Source: Halarcobacter mediterraneus
GTDB taxonomy: Bacteria > Campylobacterota > Campylobacteria > Campylobacterales > Arcobacteraceae
Length of the DNA: 64,000 bases
Reading direction: 5' to 3'
Assembly (NCBI RefSeq): GCF_004116625.1
Contig: NZ_NXIE01000001.1
Location: 124,001 to 188,000, forward strand
Shown here: positions 1 to 64,000 of the stretch, piece by piece
Layout of the letters: each line of letters opens with the position of its first letter
Numbering within the stretch: position 1 is the first letter of the stretch
The notes under the pieces: model-generated
Database searches by the model: none
Told to the model about the DNA's origin: nothing
Seen by the model: the letters and a program-made list of their open reading frames with translations, nothing else
Position numbers and translations under genes: made by a program

Positions 1-172
1 TGTGTTCTTTATGAGATAAAGTTGCACTCTCTCCAGTTGTTCCCACAGGTACAACTACGTCTATACCTTGTTCTATTTGTCTTTTTATAAGTGCTTCATA
101 TTTTTCTAAATCAACTTTTCCATTTTTAAATGGTGTAATTAATGCTGTCATTGCACCTGTCATAATATCCAT
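1..172 (-). CDS. dapA: 4-hydroxy-tetrahydrodipicolinate synthase, N-terminal part
   Basis: This is the first 57 codons of DapA, cut by the window edge. DapA condenses pyruvate with aspartate semialdehyde in lysine and meso-diaminopimelate synthesis, in the cytoplasm. The visible part shows the family start ([15 protein letters not shown]) and the GTTGES substrate-binding loop near residue 47. The ATG at 172 follows a GGGAAAA ribosome site. It lies 15 bases after the M16 peptidase gene and is the third gene of the pyrD-peptidase-dapA run, the order known in Campylobacter jejuni, so it is probably co-transcribed. Confidence 0.93.
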
Positions 173-187
173 ATAGTTTTCCCTTCT

Positions 188-1522
188 TTAATTTTTTTCT
201 TTTTTTAATATTACTGTTGTAGAATTTTTTTTATTTAAATATTTCTTTGCAACTTTTCCAATATCTTCTTTTTTTAGTTTTTCGATATTTTTTTCATATT
301 CAAAAAGAGGTTTAATATTTCCTCTTACAAAATAATTTCCATATAAAGATGCTACAGAACTTGAATTTTCAAGTGAAAAAATAAAATCAGCTTTTGTATT
401 GATTTTTATTTTTTCAACTTCTTTTTTTGTAATCTTACCATTTTTTATATTTTTTATGATTTTATCAAATTCACTTTTCACATCTTTTGCTTTAATTCCC
501 TCATTACAAACTGCAACAAATAAGAAAAGCCCTGGATCTGTAAGTTCTAAATTATATGCATAAACAGAGTTAACCATTCTTTTTTCATCTACTAATATTT
601 TTTGTAGATATGAACTTTTTCCTGAGCTTAATAATTCACTTAATGCACTTAATGCCACTTGATCTTTATGTTCATAATTTGGAATATGGTATGCAACAGC
701 TAACATCTCAACTTCACTATCTTTATAAATAGTAATATTCTTTTCACCATCTTGTTCTGGTTCAATTGTATGTATTGTTTGAGGTATCTCTTTTTTATTT
801 GCTATTTTTGCAAAATATTTTTCACTTGCTTTAAAAACTTCTTCTTTTGATATATCTCCAGCAACTACAATAACTGCATTTTTTGGTTGATAATATGTAG
901 AGTGAAAATCTCTTATATCCTCTATTGTCCAGTTTTTGATGTCTTGTGTAAATCCAATTGGAGTCCAGTGGTATGGATGATAAATATAAGCATTATTAAA
1001 TAATCTATATTGTAAATATCCCATTGGGTTATTATCTGTTCTCCATCTTCTTTCTTCTGCAACTACATCTCTTTCTGGTTGGAATTCTTCATCTTTTAAA
1101 GTTAAGTTTTCCATTAATTCTGCAAAAAGTTCTAAAGACTTTTCCATATTTTTAGAACTTGACTTAATAAAATATTTTGTGTAGTCAAAAGATGTTGAAG
1201 CATTATTAACTCCTCCAAATCCTTTAACTATTTCATCAAATTCTCCTGCTTTTAAACTTTTTGTAGATTTAAAGTTTAAATGTTCTAGCATATGGGCAAT
1301 ACCACTTTTACCCATAATTTCATTTCTACTTCCTACATTATAAAAAATATTTGTCGAGACAACATTAGAACCATTATCCATAGGAATAGCTACTATTTGT
1401 AAACCATTTTCTAATGTTTTTGTATGATATTTTAATAAACTATTAGCCATTAAATCTCCCATAAAAATTGTAAATAGTGAAAAATGAAAAATAAATATTT
1501 TTATAATTCTAGTTTTTGTCAT
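188..1522 (-). CDS. M16 family zinc metallopeptidase
   Basis: This 444-aa protein is a PqqL/insulinase-type peptidase. The inverted zinc motif HxxEH is at H77-E80-H81, and the distal glutamate lies in the EERRW stretch near residue 155. Residues 6-22 are hydrophobic and could be a signal or anchor, so the protein may act in the periplasm; an internal start at M25 (MANSLLKYHT) would remove it. Single-domain M16 proteins of this size usually dimerise with an active or inactive partner, and none is visible here. It sits between pyrD and dapA with short gaps, as in C. jejuni. The substrate is unknown. Confidence 0.88.
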   Translation of the reverse strand: MTKTRIIKIFIFHFSLFTIFMGDLMANSLLKYHTKTLENGLQIVAIPMDNGSNVVSTNIFYNVGSRNEIMGKSGIAHMLEHLNFKSTKSLKAGEFDEIVKGFGGVNNASTSFDYTKYFIKSSSKNMEKSLELFAELMENLTLKDEEFQPERDVVAEERRWRTDNNPMGYLQYRLFNNAYIYHPYHWTPIGFTQDIKNWTIEDIRDFHSTYYQPKNAVIVVAGDISKEEVFKASEKYFAKIANKKEIPQTIHTIEPEQDGEKNITIYKDSEVEMLAVAYHIPNYEHKDQVALSALSELLSSGKSSYLQKILVDEKRMVNSVYAYNLELTDPGLFLFVAVCNEGIKAKDVKSEFDKIIKNIKNGKITKKEVEKIKINTKADFIFSLENSSSVASLYGNYFVRGNIKPLFEYEKNIEKLKKEDIGKVAKKYLNKKNSTTVILKKEKN

Positions 1523-1536
1523 TTTTCAAACCTTAA

Positions 1537-2595
1537 TTATTTTAAATCTGAACCTATTACTTCAGAAATATGATTATATCCATCTTTCTGCATAAGTTCT
1601 AAAATTTCTTCATTAATTTTCCTAATCATTGATGGACCTTCAAAAACAAGTCCTGAATAAGATTGAACTAATGAAGCACCAGCTTTTAACCTTCTATATG
1701 CTTCTTCTCCTGTTGAGATTCCTCCAACAGAAATAAGTGTTGTTTTACCATATAATTCTTTTGCAATTTCTTTAAATAGTTCATAAGATTTTTCAGTTAA
1801 ACAAGCTCCACTTAATCCTCCAAAATCTTGTGCATTTGGAACAAGAGAATAATCAATTGTTGTATTTGTCGCAATTATTCCAGCAGCTCCTGCATTTACT
1901 GCCGTTTTACAAAGCTCAATCGCAACATCTACTTCCATATCTGGAGCAATCTTAAGAAAAATTGGTTTATCAGTAAGTTCTTTTGCCATTGAAAATAGCT
2001 CATTGATAAATTTTTCATTTTGTAAATCTCTAAGATTTGGTGTATTTGGACTAGAAATATTTATTACTAAATAATCACTTGTATCTTTAAATTTTCTAAT
2101 TAAAGCCTTATAGTCCAAAAGTGCATATTCTTCCGGTGTTGTTTTATTTTTACCAATATTTGCTCCAATCGGAATAGTAAAAGGATAAACTTTTTTTAGA
2201 TTTTCTAGTACTTTTGCTGAACCTTCATTATTAAATCCCATTGCATTCTGAACTGATTTTTGCTCTGGATATCTAAACATTCTAGGCTTAGGGTTTCCTT
2301 CTTGAGCTCTTGGAGTCATTGTTCCAATCTCAGTAAATCCAAATCCCAATGCAGGCATTGATTTTATCATTGTTGCATTTTTATCAAAACCTGCAGCTAA
2401 TCCAACAGGGTTTTTAAATTCTATTCCAAAGATTTCTTGACTAAGTTTTGGATTTAAAATAAAGTTTTTCTTTACCATATAATTATTAAGCAATCTACAG
2501 TTTGGTAAGATTCTTAAAGCATACTCTCCTAAATGGTGAGCTGTTTCAGGTTGAAACATAAATAGGACTTTTTTAAGTGTGTTATAGGTAAACAA
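1537..2595 (-). CDS. pyrD: dihydroorotate dehydrogenase (quinone), class 2
   Basis: PyrD oxidises dihydroorotate to orotate in pyrimidine synthesis, using FMN and passing electrons to the quinone pool at the inner membrane. The length (352 aa) and the N-terminal extension of about 50 residues before the barrel fit the membrane-associated class 2. Family motifs are visible: NPVGLAAGFDKN, the substrate stretch NAMGFNNEG, NISSPNTPNLRDLQ, and the FMN-phosphate loop SVGGISTGEEA near residue 290. It is followed 14 bases later by the M16 peptidase gene, so the two are probably one transcript. Confidence 0.95.
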   Translation of the reverse strand: MFTYNTLKKVLFMFQPETAHHLGEYALRILPNCRLLNNYMVKKNFILNPKLSQEIFGIEFKNPVGLAAGFDKNATMIKSMPALGFGFTEIGTMTPRAQEGNPKPRMFRYPEQKSVQNAMGFNNEGSAKVLENLKKVYPFTIPIGANIGKNKTTPEEYALLDYKALIRKFKDTSDYLVINISSPNTPNLRDLQNEKFINELFSMAKELTDKPIFLKIAPDMEVDVAIELCKTAVNAGAAGIIATNTTIDYSLVPNAQDFGGLSGACLTEKSYELFKEIAKELYGKTTLISVGGISTGEEAYRRLKAGASLVQSYSGLVFEGPSMIRKINEEILELMQKDGYNHISEVIGSDLK

Positions 2596-2655
2596 ATATT
2601 TCCTTTTTATAAAATTTCAATATTTTATCTAAAAAGTATTGAAAAAAAGTTGATG

Positions 2656-4365
2656 TTAGATATTTGCAAGGTTATAAAGTCTTTGATACTCTTTACAATT
2701 GTTTAAAAGATTTTCTTCTTTATCTATACAAACAATTTCACCTTTTTTAAATACTGCAATTTTATCTGCATTTTTTATAGTACTTAATCTATGAGCAATT
2801 ACAAATACAAATCTATTTTTTGATACTTCATCTATTACTTCTGAAATGATTGATTCACTTTCATTATCAAGTGCTGATGTAGCTTCATCTAAAATAAGAA
2901 TTTGAGGATTTTTATATAAAGCTCTTGCAATCGCGATTCTTTGTCTTTGCCCTCCACTTAAATTTGTTCCAAACTCATCTAATTGGGTGTTTATCCCTTC
3001 TGGTAATTGTTTTACAAAGTCATATGCATGAGCTTGTTTTAATGCTTTAATTACTTTTTCTTCATCTAATTTATGCCCATAAGAAACGTTTGAAGCAATA
3101 GAGTCATTAAAGATATAAACTCTTTGGGTTACTATTGATATTTGTTTTCTTAAATCTTGTATATTTATATTTTTTATCTCTTTTTTATCAAAAAGAATTT
3201 TTCCTGAACTAATATCATAAAATCTAATAAGAAGATTTATTAAAGATGATTTTCCACCACCACTATCACCTACTAAAGCAAATTTTTCGCCTTTTGAAGC
3301 TTCTAAATTAATATTTTTTAGTGCTGTAAAATTTTCATATTTTAATTCTACATTTTCAAATTTTATTTTTTCAATATCTGTAGGCATTTTTTCTTTACCA
3401 GAAAGAATTGTTGGATTAATATCATAAACAGTTAAAATTCTTTCATGGGCTGCAATTGCATCTTGAAGTTTATTATACACTGATGAAATTCTTTTTAAAG
3501 GTGTATATAACATAAAAAGTGCAGCAATAAAAGACATAAAAGCACCAGCAGTTAGCTCTCCTGAAATAACTTGTGTTCCACCATACAAGATTACAATTGC
3601 AGCTGCAATTGCTCCTAAAAACTCCATAATAGGAGAAGTTAGTTCCGATGTTTTAACTGCTTTTATATTGATTCTAAAAAAGTTTTTATTGTGTGTTTCA
3701 AATTTTGATAGTTCTGTTTTTTCTGTTGAATTTGCTTTTATAATTTCTACATTGTTAAAGACTTCACTTAAATGGGAAGTTATATCTGAAGCACTTTCTT
3801 GTGAACGAAAAGATAATTTTTTCATTTTTTTTGCTAAAATTGCTAAGGGATATATTGCTAAAGGTAATACAACAAGTCCATAAAAGGCTAATTCAGCACT
3901 TTGGTAAATAACTACAAAGATTAAAGCAAATACTGTAAGAGACTCTCTGATAAAATCTGCAATTAGATTTGATACTGCTGTTTGTATTCTATTTATATCA
4001 TTTGTAATTCTTGAGATTAATTCTCCACCATGTTTTTTTTGAAAAAATTCAATATCTAAAGTCAAGATATGAGCTAAAAGTTTATCCCTTACAATTCTAA
4101 TAATATCTTGACCAATATAAGAAGTATAATAAACTTGGATATATTTACCAAAACCTTGTGCAGTTTGGGCTAAAATTAGAAAAATAGGCACTAAATATAG
4201 CATTTCTTGGTCTTTTGCTATAAATACTTCATCCAGTAAAGGTTTAACAATATATGCTAATCCTGCACTTCCTCCTGAAACTAAGATAATACCAATTAGT
4301 GCGAAAAATATTTTTAATTTATAGTTTTTATAATAAGGTACATAATATTTAAAAAATTCTTTCAT
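2656..4365 (-). CDS. msbA: ABC transporter with fused permease and ATPase (MsbA-like lipid exporter)
   Basis: This 569-aa half-transporter has a six-helix membrane domain (about residues 15-300) and a nucleotide-binding domain. The ATPase shows Walker A (GDSGGGKSS, near 367), the signature LSGGQRQR (near 470), Walker B ILILDEATS and the switch histidine of AHRLS. MsbA flips lipid A-core across the inner membrane as a homodimer. Its place between murJ and pyrD matches the msbA gene of C. jejuni. The family also exports other lipids and drugs, so the substrate is inferred from family and synteny. Confidence 0.88.
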   Translation of the reverse strand: MKEFFKYYVPYYKNYKLKIFFALIGIILVSGGSAGLAYIVKPLLDEVFIAKDQEMLYLVPIFLILAQTAQGFGKYIQVYYTSYIGQDIIRIVRDKLLAHILTLDIEFFQKKHGGELISRITNDINRIQTAVSNLIADFIRESLTVFALIFVVIYQSAELAFYGLVVLPLAIYPLAILAKKMKKLSFRSQESASDITSHLSEVFNNVEIIKANSTEKTELSKFETHNKNFFRINIKAVKTSELTSPIMEFLGAIAAAIVILYGGTQVISGELTAGAFMSFIAALFMLYTPLKRISSVYNKLQDAIAAHERILTVYDINPTILSGKEKMPTDIEKIKFENVELKYENFTALKNINLEASKGEKFALVGDSGGGKSSLINLLIRFYDISSGKILFDKKEIKNINIQDLRKQISIVTQRVYIFNDSIASNVSYGHKLDEEKVIKALKQAHAYDFVKQLPEGINTQLDEFGTNLSGGQRQRIAIARALYKNPQILILDEATSALDNESESIISEVIDEVSKNRFVFVIAHRLSTIKNADKIAVFKKGEIVCIDKEENLLNNCKEYQRLYNLANI

Positions 4366-4403
4366 TTTTTTCCTATATTTATTTTAAAAAGTAATGATTA
4401 TAT

Positions 4404-5711
4404 CTAAAATTCACTAAAATACAAGTTCTTTAGGTTTTTAAAACCAAACTCTTTTAAAGTCAATATTAAAAGTATAAATCCACTTAAAGTACTTGCAAAA
4501 GCAAGTCCTGCTGCTCCATAAGGTTGGATAAGTAATAAAGAAAAAACTATATTAAACCCTAAAGCTTTCATTGAAATTTTTGCAGCTAAAAATTGTTTTT
4601 CATGGGCATATAACCAAAGTGAAAAAATTTTAGCTAAACCAAAAGGAAGCAAACCAATTAGATACATTGTTAAAATAAGAGCAGTATTTGTTGTATCTTC
4701 ACTTGTAAAGGCGCCTCTTTCAAAGAGTAGCCAAACTATAAAGTTATCAAAAACAATACCAATTAAAGTTGCAAAAGATAGTAAAATAACTAAGATAAGA
4801 GAAGATTTTTTCATAAGCTTTAAAGCTTTATTCTCATCTTTATTTTTTATTGCTTTTGCAATCATAGGAAATAAAGCAACGGATGTAGCAATGGCAAAAA
4901 GTGCTAAAGGAAGTTGAAAAACTCTATTTGCATAATATAGATATGAGATTGAACCACTAACTAAGAATGAAGCAAGCCAAGTATCTAGAAATGCTGAAAT
5001 ATGTGCAGTTGAACTTCCTAAAGTAGCGCCAAAGAAACTTTTATAAAATCGATTTTCTTCCTTTTTTTTATATTTTTTAAATGTAAATATTTTACATAAG
5101 TTATATTTTTTCATAGCAAGTAAATGAACAAAAACTTGTAAAATTCCACCAATTAAAACTCCATAAGATAAATAAAATGTAATTTCATATTTTCCTAAAT
5201 CTTTTGAGATTAAAAGTGCAGCAATAAGTGAAAGGTTTAATAGTGCAGTTGAATATGCTGTTGTTGCAAAGTGATTTTTATATTGTAATAATGCAGCCAT
5301 AAAAGTTACAATAAAAATCAAAGGAAGATAGTAAAAGTTTATTGCAACCAAAGGTGAAGCTAATTGTATCGTTTGTTCATCAAATCCTAAAGCAATTGCC
5401 TTTGTAATAAGTGATGAAAATAAAGTTACAATAAGGGATAAAACAATTAAAAAAGCAAAGAGCTGTAAAAATATAATAGAAGAAAATCTTATTTTATATT
5501 TTGATTTTGCATAAGAGGGAATAAAAGCTTGTGTAAAAGCTCCTTCAGCAAAGATTCTTCTAAATAAGTTTGGTAGTTTAAAAGCAACAAAAAAGATATC
5601 AGAGTAAATATTTGCACCTAAAATAGAAGCAGTAAGTAAGTCTCTAATGAAACCTAAAATTCTTGAAACTAAGATTCCACTACTATTTGTAAATATTGAT
5701 TTAATTAACAT
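4404..5711 (-). CDS. murJ: lipid II flippase MurJ (MviN)
   Basis: This is a polytopic inner-membrane protein of 435 aa with about 12 hydrophobic segments. MurJ flips lipid II for peptidoglycan assembly. The N-terminal SRILGFIRDLLTASILG stretch and the FRRIFAEGAFTQAFIPSY segment are hallmark MurJ sequences with conserved basic residues of the central cavity. It is shorter than the roughly 510-aa enterobacterial protein, mainly at the C-terminus. Its first 11 bases overlap the end of the upstream nuclease-like gene, so the two are translationally coupled. The neighbouring msbA-like gene makes this an envelope-lipid transport cluster. Confidence 0.93.
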   Translation of the reverse strand: MLIKSIFTNSSGILVSRILGFIRDLLTASILGANIYSDIFFVAFKLPNLFRRIFAEGAFTQAFIPSYAKSKYKIRFSSIIFLQLFAFLIVLSLIVTLFSSLITKAIALGFDEQTIQLASPLVAINFYYLPLIFIVTFMAALLQYKNHFATTAYSTALLNLSLIAALLISKDLGKYEITFYLSYGVLIGGILQVFVHLLAMKKYNLCKIFTFKKYKKKEENRFYKSFFGATLGSSTAHISAFLDTWLASFLVSGSISYLYYANRVFQLPLALFAIATSVALFPMIAKAIKNKDENKALKLMKKSSLILVILLSFATLIGIVFDNFIVWLLFERGAFTSEDTTNTALILTMYLIGLLPFGLAKIFSLWLYAHEKQFLAAKISMKALGFNIVFSLLLIQPYGAAGLAFASTLSGFILLILTLKEFGFKNLKNLYFSEF

Positions 5712-7242
5712 ATTCTATATCACTTTTATTGTAAATAACTATTTGAGTTTTATTGATATAATATCCTAAGTGACCTCTTTTTATGATAATTGTTGAGCCA
5801 TCTTTGGGAATTTGATTTTTATTTTTAAAATAGATTGATATTTTTTTTGAATCAAAGTATAAATACCCTTTTTTATAAGTTGCTTTTATATTTGTGATTA
5901 TTTCATTTTGTTTATTTATATCAAGTAAATCGTTTTTTGATACAGTTAGATAAAAGTCTTTATAGTTTTTTCTTTTTTCTTTTTTTCTTTCAATTTCAAA
6001 ACTTGTAATTTCTTTTAAACCTTTGTAAGTCTTGATTTCTTTAATATTTAAATCATAAGAGAAACCTTCTTGCAAGTTTTGAACATTTCCATAAATAAAT
6101 ATTGCTCTATTATTTATTTGTTTAATAATAGCAATATTATCATTTTTATATAAAACAAGACAATCTTCTAAAATAACATTTTTATTTAATTTTTCTATTT
6201 TATATAAATCAGCAATATTACTAATATTTTGTTGTTTTATTTTTTCTTGTTTCTGTGTTGAGAAAGTTGCAATAATAGGTAAGTGATCTGAGAAACCTTT
6301 TCCTAAATGTACTTTATTTTTCATTTGCCATCTTAGTACTTTTTTATTTTTATATAAGTAATGTGGTTTAAAGACTTTAAAACTATTTTGAATATAAGAT
6401 ATTTTTTTATTATCAAACATAGAATAGGGTAGTAAGATATTATCTGGTGTAACATTTCGTCCTCTAAATTTACTTGAAAATCTTTCTGTAATATTTAGTT
6501 CAATCCAAGGATTGAAATGTAATACTTTTTTATTTTTTAATATATCAAACTTCGAGATAAAATTTTTATTTTCAAAAGTATTTAATACATGATTTATTCC
6601 TGTTATTCCTGAAGTATTATTTAATCTTTTTTCTGAATATATAGTTTCATATTCATTATAGTTTGAATTAAAATCTCCCAATAAAATATAATCATAATCT
6701 TTTGGTAAAGTAGAGACTCTATCGAATAAGTATTTTGCATATTTAACTCTATAACTTTCAGCTACTCTTTTTGAAGGCCAGTGATTATTGAATATTTTGA
6801 ATTCTATATTATCAAAAAGAAAAGTTGTTTCTAAAATAGGTCGAAAAGTTTTGTCTGAAAATTTTATATTTAAAGCTTTTTCATCAATAATCTTTATTTT
6901 GCTTAAAAATCCAAGACCTACACTTGAATTTGAATATTTTTTAAAAGAAATATATTTATACTCAGGGATTCTTTTTTGTAGTAGTTTTAGTACTTGTTTA
7001 TTTTCTATTTCTTGTAAGGCAATAATATCAGTATCTAAGTCTTTTAAAACTTTTATACTATTTTTCATTTTTATTTCAAAGGTTTTTTTATTCCAATTTG
7101 ATTTTGTATTTGGTAGATACTCTTTATAGTCTGTTTTATTTGCATTTAAATCAAAAAGATTTTCAATATTATAAGATGCAACAGTAAATTGTTTTGCAAA
7201 TAAGAATAAGGGAATAAGTAGTAAAAAAAGTATTTTCTTCAA
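5701..7242 (-). CDS. endonuclease/exonuclease/phosphatase (EEP) family protein, exported
   Basis: This 513-aa protein starts with a signal peptide (MKKILFLLLIPLFLFAK). An EEP fold follows to about residue 330, with family motifs: metal-binding glutamate in ALQEIEN, NHWPSK, GDFNSN and the terminal SDHLP. The last 180 residues lack these motifs and contain a stretch that may be an OB-like nucleic-acid-binding domain, as in some secreted nucleases. Likely role: periplasmic or extracellular nuclease or phosphodiesterase. The gene overlaps the start of murJ by 11 bases. The substrate cannot be told from sequence. Confidence 0.8.
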   Translation of the reverse strand: MKKILFLLLIPLFLFAKQFTVASYNIENLFDLNANKTDYKEYLPNTKSNWNKKTFEIKMKNSIKVLKDLDTDIIALQEIENKQVLKLLQKRIPEYKYISFKKYSNSSVGLGFLSKIKIIDEKALNIKFSDKTFRPILETTFLFDNIEFKIFNNHWPSKRVAESYRVKYAKYLFDRVSTLPKDYDYILLGDFNSNYNEYETIYSEKRLNNTSGITGINHVLNTFENKNFISKFDILKNKKVLHFNPWIELNITERFSSKFRGRNVTPDNILLPYSMFDNKKISYIQNSFKVFKPHYLYKNKKVLRWQMKNKVHLGKGFSDHLPIIATFSTQKQEKIKQQNISNIADLYKIEKLNKNVILEDCLVLYKNDNIAIIKQINNRAIFIYGNVQNLQEGFSYDLNIKEIKTYKGLKEITSFEIERKKEKRKNYKDFYLTVSKNDLLDINKQNEIITNIKATYKKGYLYFDSKKISIYFKNKNQIPKDGSTIIIKRGHLGYYINKTQIVIYNKSDIEYVN

Positions 7243-7291
7243 AAATGTCTCCTAATTAAAGAAGACATTTTATCCAATAATATTTTAATAA

Positions 7292-7945
7292 CTATTTTTT
7301 ACTATTTAATCTTGATTGATATTCTTGAGGATGTTTACATACAGGGCAAACTTTTAGAGCTTTTTTACCTCTGTGAACATGTCCACATACTTCACAAATC
7401 CATTCTTCTTCCTCATCTTCACTTACAAACTCTTCACCTGCTTCAAGTCTTGCTAATAATTCTTTATACATATTTTCATGTTCTATTTCAATATTTCCAA
7501 TTAGTTTTAGCATTGTAGATATTTGAGAGTAACCTTCTTCTTTTGCTATTTTTGCAAAGTCTGGATACATAGTTACATTTTCATAACTTTCTCCTGCTAT
7601 TGCAATTTTTAGATTTTCTGTTGTTGCTCCAAACTCTTCACCAGTAAGGAGCTTGTTACAGGCTTTTAATTCTAGTTTTGCATGCATTTTTTCATTGTCA
7701 GCAGCTCTTTGAAAATGTGCAGCAATATCTCTATACCCTTCTTTTTGAGCAATTTTTGCAAAATATTCATATTTGTTTCGTGCCATTGATTCCCCAGCAA
7801 AGGCTTTCATTAGATTTACAGCAGTTAAGTTTTCTGTAATCATTTCCATTTTTTCTCCACAGCAGTGTAATTCTCCACCACCAACTTTTTGTACTTCTAC
7901 TGTATTACCGCATTTATTACAACGGTATGATTCATATTGTCTCAT
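7292..7945 (-). CDS. rrc: desulforubrerythrin (desulforedoxin-rubrerythrin-rubredoxin fusion)
   Basis: Three iron domains lie in order. The first is an N-terminal desulforedoxin-type site (C9, C12, C28, C29). The second is a four-helix rubrerythrin domain (about 38-170) with paired ExxH-type di-iron residues (GES-ARNKYEYF, EKMHAKLE, GESYENVTMY, IEHENMY). The third is a C-terminal rubredoxin-like knuckle (CEVCG and CPVCK). This matches the C. jejuni desulforubrerythrin, which reduces hydrogen peroxide in the cytoplasm. The gene lies downstream of dps and near a PerR-like regulator, and a dyad in its promoter suggests metal or peroxide control. Confidence 0.92.
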   Translation of the reverse strand: MRQYESYRCNKCGNTVEVQKVGGGELHCCGEKMEMITENLTAVNLMKAFAGESMARNKYEYFAKIAQKEGYRDIAAHFQRAADNEKMHAKLELKACNKLLTGEEFGATTENLKIAIAGESYENVTMYPDFAKIAKEEGYSQISTMLKLIGNIEIEHENMYKELLARLEAGEEFVSEDEEEEWICEVCGHVHRGKKALKVCPVCKHPQEYQSRLNSKK

Positions 7946-7984
7946 TTTTTCTCCAAAGTTAAGTTTTTATATTGATAAAGTAAG

Positions 7985-8028
7985 GTTTAGATGAACCTTT
8001 ATCATTAATGATTATAATTCATCTAAAC
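7985..8028. promoter_or_regulatory. nested inverted repeats upstream of the desulforubrerythrin gene
   Basis: An 11-bp perfect inverted repeat (GTTTAGATGAA at 7985-7995 and TTCATCTAAAC at 8018-8028) encloses a smaller palindrome, ATCATTAATGAT, at 8001-8012. The outer repeat could end dps transcription. The inner one resembles a Fur/PerR-type operator. Both functions are inferred from position between dps and the peroxidase gene. Confidence 0.5.
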
Positions 8029-8046
8029 TTAATAAGAGGTACTTGT

Positions 8047-8487
8047 TTATGATAAAGAAGCTTTTATCATCCAAATATTTTTTTCTAGATGTGCAGTATT
8101 GTCATCAGCAAAAGCAACAGTTGTATTATCGCCATTTTCTTCAGCTAATTTTGATAATTTTTTAAACTCTTTTAATAGAGTTTCAAAATCTGATAAAATA
8201 TTTTTTAATACATATTTTGCATCAAAATCTGTTTTTTTATCTTCTTTAATAATAGAGTTTTCTTCTAATTCACTTAATAAAACTAGAGGTTTTTCTCCAA
8301 GTTGTAAAACCCTTTCTGCACAATCATCATAAATCGTACTAAATTCTCCATATATTTTTTCAGTCATTTCATGGATAGGGAAAAACTGCATTCCTTTTAT
8401 ATTCCAGTGATAGTTATGAATTTTAGTAAACATTACTAAAGAACTTGCCTGTAATACTTTTAATTGTTTCGTTAACTTTTTCATCAT
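8047..8487 (-). CDS. dps: Dps-type ferritin-like DNA protection protein
   Basis: Dps forms a 12-subunit cage that oxidises ferrous iron with peroxide and stores it. The 146-aa length is typical. The ferroxidase residues align with the Listeria pattern: H27 (in HNYHW), H39, E43 in place of the usual Asp, D54 and E58. The lysine-rich N-terminus (MMKKLTKQLK) is short. Two start codons are adjacent (residue 1 or 2). The gene sits upstream of desulforubrerythrin and divergent from the PerR-like gene, which fits peroxide control. Confidence 0.92.
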   Translation of the reverse strand: MMKKLTKQLKVLQASSLVMFTKIHNYHWNIKGMQFFPIHEMTEKIYGEFSTIYDDCAERVLQLGEKPLVLLSELEENSIIKEDKKTDFDAKYVLKNILSDFETLLKEFKKLSKLAEENGDNTTVAFADDNTAHLEKNIWMIKASLS

Positions 8488-8547
8488 TTCTCCTTTGGAT
8501 AATTTTTTTCCTTAGATAAATTGTAGTGGAATTAATCTTAAAGGAAA

Positions 8548-8579
8548 ATTATTATCTTCTAGTAAATTTGATTAATAAT
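8548..8579. promoter_or_regulatory. candidate Fur/PerR-type dyad between dps and the regulator gene
   Basis: An imperfect dyad (ATTATTATC at 8548-8556 and GATTAATAAT at 8570-8579) lies in the divergent promoter region of dps and the PerR-like gene. An AT-rich dyad is expected for this regulator family, but in DNA this AT-rich the match is weak. Confidence 0.3.
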
Positions 8580-8682
8580 ACTTGTTTTACATTTTTTTAC
8601 TATTATTCAAAATAAGAAACTGTGTAAAATTAAAAACTAAAACTTTTTTTAGTAAGATTTCAACGCAGGAAAGGGGATAGAA

Positions 8683-9096
8683 ATGATTAATAGTTCACTA
8701 TTATTAAAAGAGTATAATTTAAAAGTTACTCCTCAAAGAGTTGCTATTGTTGAAGAATTATATAAACATGGTCATATGAATATTGATGAACTTTATAAAA
8801 AGCTATTAGAAAAATTCCCTTCTATTTCTCTTGCAACTATATATAAAAATGTAAATGCAATGGTAGAGAAAATATTTTTAAATGAGGTTAAGATTCCTGA
8901 AACAAAATCAGTTTATGAATTAGCTAAAGAAGCACATTCTCATTTAGTTTGCTCATCATGTGGAAAAATAGAAGATATTAAAATAGATACATCTGTATTA
9001 AATGATTCTATAAAAGAAAAATCATCTTTTCAGATTGAAAATGTTGATATAGTATTTTCTGGAATTTGTACTTCATGTCAAAATAAATCAAAATAG
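8683..9096 (+). CDS. perR: Fur-family transcriptional regulator, PerR-like
   Basis: This 137-aa protein has a winged-helix N-terminal domain (VTPQRVAIVEEL; recognition helix around SLATIYKNV) and a C-terminal metal domain. H85, H87 and the pair C90/C93 with C129/C132 supply the structural zinc site and part of the regulatory site. The E79 position is glutamate as in Fur, not the aspartate of B. subtilis PerR. PerR is favoured over Fur because the gene is divergent from dps and close to desulforubrerythrin. An RBS (AGGAAAGGGG) precedes the ATG. The protein ends inside a shared terminator. Confidence 0.85.
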   Translation: MINSSLLLKEYNLKVTPQRVAIVEELYKHGHMNIDELYKKLLEKFPSISLATIYKNVNAMVEKIFLNEVKIPETKSVYELAKEAHSHLVCSSCGKIEDIKIDTSVLNDSIKEKSSFQIENVDIVFSGICTSCQNKSK

Positions 9097-9114
9097 TCTT
9101 TATAGACTATTTTG
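9089..9114. terminator. bidirectional terminator between the PerR-like and CaCA genes
   Basis: An 11-bp perfect stem (CAAAATAGTCT at 9089-9099, AGACTATTTTG at 9104-9114) with a 4-base loop overlaps the stop codons of both convergent genes. A and T runs on the stem flanks make it usable from both sides. Confidence 0.8.
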
Positions 9115-10017
9115 AATTACTAAACCTAAAACAACCATCAAAGCAATACCAGCACTTTTATTATAAAGTTTATTAGCAGTTATTAACACTAGCATTAAAG
9201 ATACTATAAATGCAGCTGCTATATCAAAGAAGTTTTTACTTAAATCTACATTTAAATCATTTACTATAGCACTTATTCCTAGTACCATTGTAAAATTTGC
9301 AACATTAGAACCAATAATATTTCCAATTGCTAAATCAGCATTATTATTCATAGCTGATTTAATAGAAATTGTAAGTTCAGGTAATGAAGTTCCAAATGCA
9401 ACTAAAAATAGACCAATAACCCATTCACTAATACCAAATGATCTTGCAATATTTCCTGCACTATCAATTGCAAAGTCTGCTCCTGCTACAACAAAGATAA
9501 AACCAATAATCAATAAAGTTAATGTTTTTGGCCAAGCAAATTTTTCTTTTGCTAATTCTTCATCAATCTCTTCAACTTGATTTGAACCAATAAGAAAAAT
9601 TAAATATGCTCCCATCAATAAAATAAATAAAATACCATCTATGATATTAAGTTTTCCATCTATTGCCATAAGAATAAAAACTAAAATTGGAAATAACGAC
9701 CAAGCAGAATCTTTTGCAAAAAGGTCTCTATCTGGACTTATTTTTTTTGCTACTAAAAATACAGCTCCTAAAACAAGAGAAATATTAAAAATAGTACTTC
9801 CTATTACATTTGCAACAGCAATATCTCCACTTCCTTTTATTGATGCAGACATTGATACAGCCATTTCAGGTAAACTTGTACCTAATGCAATTAATGTTGC
9901 ACCTATAACAAAGTGAGAAATATTATAATGTAAAGCAATTTTTTCGCTTTGTTGAATAATAAAATCTGCACCATAGATTAATGCTCCCATTGATATTATA
10001 AATATAAATATATCCAT
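9100..10017 (-). CDS. CaCA-family calcium/sodium:cation exchanger (YrbG-like)
   Basis: This 305-aa inner-membrane protein has about ten hydrophobic segments in two inverted halves. Each half carries the alpha-repeat motif: ALGTSLPEMAVS near residue 47 and AFGTSLPELTIS near 207. Both are followed by the G(N/S)xxGS(T/N) segments (NVIGSTIFN, NIIGSNVAN). Members exchange calcium or other cations for sodium or protons. The acidic cytoplasmic loop (VEEIDEELAKE) separates the halves. The gene lies directly after ybeY with no gap, so they are probably co-transcribed. Confidence 0.9.
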   Translation of the reverse strand: MDIFIFIISMGALIYGADFIIQQSEKIALHYNISHFVIGATLIALGTSLPEMAVSMSASIKGSGDIAVANVIGSTIFNISLVLGAVFLVAKKISPDRDLFAKDSAWSLFPILVFILMAIDGKLNIIDGILFILLMGAYLIFLIGSNQVEEIDEELAKEKFAWPKTLTLLIIGFIFVVAGADFAIDSAGNIARSFGISEWVIGLFLVAFGTSLPELTISIKSAMNNNADLAIGNIIGSNVANFTMVLGISAIVNDLNVDLSKNFFDIAAAFIVSLMLVLITANKLYNKSAGIALMVVLGLVIQNSL

Positions 10018-10437
10018 TTATGAGTTCCTTACTATTAGACTTTTTGGTAGATTAAATTTCTTAATTAGCTCTTCTTCTTTTTGTCTTTGTTCTTCATTGT
10101 CTATTTCATGGTCGAAACCTAAAAGATGAAGTAATCCATGAATAAAAAGAAGTTTTAGTTCATCATTAAAAGAATGATTATACTCTTTTGCTTTTTCTTC
10201 TACATAATCAATAGAAATAACAATAGAGCCTAAAGGCATATTTGGCATATCAAACTCTAAAGGAAAAGATAAAACATCAGTAGCCTTGTCAATATTTCTG
10301 TGCTCTTTGTTTAGTATTTGAATTTCTTCATTATTTGTAAAAATTAATTCAATATCTTTTTGAGTTAATTCTTCTAAAATTTCTTCCAAAGGCGAAATAT
10401 CAATTTCTACATTAGTTTGATTATCTAAATCAATCAT
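10018..10437 (-). CDS. ybeY: endoribonuclease YbeY, 16S rRNA maturation factor
   Basis: YbeY is a zinc-dependent RNase needed for 16S rRNA 3' end processing and ribosome quality control. The protein is 139 aa, as usual. The zinc motif HxxxHxxxxxH is present as HGLLHLLGFDHE near residue 105, and the upstream NKEHRNIDKATDVLSFP stretch is a family hallmark. Its stop codon abuts the start of the CaCA exchanger gene. Confidence 0.95.
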   Translation of the reverse strand: MIDLDNQTNVEIDISPLEEILEELTQKDIELIFTNNEEIQILNKEHRNIDKATDVLSFPLEFDMPNMPLGSIVISIDYVEEKAKEYNHSFNDELKLLFIHGLLHLLGFDHEIDNEEQRQKEEELIKKFNLPKSLIVRNS

Positions 10438-10552
10438 TATTTTATCCCTTAAATTTTGGCGGATTATATCTAAAAAAGTATAAATAAGCGTATAAATAGG
10501 TACTATGAATTTTATGTTACAATAAAAATTTAAAATTATTTTAGGAGTGTTT

Positions 10553-10957
10553 ATGGAATTAGAAATAGGAACAAAAGCAACTATTGAGTTTAAGGTTAAA
10601 GCTTCTGATTTAGCAAAAAATTTAGAAATATCACCTGAAGATGATTTTCCAGAAGTTTTTGCAACAGCAAGACTTACAGCACTTATGGAGTGTGCCTCTG
10701 CAAAAATATTAATTCCTTTTTATAAGGAAGGGGAATTTTCTGTTGGTGTTGAAGTGGGCTTAAAACATTTAGCTCCAACATTAGAAGGAGATATTGTTAA
10801 GGCAACTGCAACTTTTGTAGGAATGGAAGGAAAACTTTATAAATTTGAAGTTGAAGCTTTTGATTCAGGTGGAAAAGTTGGAGAAGCTACTCATACAAGA
10901 GCAATTGTCTCAAAAGATAGACTTATGGCAGGGGCAAATAAAAGAGTTGAAAAATAA
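10553..10957 (+). CDS. hot-dog thioesterase, FlK-like
   Basis: This 134-aa protein resembles the fluoroacetyl-CoA thioesterase-like group. Family features are the FATARLTALMECASAKI helix with its catalytic-type glutamate, the GVEVGLKHLAPT segment containing the conserved histidine, and the GKVGEATHTRAIV C-terminal strand. It probably hydrolyses an acyl-CoA in the cytoplasm; the substrate is unknown. The ATG at 10553 is preferred to a GTG at 10547, because that GTG overlaps the AGGAG ribosome site at 10543-10547. Confidence 0.85.
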   Translation: MELEIGTKATIEFKVKASDLAKNLEISPEDDFPEVFATARLTALMECASAKILIPFYKEGEFSVGVEVGLKHLAPTLEGDIVKATATFVGMEGKLYKFEVEAFDSGGKVGEATHTRAIVSKDRLMAGANKRVEK

Positions 10958-10987
10958 ATGATTGAGCTTAGAATAGCTCAATCATTT
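10956..10987. terminator. bidirectional terminator between thioesterase gene and radA
   Basis: A 13-bp perfect stem (AAATGATTGAGCT at 10956-10968, AGCTCAATCATTT at 10975-10987) with a 6-base loop starts at the stop codon of the thioesterase gene. It lies between two convergent genes. Confidence 0.85.
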
Positions 10988-11002
10988 TAGGAACACATAA
11001 AT

Positions 11003-12352
11003 CTAAAATAATTCTATCATTTTAGGAACTTCATCAACTGCAAAAGTTTTAAGTTCTAACTTCAAATTAGGTTTTTGGGCTACAACGGCTTTTTTTATCC
11101 CTTGTGCTTGGGCTTCTTTGAGTCTTAAGTCTATTGAATATACATCTTTTATTTCACCTGTTAGGGAAACTTCTCCAATAAAAACTGATTCTTTTGAAAT
11201 GGGTCTATCTCTAAAAGAAGAAATAATAGCAGCAATAATGGCTAAGTCAGCTGAACTTTCTTTGATTTTTATTCCTCCACTTATATTTACAAATACATCA
11301 TAATGGTTTAAGGGTAAATCAATCTTTTTTTCAAGTAAAGCTAAAAGCATATTTAATCTATTTGCATCAAATCCTGTGGCACTTCTTTTTGGATTTGGGT
11401 AAGTACTTTCTGTAACAAGGGCTTGAACTTCTATAATTAAAGCACGACTTCCTTCCATAACAACAGTTAAAGCTGAACCACTTTGTGCTTTACTTTTATC
11501 AAAAAACTTTGAGGCAATATCTTTTGCTGATAATAAGCCTTCTGCTGTCATCTCAAAAATTCCTATTTCTGAAGTTGAACCAAATCTATTTTTAAAACCT
11601 CTAAGCATTCTAAGTTCTCTACTTGCCTCTCCTTCAAAATATAAAACAGTATCAACCATATGTTCTAAAACTCTTGGTCCTGCTATTGAACCATCTTTTG
11701 TGATATGTCCAATTATAAACATTGCAATATCAGACTCTTTTGCTTTACGCATAAGTTCAAAAGTGATTTCTCTAACTTGTGACACACTTCCTGGTGCTGA
11801 TGTTAAGGCACTTGAGTAAATTGTTTGAATAGAGTCAATTATACATACTTCATAGTTTTCTCTTAAAAGTTCATCAAGAATCTCTTCAAGGCGAATTTCA
11901 CTTAATAAATATAAGTCATTATGGTTTGCATCAAGTCTATTTGCTCTAAGTTTTATTTGTCCTGCACTTTCTTCTCCTGAAACATATAAAACCTTTTTAC
12001 CTGAACTTGCAATGCTTCCTGCAACTTTAAGTAAAAGAGTAGACTTCCCAACTCCAGGGCTTCCTCCTATTAAGGTTAATGATCCCGGAACAATTCCTCC
12101 ACCTAAAACTAAATCAAATTCGTCATTATATGAAGAGAATCTTGTGACATCATCTTGTTTGATTTGAGTTATTGGTGTAGCTTTTGAATTTGTATTTACA
12201 ACTTTGGCAGTTTGTTTTAAAACTTCTTGTTGTTCTTGATTTAATTCCATAAAAGAATCCCAAGAACCACAGTTGGGACATTTCCCTAACCATTTTGTAC
12301 TTTGTTCTCCACAAGCTTGACACTCAAAAAGTGAGGTTTTCTTTTTTGCCAT
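11003..12352 (-). CDS. radA: DNA repair protein RadA (Sms)
   Basis: RadA is a RecA-like ATPase that helps process recombination intermediates by driving branch migration. All hallmarks are visible in 449 aa: a zinc finger (C11, C14, C25, C28), Walker A GGSPGVGKST (near 96-105), the RadA signature KNRFGS near residue 255, and a C-terminal Lon-protease-like domain lacking obvious catalytic residues. The start is fixed by the conserved N-terminal zinc finger. It appears to be a single-gene unit, ending before a strong bidirectional terminator. Confidence 0.96.
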   Translation of the reverse strand: MAKKKTSLFECQACGEQSTKWLGKCPNCGSWDSFMELNQEQQEVLKQTAKVVNTNSKATPITQIKQDDVTRFSSYNDEFDLVLGGGIVPGSLTLIGGSPGVGKSTLLLKVAGSIASSGKKVLYVSGEESAGQIKLRANRLDANHNDLYLLSEIRLEEILDELLRENYEVCIIDSIQTIYSSALTSAPGSVSQVREITFELMRKAKESDIAMFIIGHITKDGSIAGPRVLEHMVDTVLYFEGEASRELRMLRGFKNRFGSTSEIGIFEMTAEGLLSAKDIASKFFDKSKAQSGSALTVVMEGSRALIIEVQALVTESTYPNPKRSATGFDANRLNMLLALLEKKIDLPLNHYDVFVNISGGIKIKESSADLAIIAAIISSFRDRPISKESVFIGEVSLTGEIKDVYSIDLRLKEAQAQGIKKAVVAQKPNLKLELKTFAVDEVPKMIELF

Positions 12353-12483
12353 ATTTTTATCCTATTTTCTTTGTCTTGCAATTATAATGAAAATAAATTA
12401 AGAAAATAAAAAATATGGCTATATGCAATATTTTGTGAAGTTTTGATAAAATCAGGAATCATATATATAAAGAGTTTATTAAA

Positions 12484-12867
12484 ATGGAAAAATTTTATGA
12501 GTTATTTGATTTAGCAGAGGAAAAATCAAAAATAGATGAAAATAGTACTTGGAAAGGTGGTTCAAGTATTTATTTAGAAGAATTAAAAAATGAAGTTGAT
12601 GAAGTAATTGAAGAATATAAAAAAGATAGAAAATGTTTTTTAGAAGATGAATTAGCAGATATACTTTGGGATTATTTAAATATATTAATTGCAATAAAAA
12701 AAGAAAAAGATATTGATATTCAAAGGGTTTTTTCAAGAGCTTTAAGAAAATATACCCAAAGAGTAAATGCTATCAAAGATGGTGAAACTTGGGCAGCTAT
12801 AAAAGAGAAACAACAAAAAGCTTTATTGGATGAGTGGAAAGAAAGTATAAAAAAAGGTGAGGAATAA
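12484..12867 (+). CDS. MazG-like nucleotide pyrophosphohydrolase
   Basis: This 127-aa all-alpha protein has the MazG metal-binding pattern: E32-E33-x-x-E36 in YLEELKNEVDEV, followed by E56xxD59 in EDELADILWD. Such enzymes hydrolyse (d)NTPs to monophosphates, for house-cleaning or stress response. It is a single-domain form. The last bases overlap the start region of the DTW-domain gene, suggesting co-translation. Confidence 0.85.
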   Translation: MEKFYELFDLAEEKSKIDENSTWKGGSSIYLEELKNEVDEVIEEYKKDRKCFLEDELADILWDYLNILIAIKKEKDIDIQRVFSRALRKYTQRVNAIKDGETWAAIKEKQQKALLDEWKESIKKGEE

Positions 12868-13504
12868 AGTTTTGTCTACAAGAGAGATTTGTTTTACTTG
12901 TTATAGACCTAAAAGTAGTTGTATGTGTAAGTATGTTAGTAAAATTAATACAAATACAAAGTTTGTAATTTTAATGCATCCTAAGGAGTATAGAAAAACT
13001 AAGAATGGAACAGGACATTTAACTAATTTATCTTTAAAAAATTCAGAAATTTTTATAGGTATTGATTTTTCAAAGCATAAAGAAGTTAATAAAATCATAA
13101 ATAATCCTAAAATAAACTCTTATCTTCTTTATCCTTCATCTAATAGTATTGAGTTAAATACTCAAAAGTTACCTTTAAACAATAAAGAAAATGTAATATT
13201 TATCGTTGATTCTACTTGGGCTTGTTCTAAAAAAATGATTAGACTAAGTAAAAATCTACAAGAGCTTCCTAAAATAAGTTTTAAATATACAGAAGAATCA
13301 AATTTTAAAATCAAAACCCAACCAAATGTTTATTGTCTTTCTACTATTGAATCTGTTTTTTGTGTTTTAACTTTATTAACAGAGCAAAAAGTTGAAAACT
13401 TACTAGATAAAGAATTAAATTCTTTTTTAAAACCTTTTAATGAAATGGTTAACTATCAGTTAGAATGTGCAGAAAATAGAAAAATAAGAAATAAAATCAA
13501 ATAA
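12857..13504 (+). CDS. DTW-domain tRNA-uridine aminocarboxypropyltransferase-like protein
   Basis: This protein has the Cys-rich N-terminus of the family (CFTCYRPKSSCMC), the HPKEYRKTKNGTG segment and a variant DTW motif, DSTW, followed by AxSKKM near residue 120. DTW enzymes (TapT, DTWD1/2) transfer the aminocarboxypropyl group of SAM to tRNA uridine (acp3U). Two starts are possible: GTG at 12857, overlapping the MazG-like gene, or TTG at 12872, which has a well-placed GAGGA site. The TTG start keeps all conserved residues and may be the true one. Confidence 0.85.
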   Translation: MRNKVLSTREICFTCYRPKSSCMCKYVSKINTNTKFVILMHPKEYRKTKNGTGHLTNLSLKNSEIFIGIDFSKHKEVNKIINNPKINSYLLYPSSNSIELNTQKLPLNNKENVIFIVDSTWACSKKMIRLSKNLQELPKISFKYTEESNFKIKTQPNVYCLSTIESVFCVLTLLTEQKVENLLDKELNSFLKPFNEMVNYQLECAENRKIRNKIK

Positions 13505-13611
13505 ACTTTTAAATTATATTTATATATTTTTGAATTATAAAATTATATTTTAATATAATATTAATACTTATAAATATACAATAAAATAATTTTATTTAAA
13601 AGGAGTTTTTT

Positions 13612-14463
13612 ATGTTTAGAAATGGTTCTAAAAATATGTTAAAAGTTATTTTAACTATGTTTTTTTTGAGTACAAGTTTAGTATTTGCTAATACTATCAC
13701 TGGTAATAATAGTTTTAATACAGCTTACCCTATAGGGAATTGGCAGTATCATAGTTCTATAATTGGAGAGTTAAAAGCAGATGAGACTGAGTCATATTTT
13801 TCATTTAGAGCAAATAGAGGAGATAGAGTTTATGTCAAAGTTTTTCATGATGATTCGGATGAAGGAAGAACTCTAGAAGTTTTTGACCAATTTCAAAATA
13901 ATATAGGGATAAATGTTGGAATTTATGGTTCTTCTTCTTTTACACCGTATTTGCTGGTATCAGATATAGATGGTACATCTTCTGGTCAATTGTTTTATAT
14001 AAAGGTAACAAGGGGTAATAGTACAGGTAGCATATTTTTTTCTGTGTCAATTAATAATAGGATGAGTGGAGGCTTAGCAACTTTTGAGTTTAATGGAACA
14101 GCTGTTAATCCTGGAAATCCAGATATTCTACTTAACCCTAATGGAGTTGATTCTTCAGTAATTTCTATGGATTTAAGTAATAGCTCAAAAATTCCTGAAG
14201 GTGCTATTGTAAAATCTATAAAGACAGAAGGTAGGTTATCAAAAAACTTAGGAGGTATTGTTCATAAAATTTCTCCATCTACAAATAATATTTGGTATAT
14301 AGAAGAGTGGTCAAATTATAATATTTCTGAATCTGATGAATTAGAAGTTGCGCAGAGGTGGGATTTTAAGTATAACTTTAAAGGTACAAGCTCTTCTAAT
14401 ATGAGAGATGTAAAAGCAACTATTGTGTATGAATATGATACAACGTTAGGTTTTGAGAGATAG
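13612..14463 (+). CDS. exported protein with a PPC-like N-terminal domain
   Basis: This 283-aa protein has a signal peptide (about residues 1-30, ending VFA). The segment at about 33-140 (NNSFNTAYPIGNW, GELKADETESYFSF, GDRVYVKV) resembles bacterial pre-peptidase C-terminal (PPC) beta-sandwich domains found on secreted enzymes. The C-terminal half has repeated short beta segments and no catalytic motif that I recognise. It has a clear AAGGAG ribosome site and its own terminator. Probably a periplasmic or surface protein; the function is unknown. Confidence 0.7.
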   Translation: MFRNGSKNMLKVILTMFFLSTSLVFANTITGNNSFNTAYPIGNWQYHSSIIGELKADETESYFSFRANRGDRVYVKVFHDDSDEGRTLEVFDQFQNNIGINVGIYGSSSFTPYLLVSDIDGTSSGQLFYIKVTRGNSTGSIFFSVSINNRMSGGLATFEFNGTAVNPGNPDILLNPNGVDSSVISMDLSNSSKIPEGAIVKSIKTEGRLSKNLGGIVHKISPSTNNIWYIEEWSNYNISESDELEVAQRWDFKYNFKGTSSSNMRDVKATIVYEYDTTLGFER

Positions 14464-14470
14464 CTTAAAA

Positions 14471-14495
14471 AAAGAGAACCATTAAGGTTCTCTTT
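14471..14495. terminator. bidirectional terminator
   Basis: A 10-bp perfect stem (AAAGAGAACC at 14471-14480, GGTTCTCTTT at 14486-14495) with a 5-base loop is flanked by A and T runs, between two convergent genes. Confidence 0.88.
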
Positions 14496-14506
14496 TTTAC
14501 TTATTT

Positions 14507-15559
14507 TTAAACATAAATAGGATTAATATTTTTAGAGTTATGAAGTTCGTCAATCCAATCAGTTTTTCCAGCACCAAAATTTTCAGCTTGGAAGACATCA
14601 TAAAAAGAGCCATTTTGATAATCAATAGATAAAAGTAAATCAGGTGTAGAATGGAAACCATTAAGAATAAGATTGTCTAAATCTCTTTTATAAGAAGAAA
14701 TATGAAGACCTTTAAACTGATCAGGGATTTGATCACTGTTTTTAATATTTTCTTTGTAGATATCAAAAATATCAATGCCTTCATTAGTAAGAAACTTGCC
14801 ATCAACTAAGTTTAAATCATTTAAATTATAACCAGTGATATCCATAGTATCTCGAATGACACTAAAACGATTGTATTTTTCATCAGAGACTTGAGAAGAG
14901 CCATTAGAAGCACTGTAAAGAATATGATAGAAGAGTTGTTTTGCATTGTCTCCATTTAAAGCATTTTGTAAAGAATTAATAAGATTTTTATCTTCAAGAC
15001 CAGAAATAGAGACTTTATAACCATTAGGGTCAATAGTAAATCTAAGTTTAGAGTCTTGAGGTAAAGAAAGCTTGTTTAAATCTAAAAGTTCAGAGAATTG
15101 ATTATTAACTTCTTGACGCTGAAAAGCTTTGTTTCTAGCGACTTCAACACCTCCATTCATAAAACCTCTTTCTCTAAAAATAGGGTCCATAAAATACCCA
15201 CCAGTAAGTTCTCCTGATTTAAAATAATGAAATTCATTTAAAAAAGCAGCACTTCTTTCTCTATCTGTTAAACCTTCTATATAGTATGGAGAGTGGGAGT
15301 TAAAATATTTATCTCTCATATGACTAGTAGGATGTTCAAATTGTTTAGTAAATTGAACAACTTTAGAATAATGTTCATTTAACATTTTTATTCTTGTGTC
15401 AACTTCTCCTTTATAATCATTTCTAGCTTTAATAATAGTTTCTTCTTTAGAGAGTTTTTTTTCTTCATTTTTAACATCATTTTTATTTTCTTCATTAGAA
15501 ACTTTTTTATTGTTTGTTAAATTTATTGAAGTAAAAGTATTGTTTGAATTAATAGTCAT
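14507..15559 (-). CDS. hypothetical protein with disordered N-terminus
   Basis: This 350-aa protein has no signal peptide or membrane segment. The first 60 residues are rich in N, K and E and probably disordered. The rest is mixed, with the segments TDRERSAAFLNEFHYFKSGE and DPNGYKVSISGLEDKN. Its layout faintly recalls the DUF4885-type hypothetical proteins, but I cannot confirm this. It has a good ribosome site (AAGGAG) and stands alone, ending at a bidirectional terminator. Confidence 0.6.
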   Translation of the reverse strand: MTINSNNTFTSINLTNNKKVSNEENKNDVKNEEKKLSKEETIIKARNDYKGEVDTRIKMLNEHYSKVVQFTKQFEHPTSHMRDKYFNSHSPYYIEGLTDRERSAAFLNEFHYFKSGELTGGYFMDPIFRERGFMNGGVEVARNKAFQRQEVNNQFSELLDLNKLSLPQDSKLRFTIDPNGYKVSISGLEDKNLINSLQNALNGDNAKQLFYHILYSASNGSSQVSDEKYNRFSVIRDTMDITGYNLNDLNLVDGKFLTNEGIDIFDIYKENIKNSDQIPDQFKGLHISSYKRDLDNLILNGFHSTPDLLLSIDYQNGSFYDVFQAENFGAGKTDWIDELHNSKNINPIYV

Positions 15560-15800
15560 GAAAACTCCTTTAATAATTCTTTGTATTACTTTATTTGAAT
15601 ATTGCTTTATATGTGGTTAAAATATAAAATTACATTATTAAGTATTTATATGAAGATTTGTTTTTTTATAAAAAATAAGACAATAATTAACTAATTGAAA
15701 CATTATTTATTTTATTACTATTTTATGTAGATATTATGTATAAATTTATCTTTCTTTAAAACTATTACTATTATTATACATTTTTTATCAAGGAGAGAAA

Positions 15801-17714
15801 ATGCTTAATAGTATAAAGTTAAAGGTACTTACCTTAGTTATTTTACCTGTCTTATTGGCGACATTGTTAATCACTATTTTAACTATAAATCTTACATATA
15901 GTAACAGTAGTCATACATTAGAAGAGTTTGAAAGTTCAATTGTTAATGAAAAGAAAGAGTTACTTAAGAATCAGATTTTAACAATTTATACAATAATTGA
16001 TTCAATAATAAAAGAGTCAGAAAATATTGATGAGGCAAAACAAAAAGTTATTAATGTAGTTGAAAAAGCAAGATTTTTGAATGGAAGTGGATATTTCTTT
16101 GCTTATGAGAAGATAGGAGAAAATTATCATTTTGCTTTTCATGGTACAAAGCCACAATTAAATGGTACAAAGACAAATATTATGGCAAAAGATATAAAAG
16201 GATTTTCTTTTAGAAAGGCTTTAATTGATACTGCAAAAGATGATAATAAGTTTGTAGAGTATTATTATCAAAAGCCAAATACTAAAGAAATTTTGAAAAA
16301 AATGGCTTTTTCTAAATATATAAAAGAATTTAACTGGACTATTGTAACAGGAATTTATGTTGATGATATTCAAGAAAAGATTTTAAAAACAAAAAATAGA
16401 TTAGATGAAGATGTTAATTCTTTAGTTTATACTTTGATTTCTATGATAATAGTTCTTTTTATAATATTAGTAATTGTTGTTTCTTATATTTCAAAAATAT
16501 CTTTAATTAAGCCTTTAGAAGTTTTTGAATCAGGATTATTGTCTTTTTTATCTTTTTTAAATAAAGAAAAAGAAGATGTTCAACTAATTGAAATAACCAC
16601 TAAAGATGAAATTGGTAAGATGACTAAGCAGATTAATGAAAATATAACTAAAATTAGACAGACTATTAAGCAAGATGATAAAGTTATAGAAGATGTTTCA
16701 AAGGTAGTAAGTAGTGTTAGTTCTGGAATTTTAACACAACAAGTTGAAGCTAAAACTTCTAATGTAATTATTAATGAACTTACTCAAAACTTAAATAAAA
16801 TGATTTCAAATTTACATAATACTATTAATCACACAATTGAAGTTTTAAAATCATATGAAAAACGTGATTTTACAAAACAAATAACAATCTCTTCAAAAGG
16901 TGAATTAAATGATTTATCTTTAGGTGTAAATAGTTTAGGAAAAGAGATATCTGATATGTTACAAACAAATTTAGATAATTCAGATATTTTAAATAAAAGC
17001 TCAAATAATTTATCTTCAAATATGAAAAGATTAACAATAAGTGCCAATGAACAAGCAGCTTCTTTAGAAGAAAGTGCTGCAGCTCTTGAGGAAATAACTC
17101 AAACAATGAGAGCAAATTCAAATAATATAAATGATTTATCTTCAAATGCAGTTTCTTTGAGAAATGAAGTAAATAAAGGAAAAGAACTATCTAAGAAAAC
17201 AAGTAGTTCTATGGAAAATATTAATAAACAGGTTGAAGCAATTACAGAATCAATTTCAATAATTGATCAAATAGCTTTTCAAACAAATATCTTATCTTTA
17301 AATGCAGCTGTAGAAGCAGCAACTGCTGGTGAAGCAGGAAAAGGTTTCGCAGTTGTTGCAGGAGAGGTAAGAAACTTAGCAAATAGAAGTGCAGAAGCAG
17401 CAAAAGAGATAAAAGATTTAGTTGAAGGAGCAACTTTAAGTGCTAATGAAGGTAAAGATATAGTACACTCTATGTATGAAGGATATGAGCATTTAAATGA
17501 AAATATTTTAAATACAACTTCAATTGTAGAAACTGTAACAGCAAATTCAAAAGAACAAATGCAAGGAATAGAACAGATAAATAGTGCTGTTTCTTTATTG
17601 GATAAAGCTACTCAAGAAAATGCTCAAATTGCATCTGAAACAAATGAAGTTGTAAAAAGTGTTACAGATATGGCTAATGCAGTTGTTAAGGAAGTAAAAA
17701 AATCTAAGTTTTAA
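15801..17714 (+). CDS. methyl-accepting chemotaxis protein with Cache sensor domain
   Basis: This 637-aa receptor has one membrane helix at about 9-29 and another at about 208-231. Between them lies a periplasmic single-Cache (sCache_2-like) domain with the typical GSGYFFAYE and [18 protein letters not shown] stretches. A HAMP-like linker and a signalling domain follow. The kinase-coupling hairpin is near residue 500 ([34 protein letters not shown]). Cache domains of this type often bind small organic acids. It probably directs flagellar motility through CheA/CheW; the ligand is unknown. The esterase gene starts 9 bases later. Confidence 0.93.
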
Positions 17715-17723
17715 AGGTATAAG

Positions 17724-18278
17724 ATGATTATATACATACATGGTTTTGGAAGCAGTGGACATGGAGGAAAAGCTAGTTTATTTAGAGAGTATTTTGAAGA
17801 AGAAGTTTTTGCTCCTTCTTTATCTTATGTTCCAAGTTTAGCTATAGATACTCTTGAACAAATAATAGAAATATTAATTGAAAAAGATGAAAAAATAGGT
17901 TTAGTAGGTTCTTCTTTAGGTGGCTATTATGCAATATATTTAGCTAATAAATATGATTTAAAAGCTATTTTAATAAATCCTGCTATTTATCCATATAAAA
18001 CTTTAGATAAATTAGGAATGGCAGTTAATTATTTTGATTCTTCTTCTTTTGAAGTAACAAAAGAACATCTTAATCAATTAAAAGCTATTGAAGTTAATAC
18101 TTTAACTAATCAAAAAAATTTTATGACTCTTTTACAAACAGAAGATGAAATTTTAGATTATAATGAAGCTGTTGAAAGGTTACCTGAGTCAGAACTTATA
18201 ATAGAAGAGGGTGGTAATCACTCTTTTGAAAATATAGAAAGTTATTTTAGAAAAATAGATAAGTTTTTATTTAGTTAA
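17724..18278 (+). CDS. YqiA-like alpha/beta-hydrolase (esterase)
   Basis: This 184-aa protein has the short alpha/beta-hydrolase plan of the UPF0227/YqiA group: oxyanion segment IYIHGFGSSG at the N-terminus, nucleophile in GSSLGGYY (near residue 74), a late acidic residue in LLQTEDEILDY and the catalytic histidine in GGNHSFEN. It probably hydrolyses a small ester in the cytoplasm. It follows the chemoreceptor gene by 9 bases and ends in a strong hairpin, so both may share one transcript. Confidence 0.85.
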   Translation: MIIYIHGFGSSGHGGKASLFREYFEEEVFAPSLSYVPSLAIDTLEQIIEILIEKDEKIGLVGSSLGGYYAIYLANKYDLKAILINPAIYPYKTLDKLGMAVNYFDSSSFEVTKEHLNQLKAIEVNTLTNQKNFMTLLQTEDEILDYNEAVERLPESELIIEEGGNHSFENIESYFRKIDKFLFS

Positions 18279-18301
18279 GAAAGAGTTTTTCTCTTTCTTA
18301 A
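18275..18301. terminator. bidirectional terminator after the YqiA-like gene
   Basis: An 11-bp perfect stem (TTAAGAAAGAG at 18275-18285, CTCTTTCTTAA at 18291-18301) with a five-T loop overlaps the stop codon and separates two convergent genes. Confidence 0.8.
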
Positions 18302-18311
18302 ACTATGTTAT

Positions 18312-19298
18312 TTATTTGATTATATTACCAAATGGTCCAAATTGATGTTCTTTTTTCTCCATATTTGGTCTATAAACATCTGGTGCTTTTACTCTATCAT
18401 CAGGGAAGTCAGAACTTCTATTGATTTTTTCAGGTCTATAGTGACTATCTTGATTCATATAAGCAGCCACATCATACGCTTCTTTATCTGTTAAGATAGG
18501 GTTTTCTTTAGTTGCTCCAAGTGGCATATTTGATTTAATAAAATCTGCTGATTTTAATATTCTATACATACCTGCACCTTTATTATATGTATCATCTGTA
18601 CCCCATAATGCTGGGAACATATAACCATTTGCTTTTCCTGGATTTTTTACTCCTAATCCATCAGCTCCATGACAAGAAGCACAGTGTTGTGTGTAAACTT
18701 TTTTACCATTTTCTAAATCAGCTTTATTTTTCTTAATCATTTTTCTATCTATTTTAGCTAATCTTCTACCTTCCATATCAGCTCCACCAACTGGATAACC
18801 TTGACTTAAAAAGTGCATATAAGCTTTCATAGCTTTCATTTCTTTACCTTCAGCAGGTAGTGGATAACCATTCATACTTCTTTGCATACAACCATTTATT
18901 CTTGCTGTTAATGTTCCTATACCATCTTCTCTTGGTCTATATTGAGGAAATTCTCCATAAGTTCCTATAAAAGGAGCTGAATATTTTTTTGTACCAGCAT
19001 CTAAGTGACAGTTTTGACATGCATTATTATTTCCTGCAAATCTCATACTTACATCTTCTACTTCTGGTCCAATATATTTATATGTATGTACAATTAATTC
19101 TTTACCATATTTTACTAATTTACCATAATCATTATCAGGTAAATCCTCTATATTAGGTATTTTATATTCCATTTTAGGTTTTGTAAAACCTCTATATTCT
19201 CTTTTCTTTAACTCTTTTGGCTCAAATGCAAAAGTACTTGTTGCAGCAAAAGATATTAAAGCTGAAAGTAATACTAATTTTTTACCGTTGATTTTCAT
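18312..19298 (-). CDS. dihaem cytochrome c, TsdA-like (thiosulfate dehydrogenase / tetrathionate reductase family)
   Basis: This 328-aa periplasmic cytochrome starts at the ATG at 19298 (GGAGAAAAC just upstream); a longer frame from 19334 is less likely. After a signal peptide (cleaved near A24) it has two haem motifs, C94-C97-H98 and C206-C209-H210. The cysteine C137 in RINGCMQRSMNG matches the unusual axial thiolate ligand of TsdA, and M258 is a likely distal ligand of the second haem. TsdA interconverts thiosulfate and tetrathionate. It lies 75 bases after a three-gene sensory operon, which may control it. Confidence 0.85.
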   Translation of the reverse strand: MKINGKKLVLLSALISFAATSTFAFEPKELKKREYRGFTKPKMEYKIPNIEDLPDNDYGKLVKYGKELIVHTYKYIGPEVEDVSMRFAGNNNACQNCHLDAGTKKYSAPFIGTYGEFPQYRPREDGIGTLTARINGCMQRSMNGYPLPAEGKEMKAMKAYMHFLSQGYPVGGADMEGRRLAKIDRKMIKKNKADLENGKKVYTQHCASCHGADGLGVKNPGKANGYMFPALWGTDDTYNKGAGMYRILKSADFIKSNMPLGATKENPILTDKEAYDVAAYMNQDSHYRPEKINRSSDFPDDRVKAPDVYRPNMEKKEHQFGPFGNIIK

Positions 19299-19373
19299 GT
19301 TTTCTCCTTCATGTTTTATAAAAGTATTATACAAATATAAAGTTAGTTTTATGTTTACTTTTAATGATATATA

Positions 19374-20513
19374 TTAAGAATTAATTAAGAAAGTATATTT
19401 GAAGGTAGTTCCAGTTTCTTTTGTAGATTCTAAAAAGATTTCTATATTATTTGCTTCACATATATTTTTTACAATATTTAATCCTATTCCAAAACCACCT
19501 TTAATATGGTTTTCTTTATAGTATCTGTTAAATATTGTTTTCTTATTTATTATTGGGTTTGCATAATTATGAACAGAAAAAACTATACTGTTTCTTTGTG
19601 TATCCCTATAAAGGTTTATTGAAACTATTGTATCTTTAAATGAATATTTTATTGCATTGGAAATAGTATTATCAATAATTCTTTGTAAATGAGTTCTATT
19701 TATAGAGATAGAAATATTATTTTCAATATTTAAATTAAATTTAATATTTTTTGGTATAGAGAGGCTTTCGAACTGATCAACTCTTTGATTTAATAAATAG
19801 CTAAAGTCAATATTTTCTTTATTGTATTTAACACTTTTTTGTTTTATTAAGTATTCTATATCTTCATAAACTAAAAAAAGATTTTTTGTGGCATTTATAG
19901 AACGTTGTATTTCTTTTGTGTCTTTTTGTTTTTCTTGAAGAATCTCTAAGTTTAATTGAATTACTCCTAGGGGAGTTTTTAATTCGTGCATTGCATCATT
20001 AAAAAAAGCATCTAAATATTCATTTGCTTTTTTATATGGTTCAATACTCGCTTTAATTAGTAAATATATGGAAATAAAAATAAATAAACCTATGCACAAT
20101 GAAAGAATTAATATTTTTAAATATACTTCTTTATAATAAACATTTTTACTAAGGGTTAAATATTTTGCATTTAATCTATTTTTTGAAAGTTCCATTTCAA
20201 AGTTTATTTTTTTAGTACTTTTAAAATTTAGATTTCTAGTCTTATATAGTATTTTTCTATTTTTATCAAGTAAGGTTGCTTCAATTTTAAAAGATTTTGG
20301 AAAGATAAAAGTATCACTTTTGGAGTTTGAAAAATCATATATAGCTCTTTGTATTTTTTGAGCATATTCTACAAGAGCTCTATTTTGAGTATTTTTATAG
20401 TTTTCAATTTCTAAATTTGTGTAAAAATAAGTAGGTATTGCAATAAATAGAAAAAATATTGCAGTATAAAAAAGAGAAATTTTAAGTATAAAGTTTTTAC
20501 TCTTCTCTATCAA
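19374..20513 (-). CDS. sensor histidine kinase
   Basis: This 379-aa inner-membrane kinase has helices at about 9-31 and 132-153 with a small periplasmic domain of about 100 residues between them. The phospho-acceptor box is HELKTPLG (H176), followed by the N box (ISNAIKYS, near 284) and the G box GFGIGLNIVKN (near 340). Its start overlaps the regulator gene by 17 bases, so they form a pair. Being just upstream of the TsdA-like cytochrome gene, it may govern that gene. Confidence 0.92.
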   Translation of the reverse strand: MIEKSKNFILKISLFYTAIFFLFIAIPTYFYTNLEIENYKNTQNRALVEYAQKIQRAIYDFSNSKSDTFIFPKSFKIEATLLDKNRKILYKTRNLNFKSTKKINFEMELSKNRLNAKYLTLSKNVYYKEVYLKILILSLCIGLFIFISIYLLIKASIEPYKKANEYLDAFFNDAMHELKTPLGVIQLNLEILQEKQKDTKEIQRSINATKNLFLVYEDIEYLIKQKSVKYNKENIDFSYLLNQRVDQFESLSIPKNIKFNLNIENNISISINRTHLQRIIDNTISNAIKYSFKDTIVSINLYRDTQRNSIVFSVHNYANPIINKKTIFNRYYKENHIKGGFGIGLNIVKNICEANNIEIFLESTKETGTTFKYTFLINS

Positions 20514-21162
20514 TTTTATATCCTATACCTCTTTGATTTTTAATTAACTCTTTAGAGGTTTTATCTCTTATTTTTTTTATACAAACTCTGATATCTGCTT
20601 CACAAATATATTTGTCATCCCAAACTTCAGTTCTTAGTTCTTCTATTGTTATAAATTGATTCTTTTTTGAAATTAGATAAAAAACAACTTCTGATTCTTT
20701 TTTTGTTAGATTTACAAGCTTATCTTCCAAATAAAGTTCTTTTTTTACTATATCATAGGTAAAGTTTGGTTTTAGTCTTAATTTTTTTGTTGTTTCATTA
20801 CCATAAAAAAGTTTTATTAGTTGTTCTATTCTGTATTTTAATTCTTTGGGTGAGAAGGGTTTCTTTATATAGTCATTGCAGCCAAGTTCATAACCTAAAC
20901 TTAAGTTATTAATATCAGTTAAAGAGGTAATATAAATCACAGGAGTATTATTGCCATCTTCTCTTATAGTTTTTACCAACTCATAGCCATTTAGTTTAGG
21001 AACTCTAATATCTAAAATAAGAATATGATATTTATTGTCATAAATTGCATTTAAAGCTTCTTCTCCATCTTCATAATCATCAACTTCATAGGCTAAAGAT
21101 TCTAAATAATCTTTTATACTAAGTTTGTAGTCTAGGTCATCTTCAAGTAATAATATTTTCAT
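20497..21162 (-). CDS. OmpR-family response regulator
   Basis: This 221-aa regulator has a receiver domain (acidic pocket E7-D8-D9, phospho-aspartate D51 in LILDIRVPKLNG, switch lysine in YIKKPFSP) and a winged-helix DNA-binding domain (LTKKESEVVFYLISKK, GIGYKID at the end). It overlaps the kinase gene downstream by 17 bases and the upstream membrane sensor gene by 4, forming one operon. Targets are not visible; the adjacent cytochrome gene is a candidate. Confidence 0.93.
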   Translation of the reverse strand: MKILLLEDDLDYKLSIKDYLESLAYEVDDYEDGEEALNAIYDNKYHILILDIRVPKLNGYELVKTIREDGNNTPVIYITSLTDINNLSLGYELGCNDYIKKPFSPKELKYRIEQLIKLFYGNETTKKLRLKPNFTYDIVKKELYLEDKLVNLTKKESEVVFYLISKKNQFITIEELRTEVWDDKYICEADIRVCIKKIRDKTSKELIKNQRGIGYKIDREE

Positions 21163-22049
21163 TTAATTCTTACCTTAGAGTTAAGATTTGTAGCTTCATA
21201 ATCAAAGCTATTTTTTATGTCTATATGATGATTGTTTTCAATTGCAGTGAAAATATATCCTAAATGTTTATGATTTAAATCATAATATGAAAAATATGCA
21301 AATGAGTAATTTTCATTTGAAGTATATCCATAATCTTTTAAATTGTTTAGGTCTAAGTCTTTTAAGTCAAAAATATTAGCATTATTTACTAATACAAACT
21401 TTGAAATAGTATTATTATTTTTTAAATCTGTTGCAATAGATAAATATTTTTCGTCTAATAGTACAAAAAGTTTATATCCTTTTTCTTTCAATTCTTCTGA
21501 TAAATATTCAAAGTCAACAATAGCTTCAATAGAACCTAAGAATTTATTATCTTGTAAAATAGGCGAAATTGCTTTTATATTTAATCTTTTACCAAGTTCT
21601 ATTGAAACTAAAGGTTTTTTCTCTTTTTTTACTTTTACCAAGCCATTTCTAAATGAAGCTAGAGGAATATCTTTTATATCTAAATTCCAACTTCTTAGGT
21701 AAGTTGTTAGGTCTTTATTATGGATTTGTATTTCAAAATTACTATTTTGAAATTGTTTTAAAGTTTCTATTTTTTTATTTACTATTTTAAAACTTTCTTC
21801 TCTATTACTTTTTAGATAACTATTTATAATCTCTTTATCTTCAGAAAGTAAAATTGCTAAAGATAAAGCATATCTTTTTTGTTCTTCAAAAAGGTTTTTA
21901 GTAGTACTTAGAGAGTTTTCTAATTTACTTAGAAGTTCATTGCTATTATTTATATTATTTAAAAAATAAAAAATAAAAACAATAAAAAAAGAGGTTAAAA
22001 GTACTATTATAAATAAATACTTATTAGTTTTTGAGTTTAAATAGCTCAA
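21159..22049 (-). CDS. membrane-anchored periplasmic sensor protein, Cache-like
   Basis: This 296-aa protein has one N-terminal membrane helix (about 11-31), then a periplasmic region resembling a double-Cache sensor. Supporting segments are LRSWNLDIKDIPLASFR, LGKRLNIKAISPI and the GSIEAIVDFEYLS strand. It has no kinase, HAMP or output domain. It is the first gene of an operon with the response regulator and kinase (4-base overlap), which suggests an auxiliary sensor that feeds its signal to the kinase. The ligand is unknown. Confidence 0.75.
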   Translation of the reverse strand: MSYLNSKTNKYLFIIVLLTSFFIVFIFYFLNNINNSNELLSKLENSLSTTKNLFEEQKRYALSLAILLSEDKEIINSYLKSNREESFKIVNKKIETLKQFQNSNFEIQIHNKDLTTYLRSWNLDIKDIPLASFRNGLVKVKKEKKPLVSIELGKRLNIKAISPILQDNKFLGSIEAIVDFEYLSEELKEKGYKLFVLLDEKYLSIATDLKNNNTISKFVLVNNANIFDLKDLDLNNLKDYGYTSNENYSFAYFSYYDLNHKHLGYIFTAIENNHHIDIKNSFDYEATNLNSKVRIK

Positions 22050-22076
22050 TAGTTACCTCTTTTTTTGAGAAATATT

Positions 22077-23108
22077 TTATTCAGCTGTATAAATTTCGTC
22101 TAATAAACTATCAACAAAATCATCTGGGCTGAACTCTATTAAGTCGTCTTGCTTTTCTCCAATACCTACATAAAATATTGGTAGTTCAAGTTGGTTTGAT
22201 ATAGAAAATAGCGCTCCACCTTTTGCCGTACCATCAAGTTTAGTCACAATAATTCCATTTACTCCAACCATTTCATTAAAAGCTTTAGCTTGTGCTATTG
22301 CTGTATTACCTTGTGTCCCATCAAGAATCATAAGTTTTTGATGAGGAACACCTTCTTTTGCTTTATTACATACTTTTACAATTTTTTTAAGTTCATTACT
22401 TAAATTTGTTTGTGTTTGTAGTCTTCCTGCTGTGTCAATTATTACATTATCTATATCTTTTGCAACGGCTGAAGAAATAGTATCATAAGCTACTGCACTA
22501 GCATCATGCCCTTGTTTTGTTTTTATAATCGGAACATTAAGTTTTTGAGCCCAAGTATCAAGTTGTTCAATGGCTGCTGCTCTAAATGTATCTCCAGCAC
22601 CTAAAATAACACTTTTCCCTTCTTTTTTACTTAGGTTTGCTAATTTTGCAATTGTTGTTGTTTTTCCTGCTCCATTTACTCCAATAATCAATCTTACAAA
22701 TGGTTTTGGTAAATTTGATAAATCAACTTCCGGTGCATGTTCAAAAAGCATTACAAGTCTATGTCTTAGCTGTTTTCTTGTAATCATTTCAGGAAGTCCA
22801 TCCATTGCTTTTTCAATAATTTCATATTCCATATCTGCTTCAATTAGCATTTCTTCAATATCTTCAAAAGCAATCTTTTCTTTTTTTTGTGGAACAACTG
22901 ATTTTATATTTTCAAATGTTTTTGATAAGGCTTTAGTAAAAAAACCTTTTGAATCCTCATTTGAAGTACTAGTGTCTTCTTCTACTAAAGAAGTATTAGT
23001 TTCTTCTTGAGGTTCTTCTTTTTCTATTGTTTTTTCATTTTCTTCTTGAAGAATTATCTCTTCTTCAAGTTTTTCATCTTCTTTTTTCTTTTTAAAAAAA
23101 CTGAACAT
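22077..23108 (-). CDS. ftsY: signal recognition particle receptor FtsY
   Basis: FtsY is the membrane-docking GTPase for the signal recognition particle. The 343-aa protein has an acidic N-terminal region (about 1-60, rich in E and K), the NG domain with G1 GVNGAGKTTTIAKLA (near 138), G3 DTAGRLQ (near 223), the TKLDGTAKGG element (near 285) and the closing helix. It lies 5 bases downstream of the TlpA-like gene, so they are likely co-transcribed. Confidence 0.96.
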   Translation of the reverse strand: MFSFFKKKKEDEKLEEEIILQEENEKTIEKEEPQEETNTSLVEEDTSTSNEDSKGFFTKALSKTFENIKSVVPQKKEKIAFEDIEEMLIEADMEYEIIEKAMDGLPEMITRKQLRHRLVMLFEHAPEVDLSNLPKPFVRLIIGVNGAGKTTTIAKLANLSKKEGKSVILGAGDTFRAAAIEQLDTWAQKLNVPIIKTKQGHDASAVAYDTISSAVAKDIDNVIIDTAGRLQTQTNLSNELKKIVKVCNKAKEGVPHQKLMILDGTQGNTAIAQAKAFNEMVGVNGIIVTKLDGTAKGGALFSISNQLELPIFYVGIGEKQDDLIEFSPDDFVDSLLDEIYTAE

Positions 23109-23112
23109 CTAA

Positions 23113-23664
23113 TTATTTTCCAAGAGCATTTTCAATATCTACTTCCATCATTTCTTCAGGAACAACACCTACATATCTTTGAGCAATATTTCCTTCAGGG
23201 TCTATTAGAAAAAGAGTTGGGATACTTTTTACAGAACCAATTTGATCAGCAATTTTGAAGTTATCTTGAGTATTTGTTATTAAATATGAGATTTCATACT
23301 CTTCAATAAATCTATTAAGTTCTTGATCTGTTAATAAAGTTCCATCTTTTTTCCCTAAATTTAATCCAACAATCTCAAGTTGTCCTTCATATTTTTTTCT
23401 TAAATTATTTAAATGAGGGATTTCAGCTCTACATGGAGGACACCAAGTCGCCCAAAAGTTTAATAAAACAGCTTTACCTTTTAATTCAGGTATAAGTACT
23501 TTTTCTTCTTTTTTCTCTATTGTTAGACTACTTTGATCTTGTGCTTTCAATGTAAATTTTGTTTGAACTTCTTTTACAATTTCTTTTTCTTCTTTTTTAG
23601 AATCACAACCCGTAAGTAGCAGGCTTAGAGAAATTATAAAAAATGCTAATATTTTAAACTGCAT
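23113..23664 (-). CDS. TlpA-like thioredoxin-fold lipoprotein
   Basis: This 183-aa protein carries a lipobox (LLLTGC, C20), so it is probably anchored to a membrane on the periplasmic side. The thioredoxin fold has a C75-P-P-C78 active site in FWATWCPPCRAEIP and the cis-proline segment SIPTLFLIDPEG near residue 145. Proteins of this type reduce periplasmic disulfides, often for cytochrome c maturation. The client is not visible here. The gene runs directly into ftsY. Confidence 0.88.
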   Translation of the reverse strand: MQFKILAFFIISLSLLLTGCDSKKEEKEIVKEVQTKFTLKAQDQSSLTIEKKEEKVLIPELKGKAVLLNFWATWCPPCRAEIPHLNNLRKKYEGQLEIVGLNLGKKDGTLLTDQELNRFIEEYEISYLITNTQDNFKIADQIGSVKSIPTLFLIDPEGNIAQRYVGVVPEEMMEVDIENALGK

Positions 23665-23723
23665 TTTAATTCCTTATTGGTAGAATATTTAAGGTAAGAA
23701 TTTTACCCAAGTAAGGCTTAAAT

Positions 23724-24260
23724 ATGAAAGAAAATCACAAAAGTGATTTTAGAAAATTGTGTATTAAAAAATTAGAGTTTTCAAGCCACTTTTCAAAGTA
23801 TTATAAAGATAAGAAAACAGTAGAGAAATTAGAAGAATTTATAAAACTGAATAATTTCAAAAATATATTGTTATATATTCCAATGAGTATGGAAGTAGAT
23901 GTACTTCCATTAATCAATAGACTAAGAAAGGCAAAACTTAATGTTTTTGTTCCTTTCATGGTGAAGGACAGTTTTAAATTAGTAAAGTATAGATTACCAT
24001 TAAAAAAGAAGAGATTTGGTATTAGGGAACCAAATAACTCTTTTTGTATTCATCCAAAAGTAGATTTAGCCATTGTTCCTGTAGTAGGAATGGATAAAGA
24101 ATGGAAAAGAATAGGTTTTGGTAAAGGAATGTATGATAGATTTTTTTATAGGTTAGATTATAAGCCTACTATTGTTTTTACTCAATTAACACTTTGTAAG
24201 TCAAATGAAAAACTAAGCAATAAATATGATATTCAAGCTGATTTTATAATTACAAGTTAA
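23724..24260 (+). CDS. 5-formyltetrahydrofolate cyclo-ligase
   Basis: This 178-aa enzyme converts 5-formyl-THF to 5,10-methenyl-THF with ATP. The family signature is visible: basic N-terminus for ATP, PMSMEVDVLPLI, and the C-terminal GFGKGMYDRFFYRL loop near residue 135. It lies 11 bases before rny. It is divergent from the TlpA-like gene. Confidence 0.92.
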   Translation: MKENHKSDFRKLCIKKLEFSSHFSKYYKDKKTVEKLEEFIKLNNFKNILLYIPMSMEVDVLPLINRLRKAKLNVFVPFMVKDSFKLVKYRLPLKKKRFGIREPNNSFCIHPKVDLAIVPVVGMDKEWKRIGFGKGMYDRFFYRLDYKPTIVFTQLTLCKSNEKLSNKYDIQADFIITS

Positions 24261-24271
24261 GGGTTTATAAT

Positions 24272-25816
24272 ATGGAATTAATAATAGTAGGAGTTGTAGT
24301 TGCCCTTATAAGTGTTGCAATTACAATATTTGTAGTAAAAAAAATTAATAAAGCAAAATTTGATATTTATATTGAACAAGCAAAAGCAAAAGCAAAAGTT
24401 ATTGAGCATGAAGCAAAAGTTATTTTAAAAGATGCTCAAATAAAAGCAAAAAAAGATTATGAAAGAGAATTTAAATCTGCTAAAAAAGAGTATGATGAAA
24501 TGCTTTCAAAAATCGAAAGAAAAGAAAAAGAGTTAAATCATCACTTAGAGTCTGAGTTAAAAGCTATAAAAGAACAAAAAGCACAAATAGTTGAAAAAAA
24601 TGAAAAAATTACAACTATTAAAGAGGGTCTAAAAAGACAACAAAAAACTTATGATGAAAAGATTACTAATACAATAAAAGTATTGGAAAATGCTTCTGGT
24701 TTAACACAAGATGAAGCAAAAGAGTTAATGCTTGAAAAAGTAAAAGAAGATAGTCGAGCTCAAATTGCTTCAATTTTTAGAAGAAAGTATAAACTTGCAG
24801 AACAAAAAGCTAAAGATGAAGTAAATAATATGCTTTCTCAAGCAGTTACTCGATATGCAGGAGAGTTTGCAGCAGAAAGACTTATTAATAATTTACCTAT
24901 TAATGATGAAGAAACAAAAGGGAAAATTATTGGTAAAGAAGGGCGAAATATTAAAGCTCTTGAGATGTTATTAGGTGTTGATATTATTATAGATGATACT
25001 CCAAATACAATTACAATATCATCTTTTAATCTTTATAGGCGTGCAATTGCAACTAGAACTATTGAAGAACTTCTTGAAGATGGAAGAATTCAACCTGCAA
25101 GAATTGAAGAGATTTACAACAAAGTAAAAACAGAGTTTGATAATAATATTTTAAAAGAAGGTGAAGATGTTGTTATGGAACTTGGTATTAAGTCTATGCA
25201 CCCTGAACTTATCAAGTTAGTTGGAAGACTTAGATATAGAGCTTCATATGGACAAAATGCCTTAAAGCATACTTTAGAAGTAGCAAATTTAGCAGGATTA
25301 GTGGCTGCTCAAATGGGTGGAGATGCAATTTTAGCAAGACGTGCAGGACTTTTACATGATATTGGAAAGGCATTAACTCATGATATGCCAGGAAGTCATG
25401 TAGATTTAGGTGCTGAAATATGTAGAAGATATGATGAACCTGATACTGTAATAAATGCTGTTTATGCCCACCATGGACATGAAGAACCTATAAATGTAGA
25501 AAGTGCCGCTGTATGTGCAGCAGATGCTTTAAGTGCTGCTAGACCAGGTGCTAGAAGAGAAGTTTTAGAAAGCTTCTTAAAAAGAGTAGAAGAGGTTGAA
25601 AATATTTCTACTTCTAAAACTGGTGTTATTAATGCATATGCAATTAATGCAGGACGTGAAGTAAGAGTTATAGTAAAAGCAGAGTTAGTAAATGATGATG
25701 AAGCAATTTTACTTGCAACTGAAATTGCTAAAGAAATTGAAGAAAAAGTTCAATATCCAGGTGAAATTAAAGTTAATGTAATAAGAGAGCTTAGAGCTTC
25801 TTCTTATGCAAGATAA
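24272..25816 (+). CDS. rny: ribonuclease Y
   Basis: RNase Y is a membrane-anchored endoribonuclease that starts mRNA decay. The 514-aa protein has an N-terminal helix anchor (about 3-22), a long charged coiled coil (about 30-190), a KH domain (GKIIGKEGRNIKALE, near 218) and an HD domain with LLHDIGKA (near 366) plus YAHHGHEE. Length and order match the family. It ends in its own terminator at 25811-25833. Confidence 0.96.
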   Translation: MELIIVGVVVALISVAITIFVVKKINKAKFDIYIEQAKAKAKVIEHEAKVILKDAQIKAKKDYEREFKSAKKEYDEMLSKIERKEKELNHHLESELKAIKEQKAQIVEKNEKITTIKEGLKRQQKTYDEKITNTIKVLENASGLTQDEAKELMLEKVKEDSRAQIASIFRRKYKLAEQKAKDEVNNMLSQAVTRYAGEFAAERLINNLPINDEETKGKIIGKEGRNIKALEMLLGVDIIIDDTPNTITISSFNLYRRAIATRTIEELLEDGRIQPARIEEIYNKVKTEFDNNILKEGEDVVMELGIKSMHPELIKLVGRLRYRASYGQNALKHTLEVANLAGLVAAQMGGDAILARRAGLLHDIGKALTHDMPGSHVDLGAEICRRYDEPDTVINAVYAHHGHEEPINVESAAVCAADALSAARPGARREVLESFLKRVEEVENISTSKTGVINAYAINAGREVRVIVKAELVNDDEAILLATEIAKEIEEKVQYPGEIKVNVIRELRASSYAR

Positions 25817-25833
25817 GGTTTATCCCCTTATCT
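25811..25833 (+). terminator. terminator after rny
   Basis: An 8-bp stem (AGATAAGG at 25811-25818, CCTTATCT at 25826-25833) with a 7-base loop is followed by TTTTC. It overlaps the stop codons of both rny and the convergent DUF2062 gene. Confidence 0.7.
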
Positions 25834-26316
25834 TTTTCTACTTCTTTTTACACTAATTATCCAAAAATAATTTACAAAAATAGCACAAATAATACTTGCA
25901 AATATTCCAAAGGTTATTGCACCTATCCAAAGAGAAATAGCTATTTGATCGAAATTATCATACATTGATTCAAAGTTAAATTCTATATAATCTGTATTTC
26001 CTAAAATAATATTTCCTATTTTATATTCAAAATAAAAAAGAATAGGCATAGTTAAAGGGTTACTTGTAAATATAAGAAGAAAACTAATAGGAAGATTCAC
26101 ACTAAAGTAAATTGCTAAAAGAGTTACTAAAACTACTTGTAAAGGCATGGGTAAACAGGCTACAAAGATTCCAACTAAAACTCCTCCAACAACTTTTTTT
26201 CTAGAAAGACTCCAAATTTCTCTCTTATGTAAAAAGTTACCAAATATTTTTAAAAGTTTTTGTTCTTTTATTTTTTCATGGCTTGGAAGCACTTTTTTTA
26301 ATTTCTTTCTTGGCAA
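25828..26316 (-). CDS. DUF2062 membrane protein
   Basis: This 162-aa inner-membrane protein has the DUF2062 pattern: basic N-terminus, the segment GVLVGIFVACLPMPLQ, a second helix pair around NLPISFLLIFTSNPLTMP, and a C-terminal helix followed by basic residues. The family function is unknown. It is convergent with rny and divergent from rsmD. Confidence 0.85.
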   Translation of the reverse strand: MPRKKLKKVLPSHEKIKEQKLLKIFGNFLHKREIWSLSRKKVVGGVLVGIFVACLPMPLQVVLVTLLAIYFSVNLPISFLLIFTSNPLTMPILFYFEYKIGNIILGNTDYIEFNFESMYDNFDQIAISLWIGAITFGIFASIICAIFVNYFWIISVKRSRKR

Positions 26317-26429
26317 AGAAATCCTTAATAATAAATTAGAAGAAGTTTACCAAAACTTTTTTGATAAAACAAATACTTAATAAACTTTTACTATAATACG
26401 AAAAATTTAAAAAATTAAGTAAGAATAAT

Positions 26430-27026
26430 ATGACTAATAATAAACCAACAACAAAAATAATTGCAGGAAAGTATAAAGGAAAAGTTTTAGAACTGCCTTC
26501 CTTAGATGTTACAAGAAGTTCAAAAGCAAGATTAAAAGAGTCTTTGTTCAATGTAATACAATTTGATATTTGTGATAAAATATTCATCGAAAGCTTTGCA
26601 GGTAGTGGAAGTATTGGACTTGAAGCTATTAGTAGGGATGCCAAAAGAGCTTACTTTGTAGAACTTGATAGAAGTTCATATAAAGTATTATTGAAAAATT
26701 GTAAGTTAGTTGAAGCTGCTAAATGTCAAACTTTTATGGCAGATACTTTTGTTCAAACACCAGCAATTTTAGAGAGTTTAAAAAATTCAAATGATGAAAT
26801 TATTTTATATGTAGATCCACCTTTTGATTATAGAGAAGGAATGAATGAAATATATGAGAAGTCATTTGAAATGATAAAAAATATTGAAAATGAAAATATA
26901 TTTTTAATTGTTCTAGAACATGTTTCAAGTTTAGAAGTACCTGAAACTTTAGGTAGTTTTTCTTTGAAAAAAACTAAAAAGTTTGGAAAAAGTTCTTTAT
27001 CATATTTTGAATATACGAAAGCATAA
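26430..27026 (+). CDS. rsmD: 16S rRNA (guanine-966-N2)-methyltransferase
   Basis: RsmD methylates G966 of 16S rRNA. The 198-aa protein has a Rossmann SAM site (ESFAGSGSIGLEA, near 45), an acidic strand end (AYFVELD) and the catalytic DPPF motif in YVDPPFDY near residue 130. The N-terminus IIAGKYKGKVLELP is typical of the family. The permease gene follows after 3 bases. Confidence 0.93.
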   Translation: MTNNKPTTKIIAGKYKGKVLELPSLDVTRSSKARLKESLFNVIQFDICDKIFIESFAGSGSIGLEAISRDAKRAYFVELDRSSYKVLLKNCKLVEAAKCQTFMADTFVQTPAILESLKNSNDEIILYVDPPFDYREGMNEIYEKSFEMIKNIENENIFLIVLEHVSSLEVPETLGSFSLKKTKKFGKSSLSYFEYTKA

Positions 27027-27029
27027 AAT

Positions 27030-27830
27030 ATGATAAAATGGGCATTAACTTTACTAATATCTTTAGTTTTATTAGTTTTTTTTCTGCCGTTTTTTTATAC
27101 TATTTCTGCTTATGAGTTGAATCCTTCAAAAATACTTCTTTCTCCTTCTTTTGAACATATTATGGGAACAGATAGATTAGGAAGAGATATCTTTGCACGA
27201 GTTTTACAAGGGGGACAAACTTCTTTAATAATAGGTTTTCTAAGTGCCTCTATTGCTTCTTTAATTGGACTTTTTGTTGGTATTAATGCAGCTTTTTTTA
27301 AAGGAAATGTTGATAAAGCAACAGTTATATTAATAGATTTATTTCTTACTTTTCCAACTTTCTTTCTTCTTCTTGCTTTAGTCGCTTATATTCAAGCTTC
27401 AATTATTGTTTTAATAATTGTCATTTCTATTACAGGTTGGATGAGTATGGCAAGACTTATTCGAAGTGAAAGTTTTGCCATAGGTAATCAAGCTTTTATA
27501 AAGATATTGAAACTTGCTAATGTTTCAAAAACAAAGATTATATTCAAGTATTTTGCTCCGCTTTTAGCTCCTATTTTTTTAATCTCATTTACTTTTGGAG
27601 TTGGAGGAGCAATTTTAGCAGAATCAGGACTTTCTTTTTTAGGTTTAGGAGTTAATCCTCCTGAAATGTCTTGGGGAAGTTTATTAAGTGATGGTAAGGC
27701 TGTTCTTGATATAGCTTGGTGGGTTAGTTTTTTCCCTGGACTTATGATTTTTTTAGTCACTTTTAGTTTAATGCAAGTTTCTGATTATTTACAAACAAAA
27801 TTCAATTCAAAAGAAATTCAAAAAACATAA
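27030..27830 (+). CDS. DppC-like ABC peptide transporter permease, orphan
   Basis: This 266-aa inner-membrane protein has five to six helices and the binding-protein-dependent permease motif near residue 195 (GGAILAESGLSFLGLG, NPPEMSWGSLLSDG), typical of DppC/OppC subunits for peptides or nickel. No DppB-type permease, ATPase or binding protein is adjacent, so partners must be encoded elsewhere. It starts 3 bases after rsmD and is probably co-transcribed. Confidence 0.85.
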   Translation: MIKWALTLLISLVLLVFFLPFFYTISAYELNPSKILLSPSFEHIMGTDRLGRDIFARVLQGGQTSLIIGFLSASIASLIGLFVGINAAFFKGNVDKATVILIDLFLTFPTFFLLLALVAYIQASIIVLIIVISITGWMSMARLIRSESFAIGNQAFIKILKLANVSKTKIIFKYFAPLLAPIFLISFTFGVGGAILAESGLSFLGLGVNPPEMSWGSLLSDGKAVLDIAWWVSFFPGLMIFLVTFSLMQVSDYLQTKFNSKEIQKT

Positions 27831-27900
27831 TATGTAACTTTCTGAAATTTTTATATGATTAATGATATACTCCATTCTTCATTTTAAATAAAGGAATCCT

Positions 27901-29607
27901 TTGAAAAATATAACTAAAATTCTATTTATACTTTTAGTTTTTCCTATTTGTTTATTGGCAAATGCTGAAAATAATGCCTCAATTTATGGTGCCTTAACAC
28001 TTTTACCTCCTTTGGTTGCTATTTTATTAGCTTTTATTACAAGAAATGTGATTTTCTCATTATTTATGGGAATTTTAGTTGGAACTTTCTTAGCAAATAT
28101 TAGTGGCGATAATATTGTTGCTTCTTTTTTTAATGCTTTTGTTGATATGTCAGCAAAAATGATTGGTTCTCTTGCAGATTCTTGGAATGCAGGTATCGTA
28201 TTACAAGTTTTAACAATTGGGGGAATGATAGCAGTAATTACTAAAATGGGTGGTCCAAGGGCAATTGCTCAAAAACTTGCATCAAAAGCAAAAAGCCCAG
28301 CAACTGCACAATTTTATACTTGGTTAATGGGGTTTTTTATTTTCTTTGATGATTATGCAAACTCTTTAGTTGTAGGACCTATTATGCGACCGGTAACTGA
28401 TAAATTAAAAATAGCAAGGGAAAAATTAGCTTTTGTTATTGACTCTACAGCTGCACCAATTGCAGGTCTTGCACTTATTTCTACTTGGGTTGGATATGAA
28501 TTATCATTAATCAAAGATGCTTATGTAGCAATTGGGCAACCAGAAGTAAATGCTTTTGCAATTTTTGTAGAAACATTACCATATCGATTTTATAATATTT
28601 TAATGCTTGCTTTTGTTTTTATTTCAGCTCTTTCTTTAAGGGAGTTTGGTCCAATGCACACGGCTGCTAAAAGGGCTTATGAAAAAGGACAAGTAACAAA
28701 TCCAAAAACTGATTCTACTTTAATGAATCAAGAAAACTCTTTTATGATGCCAAAAGAAGATACTTCTTATTCTATTTTTAATGCTTTAGTTCCAATTGGT
28801 GTTTTGATTATTGTTTCAATAGTTGGATTTTATATAAATGGAGTTAGTTCTTTAGAAGGCAAAAGTTTACAAGCAGTTCAAGCTGATCCCTATAGTTTTT
28901 CATCTATTCAGTTGGCTTTTGGTGCGGCTGATGCTTCTATTGTAATCTTTGAAGCAGCACTTTTAGCATCTTTAGTTGCTATTGGAATGGGACTTCAGCA
29001 AAAGATTTTTTCTTTACATGAAGCAATTGAAACTTGGGTTTTTGGGGTTAAATCTCTTATTATTACAGCGGTTATTTTAATCTTAGCATGGTCTTTATCT
29101 GCTGTTATGAAAGAGTTAGGAACTGCTCATTATCTTGTAACAATGTTATCTGATTCAACACCTCAATTTATTTTACCAACAGTAATTTTTATATTAGGTT
29201 CAATAATTTCTTTTTCTACTGGAACTTCTTATGGAACAATGGGAATTTTAATGCCTTTAACTATTCCTTTAGCTAGTGCTGTTGGAGTTTATACAGGTTT
29301 AGAAGGAATTGAATTACATAATTATATTGTTTTAAATGTTGGTGCTGTATTAACAGGGGCAATTTTGGGTGATCATTGTTCTCCTATTTCTGATACTTCA
29401 ATTTTATCATCAATGGCTTCCTCTTGTAATCATATGGATCATATCTCTACACAATTACCTTATTCACTTTTTGTAGGTTTTGTTTCTATAGTTTTTGGAT
29501 TTTTACCAGCTGCTTTAGGCGTGTCTGTATATATATTATTGCCACTTGGATTAGCTGTGATTTTCTTAACTATAAGATTTTATGGAAAACCTTATATGAC
29601 AAATTAA
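27901..29607 (+). CDS. NhaC-family Na+/H+ antiporter
   Basis: This 568-aa inner-membrane protein with about 12 helices starts at TTG after AAGGAATCC. It begins with a signal-like segment (about 1-22). The NhaC signature is near residue 490: GDHCSPISDTSILSS followed by NHMDHISTQLPYS; the N-terminal half has GFFIFFDDYANSLVVGP. Family members exchange sodium for protons, or amino-acid-type substrates in related branches. A hairpin terminator overlaps its stop codon. Confidence 0.9.
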   Translation: MKNITKILFILLVFPICLLANAENNASIYGALTLLPPLVAILLAFITRNVIFSLFMGILVGTFLANISGDNIVASFFNAFVDMSAKMIGSLADSWNAGIVLQVLTIGGMIAVITKMGGPRAIAQKLASKAKSPATAQFYTWLMGFFIFFDDYANSLVVGPIMRPVTDKLKIAREKLAFVIDSTAAPIAGLALISTWVGYELSLIKDAYVAIGQPEVNAFAIFVETLPYRFYNILMLAFVFISALSLREFGPMHTAAKRAYEKGQVTNPKTDSTLMNQENSFMMPKEDTSYSIFNALVPIGVLIIVSIVGFYINGVSSLEGKSLQAVQADPYSFSSIQLAFGAADASIVIFEAALLASLVAIGMGLQQKIFSLHEAIETWVFGVKSLIITAVILILAWSLSAVMKELGTAHYLVTMLSDSTPQFILPTVIFILGSIISFSTGTSYGTMGILMPLTIPLASAVGVYTGLEGIELHNYIVLNVGAVLTGAILGDHCSPISDTSILSSMASSCNHMDHISTQLPYSLFVGFVSIVFGFLPAALGVSVYILLPLGLAVIFLTIRFYGKPYMTN

Positions 29608-29631
29608 AAAGAGGACTTCTCCTCTTTTTAA
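29604..29631. terminator. bidirectional terminator
   Basis: A 12-bp stem (TTAAAAAGAGGA at 29604-29615, TCCTCTTTTTAA at 29620-29631) with a CTTC loop overlaps the stop of the antiporter gene and faces the convergent secreted-protein gene. Confidence 0.9.
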
Positions 29632-29638
29632 AAATAAG

Positions 29639-30133
29639 TTATCTTATCCCTGCTTCAAATTTTATTTGAATTCCATCATAAACTCTTAATGTATCATTTA
29701 CATCTACTTGTCCAAATGTAGGATTTGAATTTACTGATTTTTTAGGAACAAAAAATCTATAAATTTTTCCAATGATTATATTTGATCCATTAAGAATATT
29801 TCCTACATCTTTAATAATACCGTATCTAGTACCTATTTTTAAGGTTGGCTCATCTTGTGGCATACCATAAACTTCTACCCAAACAGAGTTACCATAATAA
29901 TATTCTCCATATACATATTCTTGATAACCTGGTGCAAAATTTGCAAACCAATCAAAAGTAGTATATTTCCCATTATTTAATTCTTCTCGAAAAGGTCCAT
30001 AAAAATCTCCTTCATAAAGAACAACTCCTTCAATTTCTGTAGCTTTCCAAAGATATGCTTCAGCATTTGCATTTATAGTAAATGAAAAGATTAAACTTAA
30101 TAAAGTAAAGATGGATTTTCTTATTTTATTCAT
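29639..30133 (-). CDS. exported hypothetical protein
   Basis: This 164-aa protein has a signal peptide (about 1-24, ending ANA). The mature part is rich in aromatic residues and glycine and contains no Cys. I see no known domain; the GTRYGIIKD and GKIYRFFVP strands suggest an all-beta fold. It has a GGAAC site before the ATG. The function is unknown. Confidence 0.7.
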   Translation of the reverse strand: MNKIRKSIFTLLSLIFSFTINANAEAYLWKATEIEGVVLYEGDFYGPFREELNNGKYTTFDWFANFAPGYQEYVYGEYYYGNSVWVEVYGMPQDEPTLKIGTRYGIIKDVGNILNGSNIIIGKIYRFFVPKKSVNSNPTFGQVDVNDTLRVYDGIQIKFEAGIR

Positions 30134-30223
30134 TCTGTTCCTTTTAGTAAATTATCTATAATTTTATTTTTTTTTAACTTGAAAGATTATAAAATTATAT
30201 TTATAAAAATTATGAGGTGTAAA

Positions 30224-30952
30224 ATGAAAGTAACAAATGAAAGTAATAATATTTATACAATATATTCACAAGATAATATACCAAATAAAAATAATGGTAT
30301 TGAGAATGAAAGTTTCTCTTCTCAAGTTTCTAGTGAAGAAAGACAAGAAAAAAGTCCTATTTTAGTCTATTTAGATAAAAATAATGCTTTTGATGATTTG
30401 AGTGAAGATGATGCAAGTTTATTTAGAGAACTTTTATCTGATAATATTCTAGATGATAAAGATATGGAAAAACTGTCATTTGAACAAACACAAATAATGA
30501 AAGATTTTGTTTTAAAAGATAGAGAAGGAGATTTATCTCTTCCTGTTACTTCTTTTCAAGGAAAGTCTTTTGACCTTTTGAATGCTTCTATTTATACTGC
30601 TGATGATACTTTTAATAGAGCTTTATATGATACAATGTTTCAAACAGATGATCAAAGAGTAAGAGCAAGTTATTTTCATATCTTAGCATATAATCTTTCA
30701 CAACTTATTGCAGATGAAGAGCCATCACCGTATTATGTGAAGGATGATCCATATAGTTCAATAGGAGCTAATTTTGGACCCCATAATAAAGATAAAGTTA
30801 ATATAGATTTTAATAATTTTTTAAATACTTATAAGTCTAAATTGCAAGGGAAGCTAAATGAAACACAAGATAATATTGAAATTTATAAACAGTTTAAGCA
30901 AGATTTCGATTTTTATTCAAAATTATTAAATAATTTTAATAAATATAGTTAA
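30224..30952 (+). CDS. hypothetical protein
   Basis: This 242-aa protein starts at the ATG at 30224, which has a GAGGTG site; a longer frame from 30179 is less likely. The first 50 residues are polar and probably disordered; the rest is acidic and helical (SEDDASLFRELLSDNILDDKDMEKL). It has no signal peptide or membrane helix. It ends one base before the next gene, so the two are probably a translational unit. I do not recognise the family. Confidence 0.6.
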   Translation: MKVTNESNNIYTIYSQDNIPNKNNGIENESFSSQVSSEERQEKSPILVYLDKNNAFDDLSEDDASLFRELLSDNILDDKDMEKLSFEQTQIMKDFVLKDREGDLSLPVTSFQGKSFDLLNASIYTADDTFNRALYDTMFQTDDQRVRASYFHILAYNLSQLIADEEPSPYYVKDDPYSSIGANFGPHNKDKVNIDFNNFLNTYKSKLQGKLNETQDNIEIYKQFKQDFDFYSKLLNNFNKYS

Positions 30953-30953
30953 T

Positions 30954-31604
30954 ATGAAAAAAAAATATTTTATATTCCTTTCTATTATTATATTATTTTT
31001 ATTTATATATTATGACAATAATAAGGAAGTTAAGGAAACTGTAAATATAAATGATGAACCTATTTATGAGTTAATTAATAATGAGACAAAAAAGAAAATT
31101 GAAGATAAAGTTAGATTAGAAATAAAAGAAAATAAAATAGATGAAACTAAAAAAGAAGATAAGTTCATTTTAAAATCAGCAATTGATTCTAAAGAAAAGT
31201 TTTTAGTTCAATTAATTATGAAAAAAAAGCTTGATAAAAATTTTTTAAAAAGAAAGGATAAAGATAGATACATAACTATATCAGGTCATATTCAAACTAA
31301 TGGAGACAAATCTTTTTTTCCTATGAGTTTAGAAGATAAGTATTTAGAATTAATTAATCAAATATTTCTAGAGTTAAAAAACATTTCAACAAAAGAAACC
31401 TATCGTTGTGAAGGTTATTTTCTTAGTGATATAAATCCAAACTATTCATATAATATTTTGATAAATTTATATAAGAATAAAATTGAATGTTATATAGATT
31501 CCCAGAGTGATAATAGTTATACCTATGAAAATAGAAAAAAGGCAAAACTACTTAAGACTAATAAAGATATTGATAAGGAATATAAAATCGAATCAATTTT
31601 TTGA
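30954..31604 (+). CDS. hypothetical membrane-anchored protein
   Basis: This 216-aa protein has one N-terminal membrane helix (residues 4-21) and a lysine/glutamate-rich stalk (about 25-80). A small C-terminal domain contains two cysteines (RCEGYF, IECYID) that could form a disulfide. It probably faces the periplasm. It follows the 242-aa gene by one base. I recognise no family. Confidence 0.6.
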   Translation: MKKKYFIFLSIIILFLFIYYDNNKEVKETVNINDEPIYELINNETKKKIEDKVRLEIKENKIDETKKEDKFILKSAIDSKEKFLVQLIMKKKLDKNFLKRKDKDRYITISGHIQTNGDKSFFPMSLEDKYLELINQIFLELKNISTKETYRCEGYFLSDINPNYSYNILINLYKNKIECYIDSQSDNSYTYENRKKAKLLKTNKDIDKEYKIESIF

Positions 31605-31646
31605 TGTAAATATTAATTGAACTAAAATAATAAATATTTTAATTTT

Positions 31647-32468
31647 TTATATTCTATTTAAAAGTTTATCAAGTAAGTTTGTACTTAAAACTCTTTTTGC
31701 AAAACCTAAGATATAAGTAGCTTTTGTTACATAATATCTTGGTTTTGGTTTTGTTGTTTCCATGATTTTTAGTACAATATTGGCAACAGAAGTTGCTGGA
31801 AGATTAAAAGGTGTATTGTCTTTATCATTTTCAAGTCGTTCTTTTAGTTCTTTTTTATAAGTATTAGAAAAAAAACTATTTTCAATATCTATATTTTTTT
31901 TAAATTTCTTAAGGGCATTTTCTCTAAATTTTGAAGTTACTGGACCTGTATTTATTGTAGAGATATAAATATCACTATTGCTAGTTTCAAGTCTCATTGT
32001 ATCTGCAAGTCCTTCTATTGCATATTTACTGGCATTATAAGCACCTCTAAATTTCAATGATATTATTCCTAATACTGAAGAGTGTTGAATAACTTTTCCA
32101 TAGCCTTGTTTTCTAAAAATTTTCATAGCTTGAATTGTAACTTCATGTAATCCAAAAAAGTTTGTTTCAAATTGTTCTTTTAAAGCAAGAGTACTGATAT
32201 CTTCAACTGCTCCTGGTTGACCAAATCCAGCATTATTGAAAATAGCATCTAGTTTTTTATCCTGAGCTAAAATATATTCTAAAGCTTCTGAAATCTCTTC
32301 TTTTTTTCTTACATCAACTTTTAGAGTGATTAAACCTAAGTTTTTTAATTTTTGTATATCTTCATCTTTTCTAACACTTGCATATACTTTATATCCATTT
32401 TCTTTTAAGGTTAGTGCTGTTTGATATCCAATTCCACTAGAACAGCCTGTTATAAAAATATTTTGCAT
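31647..32468 (-). CDS. SDR-family oxidoreductase
   Basis: This 273-aa short-chain dehydrogenase has the dinucleotide motif TGCSSGIG (near 7-14), the structural motif NNAGFG (near 78), the catalytic YNASKYA (Tyr-x3-Lys near 145) and a serine before it. Cofactor NAD(P)H; the substrate is unknown. It belongs to the classical SDR group. It is followed by nothing in the same direction within 100 bases. Confidence 0.9.
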   Translation of the reverse strand: MQNIFITGCSSGIGYQTALTLKENGYKVYASVRKDEDIQKLKNLGLITLKVDVRKKEEISEALEYILAQDKKLDAIFNNAGFGQPGAVEDISTLALKEQFETNFFGLHEVTIQAMKIFRKQGYGKVIQHSSVLGIISLKFRGAYNASKYAIEGLADTMRLETSNSDIYISTINTGPVTSKFRENALKKFKKNIDIENSFFSNTYKKELKERLENDKDNTPFNLPATSVANIVLKIMETTKPKPRYYVTKATYILGFAKRVLSTNLLDKLLNRI

Positions 32469-32528
32469 TATTTATCCAATTTATTAAGTATATTTTTTTA
32501 AAAATGCAATTATATCAAAAAAAGTATT

Positions 32529-33110
32529 TTAGTATTCTCCTACTATAATTTGTTCTAGAGTTCTTTTCGGTACAAAGTGTGTTTGTTTTTCATCTCTGTA
32601 GTAACTTGTATCAAAATTTTGTGCATCTATTAGTTTAATTTCTTCATCTGAAATTCCAAGTGCTATACCTATCATTACATCATAAGAATCAGGAATTACG
32701 AAGAGGTTTCTGCAAAGTTCTTTATTGATTGAAGCTAAAGGTGCAGTTGCTAGTCCTTTTGTTTTTGCGGCTAAGCTAATAGCTGTAAATGAAGCCCCTG
32801 CATCAAACATAGGAAAACCATCTATCATCTGGTCATTTAACATAAATATAAAGGCACTTGGTCTTTCTTCTTCACTTTGTGACCAATCTTTTATAGTACT
32901 TGCCCAAGTTGTATTTTGGGCTAATTGATTTACTGCTTCTTTATTTGTCACAAGAATATATTTTATTGGTTGCATATTTTTTGCACTAGAAGTTATTCTT
33001 GCTAAATCAAGTATTTCTCTTAAATCTTTTAACTTAATTTCTATATCTTTTTTAAATCTTCTTGTAGTTCTTGCTTCTTGGATTAGTTTTTTTAATTCTT
33101 CATATTTCAT
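32529..33110 (-). CDS. nitroreductase-family protein
   Basis: This 193-aa flavoprotein has the FMN-binding start ARTTRRFKKD (near 13-22), the SSAKNMQPIKYILV segment and the C-terminal glycine-containing segment (GIALGISDEE). Family members reduce nitro or quinone compounds with NAD(P)H and FMN as dimers. The substrate is unknown. Confidence 0.87.
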   Translation of the reverse strand: MKYEELKKLIQEARTTRRFKKDIEIKLKDLREILDLARITSSAKNMQPIKYILVTNKEAVNQLAQNTTWASTIKDWSQSEEERPSAFIFMLNDQMIDGFPMFDAGASFTAISLAAKTKGLATAPLASINKELCRNLFVIPDSYDVMIGIALGISDEEIKLIDAQNFDTSYYRDEKQTHFVPKRTLEQIIVGEY

Positions 33111-33168
33111 TTAAACTCTTTTTTTTGATTTCTTGATATTATACCAAAAGTGAATATATAGGAAAAAA

Positions 33169-33936
33169 ATGCAAAATATAAAAGAACTTTTAGACAAAGA
33201 AGTTTGTAATAGAAATAGTAATTGTGAACTTTCATATGAAAAACCTGACCCACTTTTAGTAGCAAGTAGATATAAAGATGAATATGCGATTTTATTGTGT
33301 GCTTTATTTGGATATGGAAAAGCTTCTTTAATAGTAAAGTTTTTAGATAGTTTAAATTTTGATTTGCTAAATGAAAAAGAAGAAATAATAGATAAAGAGT
33401 TAGATAATTTTTATTATAGATTTCAAAATACAGAAGATGTAAAAACTATATTTAAAACTTTTAGAAGAATGAAACAAGAAAACAGTTTAAATGATATTTT
33501 TCTAGAAGGCTATAAGAAAGAAAATGATGTTTTAGAAGGTCTTGATACTATTCTTTCAAAGATATTCAAAGCTTCAAATTATAGTTCTCAAGGTTTTACT
33601 TTTTTAGTTTCAAGTCAATTGAAAAGAGATAAACAAGGAAAAATAAAATATATAGGAAATGCACCATATAAAAGATGGATGATGTTTTTAAGATGGATGG
33701 TTAGAGATGATAACCTTGATTTAGGATTATGGAAAGATATAGATAAAAAAGATTTAATACTTCCTTTAGATACCCATACTTTTAAAGTTTCACAAAAACT
33801 TGGATTGCTAAATAGAAAAACCTATGATTTAAAATCAGCAGTCTTAATAACTGAAAAGTTAAAAGAGTTCGATTTTCATGACCCTATAAAATATGATTTT
33901 GCACTATATAGAATAGGACAAGAGAAAAAACTATAA
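33169..33936 (+). CDS. TIGR02757 (DUF2400) family protein
   Basis: This 255-aa protein is complete and matches the TIGR02757 family: ADPLLVASRYKD-type N-terminus (here DPLLVASRYKDEYAILLCALFGYG), NAPYKRWMMFLRWMVR near residue 163 and PLDTHTFKVSQKLGLL near 200. The family resembles DNA-glycosylase-like helix-hairpin-helix folds, but its role is unknown. It is the last backbone gene before the mobile element. Its 3' end is intact. Confidence 0.9.
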   Translation: MQNIKELLDKEVCNRNSNCELSYEKPDPLLVASRYKDEYAILLCALFGYGKASLIVKFLDSLNFDLLNEKEEIIDKELDNFYYRFQNTEDVKTIFKTFRRMKQENSLNDIFLEGYKKENDVLEGLDTILSKIFKASNYSSQGFTFLVSSQLKRDKQGKIKYIGNAPYKRWMMFLRWMVRDDNLDLGLWKDIDKKDLILPLDTHTFKVSQKLGLLNRKTYDLKSAVLITEKLKEFDFHDPIKYDFALYRIGQEKKL

Positions 33937-33978
33937 TTAACTATAATCACTATATTAAAGCCCATTTTATAGTTAATT
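33935..33978. repeat. 12-bp inverted repeat at the element's left border
   Basis: AATTAACTATAA at 33935-33946 is the exact reverse complement of TTATAGTTAATT at 33967-33978, with 20 bases between. It starts at the TIGR02757 stop codon. It could be a terminator or the attachment-site core used by the recombinase. No second att copy is visible in the window. Confidence 0.5.
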
Positions 33979-34033
33979 TAAGAAATCTAATAAATATAGT
34001 TAGCTACAATTATTAATAAAAAAATATAAAAAA

Positions 34034-34063
34034 GTACACCTCTAGGTACACTTAAAAGTACAC
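34034..34063. repeat. three GTACAC iterons, 12-bp spacing, upstream of the recombinase gene
   Basis: GTACAC occurs at 34034, 34046 and 34058, exactly 12 bases apart, ending 33 bases before the recombinase start. Regular spacing close to a helical turn suggests binding sites for the recombinase, an excisionase or a repressor. Confidence 0.6.
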
Positions 34064-34095
34064 CTTTATTTTGGATGTATTTTAAAAGGATTAAT

Positions 34096-35304
34096 ATGAA
34101 CAAGTATATTAGTATTGAAATTCCTAATAAAGATTGTAAAGGTATGTTCTTTAATTGTGAAACAGATTTAAAAAAAATTACATCTGTAAAAGAAGCAAAT
34201 AAACTTATTGGAAAAGTTTTCAAGATACAATTAAGAACAAGAGTAAATGGTAAGATGGGTAAAAAGATATTTACTTTTGAAAGTAAAAAGATTACTTTTT
34301 TAAAAGCTATTGAGTATGTAGCTAGCAAAAGAACAGAAGTAAGAGAAATTCTAAAAAACAATGGAACTTTACGTAAACAAAAAAAAGTGGAGGAGTCTTC
34401 TGTTAAAATAGAAGAGGGAGAAACTTTTTTAGATAAAGTTGAAACTTTTCTTGAAACAAAAGAGATTTCAGCAAGAAAATCAACTATTCAAAACTATTCA
34501 ACTGCTTTAAATATACACTCAAAACCATTACATAACAAATCTATTGAAAGTATTACAATAAATGATGTTCAAAAAATAATAAATAGTATGTTGACAAATA
34601 GAGCAGCAGCAACAGTTGTTTTATATGCTAGAACATTAAGAGCTTTTCTAGCAAAGCATAAGGCATCAGTGATTAATGAGTGGGAAGAACTATCATTACC
34701 TCATGTTGATAATAAAGTGGACTATACACTAAGTTTAAAAGATACCAAGAAAATTATATATGCAATGAGAAATTATAGTGGTACAGAAATTGAAGGCGAA
34801 ACTTTTTATCAGTTTGAGGAGATAAAAAATATATTCACTTTCTTACTTTCTGGAAGAAGGATTAATGAAGTATTACAGTTAAAATATAATGATATTAATT
34901 TAGAAGAAAAGACATTTAAAGTACCAGCTTCAACTGCTAAGGGAAAAAAAGAATTAGTTTTTAATCTTGATAATTATTTATTAGATGCAATTAAAAGTCA
35001 AGCTAGATTAAATAGGATTGATTTATCAAAAAATTTAATAGATAAAAAACTTTTTAAATATACAAAAGAAACACCAAGGGTACACTTCCAAAATCTTTTA
35101 AGAGCAATGGGATTACCAAAATTAAGGCTACATGACATAAGACATATGTTAGCAACAACACTTGTGCAAAATAAAGTTCCTATTGCAGATATTAGTGTTT
35201 TACTTGGACATAGTAGTATTGCAATAACAGAAGCTAGATATGCAAATAAAAGTAAAGATCAGGCGAGTAGAGCACTTGATGCTTTTAATGATATTATAAA
35301 ATAA
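34096..35304 (+). CDS. tyrosine recombinase / integrase
   Basis: This 402-aa phage-type integrase starts at the ATG at 34096 (AAAAGGATTAAT just upstream); an ATG at 34075 is less likely. It has an N-terminal arm-binding-like part, a SAM-like core-binding domain (about 110-210) and a catalytic domain. The catalytic residues are the Arg in SGRRINEVLQL, H346/R349 in HDIRH, H372 in LLGHSS and the nucleophile Y382 in EARYANKS. All are present, so it is probably active. It marks the left border of the mobile element, next to the intact TIGR02757 gene. Confidence 0.93.
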   Translation: MNKYISIEIPNKDCKGMFFNCETDLKKITSVKEANKLIGKVFKIQLRTRVNGKMGKKIFTFESKKITFLKAIEYVASKRTEVREILKNNGTLRKQKKVEESSVKIEEGETFLDKVETFLETKEISARKSTIQNYSTALNIHSKPLHNKSIESITINDVQKIINSMLTNRAAATVVLYARTLRAFLAKHKASVINEWEELSLPHVDNKVDYTLSLKDTKKIIYAMRNYSGTEIEGETFYQFEEIKNIFTFLLSGRRINEVLQLKYNDINLEEKTFKVPASTAKGKKELVFNLDNYLLDAIKSQARLNRIDLSKNLIDKKLFKYTKETPRVHFQNLLRAMGLPKLRLHDIRHMLATTLVQNKVPIADISVLLGHSSIAITEARYANKSKDQASRALDAFNDIIK

Positions 35305-35943
35305 AAAATATTAGTTCTGATAATATTTATAAAGAGTAGAAATGAAGAATCATAACTCACCTTATTCTTACTAGTCTATATATTAACCTTAGTTTTTATT
35401 AATTTGTTTATATAAAACTTAAAGATTTTAATTTGTAATTTTATCTTCAAAGATATAAAAATTTTATTCTTATTGTAGAATTAAGTTTTTTAGTTATTTT
35501 TTATTAAATTATACTTGTAATAATATTGATTAGTATGCACATAATTTTTACTTTTTCATTTTATTGTGTTATTTTAATATTTTATAAACTATTTAAAAAT
35601 TAACACTTACTATTTTTTTGCAAGTAGATTTATTAAAATTACTACATTCACTATTTATTTAAAAAAGAGTATTTTTCTATTAATTACATTTCTCTAAATT
35701 AGTAAAACTAATTAAGGAATAAGTGTATATTTTCATCAAGTTAAATGAGTTTTATTAGTTAGTAAATTATATTTTATTATTATAAACTATAATATTTAAG
35801 TTTTAATATAATAATTATTTATTAAAACTTATTGTATACTTATTTTATTTCAATTATATATTTATTTAAAAAATTACAATTTTTTCTTCAATATCCTATT
35901 TATAGAGTGTTGATAGAGTAAAAGTGATTACTAGGAGATATTA
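35305..35943. other. 640-bp AT-rich intergenic region
   Basis: A weak hairpin (AAATATTA at 35306-35313, TAATATTT at 35321-35328) may end the recombinase transcript. The rest is extremely AT-rich with long A and T runs and no open frame with a credible start. It contains the promoter of the next gene. I see no other structure. Confidence 0.5.
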
Positions 35944-36951
35944 ATGTTTAGAGATAAAAATAAAGTATTGTATTTAGTATATTTTGAGTTTAATAAAATA
36001 TATGACCCTGGTAATATGTCTACATTTGTAATTAATGATCAAAATTCAAGCATATATTTAAAAAGAAAAAAAAAGTTATCAGAGCTTAGAAATAATGTGG
36101 AAAGAGATGGAGGGGAAATATATGATTTATCTGATAATAAAAATCTTTCAAAAGAAAGTGAAATTGTCAATAAGATTAAAAAAAGTAATGAAAATATAAT
36201 TTTATTTATAACAAATAACAAAAAATTATTTACAAATTTTAATAGACCAATATATTTATTTAATATTGACGAAGAATCTTTAGATTTAAATAGTGAGGAA
36301 TTAGTTAATGTAAACATGAATGAAATCATTTCATTTTTGAAATCATTTCAAACTAATGAGATTAAACAAAAAATCTATATGATATTTTTTATTTATGGCA
36401 TTATATTTGAACTTGATATAAAGTTATTGATAAAAGACACTGCGTATGAAGTAAAAGAAAAAAATGAACTAATAGATTTAATAAATGAGGATTTAGACTT
36501 ATATATATTTAAAAGAATTTTGACTTCTAGATTATCAATTATTTTGTATAGATTATTCTTTTTTGATTTAAATGCAAAAAAAACAGCAGTAGGTAGATTT
36601 TTTAGAAATAGCTTAAATGTAAAAAGTGAAACTTATAGTTTTAAAAATTTGAATAATAATCACGAAGGCTTTTATTTTACAAGTTTAGAAAATAAATCTT
36701 TTAGGGGTTACAAAATACCGTTTTATCAAATTAGCTTACCAGATAATATTTTTGTTGAAAAAATAAAAATTGCAAAAAAGCTACTTAAACTAAATGTTAA
36801 AAAGAAAATAGTTTCAGAAGCATTGGAAATAAGTGAAGATGAAATAGATACACATATTTATGGAGATGATAATTTAAAACCTACTAATTATATTGAAACT
36901 GCTAATAAAATGTATTCTAAGCGAGTTTCTTTAGAACAGTGGAAAGAATAA
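35944..36951 (+). CDS. hypothetical protein of the mobile element
   Basis: This 335-aa protein is lysine/asparagine-rich, without signal peptide. A hydrophobic stretch near 140-160 (IYMIFFIYGIIFELDIKLL) may be buried rather than membranous. The C-terminal part (LLKLNVKKKIVSEALEISEDEIDTHI) looks like a helix-turn-helix. A GGAGATATTA site precedes the ATG. I do not recognise the family. It sits between the recombinase and an oppositely oriented excisionase-like gene. Confidence 0.6.
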   Translation: MFRDKNKVLYLVYFEFNKIYDPGNMSTFVINDQNSSIYLKRKKKLSELRNNVERDGGEIYDLSDNKNLSKESEIVNKIKKSNENIILFITNNKKLFTNFNRPIYLFNIDEESLDLNSEELVNVNMNEIISFLKSFQTNEIKQKIYMIFFIYGIIFELDIKLLIKDTAYEVKEKNELIDLINEDLDLYIFKRILTSRLSIILYRLFFFDLNAKKTAVGRFFRNSLNVKSETYSFKNLNNNHEGFYFTSLENKSFRGYKIPFYQISLPDNIFVEKIKIAKKLLKLNVKKKIVSEALEISEDEIDTHIYGDDNLKPTNYIETANKMYSKRVSLEQWKE

Positions 36952-36967
36952 ATATATTTGTTAAGAA

Positions 36968-36993
36968 TTTACTACAGATTAATCTGTAGTAAA
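36968..36993. terminator. 26-bp perfect palindrome, bidirectional terminator
   Basis: TTTACTACAGATT at 36968-36980 is exactly mirrored by AATCTGTAGTAAA at 36981-36993. It lies between convergent genes and is followed by an A run that reads as a T run on the minus strand. It could also be a protein-binding palindrome. Confidence 0.7.
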
Positions 36994-37188
36994 AAAAGTA
37001 TTATTATTTAAGTACTCAACTAAAACACTCCTACTCAAATGTATCTTATTGCCAATTTTAACAAACTCAATCTCACCTTTTGAAATCAATTTTTTAGCCA
37101 TATCCACTTTTATAATCTTCATCTCCTCAACTTCCTTTAAATTAAATAACACTCCACAAGGAATTATCTCATCGTAATTAGTTTTCAT
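36979..37188 (-). CDS. excisionase-like DNA-binding protein, copy 1
   Basis: This 69-aa protein is read from the ATG at 37188 (GGAGCAAACA just upstream). It has a MerR/excisionase-type helix-turn-helix: VLFNLKEVEEMKIIK, KKLISKGEIEFVKIGNKIHL, SRSVLVEYL. It is clearly paralogous to the protein at 40078-40317, on the opposite strand. Likely role: excisionase or repressor for the element. The stop codon lies inside the terminator palindrome. Confidence 0.75.
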   Translation of the reverse strand: MKTNYDEIIPCGVLFNLKEVEEMKIIKVDMAKKLISKGEIEFVKIGNKIHLSRSVLVEYLNNNTFFTTD

Positions 37189-37346
37189 TGTTTGCTCCAA
37201 TTTTAATTTTTCAATTAAGTGGAGTCTCAATATTTTTTTATGTAAAAAATCTGTACATCAAAAATATTTCATCTACATATTATTAATAAGATAAGAGTCT
37301 AGTAGTGTTTAAAAAAGCTAATTTCTTAGTGTAAAAAGAGATAAAA

Positions 37347-37484
37347 ATGATTGTAGATAACGAAAGTATTTCTTCCAAACCAGGAGAGATAATAAAAAGA
37401 TTGTTAAAAGTCAGATTTAGAAAGAGTAGCTTTCCAATGAGAAAAGTAAATAACCCAAACTATAACCCACTAAAAGGAGCATAA
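37347..37484 (+). CDS. small basic protein, 45 aa
   Basis: A 45-codon frame starts after a GAG-containing site (AAAAAGAGATAAAA). The product is strongly basic (KRLLKVRFRKS, PMRKVNN). It overlaps nothing and ends one base before the ATG of the next small frame, with GGAG just before that ATG. This is a pattern of translational coupling. The family is unknown; it could be a small DNA-binding or phage-like peptide. Confidence 0.45.
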   Translation: MIVDNESISSKPGEIIKRLLKVRFRKSSFPMRKVNNPNYNPLKGA

Positions 37485-37565
37485 ATGATACCACCAAGTG
37501 TACTGCTTACTATAGTAATATCAGCAGCAACAATAATCAAAGAGACATTAGATAGTGAGGATTGA
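37485..37565 (+). CDS. small hydrophobic peptide, 26 aa
   Basis: A 26-codon frame with a strong AAAAGGAG ribosome site begins directly after the previous stop codon. The product is one hydrophobic helix (VLLTIVISAATIIKE) with an acidic tail. A single-helix membrane peptide beside a basic peptide could be a phage-type structural or toxin gene. No homologue is recognised. Confidence 0.45.
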   Translation: MIPPSVLLTIVISAATIIKETLDSED

Positions 37566-37614
37566 CTTTATAAACACCTAAACTCTTAAATATTTAAATT
37601 TAAAAGGATAAAAA

Positions 37615-38424
37615 ATGTCAGTAAAACCATTAAGTAACGAACAGTTAAAACAACAAGCACCAACATTGTTTACTTCAAATGCCCATAGTGAAGTAAGTTC
37701 TAAATATCACTTCATACCAACAATAGATGTGATTGAAGAGATAAAGTCACACAATTGGCATCCAGTAAGTGTAAGTCAAGCAGGTGTAAGAGATTTGCAA
37801 AAAGAAGGTTATCAACAACATTGTGTCAGATTTAGACACTTTGAGGATCTGTTAAATCCAAGTGATAATGCAGTTGAACTATTATTATTTAACTCCCATG
37901 ATAGAACTAAAGCTTTTAGTATTAGTGCAGGTATTTTTAGATTTGTATGTTCTAATGGCTTAGTAATCTCTGATAGTGTATTTGAAAGCTATAAAATAAA
38001 ACATTTAGGAGAAAGAGATAATGATGTAGCAACAGCGGTATCTAATATAACAGCTATAAAAGATAAACTTCTATTAAAAATAGACAAATTATCATCTATA
38101 AAGCTAAATGATAGTGAAAAACAATCCTTTGCTAAATCTTCAATACCTCTAAGATTTGAAGAACACCTAGAGGTTAATCCAAATGATTTACTACTACCAC
38201 ATAGAGAAGAGGATTTTCAAGATGATTTATACACAACCCTAAACATCATCCAAGAAAATCTAATAAGAGGAAATATAAAAGGGGTAAATAAACAAACCAA
38301 CAGAAAATTTACTTCTAAACAAATTTCTTCAATATCTACTGATGCAAAATTAAATAAAGAGCTTTGGGATATGGCTGAGAAAATAGCAGGTATAAAAGAA
38401 CCTGATTATCTAATGGCAGCATAA
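37615..38424 (+). CDS. DUF932 (phage/plasmid-like) protein
   Basis: This 269-aa protein matches the DUF932/TIGR03299 family found on plasmids, phages and integrated elements. Supporting segments are YHFIPTIDVIEEIKSHNWHPVSVSQ, HDRTKAFSISAGIFRFVCSNGLV and VFESYKIKHLG. The molecular role is unknown. It begins a five-gene co-directional operon (to 40317) with short gaps or overlaps. Confidence 0.85.
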   Translation: MSVKPLSNEQLKQQAPTLFTSNAHSEVSSKYHFIPTIDVIEEIKSHNWHPVSVSQAGVRDLQKEGYQQHCVRFRHFEDLLNPSDNAVELLLFNSHDRTKAFSISAGIFRFVCSNGLVISDSVFESYKIKHLGERDNDVATAVSNITAIKDKLLLKIDKLSSIKLNDSEKQSFAKSSIPLRFEEHLEVNPNDLLLPHREEDFQDDLYTTLNIIQENLIRGNIKGVNKQTNRKFTSKQISSISTDAKLNKELWDMAEKIAGIKEPDYLMAA

Positions 38425-38434
38425 GGAGTTAAAA

Positions 38435-39028
38435 ATGAAACTAGTTAATTATGCTTTACAAAACCAAATAGAGTATCTAGGGGAAAATAAATCAAATACT
38501 AACTTTAAAGAGTATTTACAATCTATTTTAGAAGATACTTCAAAGCCATACTATCAAAGAGCAGATTATATAGGTTTATCTCTAAATGAGATAAAAAGTA
38601 AGATTGATTGTCTATCAAGAGATATTAATGAACTGCAAGCACTAAAGAAGAGACTATCTTTATCTTTAGAGATTGCAAAAGAGCAGGTTGCTAATATCTT
38701 TATTGCAAATGGCATAGATAGAATAGATGGAAATATAATCTCTTCATTAACGCTGTCAAAAGAATCCTCAAAACAAAAAGACATCATTAAAGTTCTAGAT
38801 GAAAATAAAGTGATGGGATTAGGGTATGTGAAGTTTTCTGTTGATATGGATGGAATAGAAAAAGCACTAAATACAAAAGAGGGTAAAAAGGAGTTAGCAA
38901 ACTTAGTTGAACTAACCCCTCTTAGTGTAACAACCCCTTCAAAAGTAAAAGTTAATACCAAAAGAGACAAAACCAATTCGAATAATGAAACCCAAGAGAT
39001 TCTAATTATAGAAGAACAAGTTGCATAA
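38435..39028 (+). CDS. Siphovirus Gp157-like coiled-coil protein
   Basis: This 197-aa protein has a central coiled coil (about 48-85: LNEIKSKIDCLSRDINELQALKKRLSLSLE), then a small domain resembling the DUF-type Gp157 tail (IISSLTLSKES). Gp157-like proteins occur in phages and elements and were linked to bacteriophage resistance in Streptococcus. The match is by layout and is not strong. It follows the DUF932 gene by 10 bases. Confidence 0.6.
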   Translation: MKLVNYALQNQIEYLGENKSNTNFKEYLQSILEDTSKPYYQRADYIGLSLNEIKSKIDCLSRDINELQALKKRLSLSLEIAKEQVANIFIANGIDRIDGNIISSLTLSKESSKQKDIIKVLDENKVMGLGYVKFSVDMDGIEKALNTKEGKKELANLVELTPLSVTTPSKVKVNTKRDKTNSNNETQEILIIEEQVA

Positions 39029-39038
39029 GGAGTAATCT

Positions 39039-39764
39039 ATGTTTAACGATGAACAAATAAAAACATTAAAAAATGAGTTAGATTCAAATAGAATTAAATC
39101 TAGAGAAAAAGGAAATATCAACCTCTCTTATTTAGAGGGGTTTGATGTAATTGAAACAGCTAACAGTATCTTTGGCTTTGGTAATTGGTCTTATAGTGTT
39201 TCTAAACTAGAACAGGTATCACAAGAGATAAATACCAATCAAAACTATGTAGTATGTTATAAAGCAGTTCTAAAAGTATTGGTAAACAATCTTAATCATA
39301 CCCAAGAGATAAGCAGAGAAGATGTAGGCTTTGGAAATGGAATTGCTAAAACATTAGCTGATTCACATGAAAGTGGAGCAAAAGAAGCTATTACAGATGC
39401 ATTAAAAAGATGTTTAAGAAGCTTTGGTAATCAGTTTGGTAATTCTCTTTATGACAAGACTAGAAAACATAATAATGTTAATTTAGAGAATAAGGCTACA
39501 TCTAAAACTAATCAAAGTCCTTCTTCTCAAAACAACTATCAACATCCATCCTCTAATCAATTCTCCAATTCTAACCAAGGCTTTAATCAGTTTGAGTATC
39601 AATCACTATATAACTTAGGGTTAAATATTGTTGAACAAAACGGATACTTGCTTGTAACTGGTGATGATATATTCTCCAAAAAAGATTCTATTAAAGCTTG
39701 TGGGTTTAGATGGGATGGTAAAACAAAACAGTGGTATAAGGTCTTAGAGCAGGGAGCTGCATAA
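39039..39764 (+). CDS. Rad52-family single-strand annealing protein
   Basis: This 241-aa protein has a Rad52-type core at about 25-140 (GFDVIETANSIFGFGNWSYSV, SREDVGFGNGI, ESGAKEAITDALKRCLRSFGNQFGNSLYDK). A Q/N/S-rich linker follows, then a C-terminal module of about 40 residues (KACGFRWDGKTKQWYKVL) seen in other element proteins. It promotes annealing of DNA strands, useful for element replication or recombination. It overlaps the next gene by one base. Confidence 0.9.
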   Translation: MFNDEQIKTLKNELDSNRIKSREKGNINLSYLEGFDVIETANSIFGFGNWSYSVSKLEQVSQEINTNQNYVVCYKAVLKVLVNNLNHTQEISREDVGFGNGIAKTLADSHESGAKEAITDALKRCLRSFGNQFGNSLYDKTRKHNNVNLENKATSKTNQSPSSQNNYQHPSSNQFSNSNQGFNQFEYQSLYNLGLNIVEQNGYLLVTGDDIFSKKDSIKACGFRWDGKTKQWYKVLEQGAA

Positions 39765-40078
39765 TGGATACAGATACAAATGAACTAATACCTAAAGAGC
39801 TTTTAGAAACTATCCCTAATTTGTATGAAACTGAAAGAACATTAAATCCTATTTGTCATGTAAAACTATTTACACCTTTTAGTCAATGGACTTGGTATAT
39901 TATAGAAATATCTAAAGATGATTTAGATACTTGTTATGGTTATGTTCAAGGATTAGATAGTGAACTTGGATATTTTTCATTAAAAGAGTTAGCATCTATC
40001 AAAGGAGTATTTGGTTTAGGTGTTGAAAGGGATATTTGTTTTTTAGCTATACCTTTGTCTAGAGTAAAGGAGAAGTAG
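39764..40078 (+). CDS. DUF2958 protein
   Basis: This 104-aa protein matches DUF2958, a small family on plasmids and integrative elements: ICHVKLFTPFSQWTWYIIEIS, ELGYFSLKELASI and ERDICF near the C-terminus. The role is unknown. It overlaps its neighbours by one base on each side, so it is part of the same translational run. Confidence 0.82.
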   Translation: MDTDTNELIPKELLETIPNLYETERTLNPICHVKLFTPFSQWTWYIIEISKDDLDTCYGYVQGLDSELGYFSLKELASIKGVFGLGVERDICFLAIPLSRVKEK

Positions 40079-40317
40079 TGTGTTCTATATATGAAGATTT
40101 AATTCCTAAAAAAGTTTTATTCTCTTTAAAAGAGATTGAACAAATGGGAATTATAAAAACTAGTATGAGTAAAAAATTGATACTTCAAAGAAAACTAGAG
40201 ATAGTTAAAATAGGAAATAAAAATCATATATCAAGAATAGAACTTATTAGATATCTTGATGAAAATACAATATCTTTAAACTCAATTGAATTTTCTCAAA
40301 ATAAAAATATTGCCTAA
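40078..40317 (+). CDS. excisionase-like DNA-binding protein, copy 2
   Basis: This 79-aa protein starts at GTG (40078) with AAGGAG upstream. Its helix-turn-helix resembles that of the minus-strand protein at 36979-37188: VLFSLKEIEQMGIIK, KLEIVKIGNKNHISRIELIRYL. Likely an excisionase or regulator. Its stop codon lies in a hairpin (40313-40338) that probably ends the operon. Confidence 0.75.
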   Translation: MCSIYEDLIPKKVLFSLKEIEQMGIIKTSMSKKLILQRKLEIVKIGNKNHISRIELIRYLDENTISLNSIEFSQNKNIA

Positions 40318-40338
40318 GGCTACATTTGTAGCTTTAGG
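40313..40338 (+). terminator. hairpin at end of the DUF932-Rad52 operon
   Basis: An 11-bp stem (CCTAAGGCTAC at 40313-40323, GTAGCTTTAGG at 40328-40338, one G-T pair) with an ATTT loop overlaps the stop codon. No immediate T run follows. Confidence 0.6.
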
Positions 40339-40748
40339 TAGTAATCTTCTTTGAAACTATTTTTTTTAGTTCCTAACTTTGTACATTGAGAGTAAGTATA
40401 AATACCTATGTATGGTCTATTTTTATTTTTGTATACAAAGGTAATACTAGGGATATGTGTTATTTAATAATTTAGGTTTTTAATATTATATATAAACACT
40501 ATATTAGATACTACAAATAATATATAGACTATTAATACTAACAACATAACATTAAGCTATTATCAAACTATAACAACAAATAACAATCTAACCAATAACA
40601 TAACCTAGAACTATTAGCATCATCTCTTAGCTAGCAAGTCCTAACTTGCTAAGTGTAGGAAGATACCTCTATTGTCTAAGATCTATTAACTAGTAAATAT
40701 TTTTGTATACAAGATTCCTTTAACTGAATAAATATTAAAGGATAAAAA
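40339..40748. other. origin-like intergenic region upstream of the HUH protein gene
   Basis: This 410-bp gene-free stretch holds the two ATTTTTGTATACAA repeats, an 8-bp hairpin (TAGCAAGT at 40632-40639, ACTTGCTA at 40644-40651, loop CCTA) and many AAC/TAA short repeats at 40530-40610. A hairpin upstream of a HUH endonuclease gene is the expected layout of a rolling-circle double-strand origin or nick site. The role is inferred. Confidence 0.5.
40425..40712. repeat. paired 14-bp direct repeats with palindromic core
   Basis: ATTTTTGTATACAA occurs at 40425-40438 and again at 40699-40712, both containing the palindrome TTGTATACAA. They bracket the region before the HUH protein gene and could be operator or origin sites. 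Confidence 0.6.
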
Positions 40749-41339
40749 ATGAAAATAACAAAAAGAAGTAAAAAAAGAATTGCAAGTACGAAAGAGTACA
40801 TTGATGCACTACAAGAAAAACATTCTAAGTTATGTGTTGTAAGATTAGACATGGGTTATAAAAAACCTTATAGTGAAGAAATGAGTTTTAAAGAGGTACA
40901 TAAGGACATTAATAGAAACCTGAACAATAGAAGAAATAACCAATCTATCTATGAACATAATGTTGGTTATATCTTAAAAAAAGAGTACACAGAAGATAAA
41001 GGTATTCATATTCATGGTATCTTTATATTTGATGGTCAGAAGGTTCAAAAAGATGTACATAAAGCAGACCAAATAGGAAAGTACTGGGAAGAGCAAATAA
41101 CAAAGGGTAAAGGTACTTACTATAACTGTAATAAAAATAGTTACCCAGAGCATGGTATAGGTATGATTGATTATAGTGATAAAGAAAAAAGAGAGAATCT
41201 TGATAAAGCCATATCTTATTTATGTAAAGATGAACAGCATATAAATGAAGACTTAGATAAGAATTTTAGATCAATAGTAAGAGGTGCAAAGCCTAAGAAA
41301 AAGACTAATGCAGGTAGACCAAGAAGTAATAAGTTTTAA
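40749..41339 (+). CDS. HUH-type replication/nicking protein, YagK/YfjJ (inovirus Gp2) family-like
   Basis: This 196-aa protein has the two-His HUH motif as H87-I-H89 in GIHIHGIFIFDG and a candidate catalytic tyrosine Y157 with K160 in AISYLCK, the order of rolling-circle initiators. It resembles the inovirus Gp2/YagK-YfjJ domain group. Such proteins nick DNA at a hairpin origin and start rolling-circle replication. The C-terminus is basic (GAKPKKKTNAGRPRSNKF). A GGATAAAA site precedes the ATG. An origin-like region lies just upstream. Confidence 0.75.
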   Translation: MKITKRSKKRIASTKEYIDALQEKHSKLCVVRLDMGYKKPYSEEMSFKEVHKDINRNLNNRRNNQSIYEHNVGYILKKEYTEDKGIHIHGIFIFDGQKVQKDVHKADQIGKYWEEQITKGKGTYYNCNKNSYPEHGIGMIDYSDKEKRENLDKAISYLCKDEQHINEDLDKNFRSIVRGAKPKKKTNAGRPRSNKF

Positions 41340-41404
41340 GCTAATAAAAAAGAATTAGAAGATAACATAACAAAAAAAGATATAACATCAAAGCAAGGAG
41401 TTAA

Positions 41405-41911
41405 ATGCACTTAGAATATAAAGAAGTTGAAGGCTTTGAGTTTGTTAAAATAGGACAAGCAGTTATGAGTGATACTCCTATTGTAGCTAAAGGAACTAGT
41501 GGTAATTATAAATTAACCTTTGAGTCATTTCATTTAGATTTTTTAACAGCAGAACAATCTACTTACTTGGTATATGAAGATGAAGATTTAATTTATGTTG
41601 GATACTATTCTGGAAGCTTTAAAGATAGATGGCTAAGAAAACAAAATGATATCTACTATTTTTGGCATAGTGATAATATAGACGATTACTGTAACAAAGT
41701 TCTACTAGAAAATGGCAGTAATATTACAATATGGCTAAGTGTTGACCCTTATGCAAAAACACATAATGATGTTGATGTAAATATTAGTAAATACCTAGAA
41801 GATAAAATTATTATGACTAAAAAACCTAAACTTAATAAAGTAGCTATAAGTTTAGAGGAGAACAAGAAGAATACTTTACCAGTAAAAGAAATATTAAGAG
41901 CAATTAAGTAA
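41405..41911 (+). CDS. GIY-YIG-like nuclease protein
   Basis: This 168-aa protein shows a GIY-YIG-like pattern: YLVYEDEDLIYVGYYSGSFKDRW (near 55-77, with the arginine of the family) and a later glutamate in SKYLEDKIIMTKKPKLN (near 130), as in family members that end in KPxLN. Likely a small DNA endonuclease. The first 50 residues are not recognised. A GGAG site precedes the ATG. The metallophosphoesterase gene starts directly after its stop codon. Confidence 0.6.
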   Translation: MHLEYKEVEGFEFVKIGQAVMSDTPIVAKGTSGNYKLTFESFHLDFLTAEQSTYLVYEDEDLIYVGYYSGSFKDRWLRKQNDIYYFWHSDNIDDYCNKVLLENGSNITIWLSVDPYAKTHNDVDVNISKYLEDKIIMTKKPKLNKVAISLEENKKNTLPVKEILRAIK

Positions 41912-42508
41912 ATGACTATACTACATACAACAGACTTACACTTTAACAAACATTGGTTTGAATGGATATCTAAACAACAAGATAAATATGATGTGTTTTG
42001 TATTACAGGTGATTTTTTAGAAGATTCTAAAGATGAGACTCTATTAGAGCAAATAGAGTGGATTAGTAATTGGATGAAAAGTTTTACTAAACCTCTTTTC
42101 ATATGTAGTGGTAATCATGATATTGAAGAGCTTGAGAATGAAGAGTGGTTTTTAAAAGTTAATAACATATATAGCGATAATAGTATTAAAACAATTAATG
42201 GATTTAAATTTGGATCTATTCCTTATATAGCTGCTGAGTTTTATGAGTATGATGAATGTGATGTGATACTTTATCATTTACCACCATCAAATACCAAAAC
42301 TTCAATCCATAAAAAAACAAATGAAGATTGGGGAGATAAAGAGTTTTATAGAAATATAAAAAAAGGTATTTTATCTCCTAAGATTGTATTGTGTGGTCAT
42401 ATGCATTATCCAACAGATGTAAGAGATAAAATCAATAATACAACTATATATAATCCAGGTGTAGATGTGTCAAAGAAAGTGCCTAAGCATAACATTATCA
42501 AAATCTAA
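41912..42508 (+). CDS. calcineurin-like metallophosphoesterase
   Basis: This 198-aa protein has the full metallophosphoesterase motif set: DLH (near 8), GDFLED (near 34), GNHDIEE (near 66), a later HLPP and the final GHMH near 168. It probably hydrolyses a phosphodiester or phosphomonoester in the cytoplasm. It starts at the base after the stop of the GIY-YIG-like gene, so the two are co-translated and may act together. Confidence 0.87.
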   Translation: MTILHTTDLHFNKHWFEWISKQQDKYDVFCITGDFLEDSKDETLLEQIEWISNWMKSFTKPLFICSGNHDIEELENEEWFLKVNNIYSDNSIKTINGFKFGSIPYIAAEFYEYDECDVILYHLPPSNTKTSIHKKTNEDWGDKEFYRNIKKGILSPKIVLCGHMHYPTDVRDKINNTTIYNPGVDVSKKVPKHNIIKI

Positions 42509-42580
42509 AATAGTTTTAACAAGAGAGTTAATAATAAAAGATAAAGTGAAATAAAAATCATAAGTCTAAGAATCATTAAA

Positions 42581-42612
42581 AAACCTCTAAAGTAATTAAT
42601 CCTTAGAGGTTT
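42581..42612. terminator. bidirectional terminator
   Basis: A 10-bp stem (AAACCTCTAA at 42581-42590, TTAGAGGTTT at 42603-42612) with a 12-base loop is flanked by A/T runs. It lies between the convergent metallophosphoesterase and zinc-ribbon genes. Confidence 0.75.
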
Positions 42613-42616
42613 ATTT

Positions 42617-42748
42617 TTACCATTCAGTCCCACAATCTCTACACATATATCCACCATCCCAATCAATAATGTCATCAGTTGAACCACAATTTGGACACTT
42701 TCGATCACGAGCAACAATAAATACATATGATGTAAAATCTATTTTCAT
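42617..42748 (-). CDS. small zinc-ribbon protein, 43 aa
   Basis: This short frame encodes 43 residues with two Cys pairs: C18-P-N-C21-G and C36-R-D-C39-G, the layout of a zinc ribbon. The ATG at 42748 has an AAAGGA site. It is divergent from an XRE regulator gene, sharing a promoter region with two copies of ATTCGCTATAG. It may bind nucleic acid or a protein partner. Confidence 0.6.
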   Translation of the reverse strand: MKIDFTSYVFIVARDRKCPNCGSTDDIIDWDGGYMCRDCGTEW

Positions 42749-42768
42749 AACAAATCCTTTATTTTTTT

Positions 42769-42832
42769 ATTCGCTATAGCAAATATGATAAAAATTCTAA
42801 CCATATTAAACTTAAATTCTAATTCGCTATAG
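42769..42832. promoter_or_regulatory. two ATTCGCTATAG operator-like repeats
   Basis: ATTCGCTATAG occurs at 42769-42779 and 42822-42832, in the divergent promoter region between the zinc-ribbon gene and the XRE gene. The second copy ends 8 bases before the XRE start. Self-regulation by the XRE protein is a reasonable inference. Confidence 0.55.
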
Positions 42833-42840
42833 GAAAGTAT

Positions 42841-43089
42841 ATGTTAGAGTTTTTAGATATTGATGATAAGGATGTTAAGGAGTTTCACAAAAGAATTGTT
42901 GAAAATGTAAAAAGAATAAGAACAGCTAAAAAAGTTACTCAGGCAGATCTTGCACAAACAATTGGTCATAAGTCAGTGAGCACTATAGGACAAATAGAAT
43001 CTTATTATAAGAACAAGCATTATAATATTGAACAACTTTATAAAATATCTATTGCATTAGAAGTAGATATCTGTGAATTTTTTAAATAA
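42841..43089 (+). CDS. XRE-family DNA-binding regulator, copy 1
   Basis: This 82-aa protein has a helix-turn-helix at about 20-72 (VENVKRIRTAKKVTQADLAQ, SVSTIGQIESYYKNKHYNIEQ). It resembles the XRE protein at 49612-49848, including the YYK(N/S)KH(Y/F)N stretch. It converges on a small GVALAATG protein gene 6 bases away. The ATG overlaps the downstream edge of the ATTCGCTATAG repeats, so it is likely autoregulated. Confidence 0.85.
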   Translation: MLEFLDIDDKDVKEFHKRIVENVKRIRTAKKVTQADLAQTIGHKSVSTIGQIESYYKNKHYNIEQLYKISIALEVDICEFFK

Positions 43090-43095
43090 TTCAAA

Positions 43096-43290
43096 TTAAT
43101 TATATTTTAAATATAGAGTAACTTTTAATTGGTAGTATAAGTTATCTTCCCGTGATTTATGATTTTTATTCTCTAAGCCTACAAAAAAAGGTTTTGATTT
43201 TTTATCACAATTACAATCATCTCCTAAAAGTTTTGCTATACCGTAACCTGTTGCTGCTAATGCAACACCACCTAAAATAAATGGAAACAT
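43096..43290 (-). CDS. small GVALAATG protein, copy 1
   Basis: This 64-aa protein is read from the ATG at 43290 (GGAGG just upstream); the longer frame is unlikely. It starts with a hydrophobic, Ala/Gly-rich segment (FPFILGGVALAATGYGIAKLL), then a Cys pair (DDCNCDKKSK) and a charged tail. The first 20 residues resemble those of the protein at 48975-49619. Both genes share a 20-bp upstream motif. The hydrophobic segment could be a membrane anchor. The function is unknown. Confidence 0.65.
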   Translation of the reverse strand: MFPFILGGVALAATGYGIAKLLGDDCNCDKKSKPFFVGLENKNHKSREDNLYYQLKVTLYLKYN

Positions 43291-43335
43291 CTTATACCTC
43301 CAAAGTATTAATTTTAAAAAATATGACATAGACTT

Positions 43336-43355
43336 TGGAAAGGTTGTATCGTTTT
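43336..43355 (-). promoter_or_regulatory. 20-bp motif upstream of GVALAATG gene, copy 1
   Basis: On the minus strand this reads AAAACGATACAACCTTTCCA. It is 46 bases before the start and matches 19 of 20 bases of the motif at 48911-48930, which lies 45 bases before the other GVALAATG start. The shared position suggests a regulator site or promoter. Confidence 0.65.
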
Positions 43356-43449
43356 ATGATTTATTGTTTTGACTTTTTTTAAATTATAATATTTGTATAT
43401 TCTAATTAAATTGACTATTAATACAAAAGCTTTTGATTAATTCCAAATA

Positions 43450-43626
43450 TTAATAAAGTAAATTATCTATCTCATTTTGAGTTAAAAACTCTTTTGAAGT
43501 CAAAAAATTACCCTCTTCATCATAAAGTTGGCATGATTTCTTTTGAGATGTATCAACATCTTCAAATGCTTTTTCAACTAAAGATTCAATCTCCTCTTGT
43601 GTCAAGTACATTTGTTCCATTGTCAT
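43450..43626 (-). CDS. small protein, 58 aa, coupled to the duplicated-domain gene
   Basis: The frame starts in an ATGA overlap with the stop codon of the gene at 43623-44663, a sign of translational coupling. The 58-aa product is acidic (LTQEEIESLVEKAFEDVDTSQ) with one cysteine. The ATG at 43620 is an alternative start. No family is recognised; it may be a partner or inhibitor of the upstream protein. Confidence 0.5.
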   Translation of the reverse strand: MTMEQMYLTQEEIESLVEKAFEDVDTSQKKSCQLYDEEGNFLTSKEFLTQNEIDNLLY

Positions 43627-44663
43627 TTCTTATAATAGTATTTAAAACTTCTATCAATGGGATATTTTTTTATTATTTCTATCATCTCTTCAATACTAAA
43701 TTCTCTAAACCCTAGTTCTTCTTTTTTTTCATCATCAAGTTTTTTAAAGATTACAGACATATTTGCTCCAACTTTTCGTACATAAAGTTCTCTAGCTGGT
43801 GAATCTATTTTTTTTAAATATTGTTGAGCTTCTAATTCAGTATCAAAAAGTTCACATAAGCAACTATTAGATACATCATATGTAAGATAAAACCCCTCTT
43901 TTTTGTCATAAACTCCAAACTTTGTAAGTATCATTCGTGTATCAAAGCAGTTATCTTCGTCTAAATTATTTTCATCTATAAAATCATAAAGTTGTTCGTA
44001 AGTATGAACTTCTCCCACTTTTGATTCTAAAAACATTTTTATATTTTGTATACCAAGTTTTAAATATAGTTGTTTAAAGTCTTTAAATTCAAACTCAATT
44101 GTATAATTTAAATCTTTATTGATATTATCGTATAAAACTTCCATAAATTTTCTTTTAACACAATTTGGTATCTCTTTTACATATGTATCGAAAATCGGTT
44201 TTTGCTCTATAATACTTAATTGTTCTTTTAATGTATAGTTTTTTAAACCAAGTTGTTTTTTTCTCTCATCAGAAAGTTTTTTCAAAAGTATAAACACTTT
44301 TTTTATTACTTTTTCTTGAACAGCGTCTCTATCATAGTCATGAATACTATACAAACGCTTAGATGCTTCCCTAGAAGTATCGAATTCTTCTCCATGAACC
44401 TTATGTTTAACAACATCAATTGAATCAAACCAGTATTCACCAGAAACTAATTTATGCGTCTTTATATACTCCAAGCCATCAGTTTCTTGCTGAAATTCTC
44501 CTAGCTTTGACTCTATATACATATGTGAATTTTGAATATCCCATTCATCATAAAGCCTAAGAAAACTGTCAAGTGTAAAATAATCAAGTATTTTGTTCCC
44601 ATATGTTTTTGCCAAAGAATCTAAAAAATTTTCTTTTATCGTTTTAGATAAAGACTCTTCCAT
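43623..44663 (-). CDS. hypothetical protein with an internal duplication
   Basis: This 346-aa protein contains two related halves of about 165 residues. Matching segments are IQNSHMYIESKLGE (near 45) with IQNIKMFLESKVGE (near 208), and ILLKKLSDERKKQLGLKNYTL with IFKKLDDEKKEELGFREFSI, each followed by an isoleucine-rich helix and a proline. It has no signal peptide or membrane helix. I recognise no family. It stands between the two mirror-image XRE modules and overlaps a 58-aa gene. Confidence 0.65.
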   Translation of the reverse strand: MEESLSKTIKENFLDSLAKTYGNKILDYFTLDSFLRLYDEWDIQNSHMYIESKLGEFQQETDGLEYIKTHKLVSGEYWFDSIDVVKHKVHGEEFDTSREASKRLYSIHDYDRDAVQEKVIKKVFILLKKLSDERKKQLGLKNYTLKEQLSIIEQKPIFDTYVKEIPNCVKRKFMEVLYDNINKDLNYTIEFEFKDFKQLYLKLGIQNIKMFLESKVGEVHTYEQLYDFIDENNLDEDNCFDTRMILTKFGVYDKKEGFYLTYDVSNSCLCELFDTELEAQQYLKKIDSPARELYVRKVGANMSVIFKKLDDEKKEELGFREFSIEEMIEIIKKYPIDRSFKYYYKK

Positions 44664-44727
44664 TTTATTTCCTTATAATATATTTATATATTTTTCTAGC
44701 TTTTCTAAATATTTTATTAAAAAAACA

Positions 44728-45987
44728 TCAACAAAATAACAATTTAAGTTTATTTATATAATTTTGATTTTTTTTATAATATTCTTTTTGTTTTTTATAT
44801 ATTTGGAATAAAATTGAGTAAAAAAAAGTATCTTTATTTTTTTCAATATCAAACAAATATATATTATTTCCTGATTTAGTTTTTCCTACTTTATTAAAAC
44901 CATATTTTTCTAATTTATTTTTAAAGTGACTTCTTCCATTTGTATCTTTATATTCTACTGTAAAAACTTTTTTTACATTATGTTCAACCATAAGACTTAT
45001 TATCTTATCGCCTAAAGATGCAATAAAGTATTTAATTAATCTTTTATTATAATATTTAGAATTAACATCAATAACAAGAGAACCAACATGTAGAATTATT
45101 TCATCATTTATATTATGATCAATAATATCTTCTAACTCAAAATCATTTTCGTCAATTATGCTATTTCTTAATTTTTCATATGTATAATTTAAAACTACTT
45201 CAACATGAATAAATCCTAATATATTTTCATTTTCTTTTAAAATAGACCAAAATTTTGGTGATTTATTATAAATATCCTTGAGAGATTGAAAAGATAAAGT
45301 TTGATTATTTTGTTTGTTATCAAAATAAGATTTTTTTGCTAGTAAATCTATTTGTCTAAGTTCAATATCTGGAATAATATAATTTTCATCATAATAAGGA
45401 TAAGAAATAGAACTTATACTTTTCAGAAAAGCATTTTCTTTACTATATAGTTTCATATGTAAACATATTATTTTCTCATAAAAAATTGATATCAATATAT
45501 CACTAGAAATTATTAAAATAAGAATATATATATTTTTAAAAATAATTATACTTAAAAAGTATAAAATAGAATAAATAAGAAAAAGTTTTATAGCCAAAAC
45601 TTCTTTTTCTTGTTTATTGATTTCCCATAATAAATTCAAAAACTTTGTTAAAAATAAGTATAAAGCTATGAAAAAAATTGGATTAGGGTATTTATTATAA
45701 TCCAAAATAACTATAACAGATAAATACAATAAGATAATGATGATAAAATCAATAATAGTATGTGTAATTGTATAATCTTTTTTAGTGTATTCATTATCTG
45801 TATATAAGTAATCCATTACATAAGAGATTAATATTAATAAAAAGAGTACATACCTTTCAATATTATTTATCATATATATATAATCAAACTTATCAAGAAC
45901 ATTGTATATAACTGAACCTAAAAAGGATGGATATACTAAACCTATAATAAATTTGTGTTGTAAATTTTCTTTTTCCTCAAAACTCAC
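44728..45987 (-). CDS. six-helix membrane protein with acetyltransferase-like C-terminal domain
   Basis: This 419-aa protein has about six hydrophobic segments in the first 180 residues, then a cytosolic part of about 230 residues. The latter has the rough layout of a GNAT domain: SLVIDVNSKYYNKRLIKYFI, VKKVFTVEYKDTNGRSHFKNKLEKYGFNKVG. GNAT enzymes transfer acyl groups from CoA. The match is by layout and uncertain. No neighbour explains a substrate. The gene is part of the unrecognised block between the two XRE modules. Confidence 0.6.
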   Translation of the reverse strand: MSFEEKENLQHKFIIGLVYPSFLGSVIYNVLDKFDYIYMINNIERYVLFLLILISYVMDYLYTDNEYTKKDYTITHTIIDFIIIILLYLSVIVILDYNKYPNPIFFIALYLFLTKFLNLLWEINKQEKEVLAIKLFLIYSILYFLSIIIFKNIYILILIISSDILISIFYEKIICLHMKLYSKENAFLKSISSISYPYYDENYIIPDIELRQIDLLAKKSYFDNKQNNQTLSFQSLKDIYNKSPKFWSILKENENILGFIHVEVVLNYTYEKLRNSIIDENDFELEDIIDHNINDEIILHVGSLVIDVNSKYYNKRLIKYFIASLGDKIISLMVEHNVKKVFTVEYKDTNGRSHFKNKLEKYGFNKVGKTKSGNNIYLFDIEKNKDTFFYSILFQIYKKQKEYYKKNQNYINKLKLLFC

Positions 45988-46059
45988 TTTAAATTCTACC
46001 TTATTCTATTGATTTGCTTTGCTAGAGACTTAGTTGATAAATACTCATTTCCTTTGGTG

Positions 46060-46165
46060 TTAAAAAACATAAATTAGGATAGATAAAGTGGTTTTCCCAC
46101 ACCCACAATTAATGAGTAAATTTAACATCTGATAATGGAATTTCTGTTAGAAGTCCTAGTTTCAT
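46060..46165 (-). pseudogene. possible P-loop ATPase remnant
   Basis: On the minus strand, ATGAAACTAGGACTTC opens an 18-residue frame (MKLGLLTEIPLSD) ending at a stop. A shifted frame then reads NCGCGKTTLSIL, an almost perfect Walker A, before stopping. This looks like the start of an ATPase gene broken by frameshift and deletion. The remainder is not present. Confidence 0.35.
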
Positions 46166-46192
46166 TTAGTCTCTTTATATAAAATTTCTATG

Positions 46193-48562
46193 TTAAAAAT
46201 TCATAGTTAATTCTTTAAGGTTACCTCTTTTTATAATCTCTAATTTGATTAATAATTCAAATTTATCGAAATCTTGTTTTTCTACAATTTCATCTAGTTT
46301 TGATAACTGAAGATTGTTTTTTTCTATTAATAATGCTGCATCTTGTTTTTCAAAACTTCTTGGATATTGTATTAAAAGTACTTTTATACATTTTAAACTA
46401 TTATGTTCAATAGCTTTTTTAATAATCTCTTTTATTTCAATTTTTTCATCTGATTCTAGATGCTTATGAAGTGCATCTTCTTTATCATCTTTAATTATTA
46501 TATTAATATCAAAATGTAGACCATTATTAAGATTTTTTATGTCACTTTTTATAATATTTGAACTATTATCTTCATGACTTAAGAGATCAATATTTTTAAA
46601 TTTTTTTTGGTTTATTTTAATTAAAATATTAAAAATTGAATTGATTTGTTTATTGAAATTTGAACCAAAAGAATAAGAAGTATAGCTTAAAGTTTCGCTA
46701 ATTATTAAATCATATATCTTATTGGATTCCATACCAATATCAATAAGATTATTTATATAAGTTACTAATCTATCACTTTCTACAAATAATGCCTTTTTCA
46801 AATAAAATATCAATATAGTTGAATAGGTTTTTAATAATTCATTTTCACTTTCAGGTTCTATAGCTTTTACAAAATTAAAAAAAACTTCTTCTGTTTTACT
46901 TATGTAATCATTATTTACTCCAAGTCCATCAAGCTTTTTATATAACTCCATATACTTTAAAATAAATTTATTCTTATTTTTCTGTGATAAACTATTAAAT
47001 TTTGTAGAATTTAAAAAATGAGAATAGTGATTATTTACAATCTCAAAATTTGTTACACTACTAACTTTTATATTTAAATTATTTAAAAATTGAATGTATA
47101 TGTTAAAAGATACTCTTTCATCAATAATAAAATCATGAAGAAAAAAATCTGAATAAATTTCAATACACTCTTTAATATTTAATATACTTAGATTATTTTT
47201 TATTATCTCTTCTAATTCATTGTGTAAAGTATCAATTGTTATTAAAATAGAGTTTGATTTATATTTTTTATATTTTGAAATATAATTTACAAATTCAAGT
47301 TCATATTTAAAATTGTTTTTATTAAATATTTGTAGATAATTTTTTAAATCATTTGATAAAGATTTATTATTTGAAATAAAATTAATAAAGTCTAATTTAT
47401 AATATTCATACAAGTTATCATATAAATTTTTATAATCAAAATTATACTTTATTTCAAATATGGGATAAATATTATGCCTTAAATTATGAAAGCTAATAAT
47501 AACTTCAATAACTAATTGTATTTCATTTATCTCCTTAAGTTTTTTATTTTGAAAATATTTAAAAAAGTAGTTTATTGCTTGTTCATAATTTTTAATTTCA
47601 ATAAATTTTAGTATTGCATTAAGTGCAATAAATTCATATATTTCATGCTCTAAATATATTTTTTTTACAATTGAACAAAAAGGACACCTCTCTTTACTAG
47701 AAAGTTCCTTTACCTCTCTTAATGTAAAATCTTGAGGATAAAACATTGTTTTATAGATTAAAATATCTCGATATAAACTTTTGTCTTCATAGTATGTGTT
47801 TTTATACATCTTTTTTAATTCGTTGTATTTAAAATATGTACTTCTTGAAGCACTTAATTCCCCCTCTTTATTAAGTCTAACTTGTTTTTCTAAATTTGAT
47901 TCAGAATTAGTTTCATCTCTTCTTTCTTTACTATATAATTTTTCTTTTAAAGTAATAAAGTTTTGAGATATATGGTTAAATTTTTCATCAAACATTTTTT
48001 GCTTTAGTATATTTTCAAGTTTTTGCATTAAATTTATAGTATTACTGTCTCTATATTTATATCCCAATTTATCAATTAACTTATTATATATTGTAGCAAT
48101 AAGGATATCATCTAGTTTTTTTTCCTCATATATGGGGATAGCTTTTTCTTGATAGCCAAATTTTTCAACATAATTTATGTATATATCATCATAGCCATTA
48201 TGATTTAATATACAATATTCAATAATAGAATAGGTTAATTTTTTAAAATCATTAGGAGGTAAAGTAACTTTAGAAAAAGTAATTTGATCAACTGTTTCAC
48301 AATTTTCTAATAAATCATCCATTTTATTAACAATATCAATCATAAAAGTTTTAAAAGCTTCAAGTTTTGAAAACTCTGAAATATTCTCAAATATAAATTC
48401 TAATAAATTTAAGGATTGATATATTTGTTTATTTTTTTGAAATAGAAATAATAGGTTTTTAAGATGTTCTATGAATTCATCATCAAATTCTTTTTGTTTA
48501 AATTTAATATTTAAAATTTCATTTTCTCTTATAATTTCATCATTAATATTAGATATTGACAT
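46193..48562 (-). CDS. large hypothetical protein, 789 aa
   Basis: This 789-aa protein is rich in N, K, I and L and predicted helical throughout, with repeated alpha-helical pair-like stretches. A lone CPFC (near 291) might be a metal-binding or redox site. A polar linker lies at about 200-235 (SKERRDETNSESNLEKQ). No known domain or active-site motif is evident. It is the largest gene in the block between the two XRE modules and is read toward the membrane/acetyltransferase-like gene. Confidence 0.6.
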   Translation of the reverse strand: MSISNINDEIIRENEILNIKFKQKEFDDEFIEHLKNLLFLFQKNKQIYQSLNLLEFIFENISEFSKLEAFKTFMIDIVNKMDDLLENCETVDQITFSKVTLPPNDFKKLTYSIIEYCILNHNGYDDIYINYVEKFGYQEKAIPIYEEKKLDDILIATIYNKLIDKLGYKYRDSNTINLMQKLENILKQKMFDEKFNHISQNFITLKEKLYSKERRDETNSESNLEKQVRLNKEGELSASRSTYFKYNELKKMYKNTYYEDKSLYRDILIYKTMFYPQDFTLREVKELSSKERCPFCSIVKKIYLEHEIYEFIALNAILKFIEIKNYEQAINYFFKYFQNKKLKEINEIQLVIEVIISFHNLRHNIYPIFEIKYNFDYKNLYDNLYEYYKLDFINFISNNKSLSNDLKNYLQIFNKNNFKYELEFVNYISKYKKYKSNSILITIDTLHNELEEIIKNNLSILNIKECIEIYSDFFLHDFIIDERVSFNIYIQFLNNLNIKVSSVTNFEIVNNHYSHFLNSTKFNSLSQKNKNKFILKYMELYKKLDGLGVNNDYISKTEEVFFNFVKAIEPESENELLKTYSTILIFYLKKALFVESDRLVTYINNLIDIGMESNKIYDLIISETLSYTSYSFGSNFNKQINSIFNILIKINQKKFKNIDLLSHEDNSSNIIKSDIKNLNNGLHFDINIIIKDDKEDALHKHLESDEKIEIKEIIKKAIEHNSLKCIKVLLIQYPRSFEKQDAALLIEKNNLQLSKLDEIVEKQDFDKFELLIKLEIIKRGNLKELTMNF

Positions 48563-48974
48563 AATATTTTACAGACCTTTTTTAATATTTAAATTTTTCG
48601 AGAATAGATTTTATTTTCATTTTATTTTTTGTTTTACTAACAGCTAATATCTGATTAGAAATCTTTAAAAATAAATAATATTATATGTAATACTCTTTAA
48701 AAAATAATGAAATGTTTTATGGAAATATACTTTTTTTTACATTTATTAAAAATACTTAAACGATTTTGATTTAAGGTTAGACTATTTTAATTACAACCAA
48801 ATGGGCAGTTGATAATAGACTTTATGAGAAAAAAACAGTAGTATATGTCGATTTTTAAGGCTCTATTGCTTTTAAATAGAAAAATTTATAAAAATATTGT
48901 TTTTTTCTAAAAAACGACACAACCTTTCCATTACTAGTGTTAAACTTCTTTTATAAAACAAAAAGGAGTGACCA
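48563..48974. other. 410-bp AT-rich divergent intergenic region
   Basis: This region lies between the 789-aa gene and the second GVALAATG gene. It holds the 20-bp motif AAAACGACACAACCTTTCCA at 48911-48930 and an AAAGGAG ribosome site near 48961. I see no coding frame with a credible start and no other clear repeat. Confidence 0.5.
48911..48930 (+). promoter_or_regulatory. 20-bp motif upstream of GVALAATG gene, copy 2
   Basis: AAAACGACACAACCTTTCCA, 45 bases before the start of the second GVALAATG gene, matches 19 of 20 bases of the motif before copy 1. Conservation at the same distance from both starts suggests a shared regulator or promoter element. Confidence 0.65.
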
Positions 48975-49619
48975 ATGCTACCAGTATTTATTATAGGTGG
49001 AGTTGCATTAGCTGCAACTGGCTTTGGATTAAGAAAGTATGTCCAAGAGAATGATAAACAAGAGCTATTAGAAGATGCTTATATTGGTTTTACAAATTGG
49101 GGAGATAATCTTGGAAGAAAAATAGCTGATTTTGGAGATAGCTTTTTTGAGAATAAAGATGAAGAAGAACCCAAAGATAGTATTGAAAAGTTTGATGAAC
49201 TAAGTTCTATTTTTTTTGAGCATTTAATACCAATGTTTCTAGAAACTTATGGAAGTTTTAAGAATCTTCCAGAATTAGAAATGAAGCAGTTTTATACTTT
49301 AGAATCAGAGGCAAATTATAATCTATTTAAAATAACAGATAAATCCAAAATCGAATTGGATTCTTGTGTTAGTAAATTTGCAAAGGGTATTTATGCTGTA
49401 AAAGTAGAATTAGAAGAAATAAAACTATTATGTAATGGTAATAATAATTTTAAAACTCTTTCTAAATCTACTAAGAAAAAGATTAAAAATACACATTTAC
49501 TAATGATTAGACTTATAAAGATTTATAATCATGATATCATTGATGAAGATGGTCAGTTATTAGAACAATATATAAGAGAACTAGATGAGATTAAAATTAT
49601 CGCAGATAAGATTATTTAG
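48975..49619 (+). CDS. GVALAATG protein, copy 2 (larger)
   Basis: This 214-aa protein has an N-terminal hydrophobic segment, LPVFIIGGVALAATGFGLRKYV, resembling copy 1 at 43096-43290. The rest is charged and helical (SKIELDSCVSKFAKGIYAVKVELEEI), without a recognised domain. The N-terminus could be a membrane anchor. It has AAAGGAG before the ATG and converges on an XRE gene with an 8-base overlap of 3' ends. The function is unknown. Confidence 0.65.
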   Translation: MLPVFIIGGVALAATGFGLRKYVQENDKQELLEDAYIGFTNWGDNLGRKIADFGDSFFENKDEEEPKDSIEKFDELSSIFFEHLIPMFLETYGSFKNLPELEMKQFYTLESEANYNLFKITDKSKIELDSCVSKFAKGIYAVKVELEEIKLLCNGNNNFKTLSKSTKKKIKNTHLLMIRLIKIYNHDIIDEDGQLLEQYIRELDEIKIIADKII

Positions 49620-49848
49620 TTTTTAAGAAATCACAAAGGTCAATTTCGAGAATTTGTGAGATTTTCAGAAGTTGTTCAAGATTAAAATGTTTGCTTTTAT
49701 AGTATATCTCAGCACCTGATACTACAGAGACTGATTTATATCCCATTTTTAAAGATAAATCAAGTTGAGATAACTTTTTTTCTTTTCGATATTTGGCAAC
49801 ATTTTTACCAATAGTTTTATAAAGCTGTTCAGGAGTGATATCTTGCAT
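49612..49848 (-). CDS. XRE-family DNA-binding regulator, copy 2
   Basis: This 78-aa protein has a helix-turn-helix (GKNVAKYRKEKKLSQLDLSL, SVSVVSGAEIYYKSKHFNLEQ) resembling the XRE protein at 42841-43089. Its 3' end overlaps the GVALAATG copy 2 gene, mirroring the arrangement of copy 1. It is divergent from the WYL-domain gene, so it may control both. Confidence 0.85.
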   Translation of the reverse strand: MQDITPEQLYKTIGKNVAKYRKEKKLSQLDLSLKMGYKSVSVVSGAEIYYKSKHFNLEQLLKISQILEIDLCDFLKTK

Positions 49849-49874
49849 ATTAATACAACCTACTATAAGAGATA

Positions 49875-50687
49875 ATGGTAGAAGTTTATCTTATATGTAT
49901 AGATAACTCAATCAGTAAATATACAATGTATTATACGAAGGACTTAAATGAAAGATTAAGTTTAATGCCTATAGAGAAAAAAGGCAAATATTATAGTTTA
50001 GAAGGTTATGCCCTGGGTAAATTAGGTTTTAATGATATAAAGAACTTTGCAACACTAAGTGGTATAAAGTCTTTATATCCTGATTTAACTAATGAGTTTA
50101 TTACTGATATTTTAAACTCAAAACTAAATAATGCATATCTTATAAAAAACCAAGGTTTTGAAGATATTAGTAATAGGAAACAAGACTTTGAAGATTTAAG
50201 TGGAGCTATTCTTAGGAATAGCCCAGTAAATTTTATTTACTATAAAAAACAAAGAAAAGTAAATCCATATAAACTTATCAATAATAATGGTATTTGGTAT
50301 CTTCTGGCAGATGAAAATGATAAACTAAAAACATTTACTTTTTCAAAAATTACTAAATTTAGGTGGGAAGATGAGAATAAAAAATTCTCTCCTAAAAAAG
50401 ATTTTTTAAAAGAGCTTGAACAAAATAAAAGTAATTGGTATACCGATAAAATTGAAGTTATTCTACAAGTAGACAATGAAGCAAAAGAATATTTTAATAG
50501 AAAAGAGATATTCCCAAATCAAAAGATACTTGATAAGAATGATGAATATTTGACTATTTCTACAAAAGTATCTTATGATGATGAAGTATTAAAAGTTGTT
50601 AAGTATTGGATACCTTATATTAAGATTGTTGAGCCAGTATATTTGAAAGAGAAGTTAGCTAAATTATTAAAAACTTATATATCTTAG
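49875..50687 (+). CDS. WYL-domain regulator, N-terminally unusual
   Basis: This 270-aa protein has a WYL domain (about 115-170: FIYYKKQRKVNPYKLINNNG, WYLLADENDKLKTFTFSKI). WYL proteins are usually ligand-sensing transcription regulators of defence systems and carry an N-terminal winged helix. Here the first 28 residues do not form a recognisable helix-turn-helix, and the KDLNERLSLMPIEKKGKYYSLEGY stretch resembles the region just after it, so the DNA-binding part may be lost. It precedes hsdM by 89 bases and is divergent from XRE copy 2. Confidence 0.8.
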   Translation: MVEVYLICIDNSISKYTMYYTKDLNERLSLMPIEKKGKYYSLEGYALGKLGFNDIKNFATLSGIKSLYPDLTNEFITDILNSKLNNAYLIKNQGFEDISNRKQDFEDLSGAILRNSPVNFIYYKKQRKVNPYKLINNNGIWYLLADENDKLKTFTFSKITKFRWEDENKKFSPKKDFLKELEQNKSNWYTDKIEVILQVDNEAKEYFNRKEIFPNQKILDKNDEYLTISTKVSYDDEVLKVVKYWIPYIKIVEPVYLKEKLAKLLKTYIS

Positions 50688-50776
50688 TCAATCTCCATGT
50701 ATAGGAGTATATTACTTATTATTAAATACAATTTAGATAAAATAATTAAAAACAATATTATAGGACTATTTATTTA

Positions 50777-52345
50777 ATGGCAAAAGCAAAAGCAGTAAAA
50801 AAACAAAAGAGTATGGAAGAGACGCTGTGGGACAGTGCAAATAAGTTAAGAGGAACAGTTGAGTCAAGCGAATATAAGCATATAGTTTTAGGACTGATTT
50901 TCTTAAAGTTTGTAAGTGATACATTTGAAGAAAGAAAAGAGCAATTAATATCAGAGGGTAAAGAAGCATTTTTAGACATGGTAGAATTTTATACTATGGA
51001 AAATGTTTTTTATCTTCCTAAAAACTCACGTTGGTCATACATAAAACAAAATGCAAAACAAGATGATATAGCTCTTAAAATAGATACTGCTTTATCAACT
51101 ATTGAAAAAAACAATCCATCTTTAAAAGGTGCATTACCTGATAACTACTTTTCAAGACTAGGGCTTGATGTAAGTAAGTTAGCTGCTTTAATAGATACTA
51201 TCAATAACATCAACACTATAGAAGATAAAGGGCATGATATAGTAGGTCGTGTTTATGAATACTTCTTAAGTAATTTTGCCATAGCTGAAGGTAAAGGTAA
51301 AGGGGAGTTTTATACTCCTAAATCAATAGTAAATCTAATAGCAAATATGATTGAACCATACAAAGGTAAAATCTACGACCCTGCTTGTGGTTCAGGTGGT
51401 ATGTTTGTTCAATCTATAAAGTTTATAGAAGCTCATAAAGGAAATAAAAAAGATATTTCTATCTATGGACAAGAATATACAGCAACTACATATAAACTAG
51501 CAAAGATGAACTTAGCTATTAGAGGAATATCTGCAAACCTTGGAGATGTACCAGCTGATACATTTGCAAAAGACCAACACAAAGATTTAAAAGCTGATTT
51601 TATCATGGCTAATCCTCCGTTTAATCAAAAAGATTGGAGAGGAACAAATGAACTACTAGATGACCCAAGATGGTCAGGATATGAAGTACCTCCAACATCA
51701 AATGCAAACTATGGTTGGATACTAAATATGGTTTCAAAACTATCTCAAAATGGTGTTGCAGGTTTTGTCCTTGCAAATGGTGCATTAAGTGGTGGTGGAG
51801 ATGAATATGAGATAAGAAAACAGCTTATTGAAAATGATTTGGTAGAATCTATTGTTATCTTACCTAGAAACCTTTTCTATACAACGGATATTAGTGTTAC
51901 TCTATGGATTTTAAATGCAAATAAAAAGAAAAGAGAGTTTGAACAAAATGGAGTAAATAAAATTCATAGAGATAGAACAAATGAAATCTTATTTATGGAT
52001 TTAAGACAAAAGGGTGTTCCTTTTGAAAAGAAATTTACACAGTTTGATGAAGAAACAATAAATGAAATATCTACTACTTATCATACTTGGCAAAGTGATA
52101 AAGATTCTTATGAAAATATAGCTGAATACTGTTATAGTGCTTCAAAAGATGAAGTAGAGAAAAAAGATTATTCCCTAGTACCTAGCAAATATATTGAGTT
52201 TGTAAATAGAGATGAAAATATTGACTTTGATACAAAAATGACAAATCTTCAAAGTGAATTTATGCAACTTCTAAAAAATGAAGAACAATCAAAACAAGAA
52301 CTATTAACAGTATTTAAAGAGTTGGGTTATGAAATCAAACTATAA
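50777..52345 (+). CDS. hsdM: type I restriction-modification system, DNA methyltransferase subunit
   Basis: This 522-aa N6-adenine methyltransferase has the N-terminal helical domain (about 10-150), SAM motif I DPACGSGGMF (near 200) and catalytic NPPF in FIMANPPFNQ (near 275). It forms the M2S modification enzyme with HsdS and the full restriction complex with HsdR, both encoded nearby. It overlaps hsdS by 17 bases. The N-terminal tail is lysine-rich. Confidence 0.95.
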   Translation: MAKAKAVKKQKSMEETLWDSANKLRGTVESSEYKHIVLGLIFLKFVSDTFEERKEQLISEGKEAFLDMVEFYTMENVFYLPKNSRWSYIKQNAKQDDIALKIDTALSTIEKNNPSLKGALPDNYFSRLGLDVSKLAALIDTINNINTIEDKGHDIVGRVYEYFLSNFAIAEGKGKGEFYTPKSIVNLIANMIEPYKGKIYDPACGSGGMFVQSIKFIEAHKGNKKDISIYGQEYTATTYKLAKMNLAIRGISANLGDVPADTFAKDQHKDLKADFIMANPPFNQKDWRGTNELLDDPRWSGYEVPPTSNANYGWILNMVSKLSQNGVAGFVLANGALSGGGDEYEIRKQLIENDLVESIVILPRNLFYTTDISVTLWILNANKKKREFEQNGVNKIHRDRTNEILFMDLRQKGVPFEKKFTQFDEETINEISTTYHTWQSDKDSYENIAEYCYSASKDEVEKKDYSLVPSKYIEFVNRDENIDFDTKMTNLQSEFMQLLKNEEQSKQELLTVFKELGYEIKL

Positions 52346-53570
52346 AAAGCTTGGTCAATATATTCAACAAGTAAGTATTAAAAATACTGATTTAAAAGTT
52401 GACAATCTTCTTGGTGTAAGTATAACTAAGCAATTTATCCCTTCTATTGCAAATACTATTGGTACTGATATGTCAAAGTATAAAGTAGTAAAAAAAGGTC
52501 AGTTTACTTATGGTTCTATTACTTCTAGAAATGGAGATAAAATATCTATAGCTTTACTTGAAGATGATGAAGCTATTGTTTCTACATCATATACAGTATT
52601 TGAGATTATAGATACAAATGAACTAATTCCAGAATATCTTATGATGTGGTTTAGAAGACCAGAGTTTGATAGATATGCAAGATATATGTCTCATGGTAGT
52701 ACAAGAGAAGCATTTGGATGGGAAGAGATGTGTGATGTAGAATTACCAGTTCCATCACCTGAAAAACAAAAAGAAATAGTAAAAGAGTATCACACTATCG
52801 TGAAGCGAATTAAACTAAATGAGACACTAAATCAAAAACTAGAAGATACAGCACAAAGTATCTATAAAGAGTGGTTTGTAAATTTTGAGTTTCCAGATGA
52901 AAATGGTAAGCCATATAAATCAAATGGTGGTGAGATGGAATACTCGGATGAATTGGATATGGAGACGCCTGAAGGGTGGATTTCATTAAGTCTTGAAGAA
53001 GTATGTACTTTAATTACTAAAGGTACAACACCACAAAATATGTTTAATAAAAAATTTGATTCTAGTGTAAATTATTTAAAAGCAGAATGTATAAATATGT
53101 TTCATGGAATAGATGAAAAAAGACTTTCATTTATCGAAGAAGATACGCATTTAAAAGAACTAAAAAGGTCAATACTAAAAGAAGATGATTTATTGTTTTC
53201 AATTGCAGGCACATTAGGTAAATTTTCAAAAGTATATAAGAAAATCTTACCTGCAAATATAAATCAAGCAATAGCAATTATACGAGTGAATCAAGATAAA
53301 ATTAGTTTAAATTATATTGAAGGATTATTTTTAAGTGGTTGGCATACTGAATTTTACAGAGATAATGTTCAACAAGCTGTACAAGAAAATTTAAGTTTAA
53401 CTACAATTAAGGCATTACCAATTTTAATACCATGTAATTCTGTTTTGGAAAAAATAAATCTTGTAATGAAATCTATTCTGAAAACTTTTGAACAAACAAA
53501 TAAAGAAAATGAAATGTTGATTGAATTAAAAGATGTTTTACTTTCAAAAATGGCAACGATAGATGGGTAA
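52329..53570 (+). CDS. hsdS: type I restriction-modification system, specificity subunit
   Basis: This 413-aa protein has two target-recognition domains. The first ends near the conserved EKQKEIVKEYH helix region (about 160), and the second begins near 210 (ETPEGWISLSLEEVCTLITKGTTP) and ends in an ENEMLIELKDVLLSKM helix. HsdS sets the DNA sequence recognised by the complex. The sequence target cannot be deduced. It overlaps hsdM and is followed by a membrane gene after 10 bases. Confidence 0.92.
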   Translation: MKSNYKKLGQYIQQVSIKNTDLKVDNLLGVSITKQFIPSIANTIGTDMSKYKVVKKGQFTYGSITSRNGDKISIALLEDDEAIVSTSYTVFEIIDTNELIPEYLMMWFRRPEFDRYARYMSHGSTREAFGWEEMCDVELPVPSPEKQKEIVKEYHTIVKRIKLNETLNQKLEDTAQSIYKEWFVNFEFPDENGKPYKSNGGEMEYSDELDMETPEGWISLSLEEVCTLITKGTTPQNMFNKKFDSSVNYLKAECINMFHGIDEKRLSFIEEDTHLKELKRSILKEDDLLFSIAGTLGKFSKVYKKILPANINQAIAIIRVNQDKISLNYIEGLFLSGWHTEFYRDNVQQAVQENLSLTTIKALPILIPCNSVLEKINLVMKSILKTFEQTNKENEMLIELKDVLLSKMATIDG

Positions 53571-53580
53571 GGAGTAGATA

Positions 53581-54162
53581 ATGAATGATAATTTTAGAAA
53601 AATTAATTTATACATATTGTCACTAGGGCTTTTATTTGCATTTTTCATTATTATTACTATTAAGTTTCCTAATGATTGTTTCAATATTAAAGATTTAGAG
53701 GACTGGAAAGATATTTTATTATCAAATGTTATCCCAATTATTTGTTTAATAATGCTTTTTTACAGTTTCTTTGCTTATAAGAAATTTGAATTTGATTTAA
53801 AAGGAACAACAGATATTCCTTTTACCGTGACAAAAGTTGAAAGTATAAACTATGAACATTTAACATTTTTAGCAACATATATTATTCCATTAATAAGTTT
53901 TGATTTTGAAAGTGTTCGTCAAATGATTGTTTTAGGTTTATTACTTGTTGTAATGGGTGTGATATATATTAAGACTGATTTATTCTATGCAAATCCATCA
54001 TTGGCATTATTGGGATTTTATATATATAAAGCCAATGGCTCTTTTAAAAATGGAATTAGAGATGATATTGTTATTATAAGTCGTGAAAAATTTATTGTTG
54101 GACAGAAAGTTTCATATATAAAACTTGATGACAGAATTTATTATGCTAAAGGAGTAAATTAG
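53581..54162 (+). CDS. kwaA: Kiwa defence membrane protein KwaA-like
   Basis: This 193-aa protein has four predicted membrane helices (about 8-26, 44-64, 92-106 and 113-131) and a conserved-looking segment LFYANPSLALLGFYIYKA near residue 135. Size, helix number and a KwaB-like gene overlapping by one base match the Kiwa antiphage system. Kiwa's KwaA sits in the inner membrane and works with KwaB. I identify it by layout and context rather than by a database search. Confidence 0.75.
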   Translation: MNDNFRKINLYILSLGLLFAFFIIITIKFPNDCFNIKDLEDWKDILLSNVIPIICLIMLFYSFFAYKKFEFDLKGTTDIPFTVTKVESINYEHLTFLATYIIPLISFDFESVRQMIVLGLLLVVMGVIYIKTDLFYANPSLALLGFYIYKANGSFKNGIRDDIVIISREKFIVGQKVSYIKLDDRIYYAKGVN

Positions 54163-55133
54163 TGAATATAGAAGAATTAAAAAATGAAATTGAATTTTTT
54201 AATGATAATACGGATGAAATAGGTGTTTCAATTTATGCTGTCTTAAAAAATGAATTAAATCCTGTTAAGCTAGACATAGAAAGTGAAGCTTTAAATGGTC
54301 TAAAAACATTATTTTTAGATAGTCTAAATGAAACTATTATTAATAATGATGAACTTTCTGTTTTAAATTTATCTTCATCTGATGATAGAGTAAATGCAAT
54401 TTACCAGTATGATGTTGATATTCCAGATGAATTATCTTGTATTAATAGTGTAATAACTACTGATAATTTACCTTTGATGAATATTTCTGATACAAGTTTA
54501 TTAGATGTTCAATCTCTACTAATTGAAATTGGTAATGATGAGAAACAAATGGTTTTATATAAAACTATGGCTTCTATTAATATTTATGGTCGAACTAATT
54601 TCTTTTTGAAAAAGAGTAAAACAAGACTTACTAAAATTGATGATGAATTTTTAAGAGTAAGTTCAAACTTCCAATTAATGAGAGTTAATAATGAGTTATT
54701 TGTAATTGATTTAAAAAGTTTAGAAAAAAATTTTGGATTTCATGAGGTTATTAAAAAAGAAGCAACTCTTGGAGTAACTGCTATTGAAAATATATTACTA
54801 GTAGAAAATACGGAAGTTTTACATGAACTTATTGAAGATGTAAAATATGCAAGAAAATTTACAAAAGTAGCTAAATCATCTCCTGTATTAAAAGCTAAAA
54901 TTCCAAATCAAAATATAATAAATTTTTGTAAAGCTTTCCCTAGATTAGTTGGAAAGATTAGATTTAATCAAAGTGAAGATAAAATCCTACTAGATACTAA
55001 AGTTTCTAAAGATTTATTTATCAAAGTATTAATGGATGACTTTTTAACATCAGAACTTACTAAATTCCATTATGAAAGTGTTGCTAAAGATGGGTTAGAT
55101 GAAGATAGTAGTGATGAAGTAGAAGAAAGTTAA
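54162..55133 (+). CDS. kwaB: Kiwa defence protein KwaB-like (DUF4868)
   Basis: This 323-aa protein starts at GTG (54162), overlapping kwaA's stop by one base, with GGAG upstream. The segment LMRVNNELFVIDLKSLEKNFGFHEVIKKEA (near 173) resembles DUF4868, the domain of KwaB. The protein is cytoplasmic with an acidic tail (DEDSSDEVEES). In the known system KwaB acts with KwaA against phage DNA. It is followed 28 bases later by an unknown gene. Confidence 0.75.
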   Translation: MNIEELKNEIEFFNDNTDEIGVSIYAVLKNELNPVKLDIESEALNGLKTLFLDSLNETIINNDELSVLNLSSSDDRVNAIYQYDVDIPDELSCINSVITTDNLPLMNISDTSLLDVQSLLIEIGNDEKQMVLYKTMASINIYGRTNFFLKKSKTRLTKIDDEFLRVSSNFQLMRVNNELFVIDLKSLEKNFGFHEVIKKEATLGVTAIENILLVENTEVLHELIEDVKYARKFTKVAKSSPVLKAKIPNQNIINFCKAFPRLVGKIRFNQSEDKILLDTKVSKDLFIKVLMDDFLTSELTKFHYESVAKDGLDEDSSDEVEES

Positions 55134-55161
55134 TTATAAAAATAATTATAGAGGATAAATT

Positions 55162-56088
55162 TTGGGAAAAATGATAAAAGCATCAGTATTTGATATTGAA
55201 ATTTCTGATAGAAGTCTTTTTTTATCAGAAAAAACATTAGAAGATATCTTAAAAGAATTATCTTCTAAACTTGATGACAATGACTCAAGTAATACGAGAG
55301 TACTTGATATAAATGCAAATGATAAAGAAACTTCAATTTGGTTTGATTCATTCGATGATATAACAAGTTTTTCTCAAGAAGAAATATTTAATAATACAGT
55401 TTGCTTTTTACTAGCTAAGGATATGAATTATCAGTTTGTAGAAAATAAAGAAGAAAAGAAGATTGAAAATTCTGCCCATAATGAAAAAATAAAACCAAAA
55501 ATTCCTGCACATTGTATTTTTATAAAAGATAAAAATATTTTGCTAATGGAAGAAACTTCTGAAACTCCTACTATTTCAACTCTAAAAAGAGGGATAATCA
55601 ATAATTTATCTCTTAAGAATAATGATTTAATCTATAAAGCAAAATATAGAGAAAATATAATAGAACGATTAAATTTATTTGTGGATAACATAAAAACAAT
55701 AGAGATGATAGATTTAGATATAGAACAATATTTAAAAGAATCAGAAGACACAGATGGTTATATGCAAAACTTTTTACATAATCCTAATACAAAATTGACA
55801 GCAAAATTACAAGTTGAATCAAATGATTGGCAATCTAAAGTAGTTAATTTCTTTACAGATACTTTTAATAATAGGGCATCAAAGGAAGTAAAAAATATTA
55901 AAATTACATATAAAGATGAAAAACAAAATGATGATATTATTTCACTTTATGAGAATTTAGTTTATTTGAAAATAGAAAAAGATATGTATATAGAAGATAT
56001 TTCAGGATTAGAAGGACTTGATAGATTAAAATATTCTAAAGAGGTATATAAGACTATGATTGAGGCATACAATGAAATTAATAATTAA
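55162..56088 (+). CDS. unknown soluble protein paired with a membrane protein
   Basis: This 308-aa protein starts at TTG (55162; GAGGA 8 bases upstream) or ATG at 55171. It lacks membrane helices. The PAHCIFIKDKNILLMEETSETPTISTL segment (near 115-141) recalls DUF4747-type proteins, but this is a guess from layout only. It overlaps the next gene by 17 bases, so the two are made together. They lie inside the type I hsd locus, suggesting a defence role. The function is unknown. Confidence 0.6.
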   Translation: MGKMIKASVFDIEISDRSLFLSEKTLEDILKELSSKLDDNDSSNTRVLDINANDKETSIWFDSFDDITSFSQEEIFNNTVCFLLAKDMNYQFVENKEEKKIENSAHNEKIKPKIPAHCIFIKDKNILLMEETSETPTISTLKRGIINNLSLKNNDLIYKAKYRENIIERLNLFVDNIKTIEMIDLDIEQYLKESEDTDGYMQNFLHNPNTKLTAKLQVESNDWQSKVVNFFTDTFNNRASKEVKNIKITYKDEKQNDDIISLYENLVYLKIEKDMYIEDISGLEGLDRLKYSKEVYKTMIEAYNEINN

Positions 56089-56629
56089 ATATATTATTAT
56101 ATTTATGTTGATTTTATCAGGTCTCTTTTTTGATAATATAATCAATATATATAAAGATATTATCCTGAATACCAATATAGTAGTTTTATTAGTCACTTTA
56201 ATTGCTGGTCTATTTGGTTTTATAGTTGCAGTTATACCTTTTGCAATACAACTGTTTAATCAAGATAATTCAGATAAAAAAAATAGTTTTCTTAATAAGT
56301 TAATGACAAAAAAGAAATTTGATTTTTTTGTAAAACCTATGTTTAATAGGTTTATAAAAATGTTATATGTTATGTTTATTTTATTTCTATATACATTTTT
56401 ATTAAATATATTACAAACTATAGATTTTAAGGGCATAACTTTTATTTTTAAAGAGATTTATGAAATACCTTTATATAAATATGGGATTGTATTTTTATTT
56501 TATTTATATGTAGTATTGATTATTCAGTTTTTTACAATGTTAAGAAATATTATAAGAGATTTACAAACATTAGTATTTAACTTTTTTAAAGTAAAAGAAG
56601 AAGAATTTAAATATATGGAAAATAAATAA
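56072..56629 (+). CDS. unknown membrane protein paired with the 308-aa protein
   Basis: This 185-aa protein is read from the ATG at 56072 (GAGG 10 bases upstream); the frame opens at 56060. It has about four hydrophobic segments: an N-terminal helix, a helix near 35-60 (VVLLVTLIAGLFGFIVAVI), and two further ones around 97-115 and 138-158. A basic, charged region separates them. It overlaps the upstream gene. A membrane partner next to a soluble sensor is a common abortive-infection layout. No family is recognised. Confidence 0.6.
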   Translation: MKLIIKYIIIFMLILSGLFFDNIINIYKDIILNTNIVVLLVTLIAGLFGFIVAVIPFAIQLFNQDNSDKKNSFLNKLMTKKKFDFFVKPMFNRFIKMLYVMFILFLYTFLLNILQTIDFKGITFIFKEIYEIPLYKYGIVFLFYLYVVLIIQFFTMLRNIIRDLQTLVFNFFKVKEEEFKYMENK

Positions 56630-56640
56630 TGACAAATACT

Positions 56641-56798
56641 ATTTATATGAACAATTATAATTTACAATTTGTTACTTTTAAGAGCTTCGGGATTGTAGCC
56701 CGATGTACTCTAAGTGCACTTAAAGATTATGTAAGTTATACTTTCACTAACACACCCCCTCCACCTCTTAACAATGTGCCAAAGAGAGGGTCTTCTTT
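56641..56798 (+). ncRNA. candidate structured RNA or leader upstream of the Abi_2 gene
   Basis: This 158-base stretch is GC-richer than its surroundings and has no open frame. It holds a hairpin (TCGGG at 56687-56691, CCCGA at 56699-56703) with AGAG/CTCT outer pairs at 56681-56684 and 56707-56710, a TAAGTGCACTTA palindrome at 56711-56722, and a second hairpin pairing CCTCTT (56764-56769) with the AAGAGAGG at the ribosome site. AbiF-type proteins are reported to have RNA partners encoded just upstream. The RNA is inferred. Confidence 0.55.
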
Positions 56799-57749
56799 AT
56801 GAATAACCTTCAAGAACAATTACAATCATTAAAAAATCAAGAAAACACTTACCAAAAAGAACATAAGACTTTTGAAGAACAATTAGAACTTTTAAAACAA
56901 AGAGATTTAATCATTTCAAATCCTCAATATGTACTTACGAAACTACAACATATAAATTATTATAGACTTAGTGCTTACTTTTTACCTTTCCAATATCCTA
57001 AAAATTTAGAAAATAAAAATAAATTTTTACCAGATACAACTTTTGAAAATATAATAAAACTATACTACTTTGATACAGAACTTAGAAAGATTATATTTGA
57101 AGCTATTGAGGTTATAGAGATTTATCTTAGAACACAAATAGCTTACCATCATGCAAAATCTTATGATGCTTTTGGTTACTTAGATATATCAACACTAAGA
57201 ACAAATAAACAAACAGAATTTGATGAACTTCACAAAGATATATTAAAAGAAAAAGAGCGTTCTAAAGAAGTATTTATAAGGCACTTTAAAAATAAATATA
57301 ATACTACTGATTTGCCTATTTGGACAGTTGTAGAGATTATTTCATTTGGCTCTTTATCAAAACTATTTATGCTTTTACAAGAAAAAGAACAAAATGAAGT
57401 AATATCATCTATGGGTGAAATTAATAAAGTAGTATTTTTCAAATGGTTCAAAGCATTATCAAGTGTAAGAAATGCTTGTGCTCATCATAGTAGACTTTGG
57501 AACAAGACTTTAGGCGTTAGTTTTGAAGTTCCAAGAAAACATGAATCTTTTAAAGAGTTATCAGATAGTAAAAATAAAATCTTTTTTGCACTAACAGTTA
57601 TAGAGTATATATTAACTTGTATTGGTGAAGATGAATTAGAATTTAAAGCTAAAATAAAATCCTTAATAAAAAAATATCCTGAAGTAGATATAGAAAAAAT
57701 GGGATTTATAAAGAACTGGGAAAATAATCCAATTTGGAGAGATAAATGA
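56799..57749 (+). CDS. Abi_2 / AbiF-like abortive infection protein (HEPN)
   Basis: This 316-aa protein matches the Abi_2 family: INYYRLSAYFLPF near 54, FDTELRKIIFEAIEVIEIYLRTQIAYH near 91 and SVRNACAHHSRLWN near 222. It has two Rx4-6H motifs (R111-H117 and R224-H229), the pattern of HEPN ribonucleases. AbiF-type HEPN proteins are proposed relatives of Cas13 effectors. It has a GAGAGGG ribosome site that the upstream hairpin could hide, implying repression by RNA structure. It overlaps the ATPase gene by 4 bases. Confidence 0.85.
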   Translation: MNNLQEQLQSLKNQENTYQKEHKTFEEQLELLKQRDLIISNPQYVLTKLQHINYYRLSAYFLPFQYPKNLENKNKFLPDTTFENIIKLYYFDTELRKIIFEAIEVIEIYLRTQIAYHHAKSYDAFGYLDISTLRTNKQTEFDELHKDILKEKERSKEVFIRHFKNKYNTTDLPIWTVVEIISFGSLSKLFMLLQEKEQNEVISSMGEINKVVFFKWFKALSSVRNACAHHSRLWNKTLGVSFEVPRKHESFKELSDSKNKIFFALTVIEYILTCIGEDELEFKAKIKSLIKKYPEVDIEKMGFIKNWENNPIWRDK

Positions 57750-59482
57750 GTAAATTTGAATTAATCTATTTATGGGTTGAAGAGTATAAAAATATAAAAA
57801 ATCAGAGGTTTAATTTTAGTCCTAGATTTGAATGTAGGTATGATAAAGATACAGAAGAACTAGCAATAACGGGTAAAGAATATATAAATATTTTCCCTGA
57901 TAATCTTAATATTACTGCAATAGTTGGAGAAAATGGTAGTGGAAAAAGTAGTTTATTAGATTTTATTTTAGAACAAAATGAATATAACGGTATATTTGTT
58001 TTTAAATATAATAATAAATTATTAGTCTTTCATAAAAACTTAAAAAAGGAAAATATAAAGAATGAAACTCGATTTGAGATAACATTAAATCCTGAATCAT
58101 TAAACAAATATGGAACTTCATTACTTTTTATGAAATCATTCATAGATATTAACACATATAAAATGAGTGACTTTTTAATACCTCGAAGATTTTTTCATTT
58201 GACTGAAAAGATAGATTTTATTTCAGATTTACATAAGAACTCTGTAGAGCTTTTTAATATTGTCTCAATTAATTCAAAAAAAGAAAAAAATGATGATACT
58301 CTAGCTTCTTCTTATTCTAATTTAGTTCTAAATAATCATTTTAGTTATCTTAAAAGTAAGTATTTGCATATAATTTTAAAGCATTATCCCAATTTAAAAA
58401 GATTTATTGCTGAACATTTTAAAATTGAGAATATCAAATTTCAACTCAAAGATTTGGGAAAAATCTTTTTAGCTTCACCTAGTTTTAAAGATAATTATAA
58501 AAGAGATGAATTTTTAAAAAATATGTATACTAATTTTGATGAAGAAAAATTAACAATCAATAGATTTAAAATTCTTTGTTTGATTTTTTGTTATTTAAAA
58601 GATGATGAAATTAAAAAATTTATATTAAGTCAAAAAAATATTAATTTTGTCAATATATATAATTCCTTAATGACTCAGAATTATGATTACTTTTTTATCT
58701 GGGATAGTTTTATAAACCTAGTAGAGTCTGATCTTGAATTTGAAAAGTTTATTGAAAAATACCTTGAATTTATAGAAGAAATAAGGCATGATATTTTGGA
58801 ATTTAGTTTTACTCCAATGTTAAGTAGTGGGGAGGAAAAACTACTTTACCTAATTACAAATATGTACAATCATATTTTGAATATGAAGAAATCCGGAGTT
58901 AGTAAATTCACAATAATTGTTGATGAACCTGATACTTTACTACATCCAAATTGGCAAAAAAAGTTTATTTCGTTAATAACAAATTTTATAAATGTCTTTT
59001 TCAAGAATGACACTTTTAATTTTATAATGACATCACATTCTCCATTTATTCTCTCAGATCTTCCAAAAGGTAATATAGTTTTTTTAGATAAGTATAAAGA
59101 AAATGATTATGAAGTAAAAAATAACATACAAAAAATAGGTAATTGTAAAAATGTTACTAGTGAGATTAATATTAAAACCTTTGGATCAAATATTCATACT
59201 TTATTGTCACATGGATTTTTTATGAATAATGGACTTATGGGAGAATTTGCAAAAAATACAATAGATAAAATAATTAAATTTTTAAATGGCAATAACTCAT
59301 TTATTGATATTCCAATAAATAAGATTAAACATACTATAAATTCTGTTGGAGAAGATTTTTTAAAAACAAAACTTTTGGATATGTATTATAAAAAATTTAA
59401 TGATGATTTTATAAGAGAACAAAGAAAACAAGAGTTATTAAAACAAAAGAACTTAATTGAAAAAGAGTTAAAAGAATTATGA
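57746..59482 (+). CDS. AAA ATPase of a Septu-like system (PtuA-like)
   Basis: This 578-aa ABC-type ATPase has Walker A GENGSGKSS (61-69), a long middle region, the signature SSGEEKLLYL (near 362), Walker B IIVDEPDTLLHP (near 388) and the switch TSHSPF. It overlaps the HNH gene downstream by 4 bases. An ATPase plus HNH nuclease is the Septu (PtuA-PtuB) arrangement, also found in some retron systems. It overlaps the Abi gene by 4 bases too, so three defence genes are read together. Confidence 0.8.
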   Translation: MSKFELIYLWVEEYKNIKNQRFNFSPRFECRYDKDTEELAITGKEYINIFPDNLNITAIVGENGSGKSSLLDFILEQNEYNGIFVFKYNNKLLVFHKNLKKENIKNETRFEITLNPESLNKYGTSLLFMKSFIDINTYKMSDFLIPRRFFHLTEKIDFISDLHKNSVELFNIVSINSKKEKNDDTLASSYSNLVLNNHFSYLKSKYLHIILKHYPNLKRFIAEHFKIENIKFQLKDLGKIFLASPSFKDNYKRDEFLKNMYTNFDEEKLTINRFKILCLIFCYLKDDEIKKFILSQKNINFVNIYNSLMTQNYDYFFIWDSFINLVESDLEFEKFIEKYLEFIEEIRHDILEFSFTPMLSSGEEKLLYLITNMYNHILNMKKSGVSKFTIIVDEPDTLLHPNWQKKFISLITNFINVFFKNDTFNFIMTSHSPFILSDLPKGNIVFLDKYKENDYEVKNNIQKIGNCKNVTSEINIKTFGSNIHTLLSHGFFMNNGLMGEFAKNTIDKIIKFLNGNNSFIDIPINKIKHTINSVGEDFLKTKLLDMYYKKFNDDFIREQRKQELLKQKNLIEKELKEL

Positions 59483-60456
59483 TTCAAATATCTTATCCTG
59501 AAGACACTATATTAGAAAAGTTTTATAATGATTATAAATCTGAAATATTAAGACGTATTACTGTAATAAAAAAACAAAAGAAAATATCTTGGAAAAATAA
59601 AAACTACAGTTTAACAAAAAAAATAATTAAAATTATAGAACAATTTGAAAATGAAGAATATCTAAAAAGAGTTATGCTTTCACCTCCAAATGAATTAGTT
59701 AAAATAATTCAGATATATAAAAAAATGTATGAAGAACCCCGATTTAAAAATATAGGTTTACAATTTTTTTATAATAAATTTTATGACGAAAAGAGAACAA
59801 TAGATATATTTTTACGTAGTATCTTTGAAAAATATGGTTATGATAAAATTGATAAGCTACAATTTATTAAAATTATAGATTTAAAAACATGCCCATACTG
59901 TAATAGAAACTATACCTTCTCATTAAATGAAGAAGGTAGTGTGAAACCAGAAATTGATCATTTCTATCCTAAATCACTTTATCCTTTCCTTGCATGTTCA
60001 TATTTTAATTTAATCCCATCATGTCCTACATGTAATGGATTTGGAGCAAAAGAATCAAAAGATACATATTATCAGTATCCTATAACAAATCCGTATGAAG
60101 TAAAAAAAGATGAGTTTAAATTTTCTATTAGCCCTAATAATATAAATTTTTTTAATGTTGAAAGTAAAAAATATGATTTTGATAGTTTTGAAATTGAATT
60201 ATATGGGAATAAAGCTAGTCTAGAAGTATTTAAATTAGAAGAGCTATATAAGGAACATAAAGATGTTGTTGTAGAGCTTTTAATAAAAAAAGCATATTAT
60301 CCAAAAAGTTATATAGAAGAATTAAAAAATTTTGGTTTTTCCGAGGATGAAATTTACAGATATTTACTGTCTAATTATAAAAGAGATGAAGATTTACATA
60401 AAAGACCTTTAAGTAAGCTGGTTAGAGATATCAGTGAAGAATTAAAATTAATTTAG
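59479..60456 (+). CDS. HNH endonuclease of a Septu-like system (PtuB-like)
   Basis: This 325-aa protein has an HNH fold with a Cys4 zinc site: C138-C141, then D160-H161 (EIDHFYPKS), N177 (in FNLIPSC) and C182-C185-N186. An N-terminal helical region of about 130 residues precedes it, longer than the usual PtuB. It likely cleaves DNA when the partner ATPase senses infection or nucleotide depletion, as in Septu. The gene is followed by hsdR after 11 bases. Confidence 0.8.
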   Translation: MIQISYPEDTILEKFYNDYKSEILRRITVIKKQKKISWKNKNYSLTKKIIKIIEQFENEEYLKRVMLSPPNELVKIIQIYKKMYEEPRFKNIGLQFFYNKFYDEKRTIDIFLRSIFEKYGYDKIDKLQFIKIIDLKTCPYCNRNYTFSLNEEGSVKPEIDHFYPKSLYPFLACSYFNLIPSCPTCNGFGAKESKDTYYQYPITNPYEVKKDEFKFSISPNNINFFNVESKKYDFDSFEIELYGNKASLEVFKLEELYKEHKDVVVELLIKKAYYPKSYIEELKNFGFSEDEIYRYLLSNYKRDEDLHKRPLSKLVRDISEELKLI

Positions 60457-60467
60457 AGAGATTAATA

Positions 60468-63400
60468 ATGAATAAATTTACAGAAGAAAAATTAGAACTA
60501 GCATTTGTAGAGTTACTTGAAAATCAAGGCATTATCTATCAGTTTGGTAAAGATATACAAAGAGATGAAAGTGAAGTATTACTAGAAGACGATTTAAAAG
60601 AGTATCTAAAAAGTAGATATAAAAGTGATAATATAACTGATAGTGAAATTACTCAAATAGTAAGGAAACTACAATCTTTCCCTGCAAGTGATTTATACGA
60701 CTCTAATAAATCTATTATGAAACTAGTATCTGATGGATTTATTTTAAAAAGAGAAGATGCTTCACAAAAAGATATTTACATAGAGTTTATAAATTATGAG
60801 GATGTGAATAAAAACAGTTTTAAAATAGTAAATCAACTTGAAATTATGGGCTATGAAAAAAGAATACCTGATGGAATACTGTATATAAACGGTATTCCAT
60901 TGGTAGTGTTTGAGTTTAAAAGTGCCATAAGAGAAGAAGCAACTATCCATGATGCTTTTGTACAACTAACTACAAGGTATAGAAGAGATATACCTGAACT
61001 TTTTAAATATAATGCCTTTTGTGTCATAAGTGATGGAGTGAATAATAAAGCAGGTTCATTTTTTGCACCTTATGAGTTCTTTTACTCTTGGAGAAAGATT
61101 ACTGGAGATGAAATAGATGTAGATGGTATTGCATCTATGCACTCTATGCTTCAAGGTATGTTTGATAAAGAAAGATTAGTAGATATTATTCATAACTTTA
61201 TCTATATGCCTGATAAATCAAAAAAAGAAGAAAAGATAGTTTGTCGTTACCCTCAATACTACGCTACAAGAAAACTCTATGAAAATATAAAGTTACATCA
61301 AAAACCAAATGGTGATGGTAAAGGTGGTACATACTTTGGAGCCACTGGGTGTGGGAAGAGCTTTACTATGCTTTACTTAACAAGAATGTTAATGAAAAGT
61401 GTTGAGTTCTCAAGTCCTACTATTATACTTATCACAGATAGAACAGACTTGGATACACAGCTTAGTTCTCAATTTTCTAATGCTAAAGGCTTTATAGGTG
61501 ATGATGGAATAGTAAGTGTTGAAAGTAGAGCTGATTTAAGAGAAAAACTACAAGGTCGTGAGAGTGGTGGAGTATTTTTAACTACTATTCATAAGTTTAC
61601 AGAAGATATAGAGATACTAAGTGAAAGAACAAATATCATCTGTATATCTGATGAAGCACATAGAAGCCAAATAAACCTAGAGCAAAAAGTAAAGACTTCT
61701 AAAGATGGTTTGAAAAAAACTTACGGTTTTGCAAAGTATCTACATGACTCATTGCCAAATGCTACTTATGTTGGATTTACAGGAACTCCTATAGATGCTA
61801 CTCTTGATGTATTTGGAGATGTAGTAGATAGTTATACTATGACAGAATCAGTAAGAGATGAAATCACAGTAAGGATAGTATATGAAGGAAGAGCTGCTAA
61901 AGTTCTACTTGATAACTCAAAATTACAAGATATTGAAAAATACTATGATGATTGTGCAAAAGCAGGAGCAAATGAACACCAAATAGAAGATAGTAAAAAA
62001 TCAATGTCAAATATGAGTGAAATACTTGGTGATCCTGATAGAATAAAAGCAATTGCGAAAGATTTTGTAGAACATTATGAAAAAAGAGTAAGTGAAGGTG
62101 CCACACTAAAAGGCAAAGCTATGTTTGTGTCAAGCTCAAGACCTATAGCTTATGCACTCTTTCGTGAGCTTATTGCTTTAAGACCACAGTGGAATGAAAA
62201 AAGTGTAGCAGATGATGGTGTAGAACTTACTGATAAAGAGAAAAAAGAGATATTACCTCTTGAAAAACTAAAAATGATTATGACTAGAAATAAAGATGAT
62301 GAAAAAGAGTTATATGATTTACTAGGAACTAAAGAGTACAGAAAGACTTTAGATACACAGTTTAAAAATGAAAAATCAAACTTTAAAATAGCTATAGTAG
62401 TAGATATGTGGCTTACTGGGTTTGATGTACCATTCTTAGATACTATTTATATAGATAAACCAATACAACAACACAACCTTATACAAACTATTTCAAGGGT
62501 AAATAGAAAGTTTGCAGGAAAAGAAAAAGGGCTAGTAGTTGATTATATAGGTATAAAAACAGCTATGAATAAAGCCTTAAAACAGTTTTCACAAATGGAT
62601 AGTCAGAACTTTGAAGATATAAAAGCCTCAATTGTAGTGGTGCGTGACCAATTGGATTTATTATCAAAACTATTCCATAAGTTTGATAGTAATTTATATT
62701 TCAATGGAACACCAACAGAACAATTAGATTGTTTAAATAGAGCTAGTGAATATGTACAGCTTACAAAAGAGCTTGAGACAAGATTTATGTATCTTGTAAA
62801 AAGACTTAAATCTGCTTATGATATTTGTTGTGGAAGTGAAGAGTTTACTCAAAATGAAAAAGATTATATTCACTTCTACCTAGCCATTAGAAGTATTGTA
62901 ATAAAGCTTACAAAAGGTTATGCTCCTGATACTGCACAAATGAATGCAAAAGTTAGAGAGATGATAACAGAAGCACTTAAAAGTGATGGCGTTGAGGAAA
63001 TATTTAAATTAGGCTCAGAAGATGAAGCTCAAGTTGATATTTTTGATGAAGATTATATTAATAAGATAAATAAAATCAAATTACCAAACACAAAGATAAA
63101 ACTACTGCAACAACTATTAGCAAAAGCATTAGAAGATTTTAAAAAAGTAAATAAAGTAAAAGCTACAGACTTTTCTAAAAAATTTACAGCGTTAGTTGAA
63201 AAATATAATGAAAGAAAAGAAGAAGATGTCCTTGTTAGTGAAGTCTTAGAGGACTTCACTGATGAGATTATTGACCTTTATGAAGAGTTGAAAAAAGAGA
63301 AAGAATCTTTTGGGGATATGGGTATAGACTTTGAAGAAAAAGCTTTCTACGATATATTAAAAAGTATTGCTATTAAGTTTGATTTTTCATATCCAGAAGA

Positions 63401-63611
63401 TAAGTTAATAGAACTATCTCGTGAAGTAAAAATAGTAGTTGATGATAAAACAAAATATACAGATTGGGATGTAAGGGATGATATAAAAGCCGAACTAAAA
63501 GTTGACCTTATTATGCTTTTAGCTAAACATGGATATCCACCAATTACAAAAGATGAAGTATTTAAAGAGATATTTGAACAAGCAGAGAATTTTAAAAAGT
63601 ATAAAAATTAA
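60468..63611 (+). CDS. hsdR: type I restriction-modification system, restriction subunit
   Basis: This 1047-aa protein has an N-terminal PD-ExK nuclease (D...VVFEFKS, near 134-152), a helicase motor with Walker A GATGCGKSFT (near 291) and DEAH box CISDEAHRS (near 396), and the GFTGTPID motif (near 437). It translocates and cuts unmodified DNA with the HsdM/HsdS subunits. In most loci hsdR is next to hsdM or hsdS; here about 6.9 kb of other defence genes separates it from hsdS. Confidence 0.95.
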   Translation: MNKFTEEKLELAFVELLENQGIIYQFGKDIQRDESEVLLEDDLKEYLKSRYKSDNITDSEITQIVRKLQSFPASDLYDSNKSIMKLVSDGFILKREDASQKDIYIEFINYEDVNKNSFKIVNQLEIMGYEKRIPDGILYINGIPLVVFEFKSAIREEATIHDAFVQLTTRYRRDIPELFKYNAFCVISDGVNNKAGSFFAPYEFFYSWRKITGDEIDVDGIASMHSMLQGMFDKERLVDIIHNFIYMPDKSKKEEKIVCRYPQYYATRKLYENIKLHQKPNGDGKGGTYFGATGCGKSFTMLYLTRMLMKSVEFSSPTIILITDRTDLDTQLSSQFSNAKGFIGDDGIVSVESRADLREKLQGRESGGVFLTTIHKFTEDIEILSERTNIICISDEAHRSQINLEQKVKTSKDGLKKTYGFAKYLHDSLPNATYVGFTGTPIDATLDVFGDVVDSYTMTESVRDEITVRIVYEGRAAKVLLDNSKLQDIEKYYDDCAKAGANEHQIEDSKKSMSNMSEILGDPDRIKAIAKDFVEHYEKRVSEGATLKGKAMFVSSSRPIAYALFRELIALRPQWNEKSVADDGVELTDKEKKEILPLEKLKMIMTRNKDDEKELYDLLGTKEYRKTLDTQFKNEKSNFKIAIVVDMWLTGFDVPFLDTIYIDKPIQQHNLIQTISRVNRKFAGKEKGLVVDYIGIKTAMNKALKQFSQMDSQNFEDIKASIVVVRDQLDLLSKLFHKFDSNLYFNGTPTEQLDCLNRASEYVQLTKELETRFMYLVKRLKSAYDICCGSEEFTQNEKDYIHFYLAIRSIVIKLTKGYAPDTAQMNAKVREMITEALKSDGVEEIFKLGSEDEAQVDIFDEDYINKINKIKLPNTKIKLLQQLLAKALEDFKKVNKVKATDFSKKFTALVEKYNERKEEDVLVSEVLEDFTDEIIDLYEELKKEKESFGDMGIDFEEKAFYDILKSIAIKFDFSYPEDKLIELSREVKIVVDDKTKYTDWDVRDDIKAELKVDLIMLLAKHGYPPITKDEVFKEIFEQAENFKKYKN

Positions 63612-63637
63612 TTAACATTATAAATGGAGGTTAAAAA

Positions 63638-63718
63638 ATGTCAGAAGTGAGTAAATTACTAGTAGAATCAAGAAAAAAACTACTTGATTTAACTTTTGGA
63701 ATGACCCCGATAGTGTAG
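63638..63718 (+). pseudogene. truncated DUF4011-type helicase gene, N-terminal fragment
   Basis: An ATG with GGAGG upstream starts a frame whose product begins MSEVSKLLVESRKKLLDLT, matching the N-terminus of DUF4011 superfamily I helicases seen in defence islands. After about 19 residues the sequence shifts to FGMTPIV and stops. The rest is absent. The cut point (near 63697) joins an insertion-sequence-like end. Confidence 0.6.
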
Positions 63719-63790
63719 ACAGTTTTTTAATCAGTTAACACCTACGACTTATTAAGATTTTCATTGTACCTTTTCTCAAATTCATTATAA
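63698..63790 (-). mobile_element. insertion-sequence end with transposase C-terminal remnant
   Basis: On the minus strand, a short frame ending at a stop at 63742-63744 reads ...YNEFEKRYNENLNKS, resembling a transposase C-terminus. A non-coding end rich in the pattern GTCTACACTATCGGGGTCA follows, as at IS3-type ends. The fragment is only about 90 bp; upstream frames are closed. Confidence 0.4.
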
Positions 63791-63791
63791 A

Positions 63792-63823
63792 AATGAGGGA
63801 AGTATTATTGGCATTCCCTCATT
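63792..63823 (-). terminator. hairpin, terminator for the minus-strand frame at the window end
   Basis: A 10-bp perfect stem (AATGAGGGAA at 63792-63801, TTCCCTCATT at 63814-63823) with a 12-base loop. On the minus strand it is followed by TTTTTATAA, a usable T tract. Confidence 0.6.
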
Positions 63824-63839
63824 GCTAGTCTCAATTATT

Positions 63840-64000
63840 TTAAATAGTTTCACTCCAACATAAAATTAAGTCTTCTAAAAACTCTTTTACATCAGGTTGT
63901 ATCTGCTGAAATTGTTTGATTTCTTTTTTAGTTTTAATTATTGCATCTTTACACTCATTTAGTATTGAGGTATATTCACTATTTGATAATCCACAGCTTA
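63840..64000 (-). CDS. C-terminal part of an unknown protein, running off the window
   Basis: A minus-strand frame open to the window edge reads about 52 residues (SNSEYTSILNECKDAI, EFLEDLILCWSETI) and ends at 63840-63842. The product is charged and helical. No family is recognised. It ends before the 63792-63823 hairpin. Confidence 0.5.
   Translation of the reverse strand, partial: SCGLSNSEYTSILNECKDAIIKTKKEIKQFQQIQPDVKEFLEDLILCWSETI

Follow-up and report, generated by a model that had tools for sequence, protein, structure and literature searches.

The 64,000-nucleotide stretch of Halarcobacter mediterraneus DNA analyzed here (the window) carries two mirror-image pairs, each made of a small XRE gene and a gene for a small hydrophobic protein with the motif GVALAATG (GVAL), which are probably two worn copies of a control-and-membrane module and not toxin-antitoxin pairs. 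On balance, the sequence comparisons favor GVAL as the fixed component, anchored in the membrane by its N-terminus, of an anti-phage cassette in the Campylobacterota, in which effectors would be exchanged and a WYL-domain regulator would exert control through a promoter dyad. Two elements accompany GVAL constantly across the 19 GVALAATG genes collected (18 genomes or contigs, all Campylobacterota but for one MAG that is probably misbinned): the dyad CGACA-N5-TGTCR upstream and a WYL-domain regulator nearby. The way in which infected cells turn on their defense genes has been worked out for few systems. A dyad-GVAL-WYL frame that stays constant next to at least six kinds of defense genes would mean that many systems obey one regulatory code, and would test whether a small membrane protein is a common part of unrelated defenses. 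Searching for the dyad and reading its surroundings would also be a route to undescribed effectors.

Two mirror-image modules on an integrative island

The layout given in the original prediction was confirmed: XRE1 converges on GVAL1 and GVAL2 converges on XRE2 at the positions listed in Table 1, the two GVAL genes stand in mirror orientation 5.7 kb apart, and four unrecognized genes (789, 419, 346, and 58 aa), all on the minus strand, lie between them. The start of GVAL1 was taken as the ATG at 43290, the best start. Both modules sit on an integrative island of ~31 kb, and parts of its backbone adjoin GVAL and XRE genes in relatives too.

Table 1. Features of the island and of the two modules (positions in the window)
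Feature	Position	Strand
Left att-like direct repeat (22 nt) of the island; its other copy, beyond the window at contig C1:189478-189499, differs by 1 mismatch	34046..34067	
Tyrosine integrase of the island (Phage_integrase 3.8e-21)	34075..35304	+
Island backbone: DUF932, 197 aa, Rad52-like, 104 aa, 79 aa, YfjJ-type 196 aa	37615..41339	+
43-aa ORF, zinc-ribbon-like by eye, head-to-head with XRE1	42617..42748	-
Twin TTCGCTATAG-type repeat upstream of XRE1; putative XRE1 operator	42770..42838	
XRE1, Cro/C1-type HTH protein, 82 aa	42841..43089	+
GVAL1, 64 aa, short version; N-terminal hydrophobic segment with GGVALAATGYG	43096..43290	-
Degenerate dyad CGATA-N5-TTTCC upstream of GVAL1; 3 mismatches to CGACAYNACCTGTCR	43337..43351	-
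58-aa ORF, last gene of the middle block	43450..43626	-
346-aa protein, two internal repeats by eye	43623..44663	-
419-aa protein, multispanning N-terminus by eye	44728..45987	-
789-aa protein	46193..48562	-
Degenerate dyad CGACA-N5-TTTCC upstream of GVAL2; 2 mismatches	48915..48929	+
GVAL2, 214 aa; hydrophobic segment at the N-terminus, helical C-terminal part	48975..49619	+
XRE2, 78 aa; 8-nt overlap with the end of GVAL2	49612..49848	-
Conserved XRE2 upstream region: ATACAYTGTAT block, AAGATAAACTT, ATAGTAGGTTGTA	49849..49937	-
Remnant of a WYL regulator that retains the WYL and WCX domains and has lost the HTH	49875..50687	+

The two pairs had also been called paralogous, which holds at the protein level. 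XRE1 and XRE2 are 46% identical over 76 aa (E 1e-24), and GVAL1 and GVAL2 align at the N-terminus only (43% over 44 columns, E 2e-7; 59% over residues 5-26), having in common about 26 residues and the promoter. A specific duplication of the XRE gene was rejected: XRE genes of this kind are numerous, with a match at E ≤ 1e-9 in 70 of 104 family genomes, and three others in the same genome resemble XRE2 about as closely (49-56%, 67.8-72.3 bits) as XRE1 does (48%, 68.4 bits). The XRE/GVAL pair recurs at eight further loci with the exact GVAL motif and at two with a diverged GVAL. With both homology and recurrence found, the prediction of a related and recurring pair stands. The best inverted DNA match (51 nt, 78%) falls at the start of the GVAL genes, and a second one lies inside the XRE genes (47 nt, 79%); the former is too short and diverged to point to an invertible segment, and an invertible segment or transposon ends were rejected on these matches.

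Toxin-antitoxin or phage-type control, suggested by the combination of a small hydrophobic protein and an XRE gene, found no support. That GVAL would be a type II toxin and XRE its antitoxin is very improbable. The likeness lies in a small protein adjoining a small XRE protein, and XRE1 weakly resembles a HipB antitoxin model (2.6e-5; 24 bits, where the cut-off is 79). However, the pair is not obligate: an XRE partner was found for 10 of the 19 GVAL genes by ORF lists and by tblastn with XRE1 and XRE2 on the stretches around the loci, the latter used to recheck absences since the lists hide ORFs overlapping longer ones. Nine have none, one of which (G313) has an XRE1-like gene 4.9 kb away. XRE2 relatives also adjoin other genes (3 of the 11 close relatives in the family scan are beside a non-GVAL gene, with 1 unresolved). 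Nor do the two genes form one operon; they are convergent with separate upstream regions, their coding ends overlapping in nine of ten convergent pairs and lying 6 nt apart in the tenth.

Under the favored cassette reading, the XRE gene would instead be an addition, found mostly on integrative elements, where a small repressor would have been inserted tail-to-tail with GVAL and head-to-head with the effector. XRE2 lies tail-to-tail with GVAL and head-to-head with a defense gene, and blocks upstream of the gene are common to an alignment of 14 members of its clade. With its own regulatory region, XRE may thereby provide a second, local control over effector output.

Most XRE-bearing modules (G060, G011, G023, G024, L127, and L142) are on the same integrative backbone, as would be expected if the modules were a lysogeny-type control of the element with the defense genes as passengers. 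This is just as improbable as toxin-antitoxin pairing: loci of the Campylobacter family and Sulfurospirillum have GVAL, dyad, and WYL with no backbone gene among the ORFs listed, and the stretches scanned showed no dyad at integrase or replication genes. There was likewise no sign of a phage-borne module in IMG/VR, where none of five GVAL pattern matches had a dyad within 150 nt; one match (L189) does have a start codon, four codons ahead of a motif variant, though at a GC content of 54%. A dyad scan of IMG/VR returned 61 matches, and none of the 25 below 42% GC, which were read, was followed by a GVAL-like start within 100 nt. GVAL2 had no match among plasmids.

A dyad in the GVAL promoter

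AAACGAYACAACCTTTCC is present upstream of both GVAL1 and GVAL2, about 45 nt before the start. At up to three mismatches the window holds two such sites against 0.04 expected, and the only exact sites in the organism's own genome are these two. Across the set, CGACAYNACCTGTCR with at most one mismatch lies 43-50 nt before the ATG of 17 of the 19 GVAL genes, the exceptions being the two window copies with two and three mismatches. An earlier, narrower motif also matched G004 and G014 at places unconnected with GVAL.

The dyad consensus was derived from the first seven genes, and its association with GVAL extends beyond them. A scan of genome contigs gave 57 matches, 45 of which, being internal, high in GC, or unlike GVAL, were discounted as chance. 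The dyad preceded 12 of 12 genuine GVAL genes, eight of which fall outside the first seven, versus 0 of the 22 discounted matches with a nearby start (best, 4 mismatches); the other 23 had no nearby start codon and were left unscored. Over 26 loci (420 kb), 23 sites were found at ≤1 mismatch versus 0 in shuffles, and 30 at ≤2 mismatches versus 1.6 (first-order Markov resamplings, five per locus). Genome-wide in 16 genomes, all 14 perfect ACGACAYNACCTKTC sites are at the cassette. At one mismatch there was no enrichment (26 sites versus 30 for a reversed control pattern), so weight is placed only on perfect sites and on position.

To describe the promoter, 29 sites were aligned, namely the 30 above minus two with no promoter position (L064:10338 and L186:225) plus the GVAL1 site with its three mismatches; the sites are not independent, as G023 and G024 hardly differ here and several sites from the Campylobacter family closely copy one another. 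A -10-like hexamer follows the dyad after 11 nt (TANNNT in 24/29, NANNNT in 29/29), and the best -35 match nearby is 3 of 6 or less at every site, the dyad itself occupying the -35 region. Read directly, the gene after the dyad is an exact GVAL at 15 sites and a diverged GVAL-like protein at 7 (G050, G008 twice, G030, G039, G038, and G015); the rest comprise two other small hydrophobic proteins, two GTPases, two others, and one cut by a contig end. The same dyad appears to serve further cassette promoters in some loci.

The WYL regulator and the direction of control

In 16 of 16 genomes tested (14 with exact and 2 with diverged GVAL), the best match to the G023 WYL query (50-100% identity) lay nearby, within about 10 kb, and the regulator beside GVAL is encoded adjoining defense systems. 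Starting from the WYL side, 14 of 18 close WYL genes of the family have a dyad in promoter position nearby (≤2 mismatches), and five of these 14 loci (G030a, G038, G039, G015, and G047) have no XRE1/XRE2 relative in the stretch searched. The remaining four WYL genes have no convincing dyad, and two of them contain an internal stop. The G023 protein matches both HTH_11 (1.4e-8) and WYL (1.6e-8). The window copy matches WYL and WCX only, with the HTH absent, and its homology to the G023 relative begins at residue 42 or 43 of the latter (position 49938).

We propose that the WYL regulator binds the dyad in the -35 region and, upon sensing infection, would switch the GVAL promoter on. The WYL activators DriD and PafBC, which respond to single-stranded DNA, may serve as a model for such sensing. 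DriD promoters have a pseudo-palindromic site that covers a poor -35 and keeps a fixed spacing to the -10 (PMC12340889). The likeness here is one of promoter layout at the sequence level (a dyad over a poor -35 with fixed spacing to a -10-like hexamer), whereas those activators are described for DNA-damage genes of Caulobacter and mycobacteria.

A second, less probable candidate is that the same cassette is held off by a WYL repressor that infection releases. BrxR is a repressor whose sites are 11-bp inverted repeats spaced by 5 bp (PMC9122601), and CapW, also a repressor, binds palindromes that overlap the -10 (PMC9122588). These are WYL proteins studied at defense loci, so the direction of WYL control may be opposite to activation. 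They resemble our case in an HTH plus WYL regulator adjoining varied defense systems and in a promoter dyad spaced by 5 bp; polymerase would also be blocked by a dyad over the -35 region. They differ from it in several respects: (i) the half-sites are 5 nt here and 10-11 there; (ii) the dyad here covers the -35 region, with one fixed spacing to the -10-like hexamer; (iii) none of the dyad sites in the 26-locus scan is directly upstream of the WYL gene; and (iv) a constant GVAL gene is present here. Given one fixed spacing and no good -35 to block, an activator fits better than a repressor.

The GVAL protein

Only M1, G8, G9, A11, L12, A13, A14, T15, G16, and G18 are invariant in 11 aligned GVAL members. 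The C-terminal part differs from member to member, and some, such as the 64-aa GVAL1 and the 88-aa member of Sulfurospirillum cavolei, have hardly any of it. The hydrophobic segment is modest (best 17-residue hydropathy mean of 1.56-2.15 in seven peptides) and is the least confident part of the GVAL2 model (pLDDT 73.7). The predicted topology is one N-terminal hydrophobic helix rich in small residues, followed by a helical cytoplasmic part of varying length. Structure searches with the GVAL2 C-terminal part gave a best Foldseek E of 0.4 and a best VIA-align Z of 7.6, within the range of common helical bundles. Neither GVAL1 nor GVAL2 matched Pfam, PHROGs, or NCBIfam above the curated cut-off (weak GVAL2 matches below it include mSLOG at 0.0095 and PHROGs of unknown function at 0.013 and 0.018), and no PADLOC model matched GVAL2 or the G100 member. 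Our literature search found no paper naming a GVALAATG protein or the CGACA-N5-TGTCR dyad, motif letters not being searchable.

Once made together with the defense genes, GVAL might place or prime the effector at the inner membrane. It is no strict subunit everywhere, since it is short (64-120 aa) in several members and some WYL cassettes have no GVAL-like first gene (G047, the second G030 locus, and G096). It is unlikely that GVAL is itself the killer, oligomerizing to damage the inner membrane of the infected cell while its neighbors act as sensors or partners. The confinement of invariant residues to the N-terminal stretch would suit such a protein, but most members have a long C-terminal part. 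Bunzi, Juk, and similar companions are described as defense systems that do without GVAL, which counts against a killer role.

Defense genes and the four middle genes

The exchangeable genes beside GVAL or the dyad in relatives include Bunzi, Leo-like and other GTPases, Juk, HerA-type, and PDC-M40/M09; the HerA-type effectors are no obvious membrane proteins. One intact Bunzi cassette with WYL and GVAL is on a contig of Sulfurimonas sp. STA_12, and Aliarcobacter sp. STD2_58 and Sulfurospirillum cavolei have loci whose WYL protein is intact. A PADLOC scan of the window genes between and beside the modules matched none of Bunzi (BnzAB), Leo, Juk, HerA-type, PDC-M40, or PDC-M09. No recognizable cassette effector is left in the window, and our reading of it rests on the relatives. 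The window cassette is worn: the only such WYL gene found there has lost its DNA-binding half, at the place where other loci hold defense genes, and both dyads are degenerate. Module 2 lacks those defense genes along with the DNA-binding half of WYL, presumably by deletion, and module 1 combines a short GVAL with an XRE that belongs to a different branch.

The four genes between the modules are a candidate effector set. A bolder version, in which GVAL founds a membrane-adaptor family (fixed sensor, promoter, and platform with a plug-in effector slot) and the orphan genes at 43450-48562 are a new effector set, is doubtful, being only marginally more credible than a killer GVAL. Nearly an even proposition, by comparison, is that the four genes are unrelated cargo and that two independent insertions produced the mirror layout by chance. 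XRE1 stands in no special relation to XRE2, there is no long inverted repeat, and searches of the other 103 family genomes gave no relative for the 789-aa protein (E ≤ 1e-10) or the 346-aa protein (E ≤ 1e-6). The 789-aa protein had no plasmid match, neither it nor the 419-aa protein had a PDB sequence match, and the 419-aa protein had no viral relative; the model of the latter (pLDDT 47.7) is too poor for classification, and an acetyltransferase assignment of its C-terminus was dropped as unsupported by any search. Against unrelated cargo stands the gene order: large genes, dyad, and GVAL follow each other on one strand (789-419-346-58, dyad 1, GVAL1), and the same order is seen in two Campylobacter-family loci (L059 and L061).

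Recurrence of the GVAL gene and its XRE partner

The original prediction described two mirror-imaged modules, each an XRE gene (XRE1, XRE2) converging on a gene with a GVALAATG motif (GVAL1, GVAL2). All genes that it named were confirmed in place, and the search that it proposed recovered the convergent pair at eight loci outside the window. The family and order scans were positive in 6/104 and 11/398 genomes, and a pattern scan of the genome collection gave 57 matches, 12 of them genuine. Together, 19 genes with the exact motif were assembled: the window contributes two, the family scan five, the order scan a further eight, and the collection another four. Titles or kinship place all of them in Campylobacterota with a single exception, a contig (L115) assigned to a Candidatus Gracilibacteria MAG; its GVAL and its WYL-domain regulator (WYL) closely resemble the Campylobacterota ones, and it is probably misbinned. 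A convergent XRE accompanies 10 of the 19 (both window copies, G060, G011, G023, G024, G269, L095, L127, and L142; G and L numbers denote genomes and loci). The coding ends overlap by 4 nt in seven cases and 8 nt in two, and a 6-nt gap separates those of window copy 1. No XRE1 or XRE2 relative was found beside GVAL in the other nine stretches by tblastn, and only G313 among them has an XRE1-like gene, 4.9 kb from GVAL. Beyond the 19, an XRE2 relative is partnered by a diverged GVAL at two loci (G008 and G050).

Both pairs had been proposed to be paralogous. XRE1 and XRE2 do share 46% identity, but three other family members in the same genome are about as near to XRE2 as XRE1 is, and the family is abundant (70/104 family genomes, E<=1e-9). 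GVAL1 and GVAL2 share their N-terminal 26 residues and a promoter motif, but at the protein level the likeness stops there. Therefore, these are two modules of one kind, and a recent inverted duplication as the origin of the mirror layout was rejected on the same comparisons. The invariant residues of 11 aligned GVAL members all lie within the first 18, and composition and hydropathy suggest that the N-terminus is a membrane anchor. The predicted GVAL2 structure is all-helical (C-terminal part fairly confident, N-terminus poor), and no convincing structural relatives of this model were found.

A promoter dyad and a WYL regulator recur with GVAL

Upstream of GVAL, 43-50 nt before the ATG, lies a dyad, CGACA-N5-TGTCR, with at most one mismatch in 17/19 genes; the window copies have two and three mismatches, and the right half is altered in both. 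A WYL gene was present within about 10 kb of GVAL in all 16 genomes tested and near GVAL in L115 and L142, while none was found within the short stretches examined for L095 and L127. In the reverse direction, 14 of 18 close WYL genes (in 17/104 family genomes) had the dyad at promoter position with at most two mismatches; the others were in G029 and G037 (internal stop in both WYL genes), G040, and G096. Perfect sites are confined genome-wide to the cassette of GVAL, dyad, WYL, and exchangeable defence genes (14 sites in 14/16 genomes), whereas one-mismatch sites were no commoner than a reversed control (26 versus 30 in 16 genomes). Of 29 dyads, 15 are followed by an exact GVAL, 7 by a diverged GVAL-like protein, 2 by another small hydrophobic protein, 2 by a GTPase, and 2 by something else; behind the remaining one the gene is cut off. 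A second small hydrophobic protein type (71-73 aa, MAI.IGIIVMIATAIWAIVCG...) also follows the dyad in two Campylobacter-family loci.

A -10-like hexamer occurs 11 nt after the dyad, matching TANNNT in 24/29 and NANNNT in 29/29 aligned sites, while the best -35 match, 16-18 nt upstream of the hexamer, reaches at most 3/6 in all 29. If the hexamer is placed at -12 to -7, the dyad covers positions from about -38 to -24. A poor -35 under the site and a constant distance to the -10 are also described for a WYL activator in the DriD study (PMC12340889). BrxR (PMC9122601) and CapW (PMC9122588) are repressors with palindromes longer than the GVAL dyad. We lean toward activation rather than repression of the GVAL promoter, putatively by WYL.

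The defence genes beside GVAL or behind the dyad vary between loci (see table); by eye, those in G313 are BnzAB-like (Bunzi) and those in G130 resemble the G285 GTPases. In two further Campylobacter-family loci (L059 and L061), large genes, dyad, and GVAL follow in that order on one strand. Since this gene order is common to the window block, the four genes between the modules (789, 419, 346, and 58 aa) are candidate effectors of module 1, which is a guess. No relative of the 789-aa (E<=1e-10) or 346-aa (E<=1e-6) protein turned up among the 103 other genomes of the family, and the 419-aa protein had no PDB or viral relative.

XRE2 and its relatives

Close XRE2 relatives (at least 71%) numbered 11 in the 104 family genomes, own genome included. 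Seven have GVAL, or a diverged form of it, as their tail-to-tail neighbour, and three lie beside another gene (G058, G085, and G061); G001 was counted in neither class. The upstream regions of 14 XRE2-type genes align in blocks with many columns at least 85% conserved, with departures in places (G058, G085, G269, and L142). These blocks are unlike the GVAL dyad, and the upstream repeat of XRE1 is different again. In XRE-bearing loci, roughly 80-360 nt separate the XRE start from the divergent next gene, and we infer that XRE2 controls itself and the defence gene. XRE2-type genes adjoin or overlap non-GVAL genes in L145, L146, and L147, and members of this clade may thus also cap the ends of genes other than GVAL.

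The worn window cassette and its island

Alignment of the window WYL gene to its G023 relative begins no earlier than residue 42 or 43; the missing part holds the HTH (residues 11-47 of that relative), and the remnant has WYL and WCX matches only. At E<=1e-15, the same genome yielded no further WYL gene of this type. The junction, located near 49938, directly borders the conserved region upstream of XRE2, and defence genes occupy the corresponding place at other element loci. Judged from these sequences, the simplest account would be that one deletion took both the effector genes and the WYL HTH from a hypothetical ancestral cassette.

A tyrosine integrase adjoining a 22-nt direct repeat opens the region (GC of the window, 26%); the matching copy of the repeat, which differs by one mismatch, is found 1.5 kb past the window end. 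This repeat pair delimits an island of ~31 kb and likely represents its att sites. The island also carries HsdM, HsdS, and HsdR of a type I restriction system. Just within its right end, an 80-aa XRE-like gene overlaps a 328-aa gene, by eye a HipB/HipA look-alike. A 43-aa ORF head-to-head with XRE1 carries CPNC/CRDC and has, by eye, a zinc-ribbon look.

Features of the island and of related loci
Feature	Location	Remark
22-nt repeat, first copy	window 34046-34067	
22-nt repeat, second copy	L046 1478-1499	
335-aa protein	window 35944-36948	integrase/DUF932 interval; no Pfam (E<=0.001) or NCBIfam (E<=0.1) match
43-aa ORF	window 42617-42748	
Kiwa: KwaA, KwaB	window 53581-55133	3.4e-76, 1.8e-126; behind HsdS, within type I restriction locus
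Abi_2 protein	window 56799-57749	5.8e-56
PDC-M62A/B candidate defence pair	window 57746-60456	same type I restriction locus as Kiwa
HipB/HipA look-alike	L046 1-1217	
XRE1-like gene of G313	L064 3453-3686	54% to XRE1; not convergent with GVAL
XRE2-type gene and neighbour	L145 6480-7768	restriction endonuclease, by eye
XRE2-type gene and neighbour	L146 6436-7274	nitroreductase, by eye
XRE2-type gene and neighbour	L147 3301-6288	type III restriction subunit, by eye
Dyad, second small protein type	L060 8102-8057 downwards	
Dyad, second small protein type	L062 8930 onwards	
BnzA/BnzB	G060, L142	
PDC-M40B	G011, G100, G030	
BnzA + PDC-M40B	G038	
LeoA/LeoBC-like GTPases	G285, G271, L095, L127	weak in L127
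JukA joined to GTPase	G376	
HerA/mad8-like proteins	G381, G269, G015	
PDC-M09A	G008	
Dynamin-type GTPase	G241	no PADLOC match
IIGP/LeoA-like GTPase	G050	
PDC-M09B	G023	weak match
RCC1-repeat protein	G024	no PADLOC match
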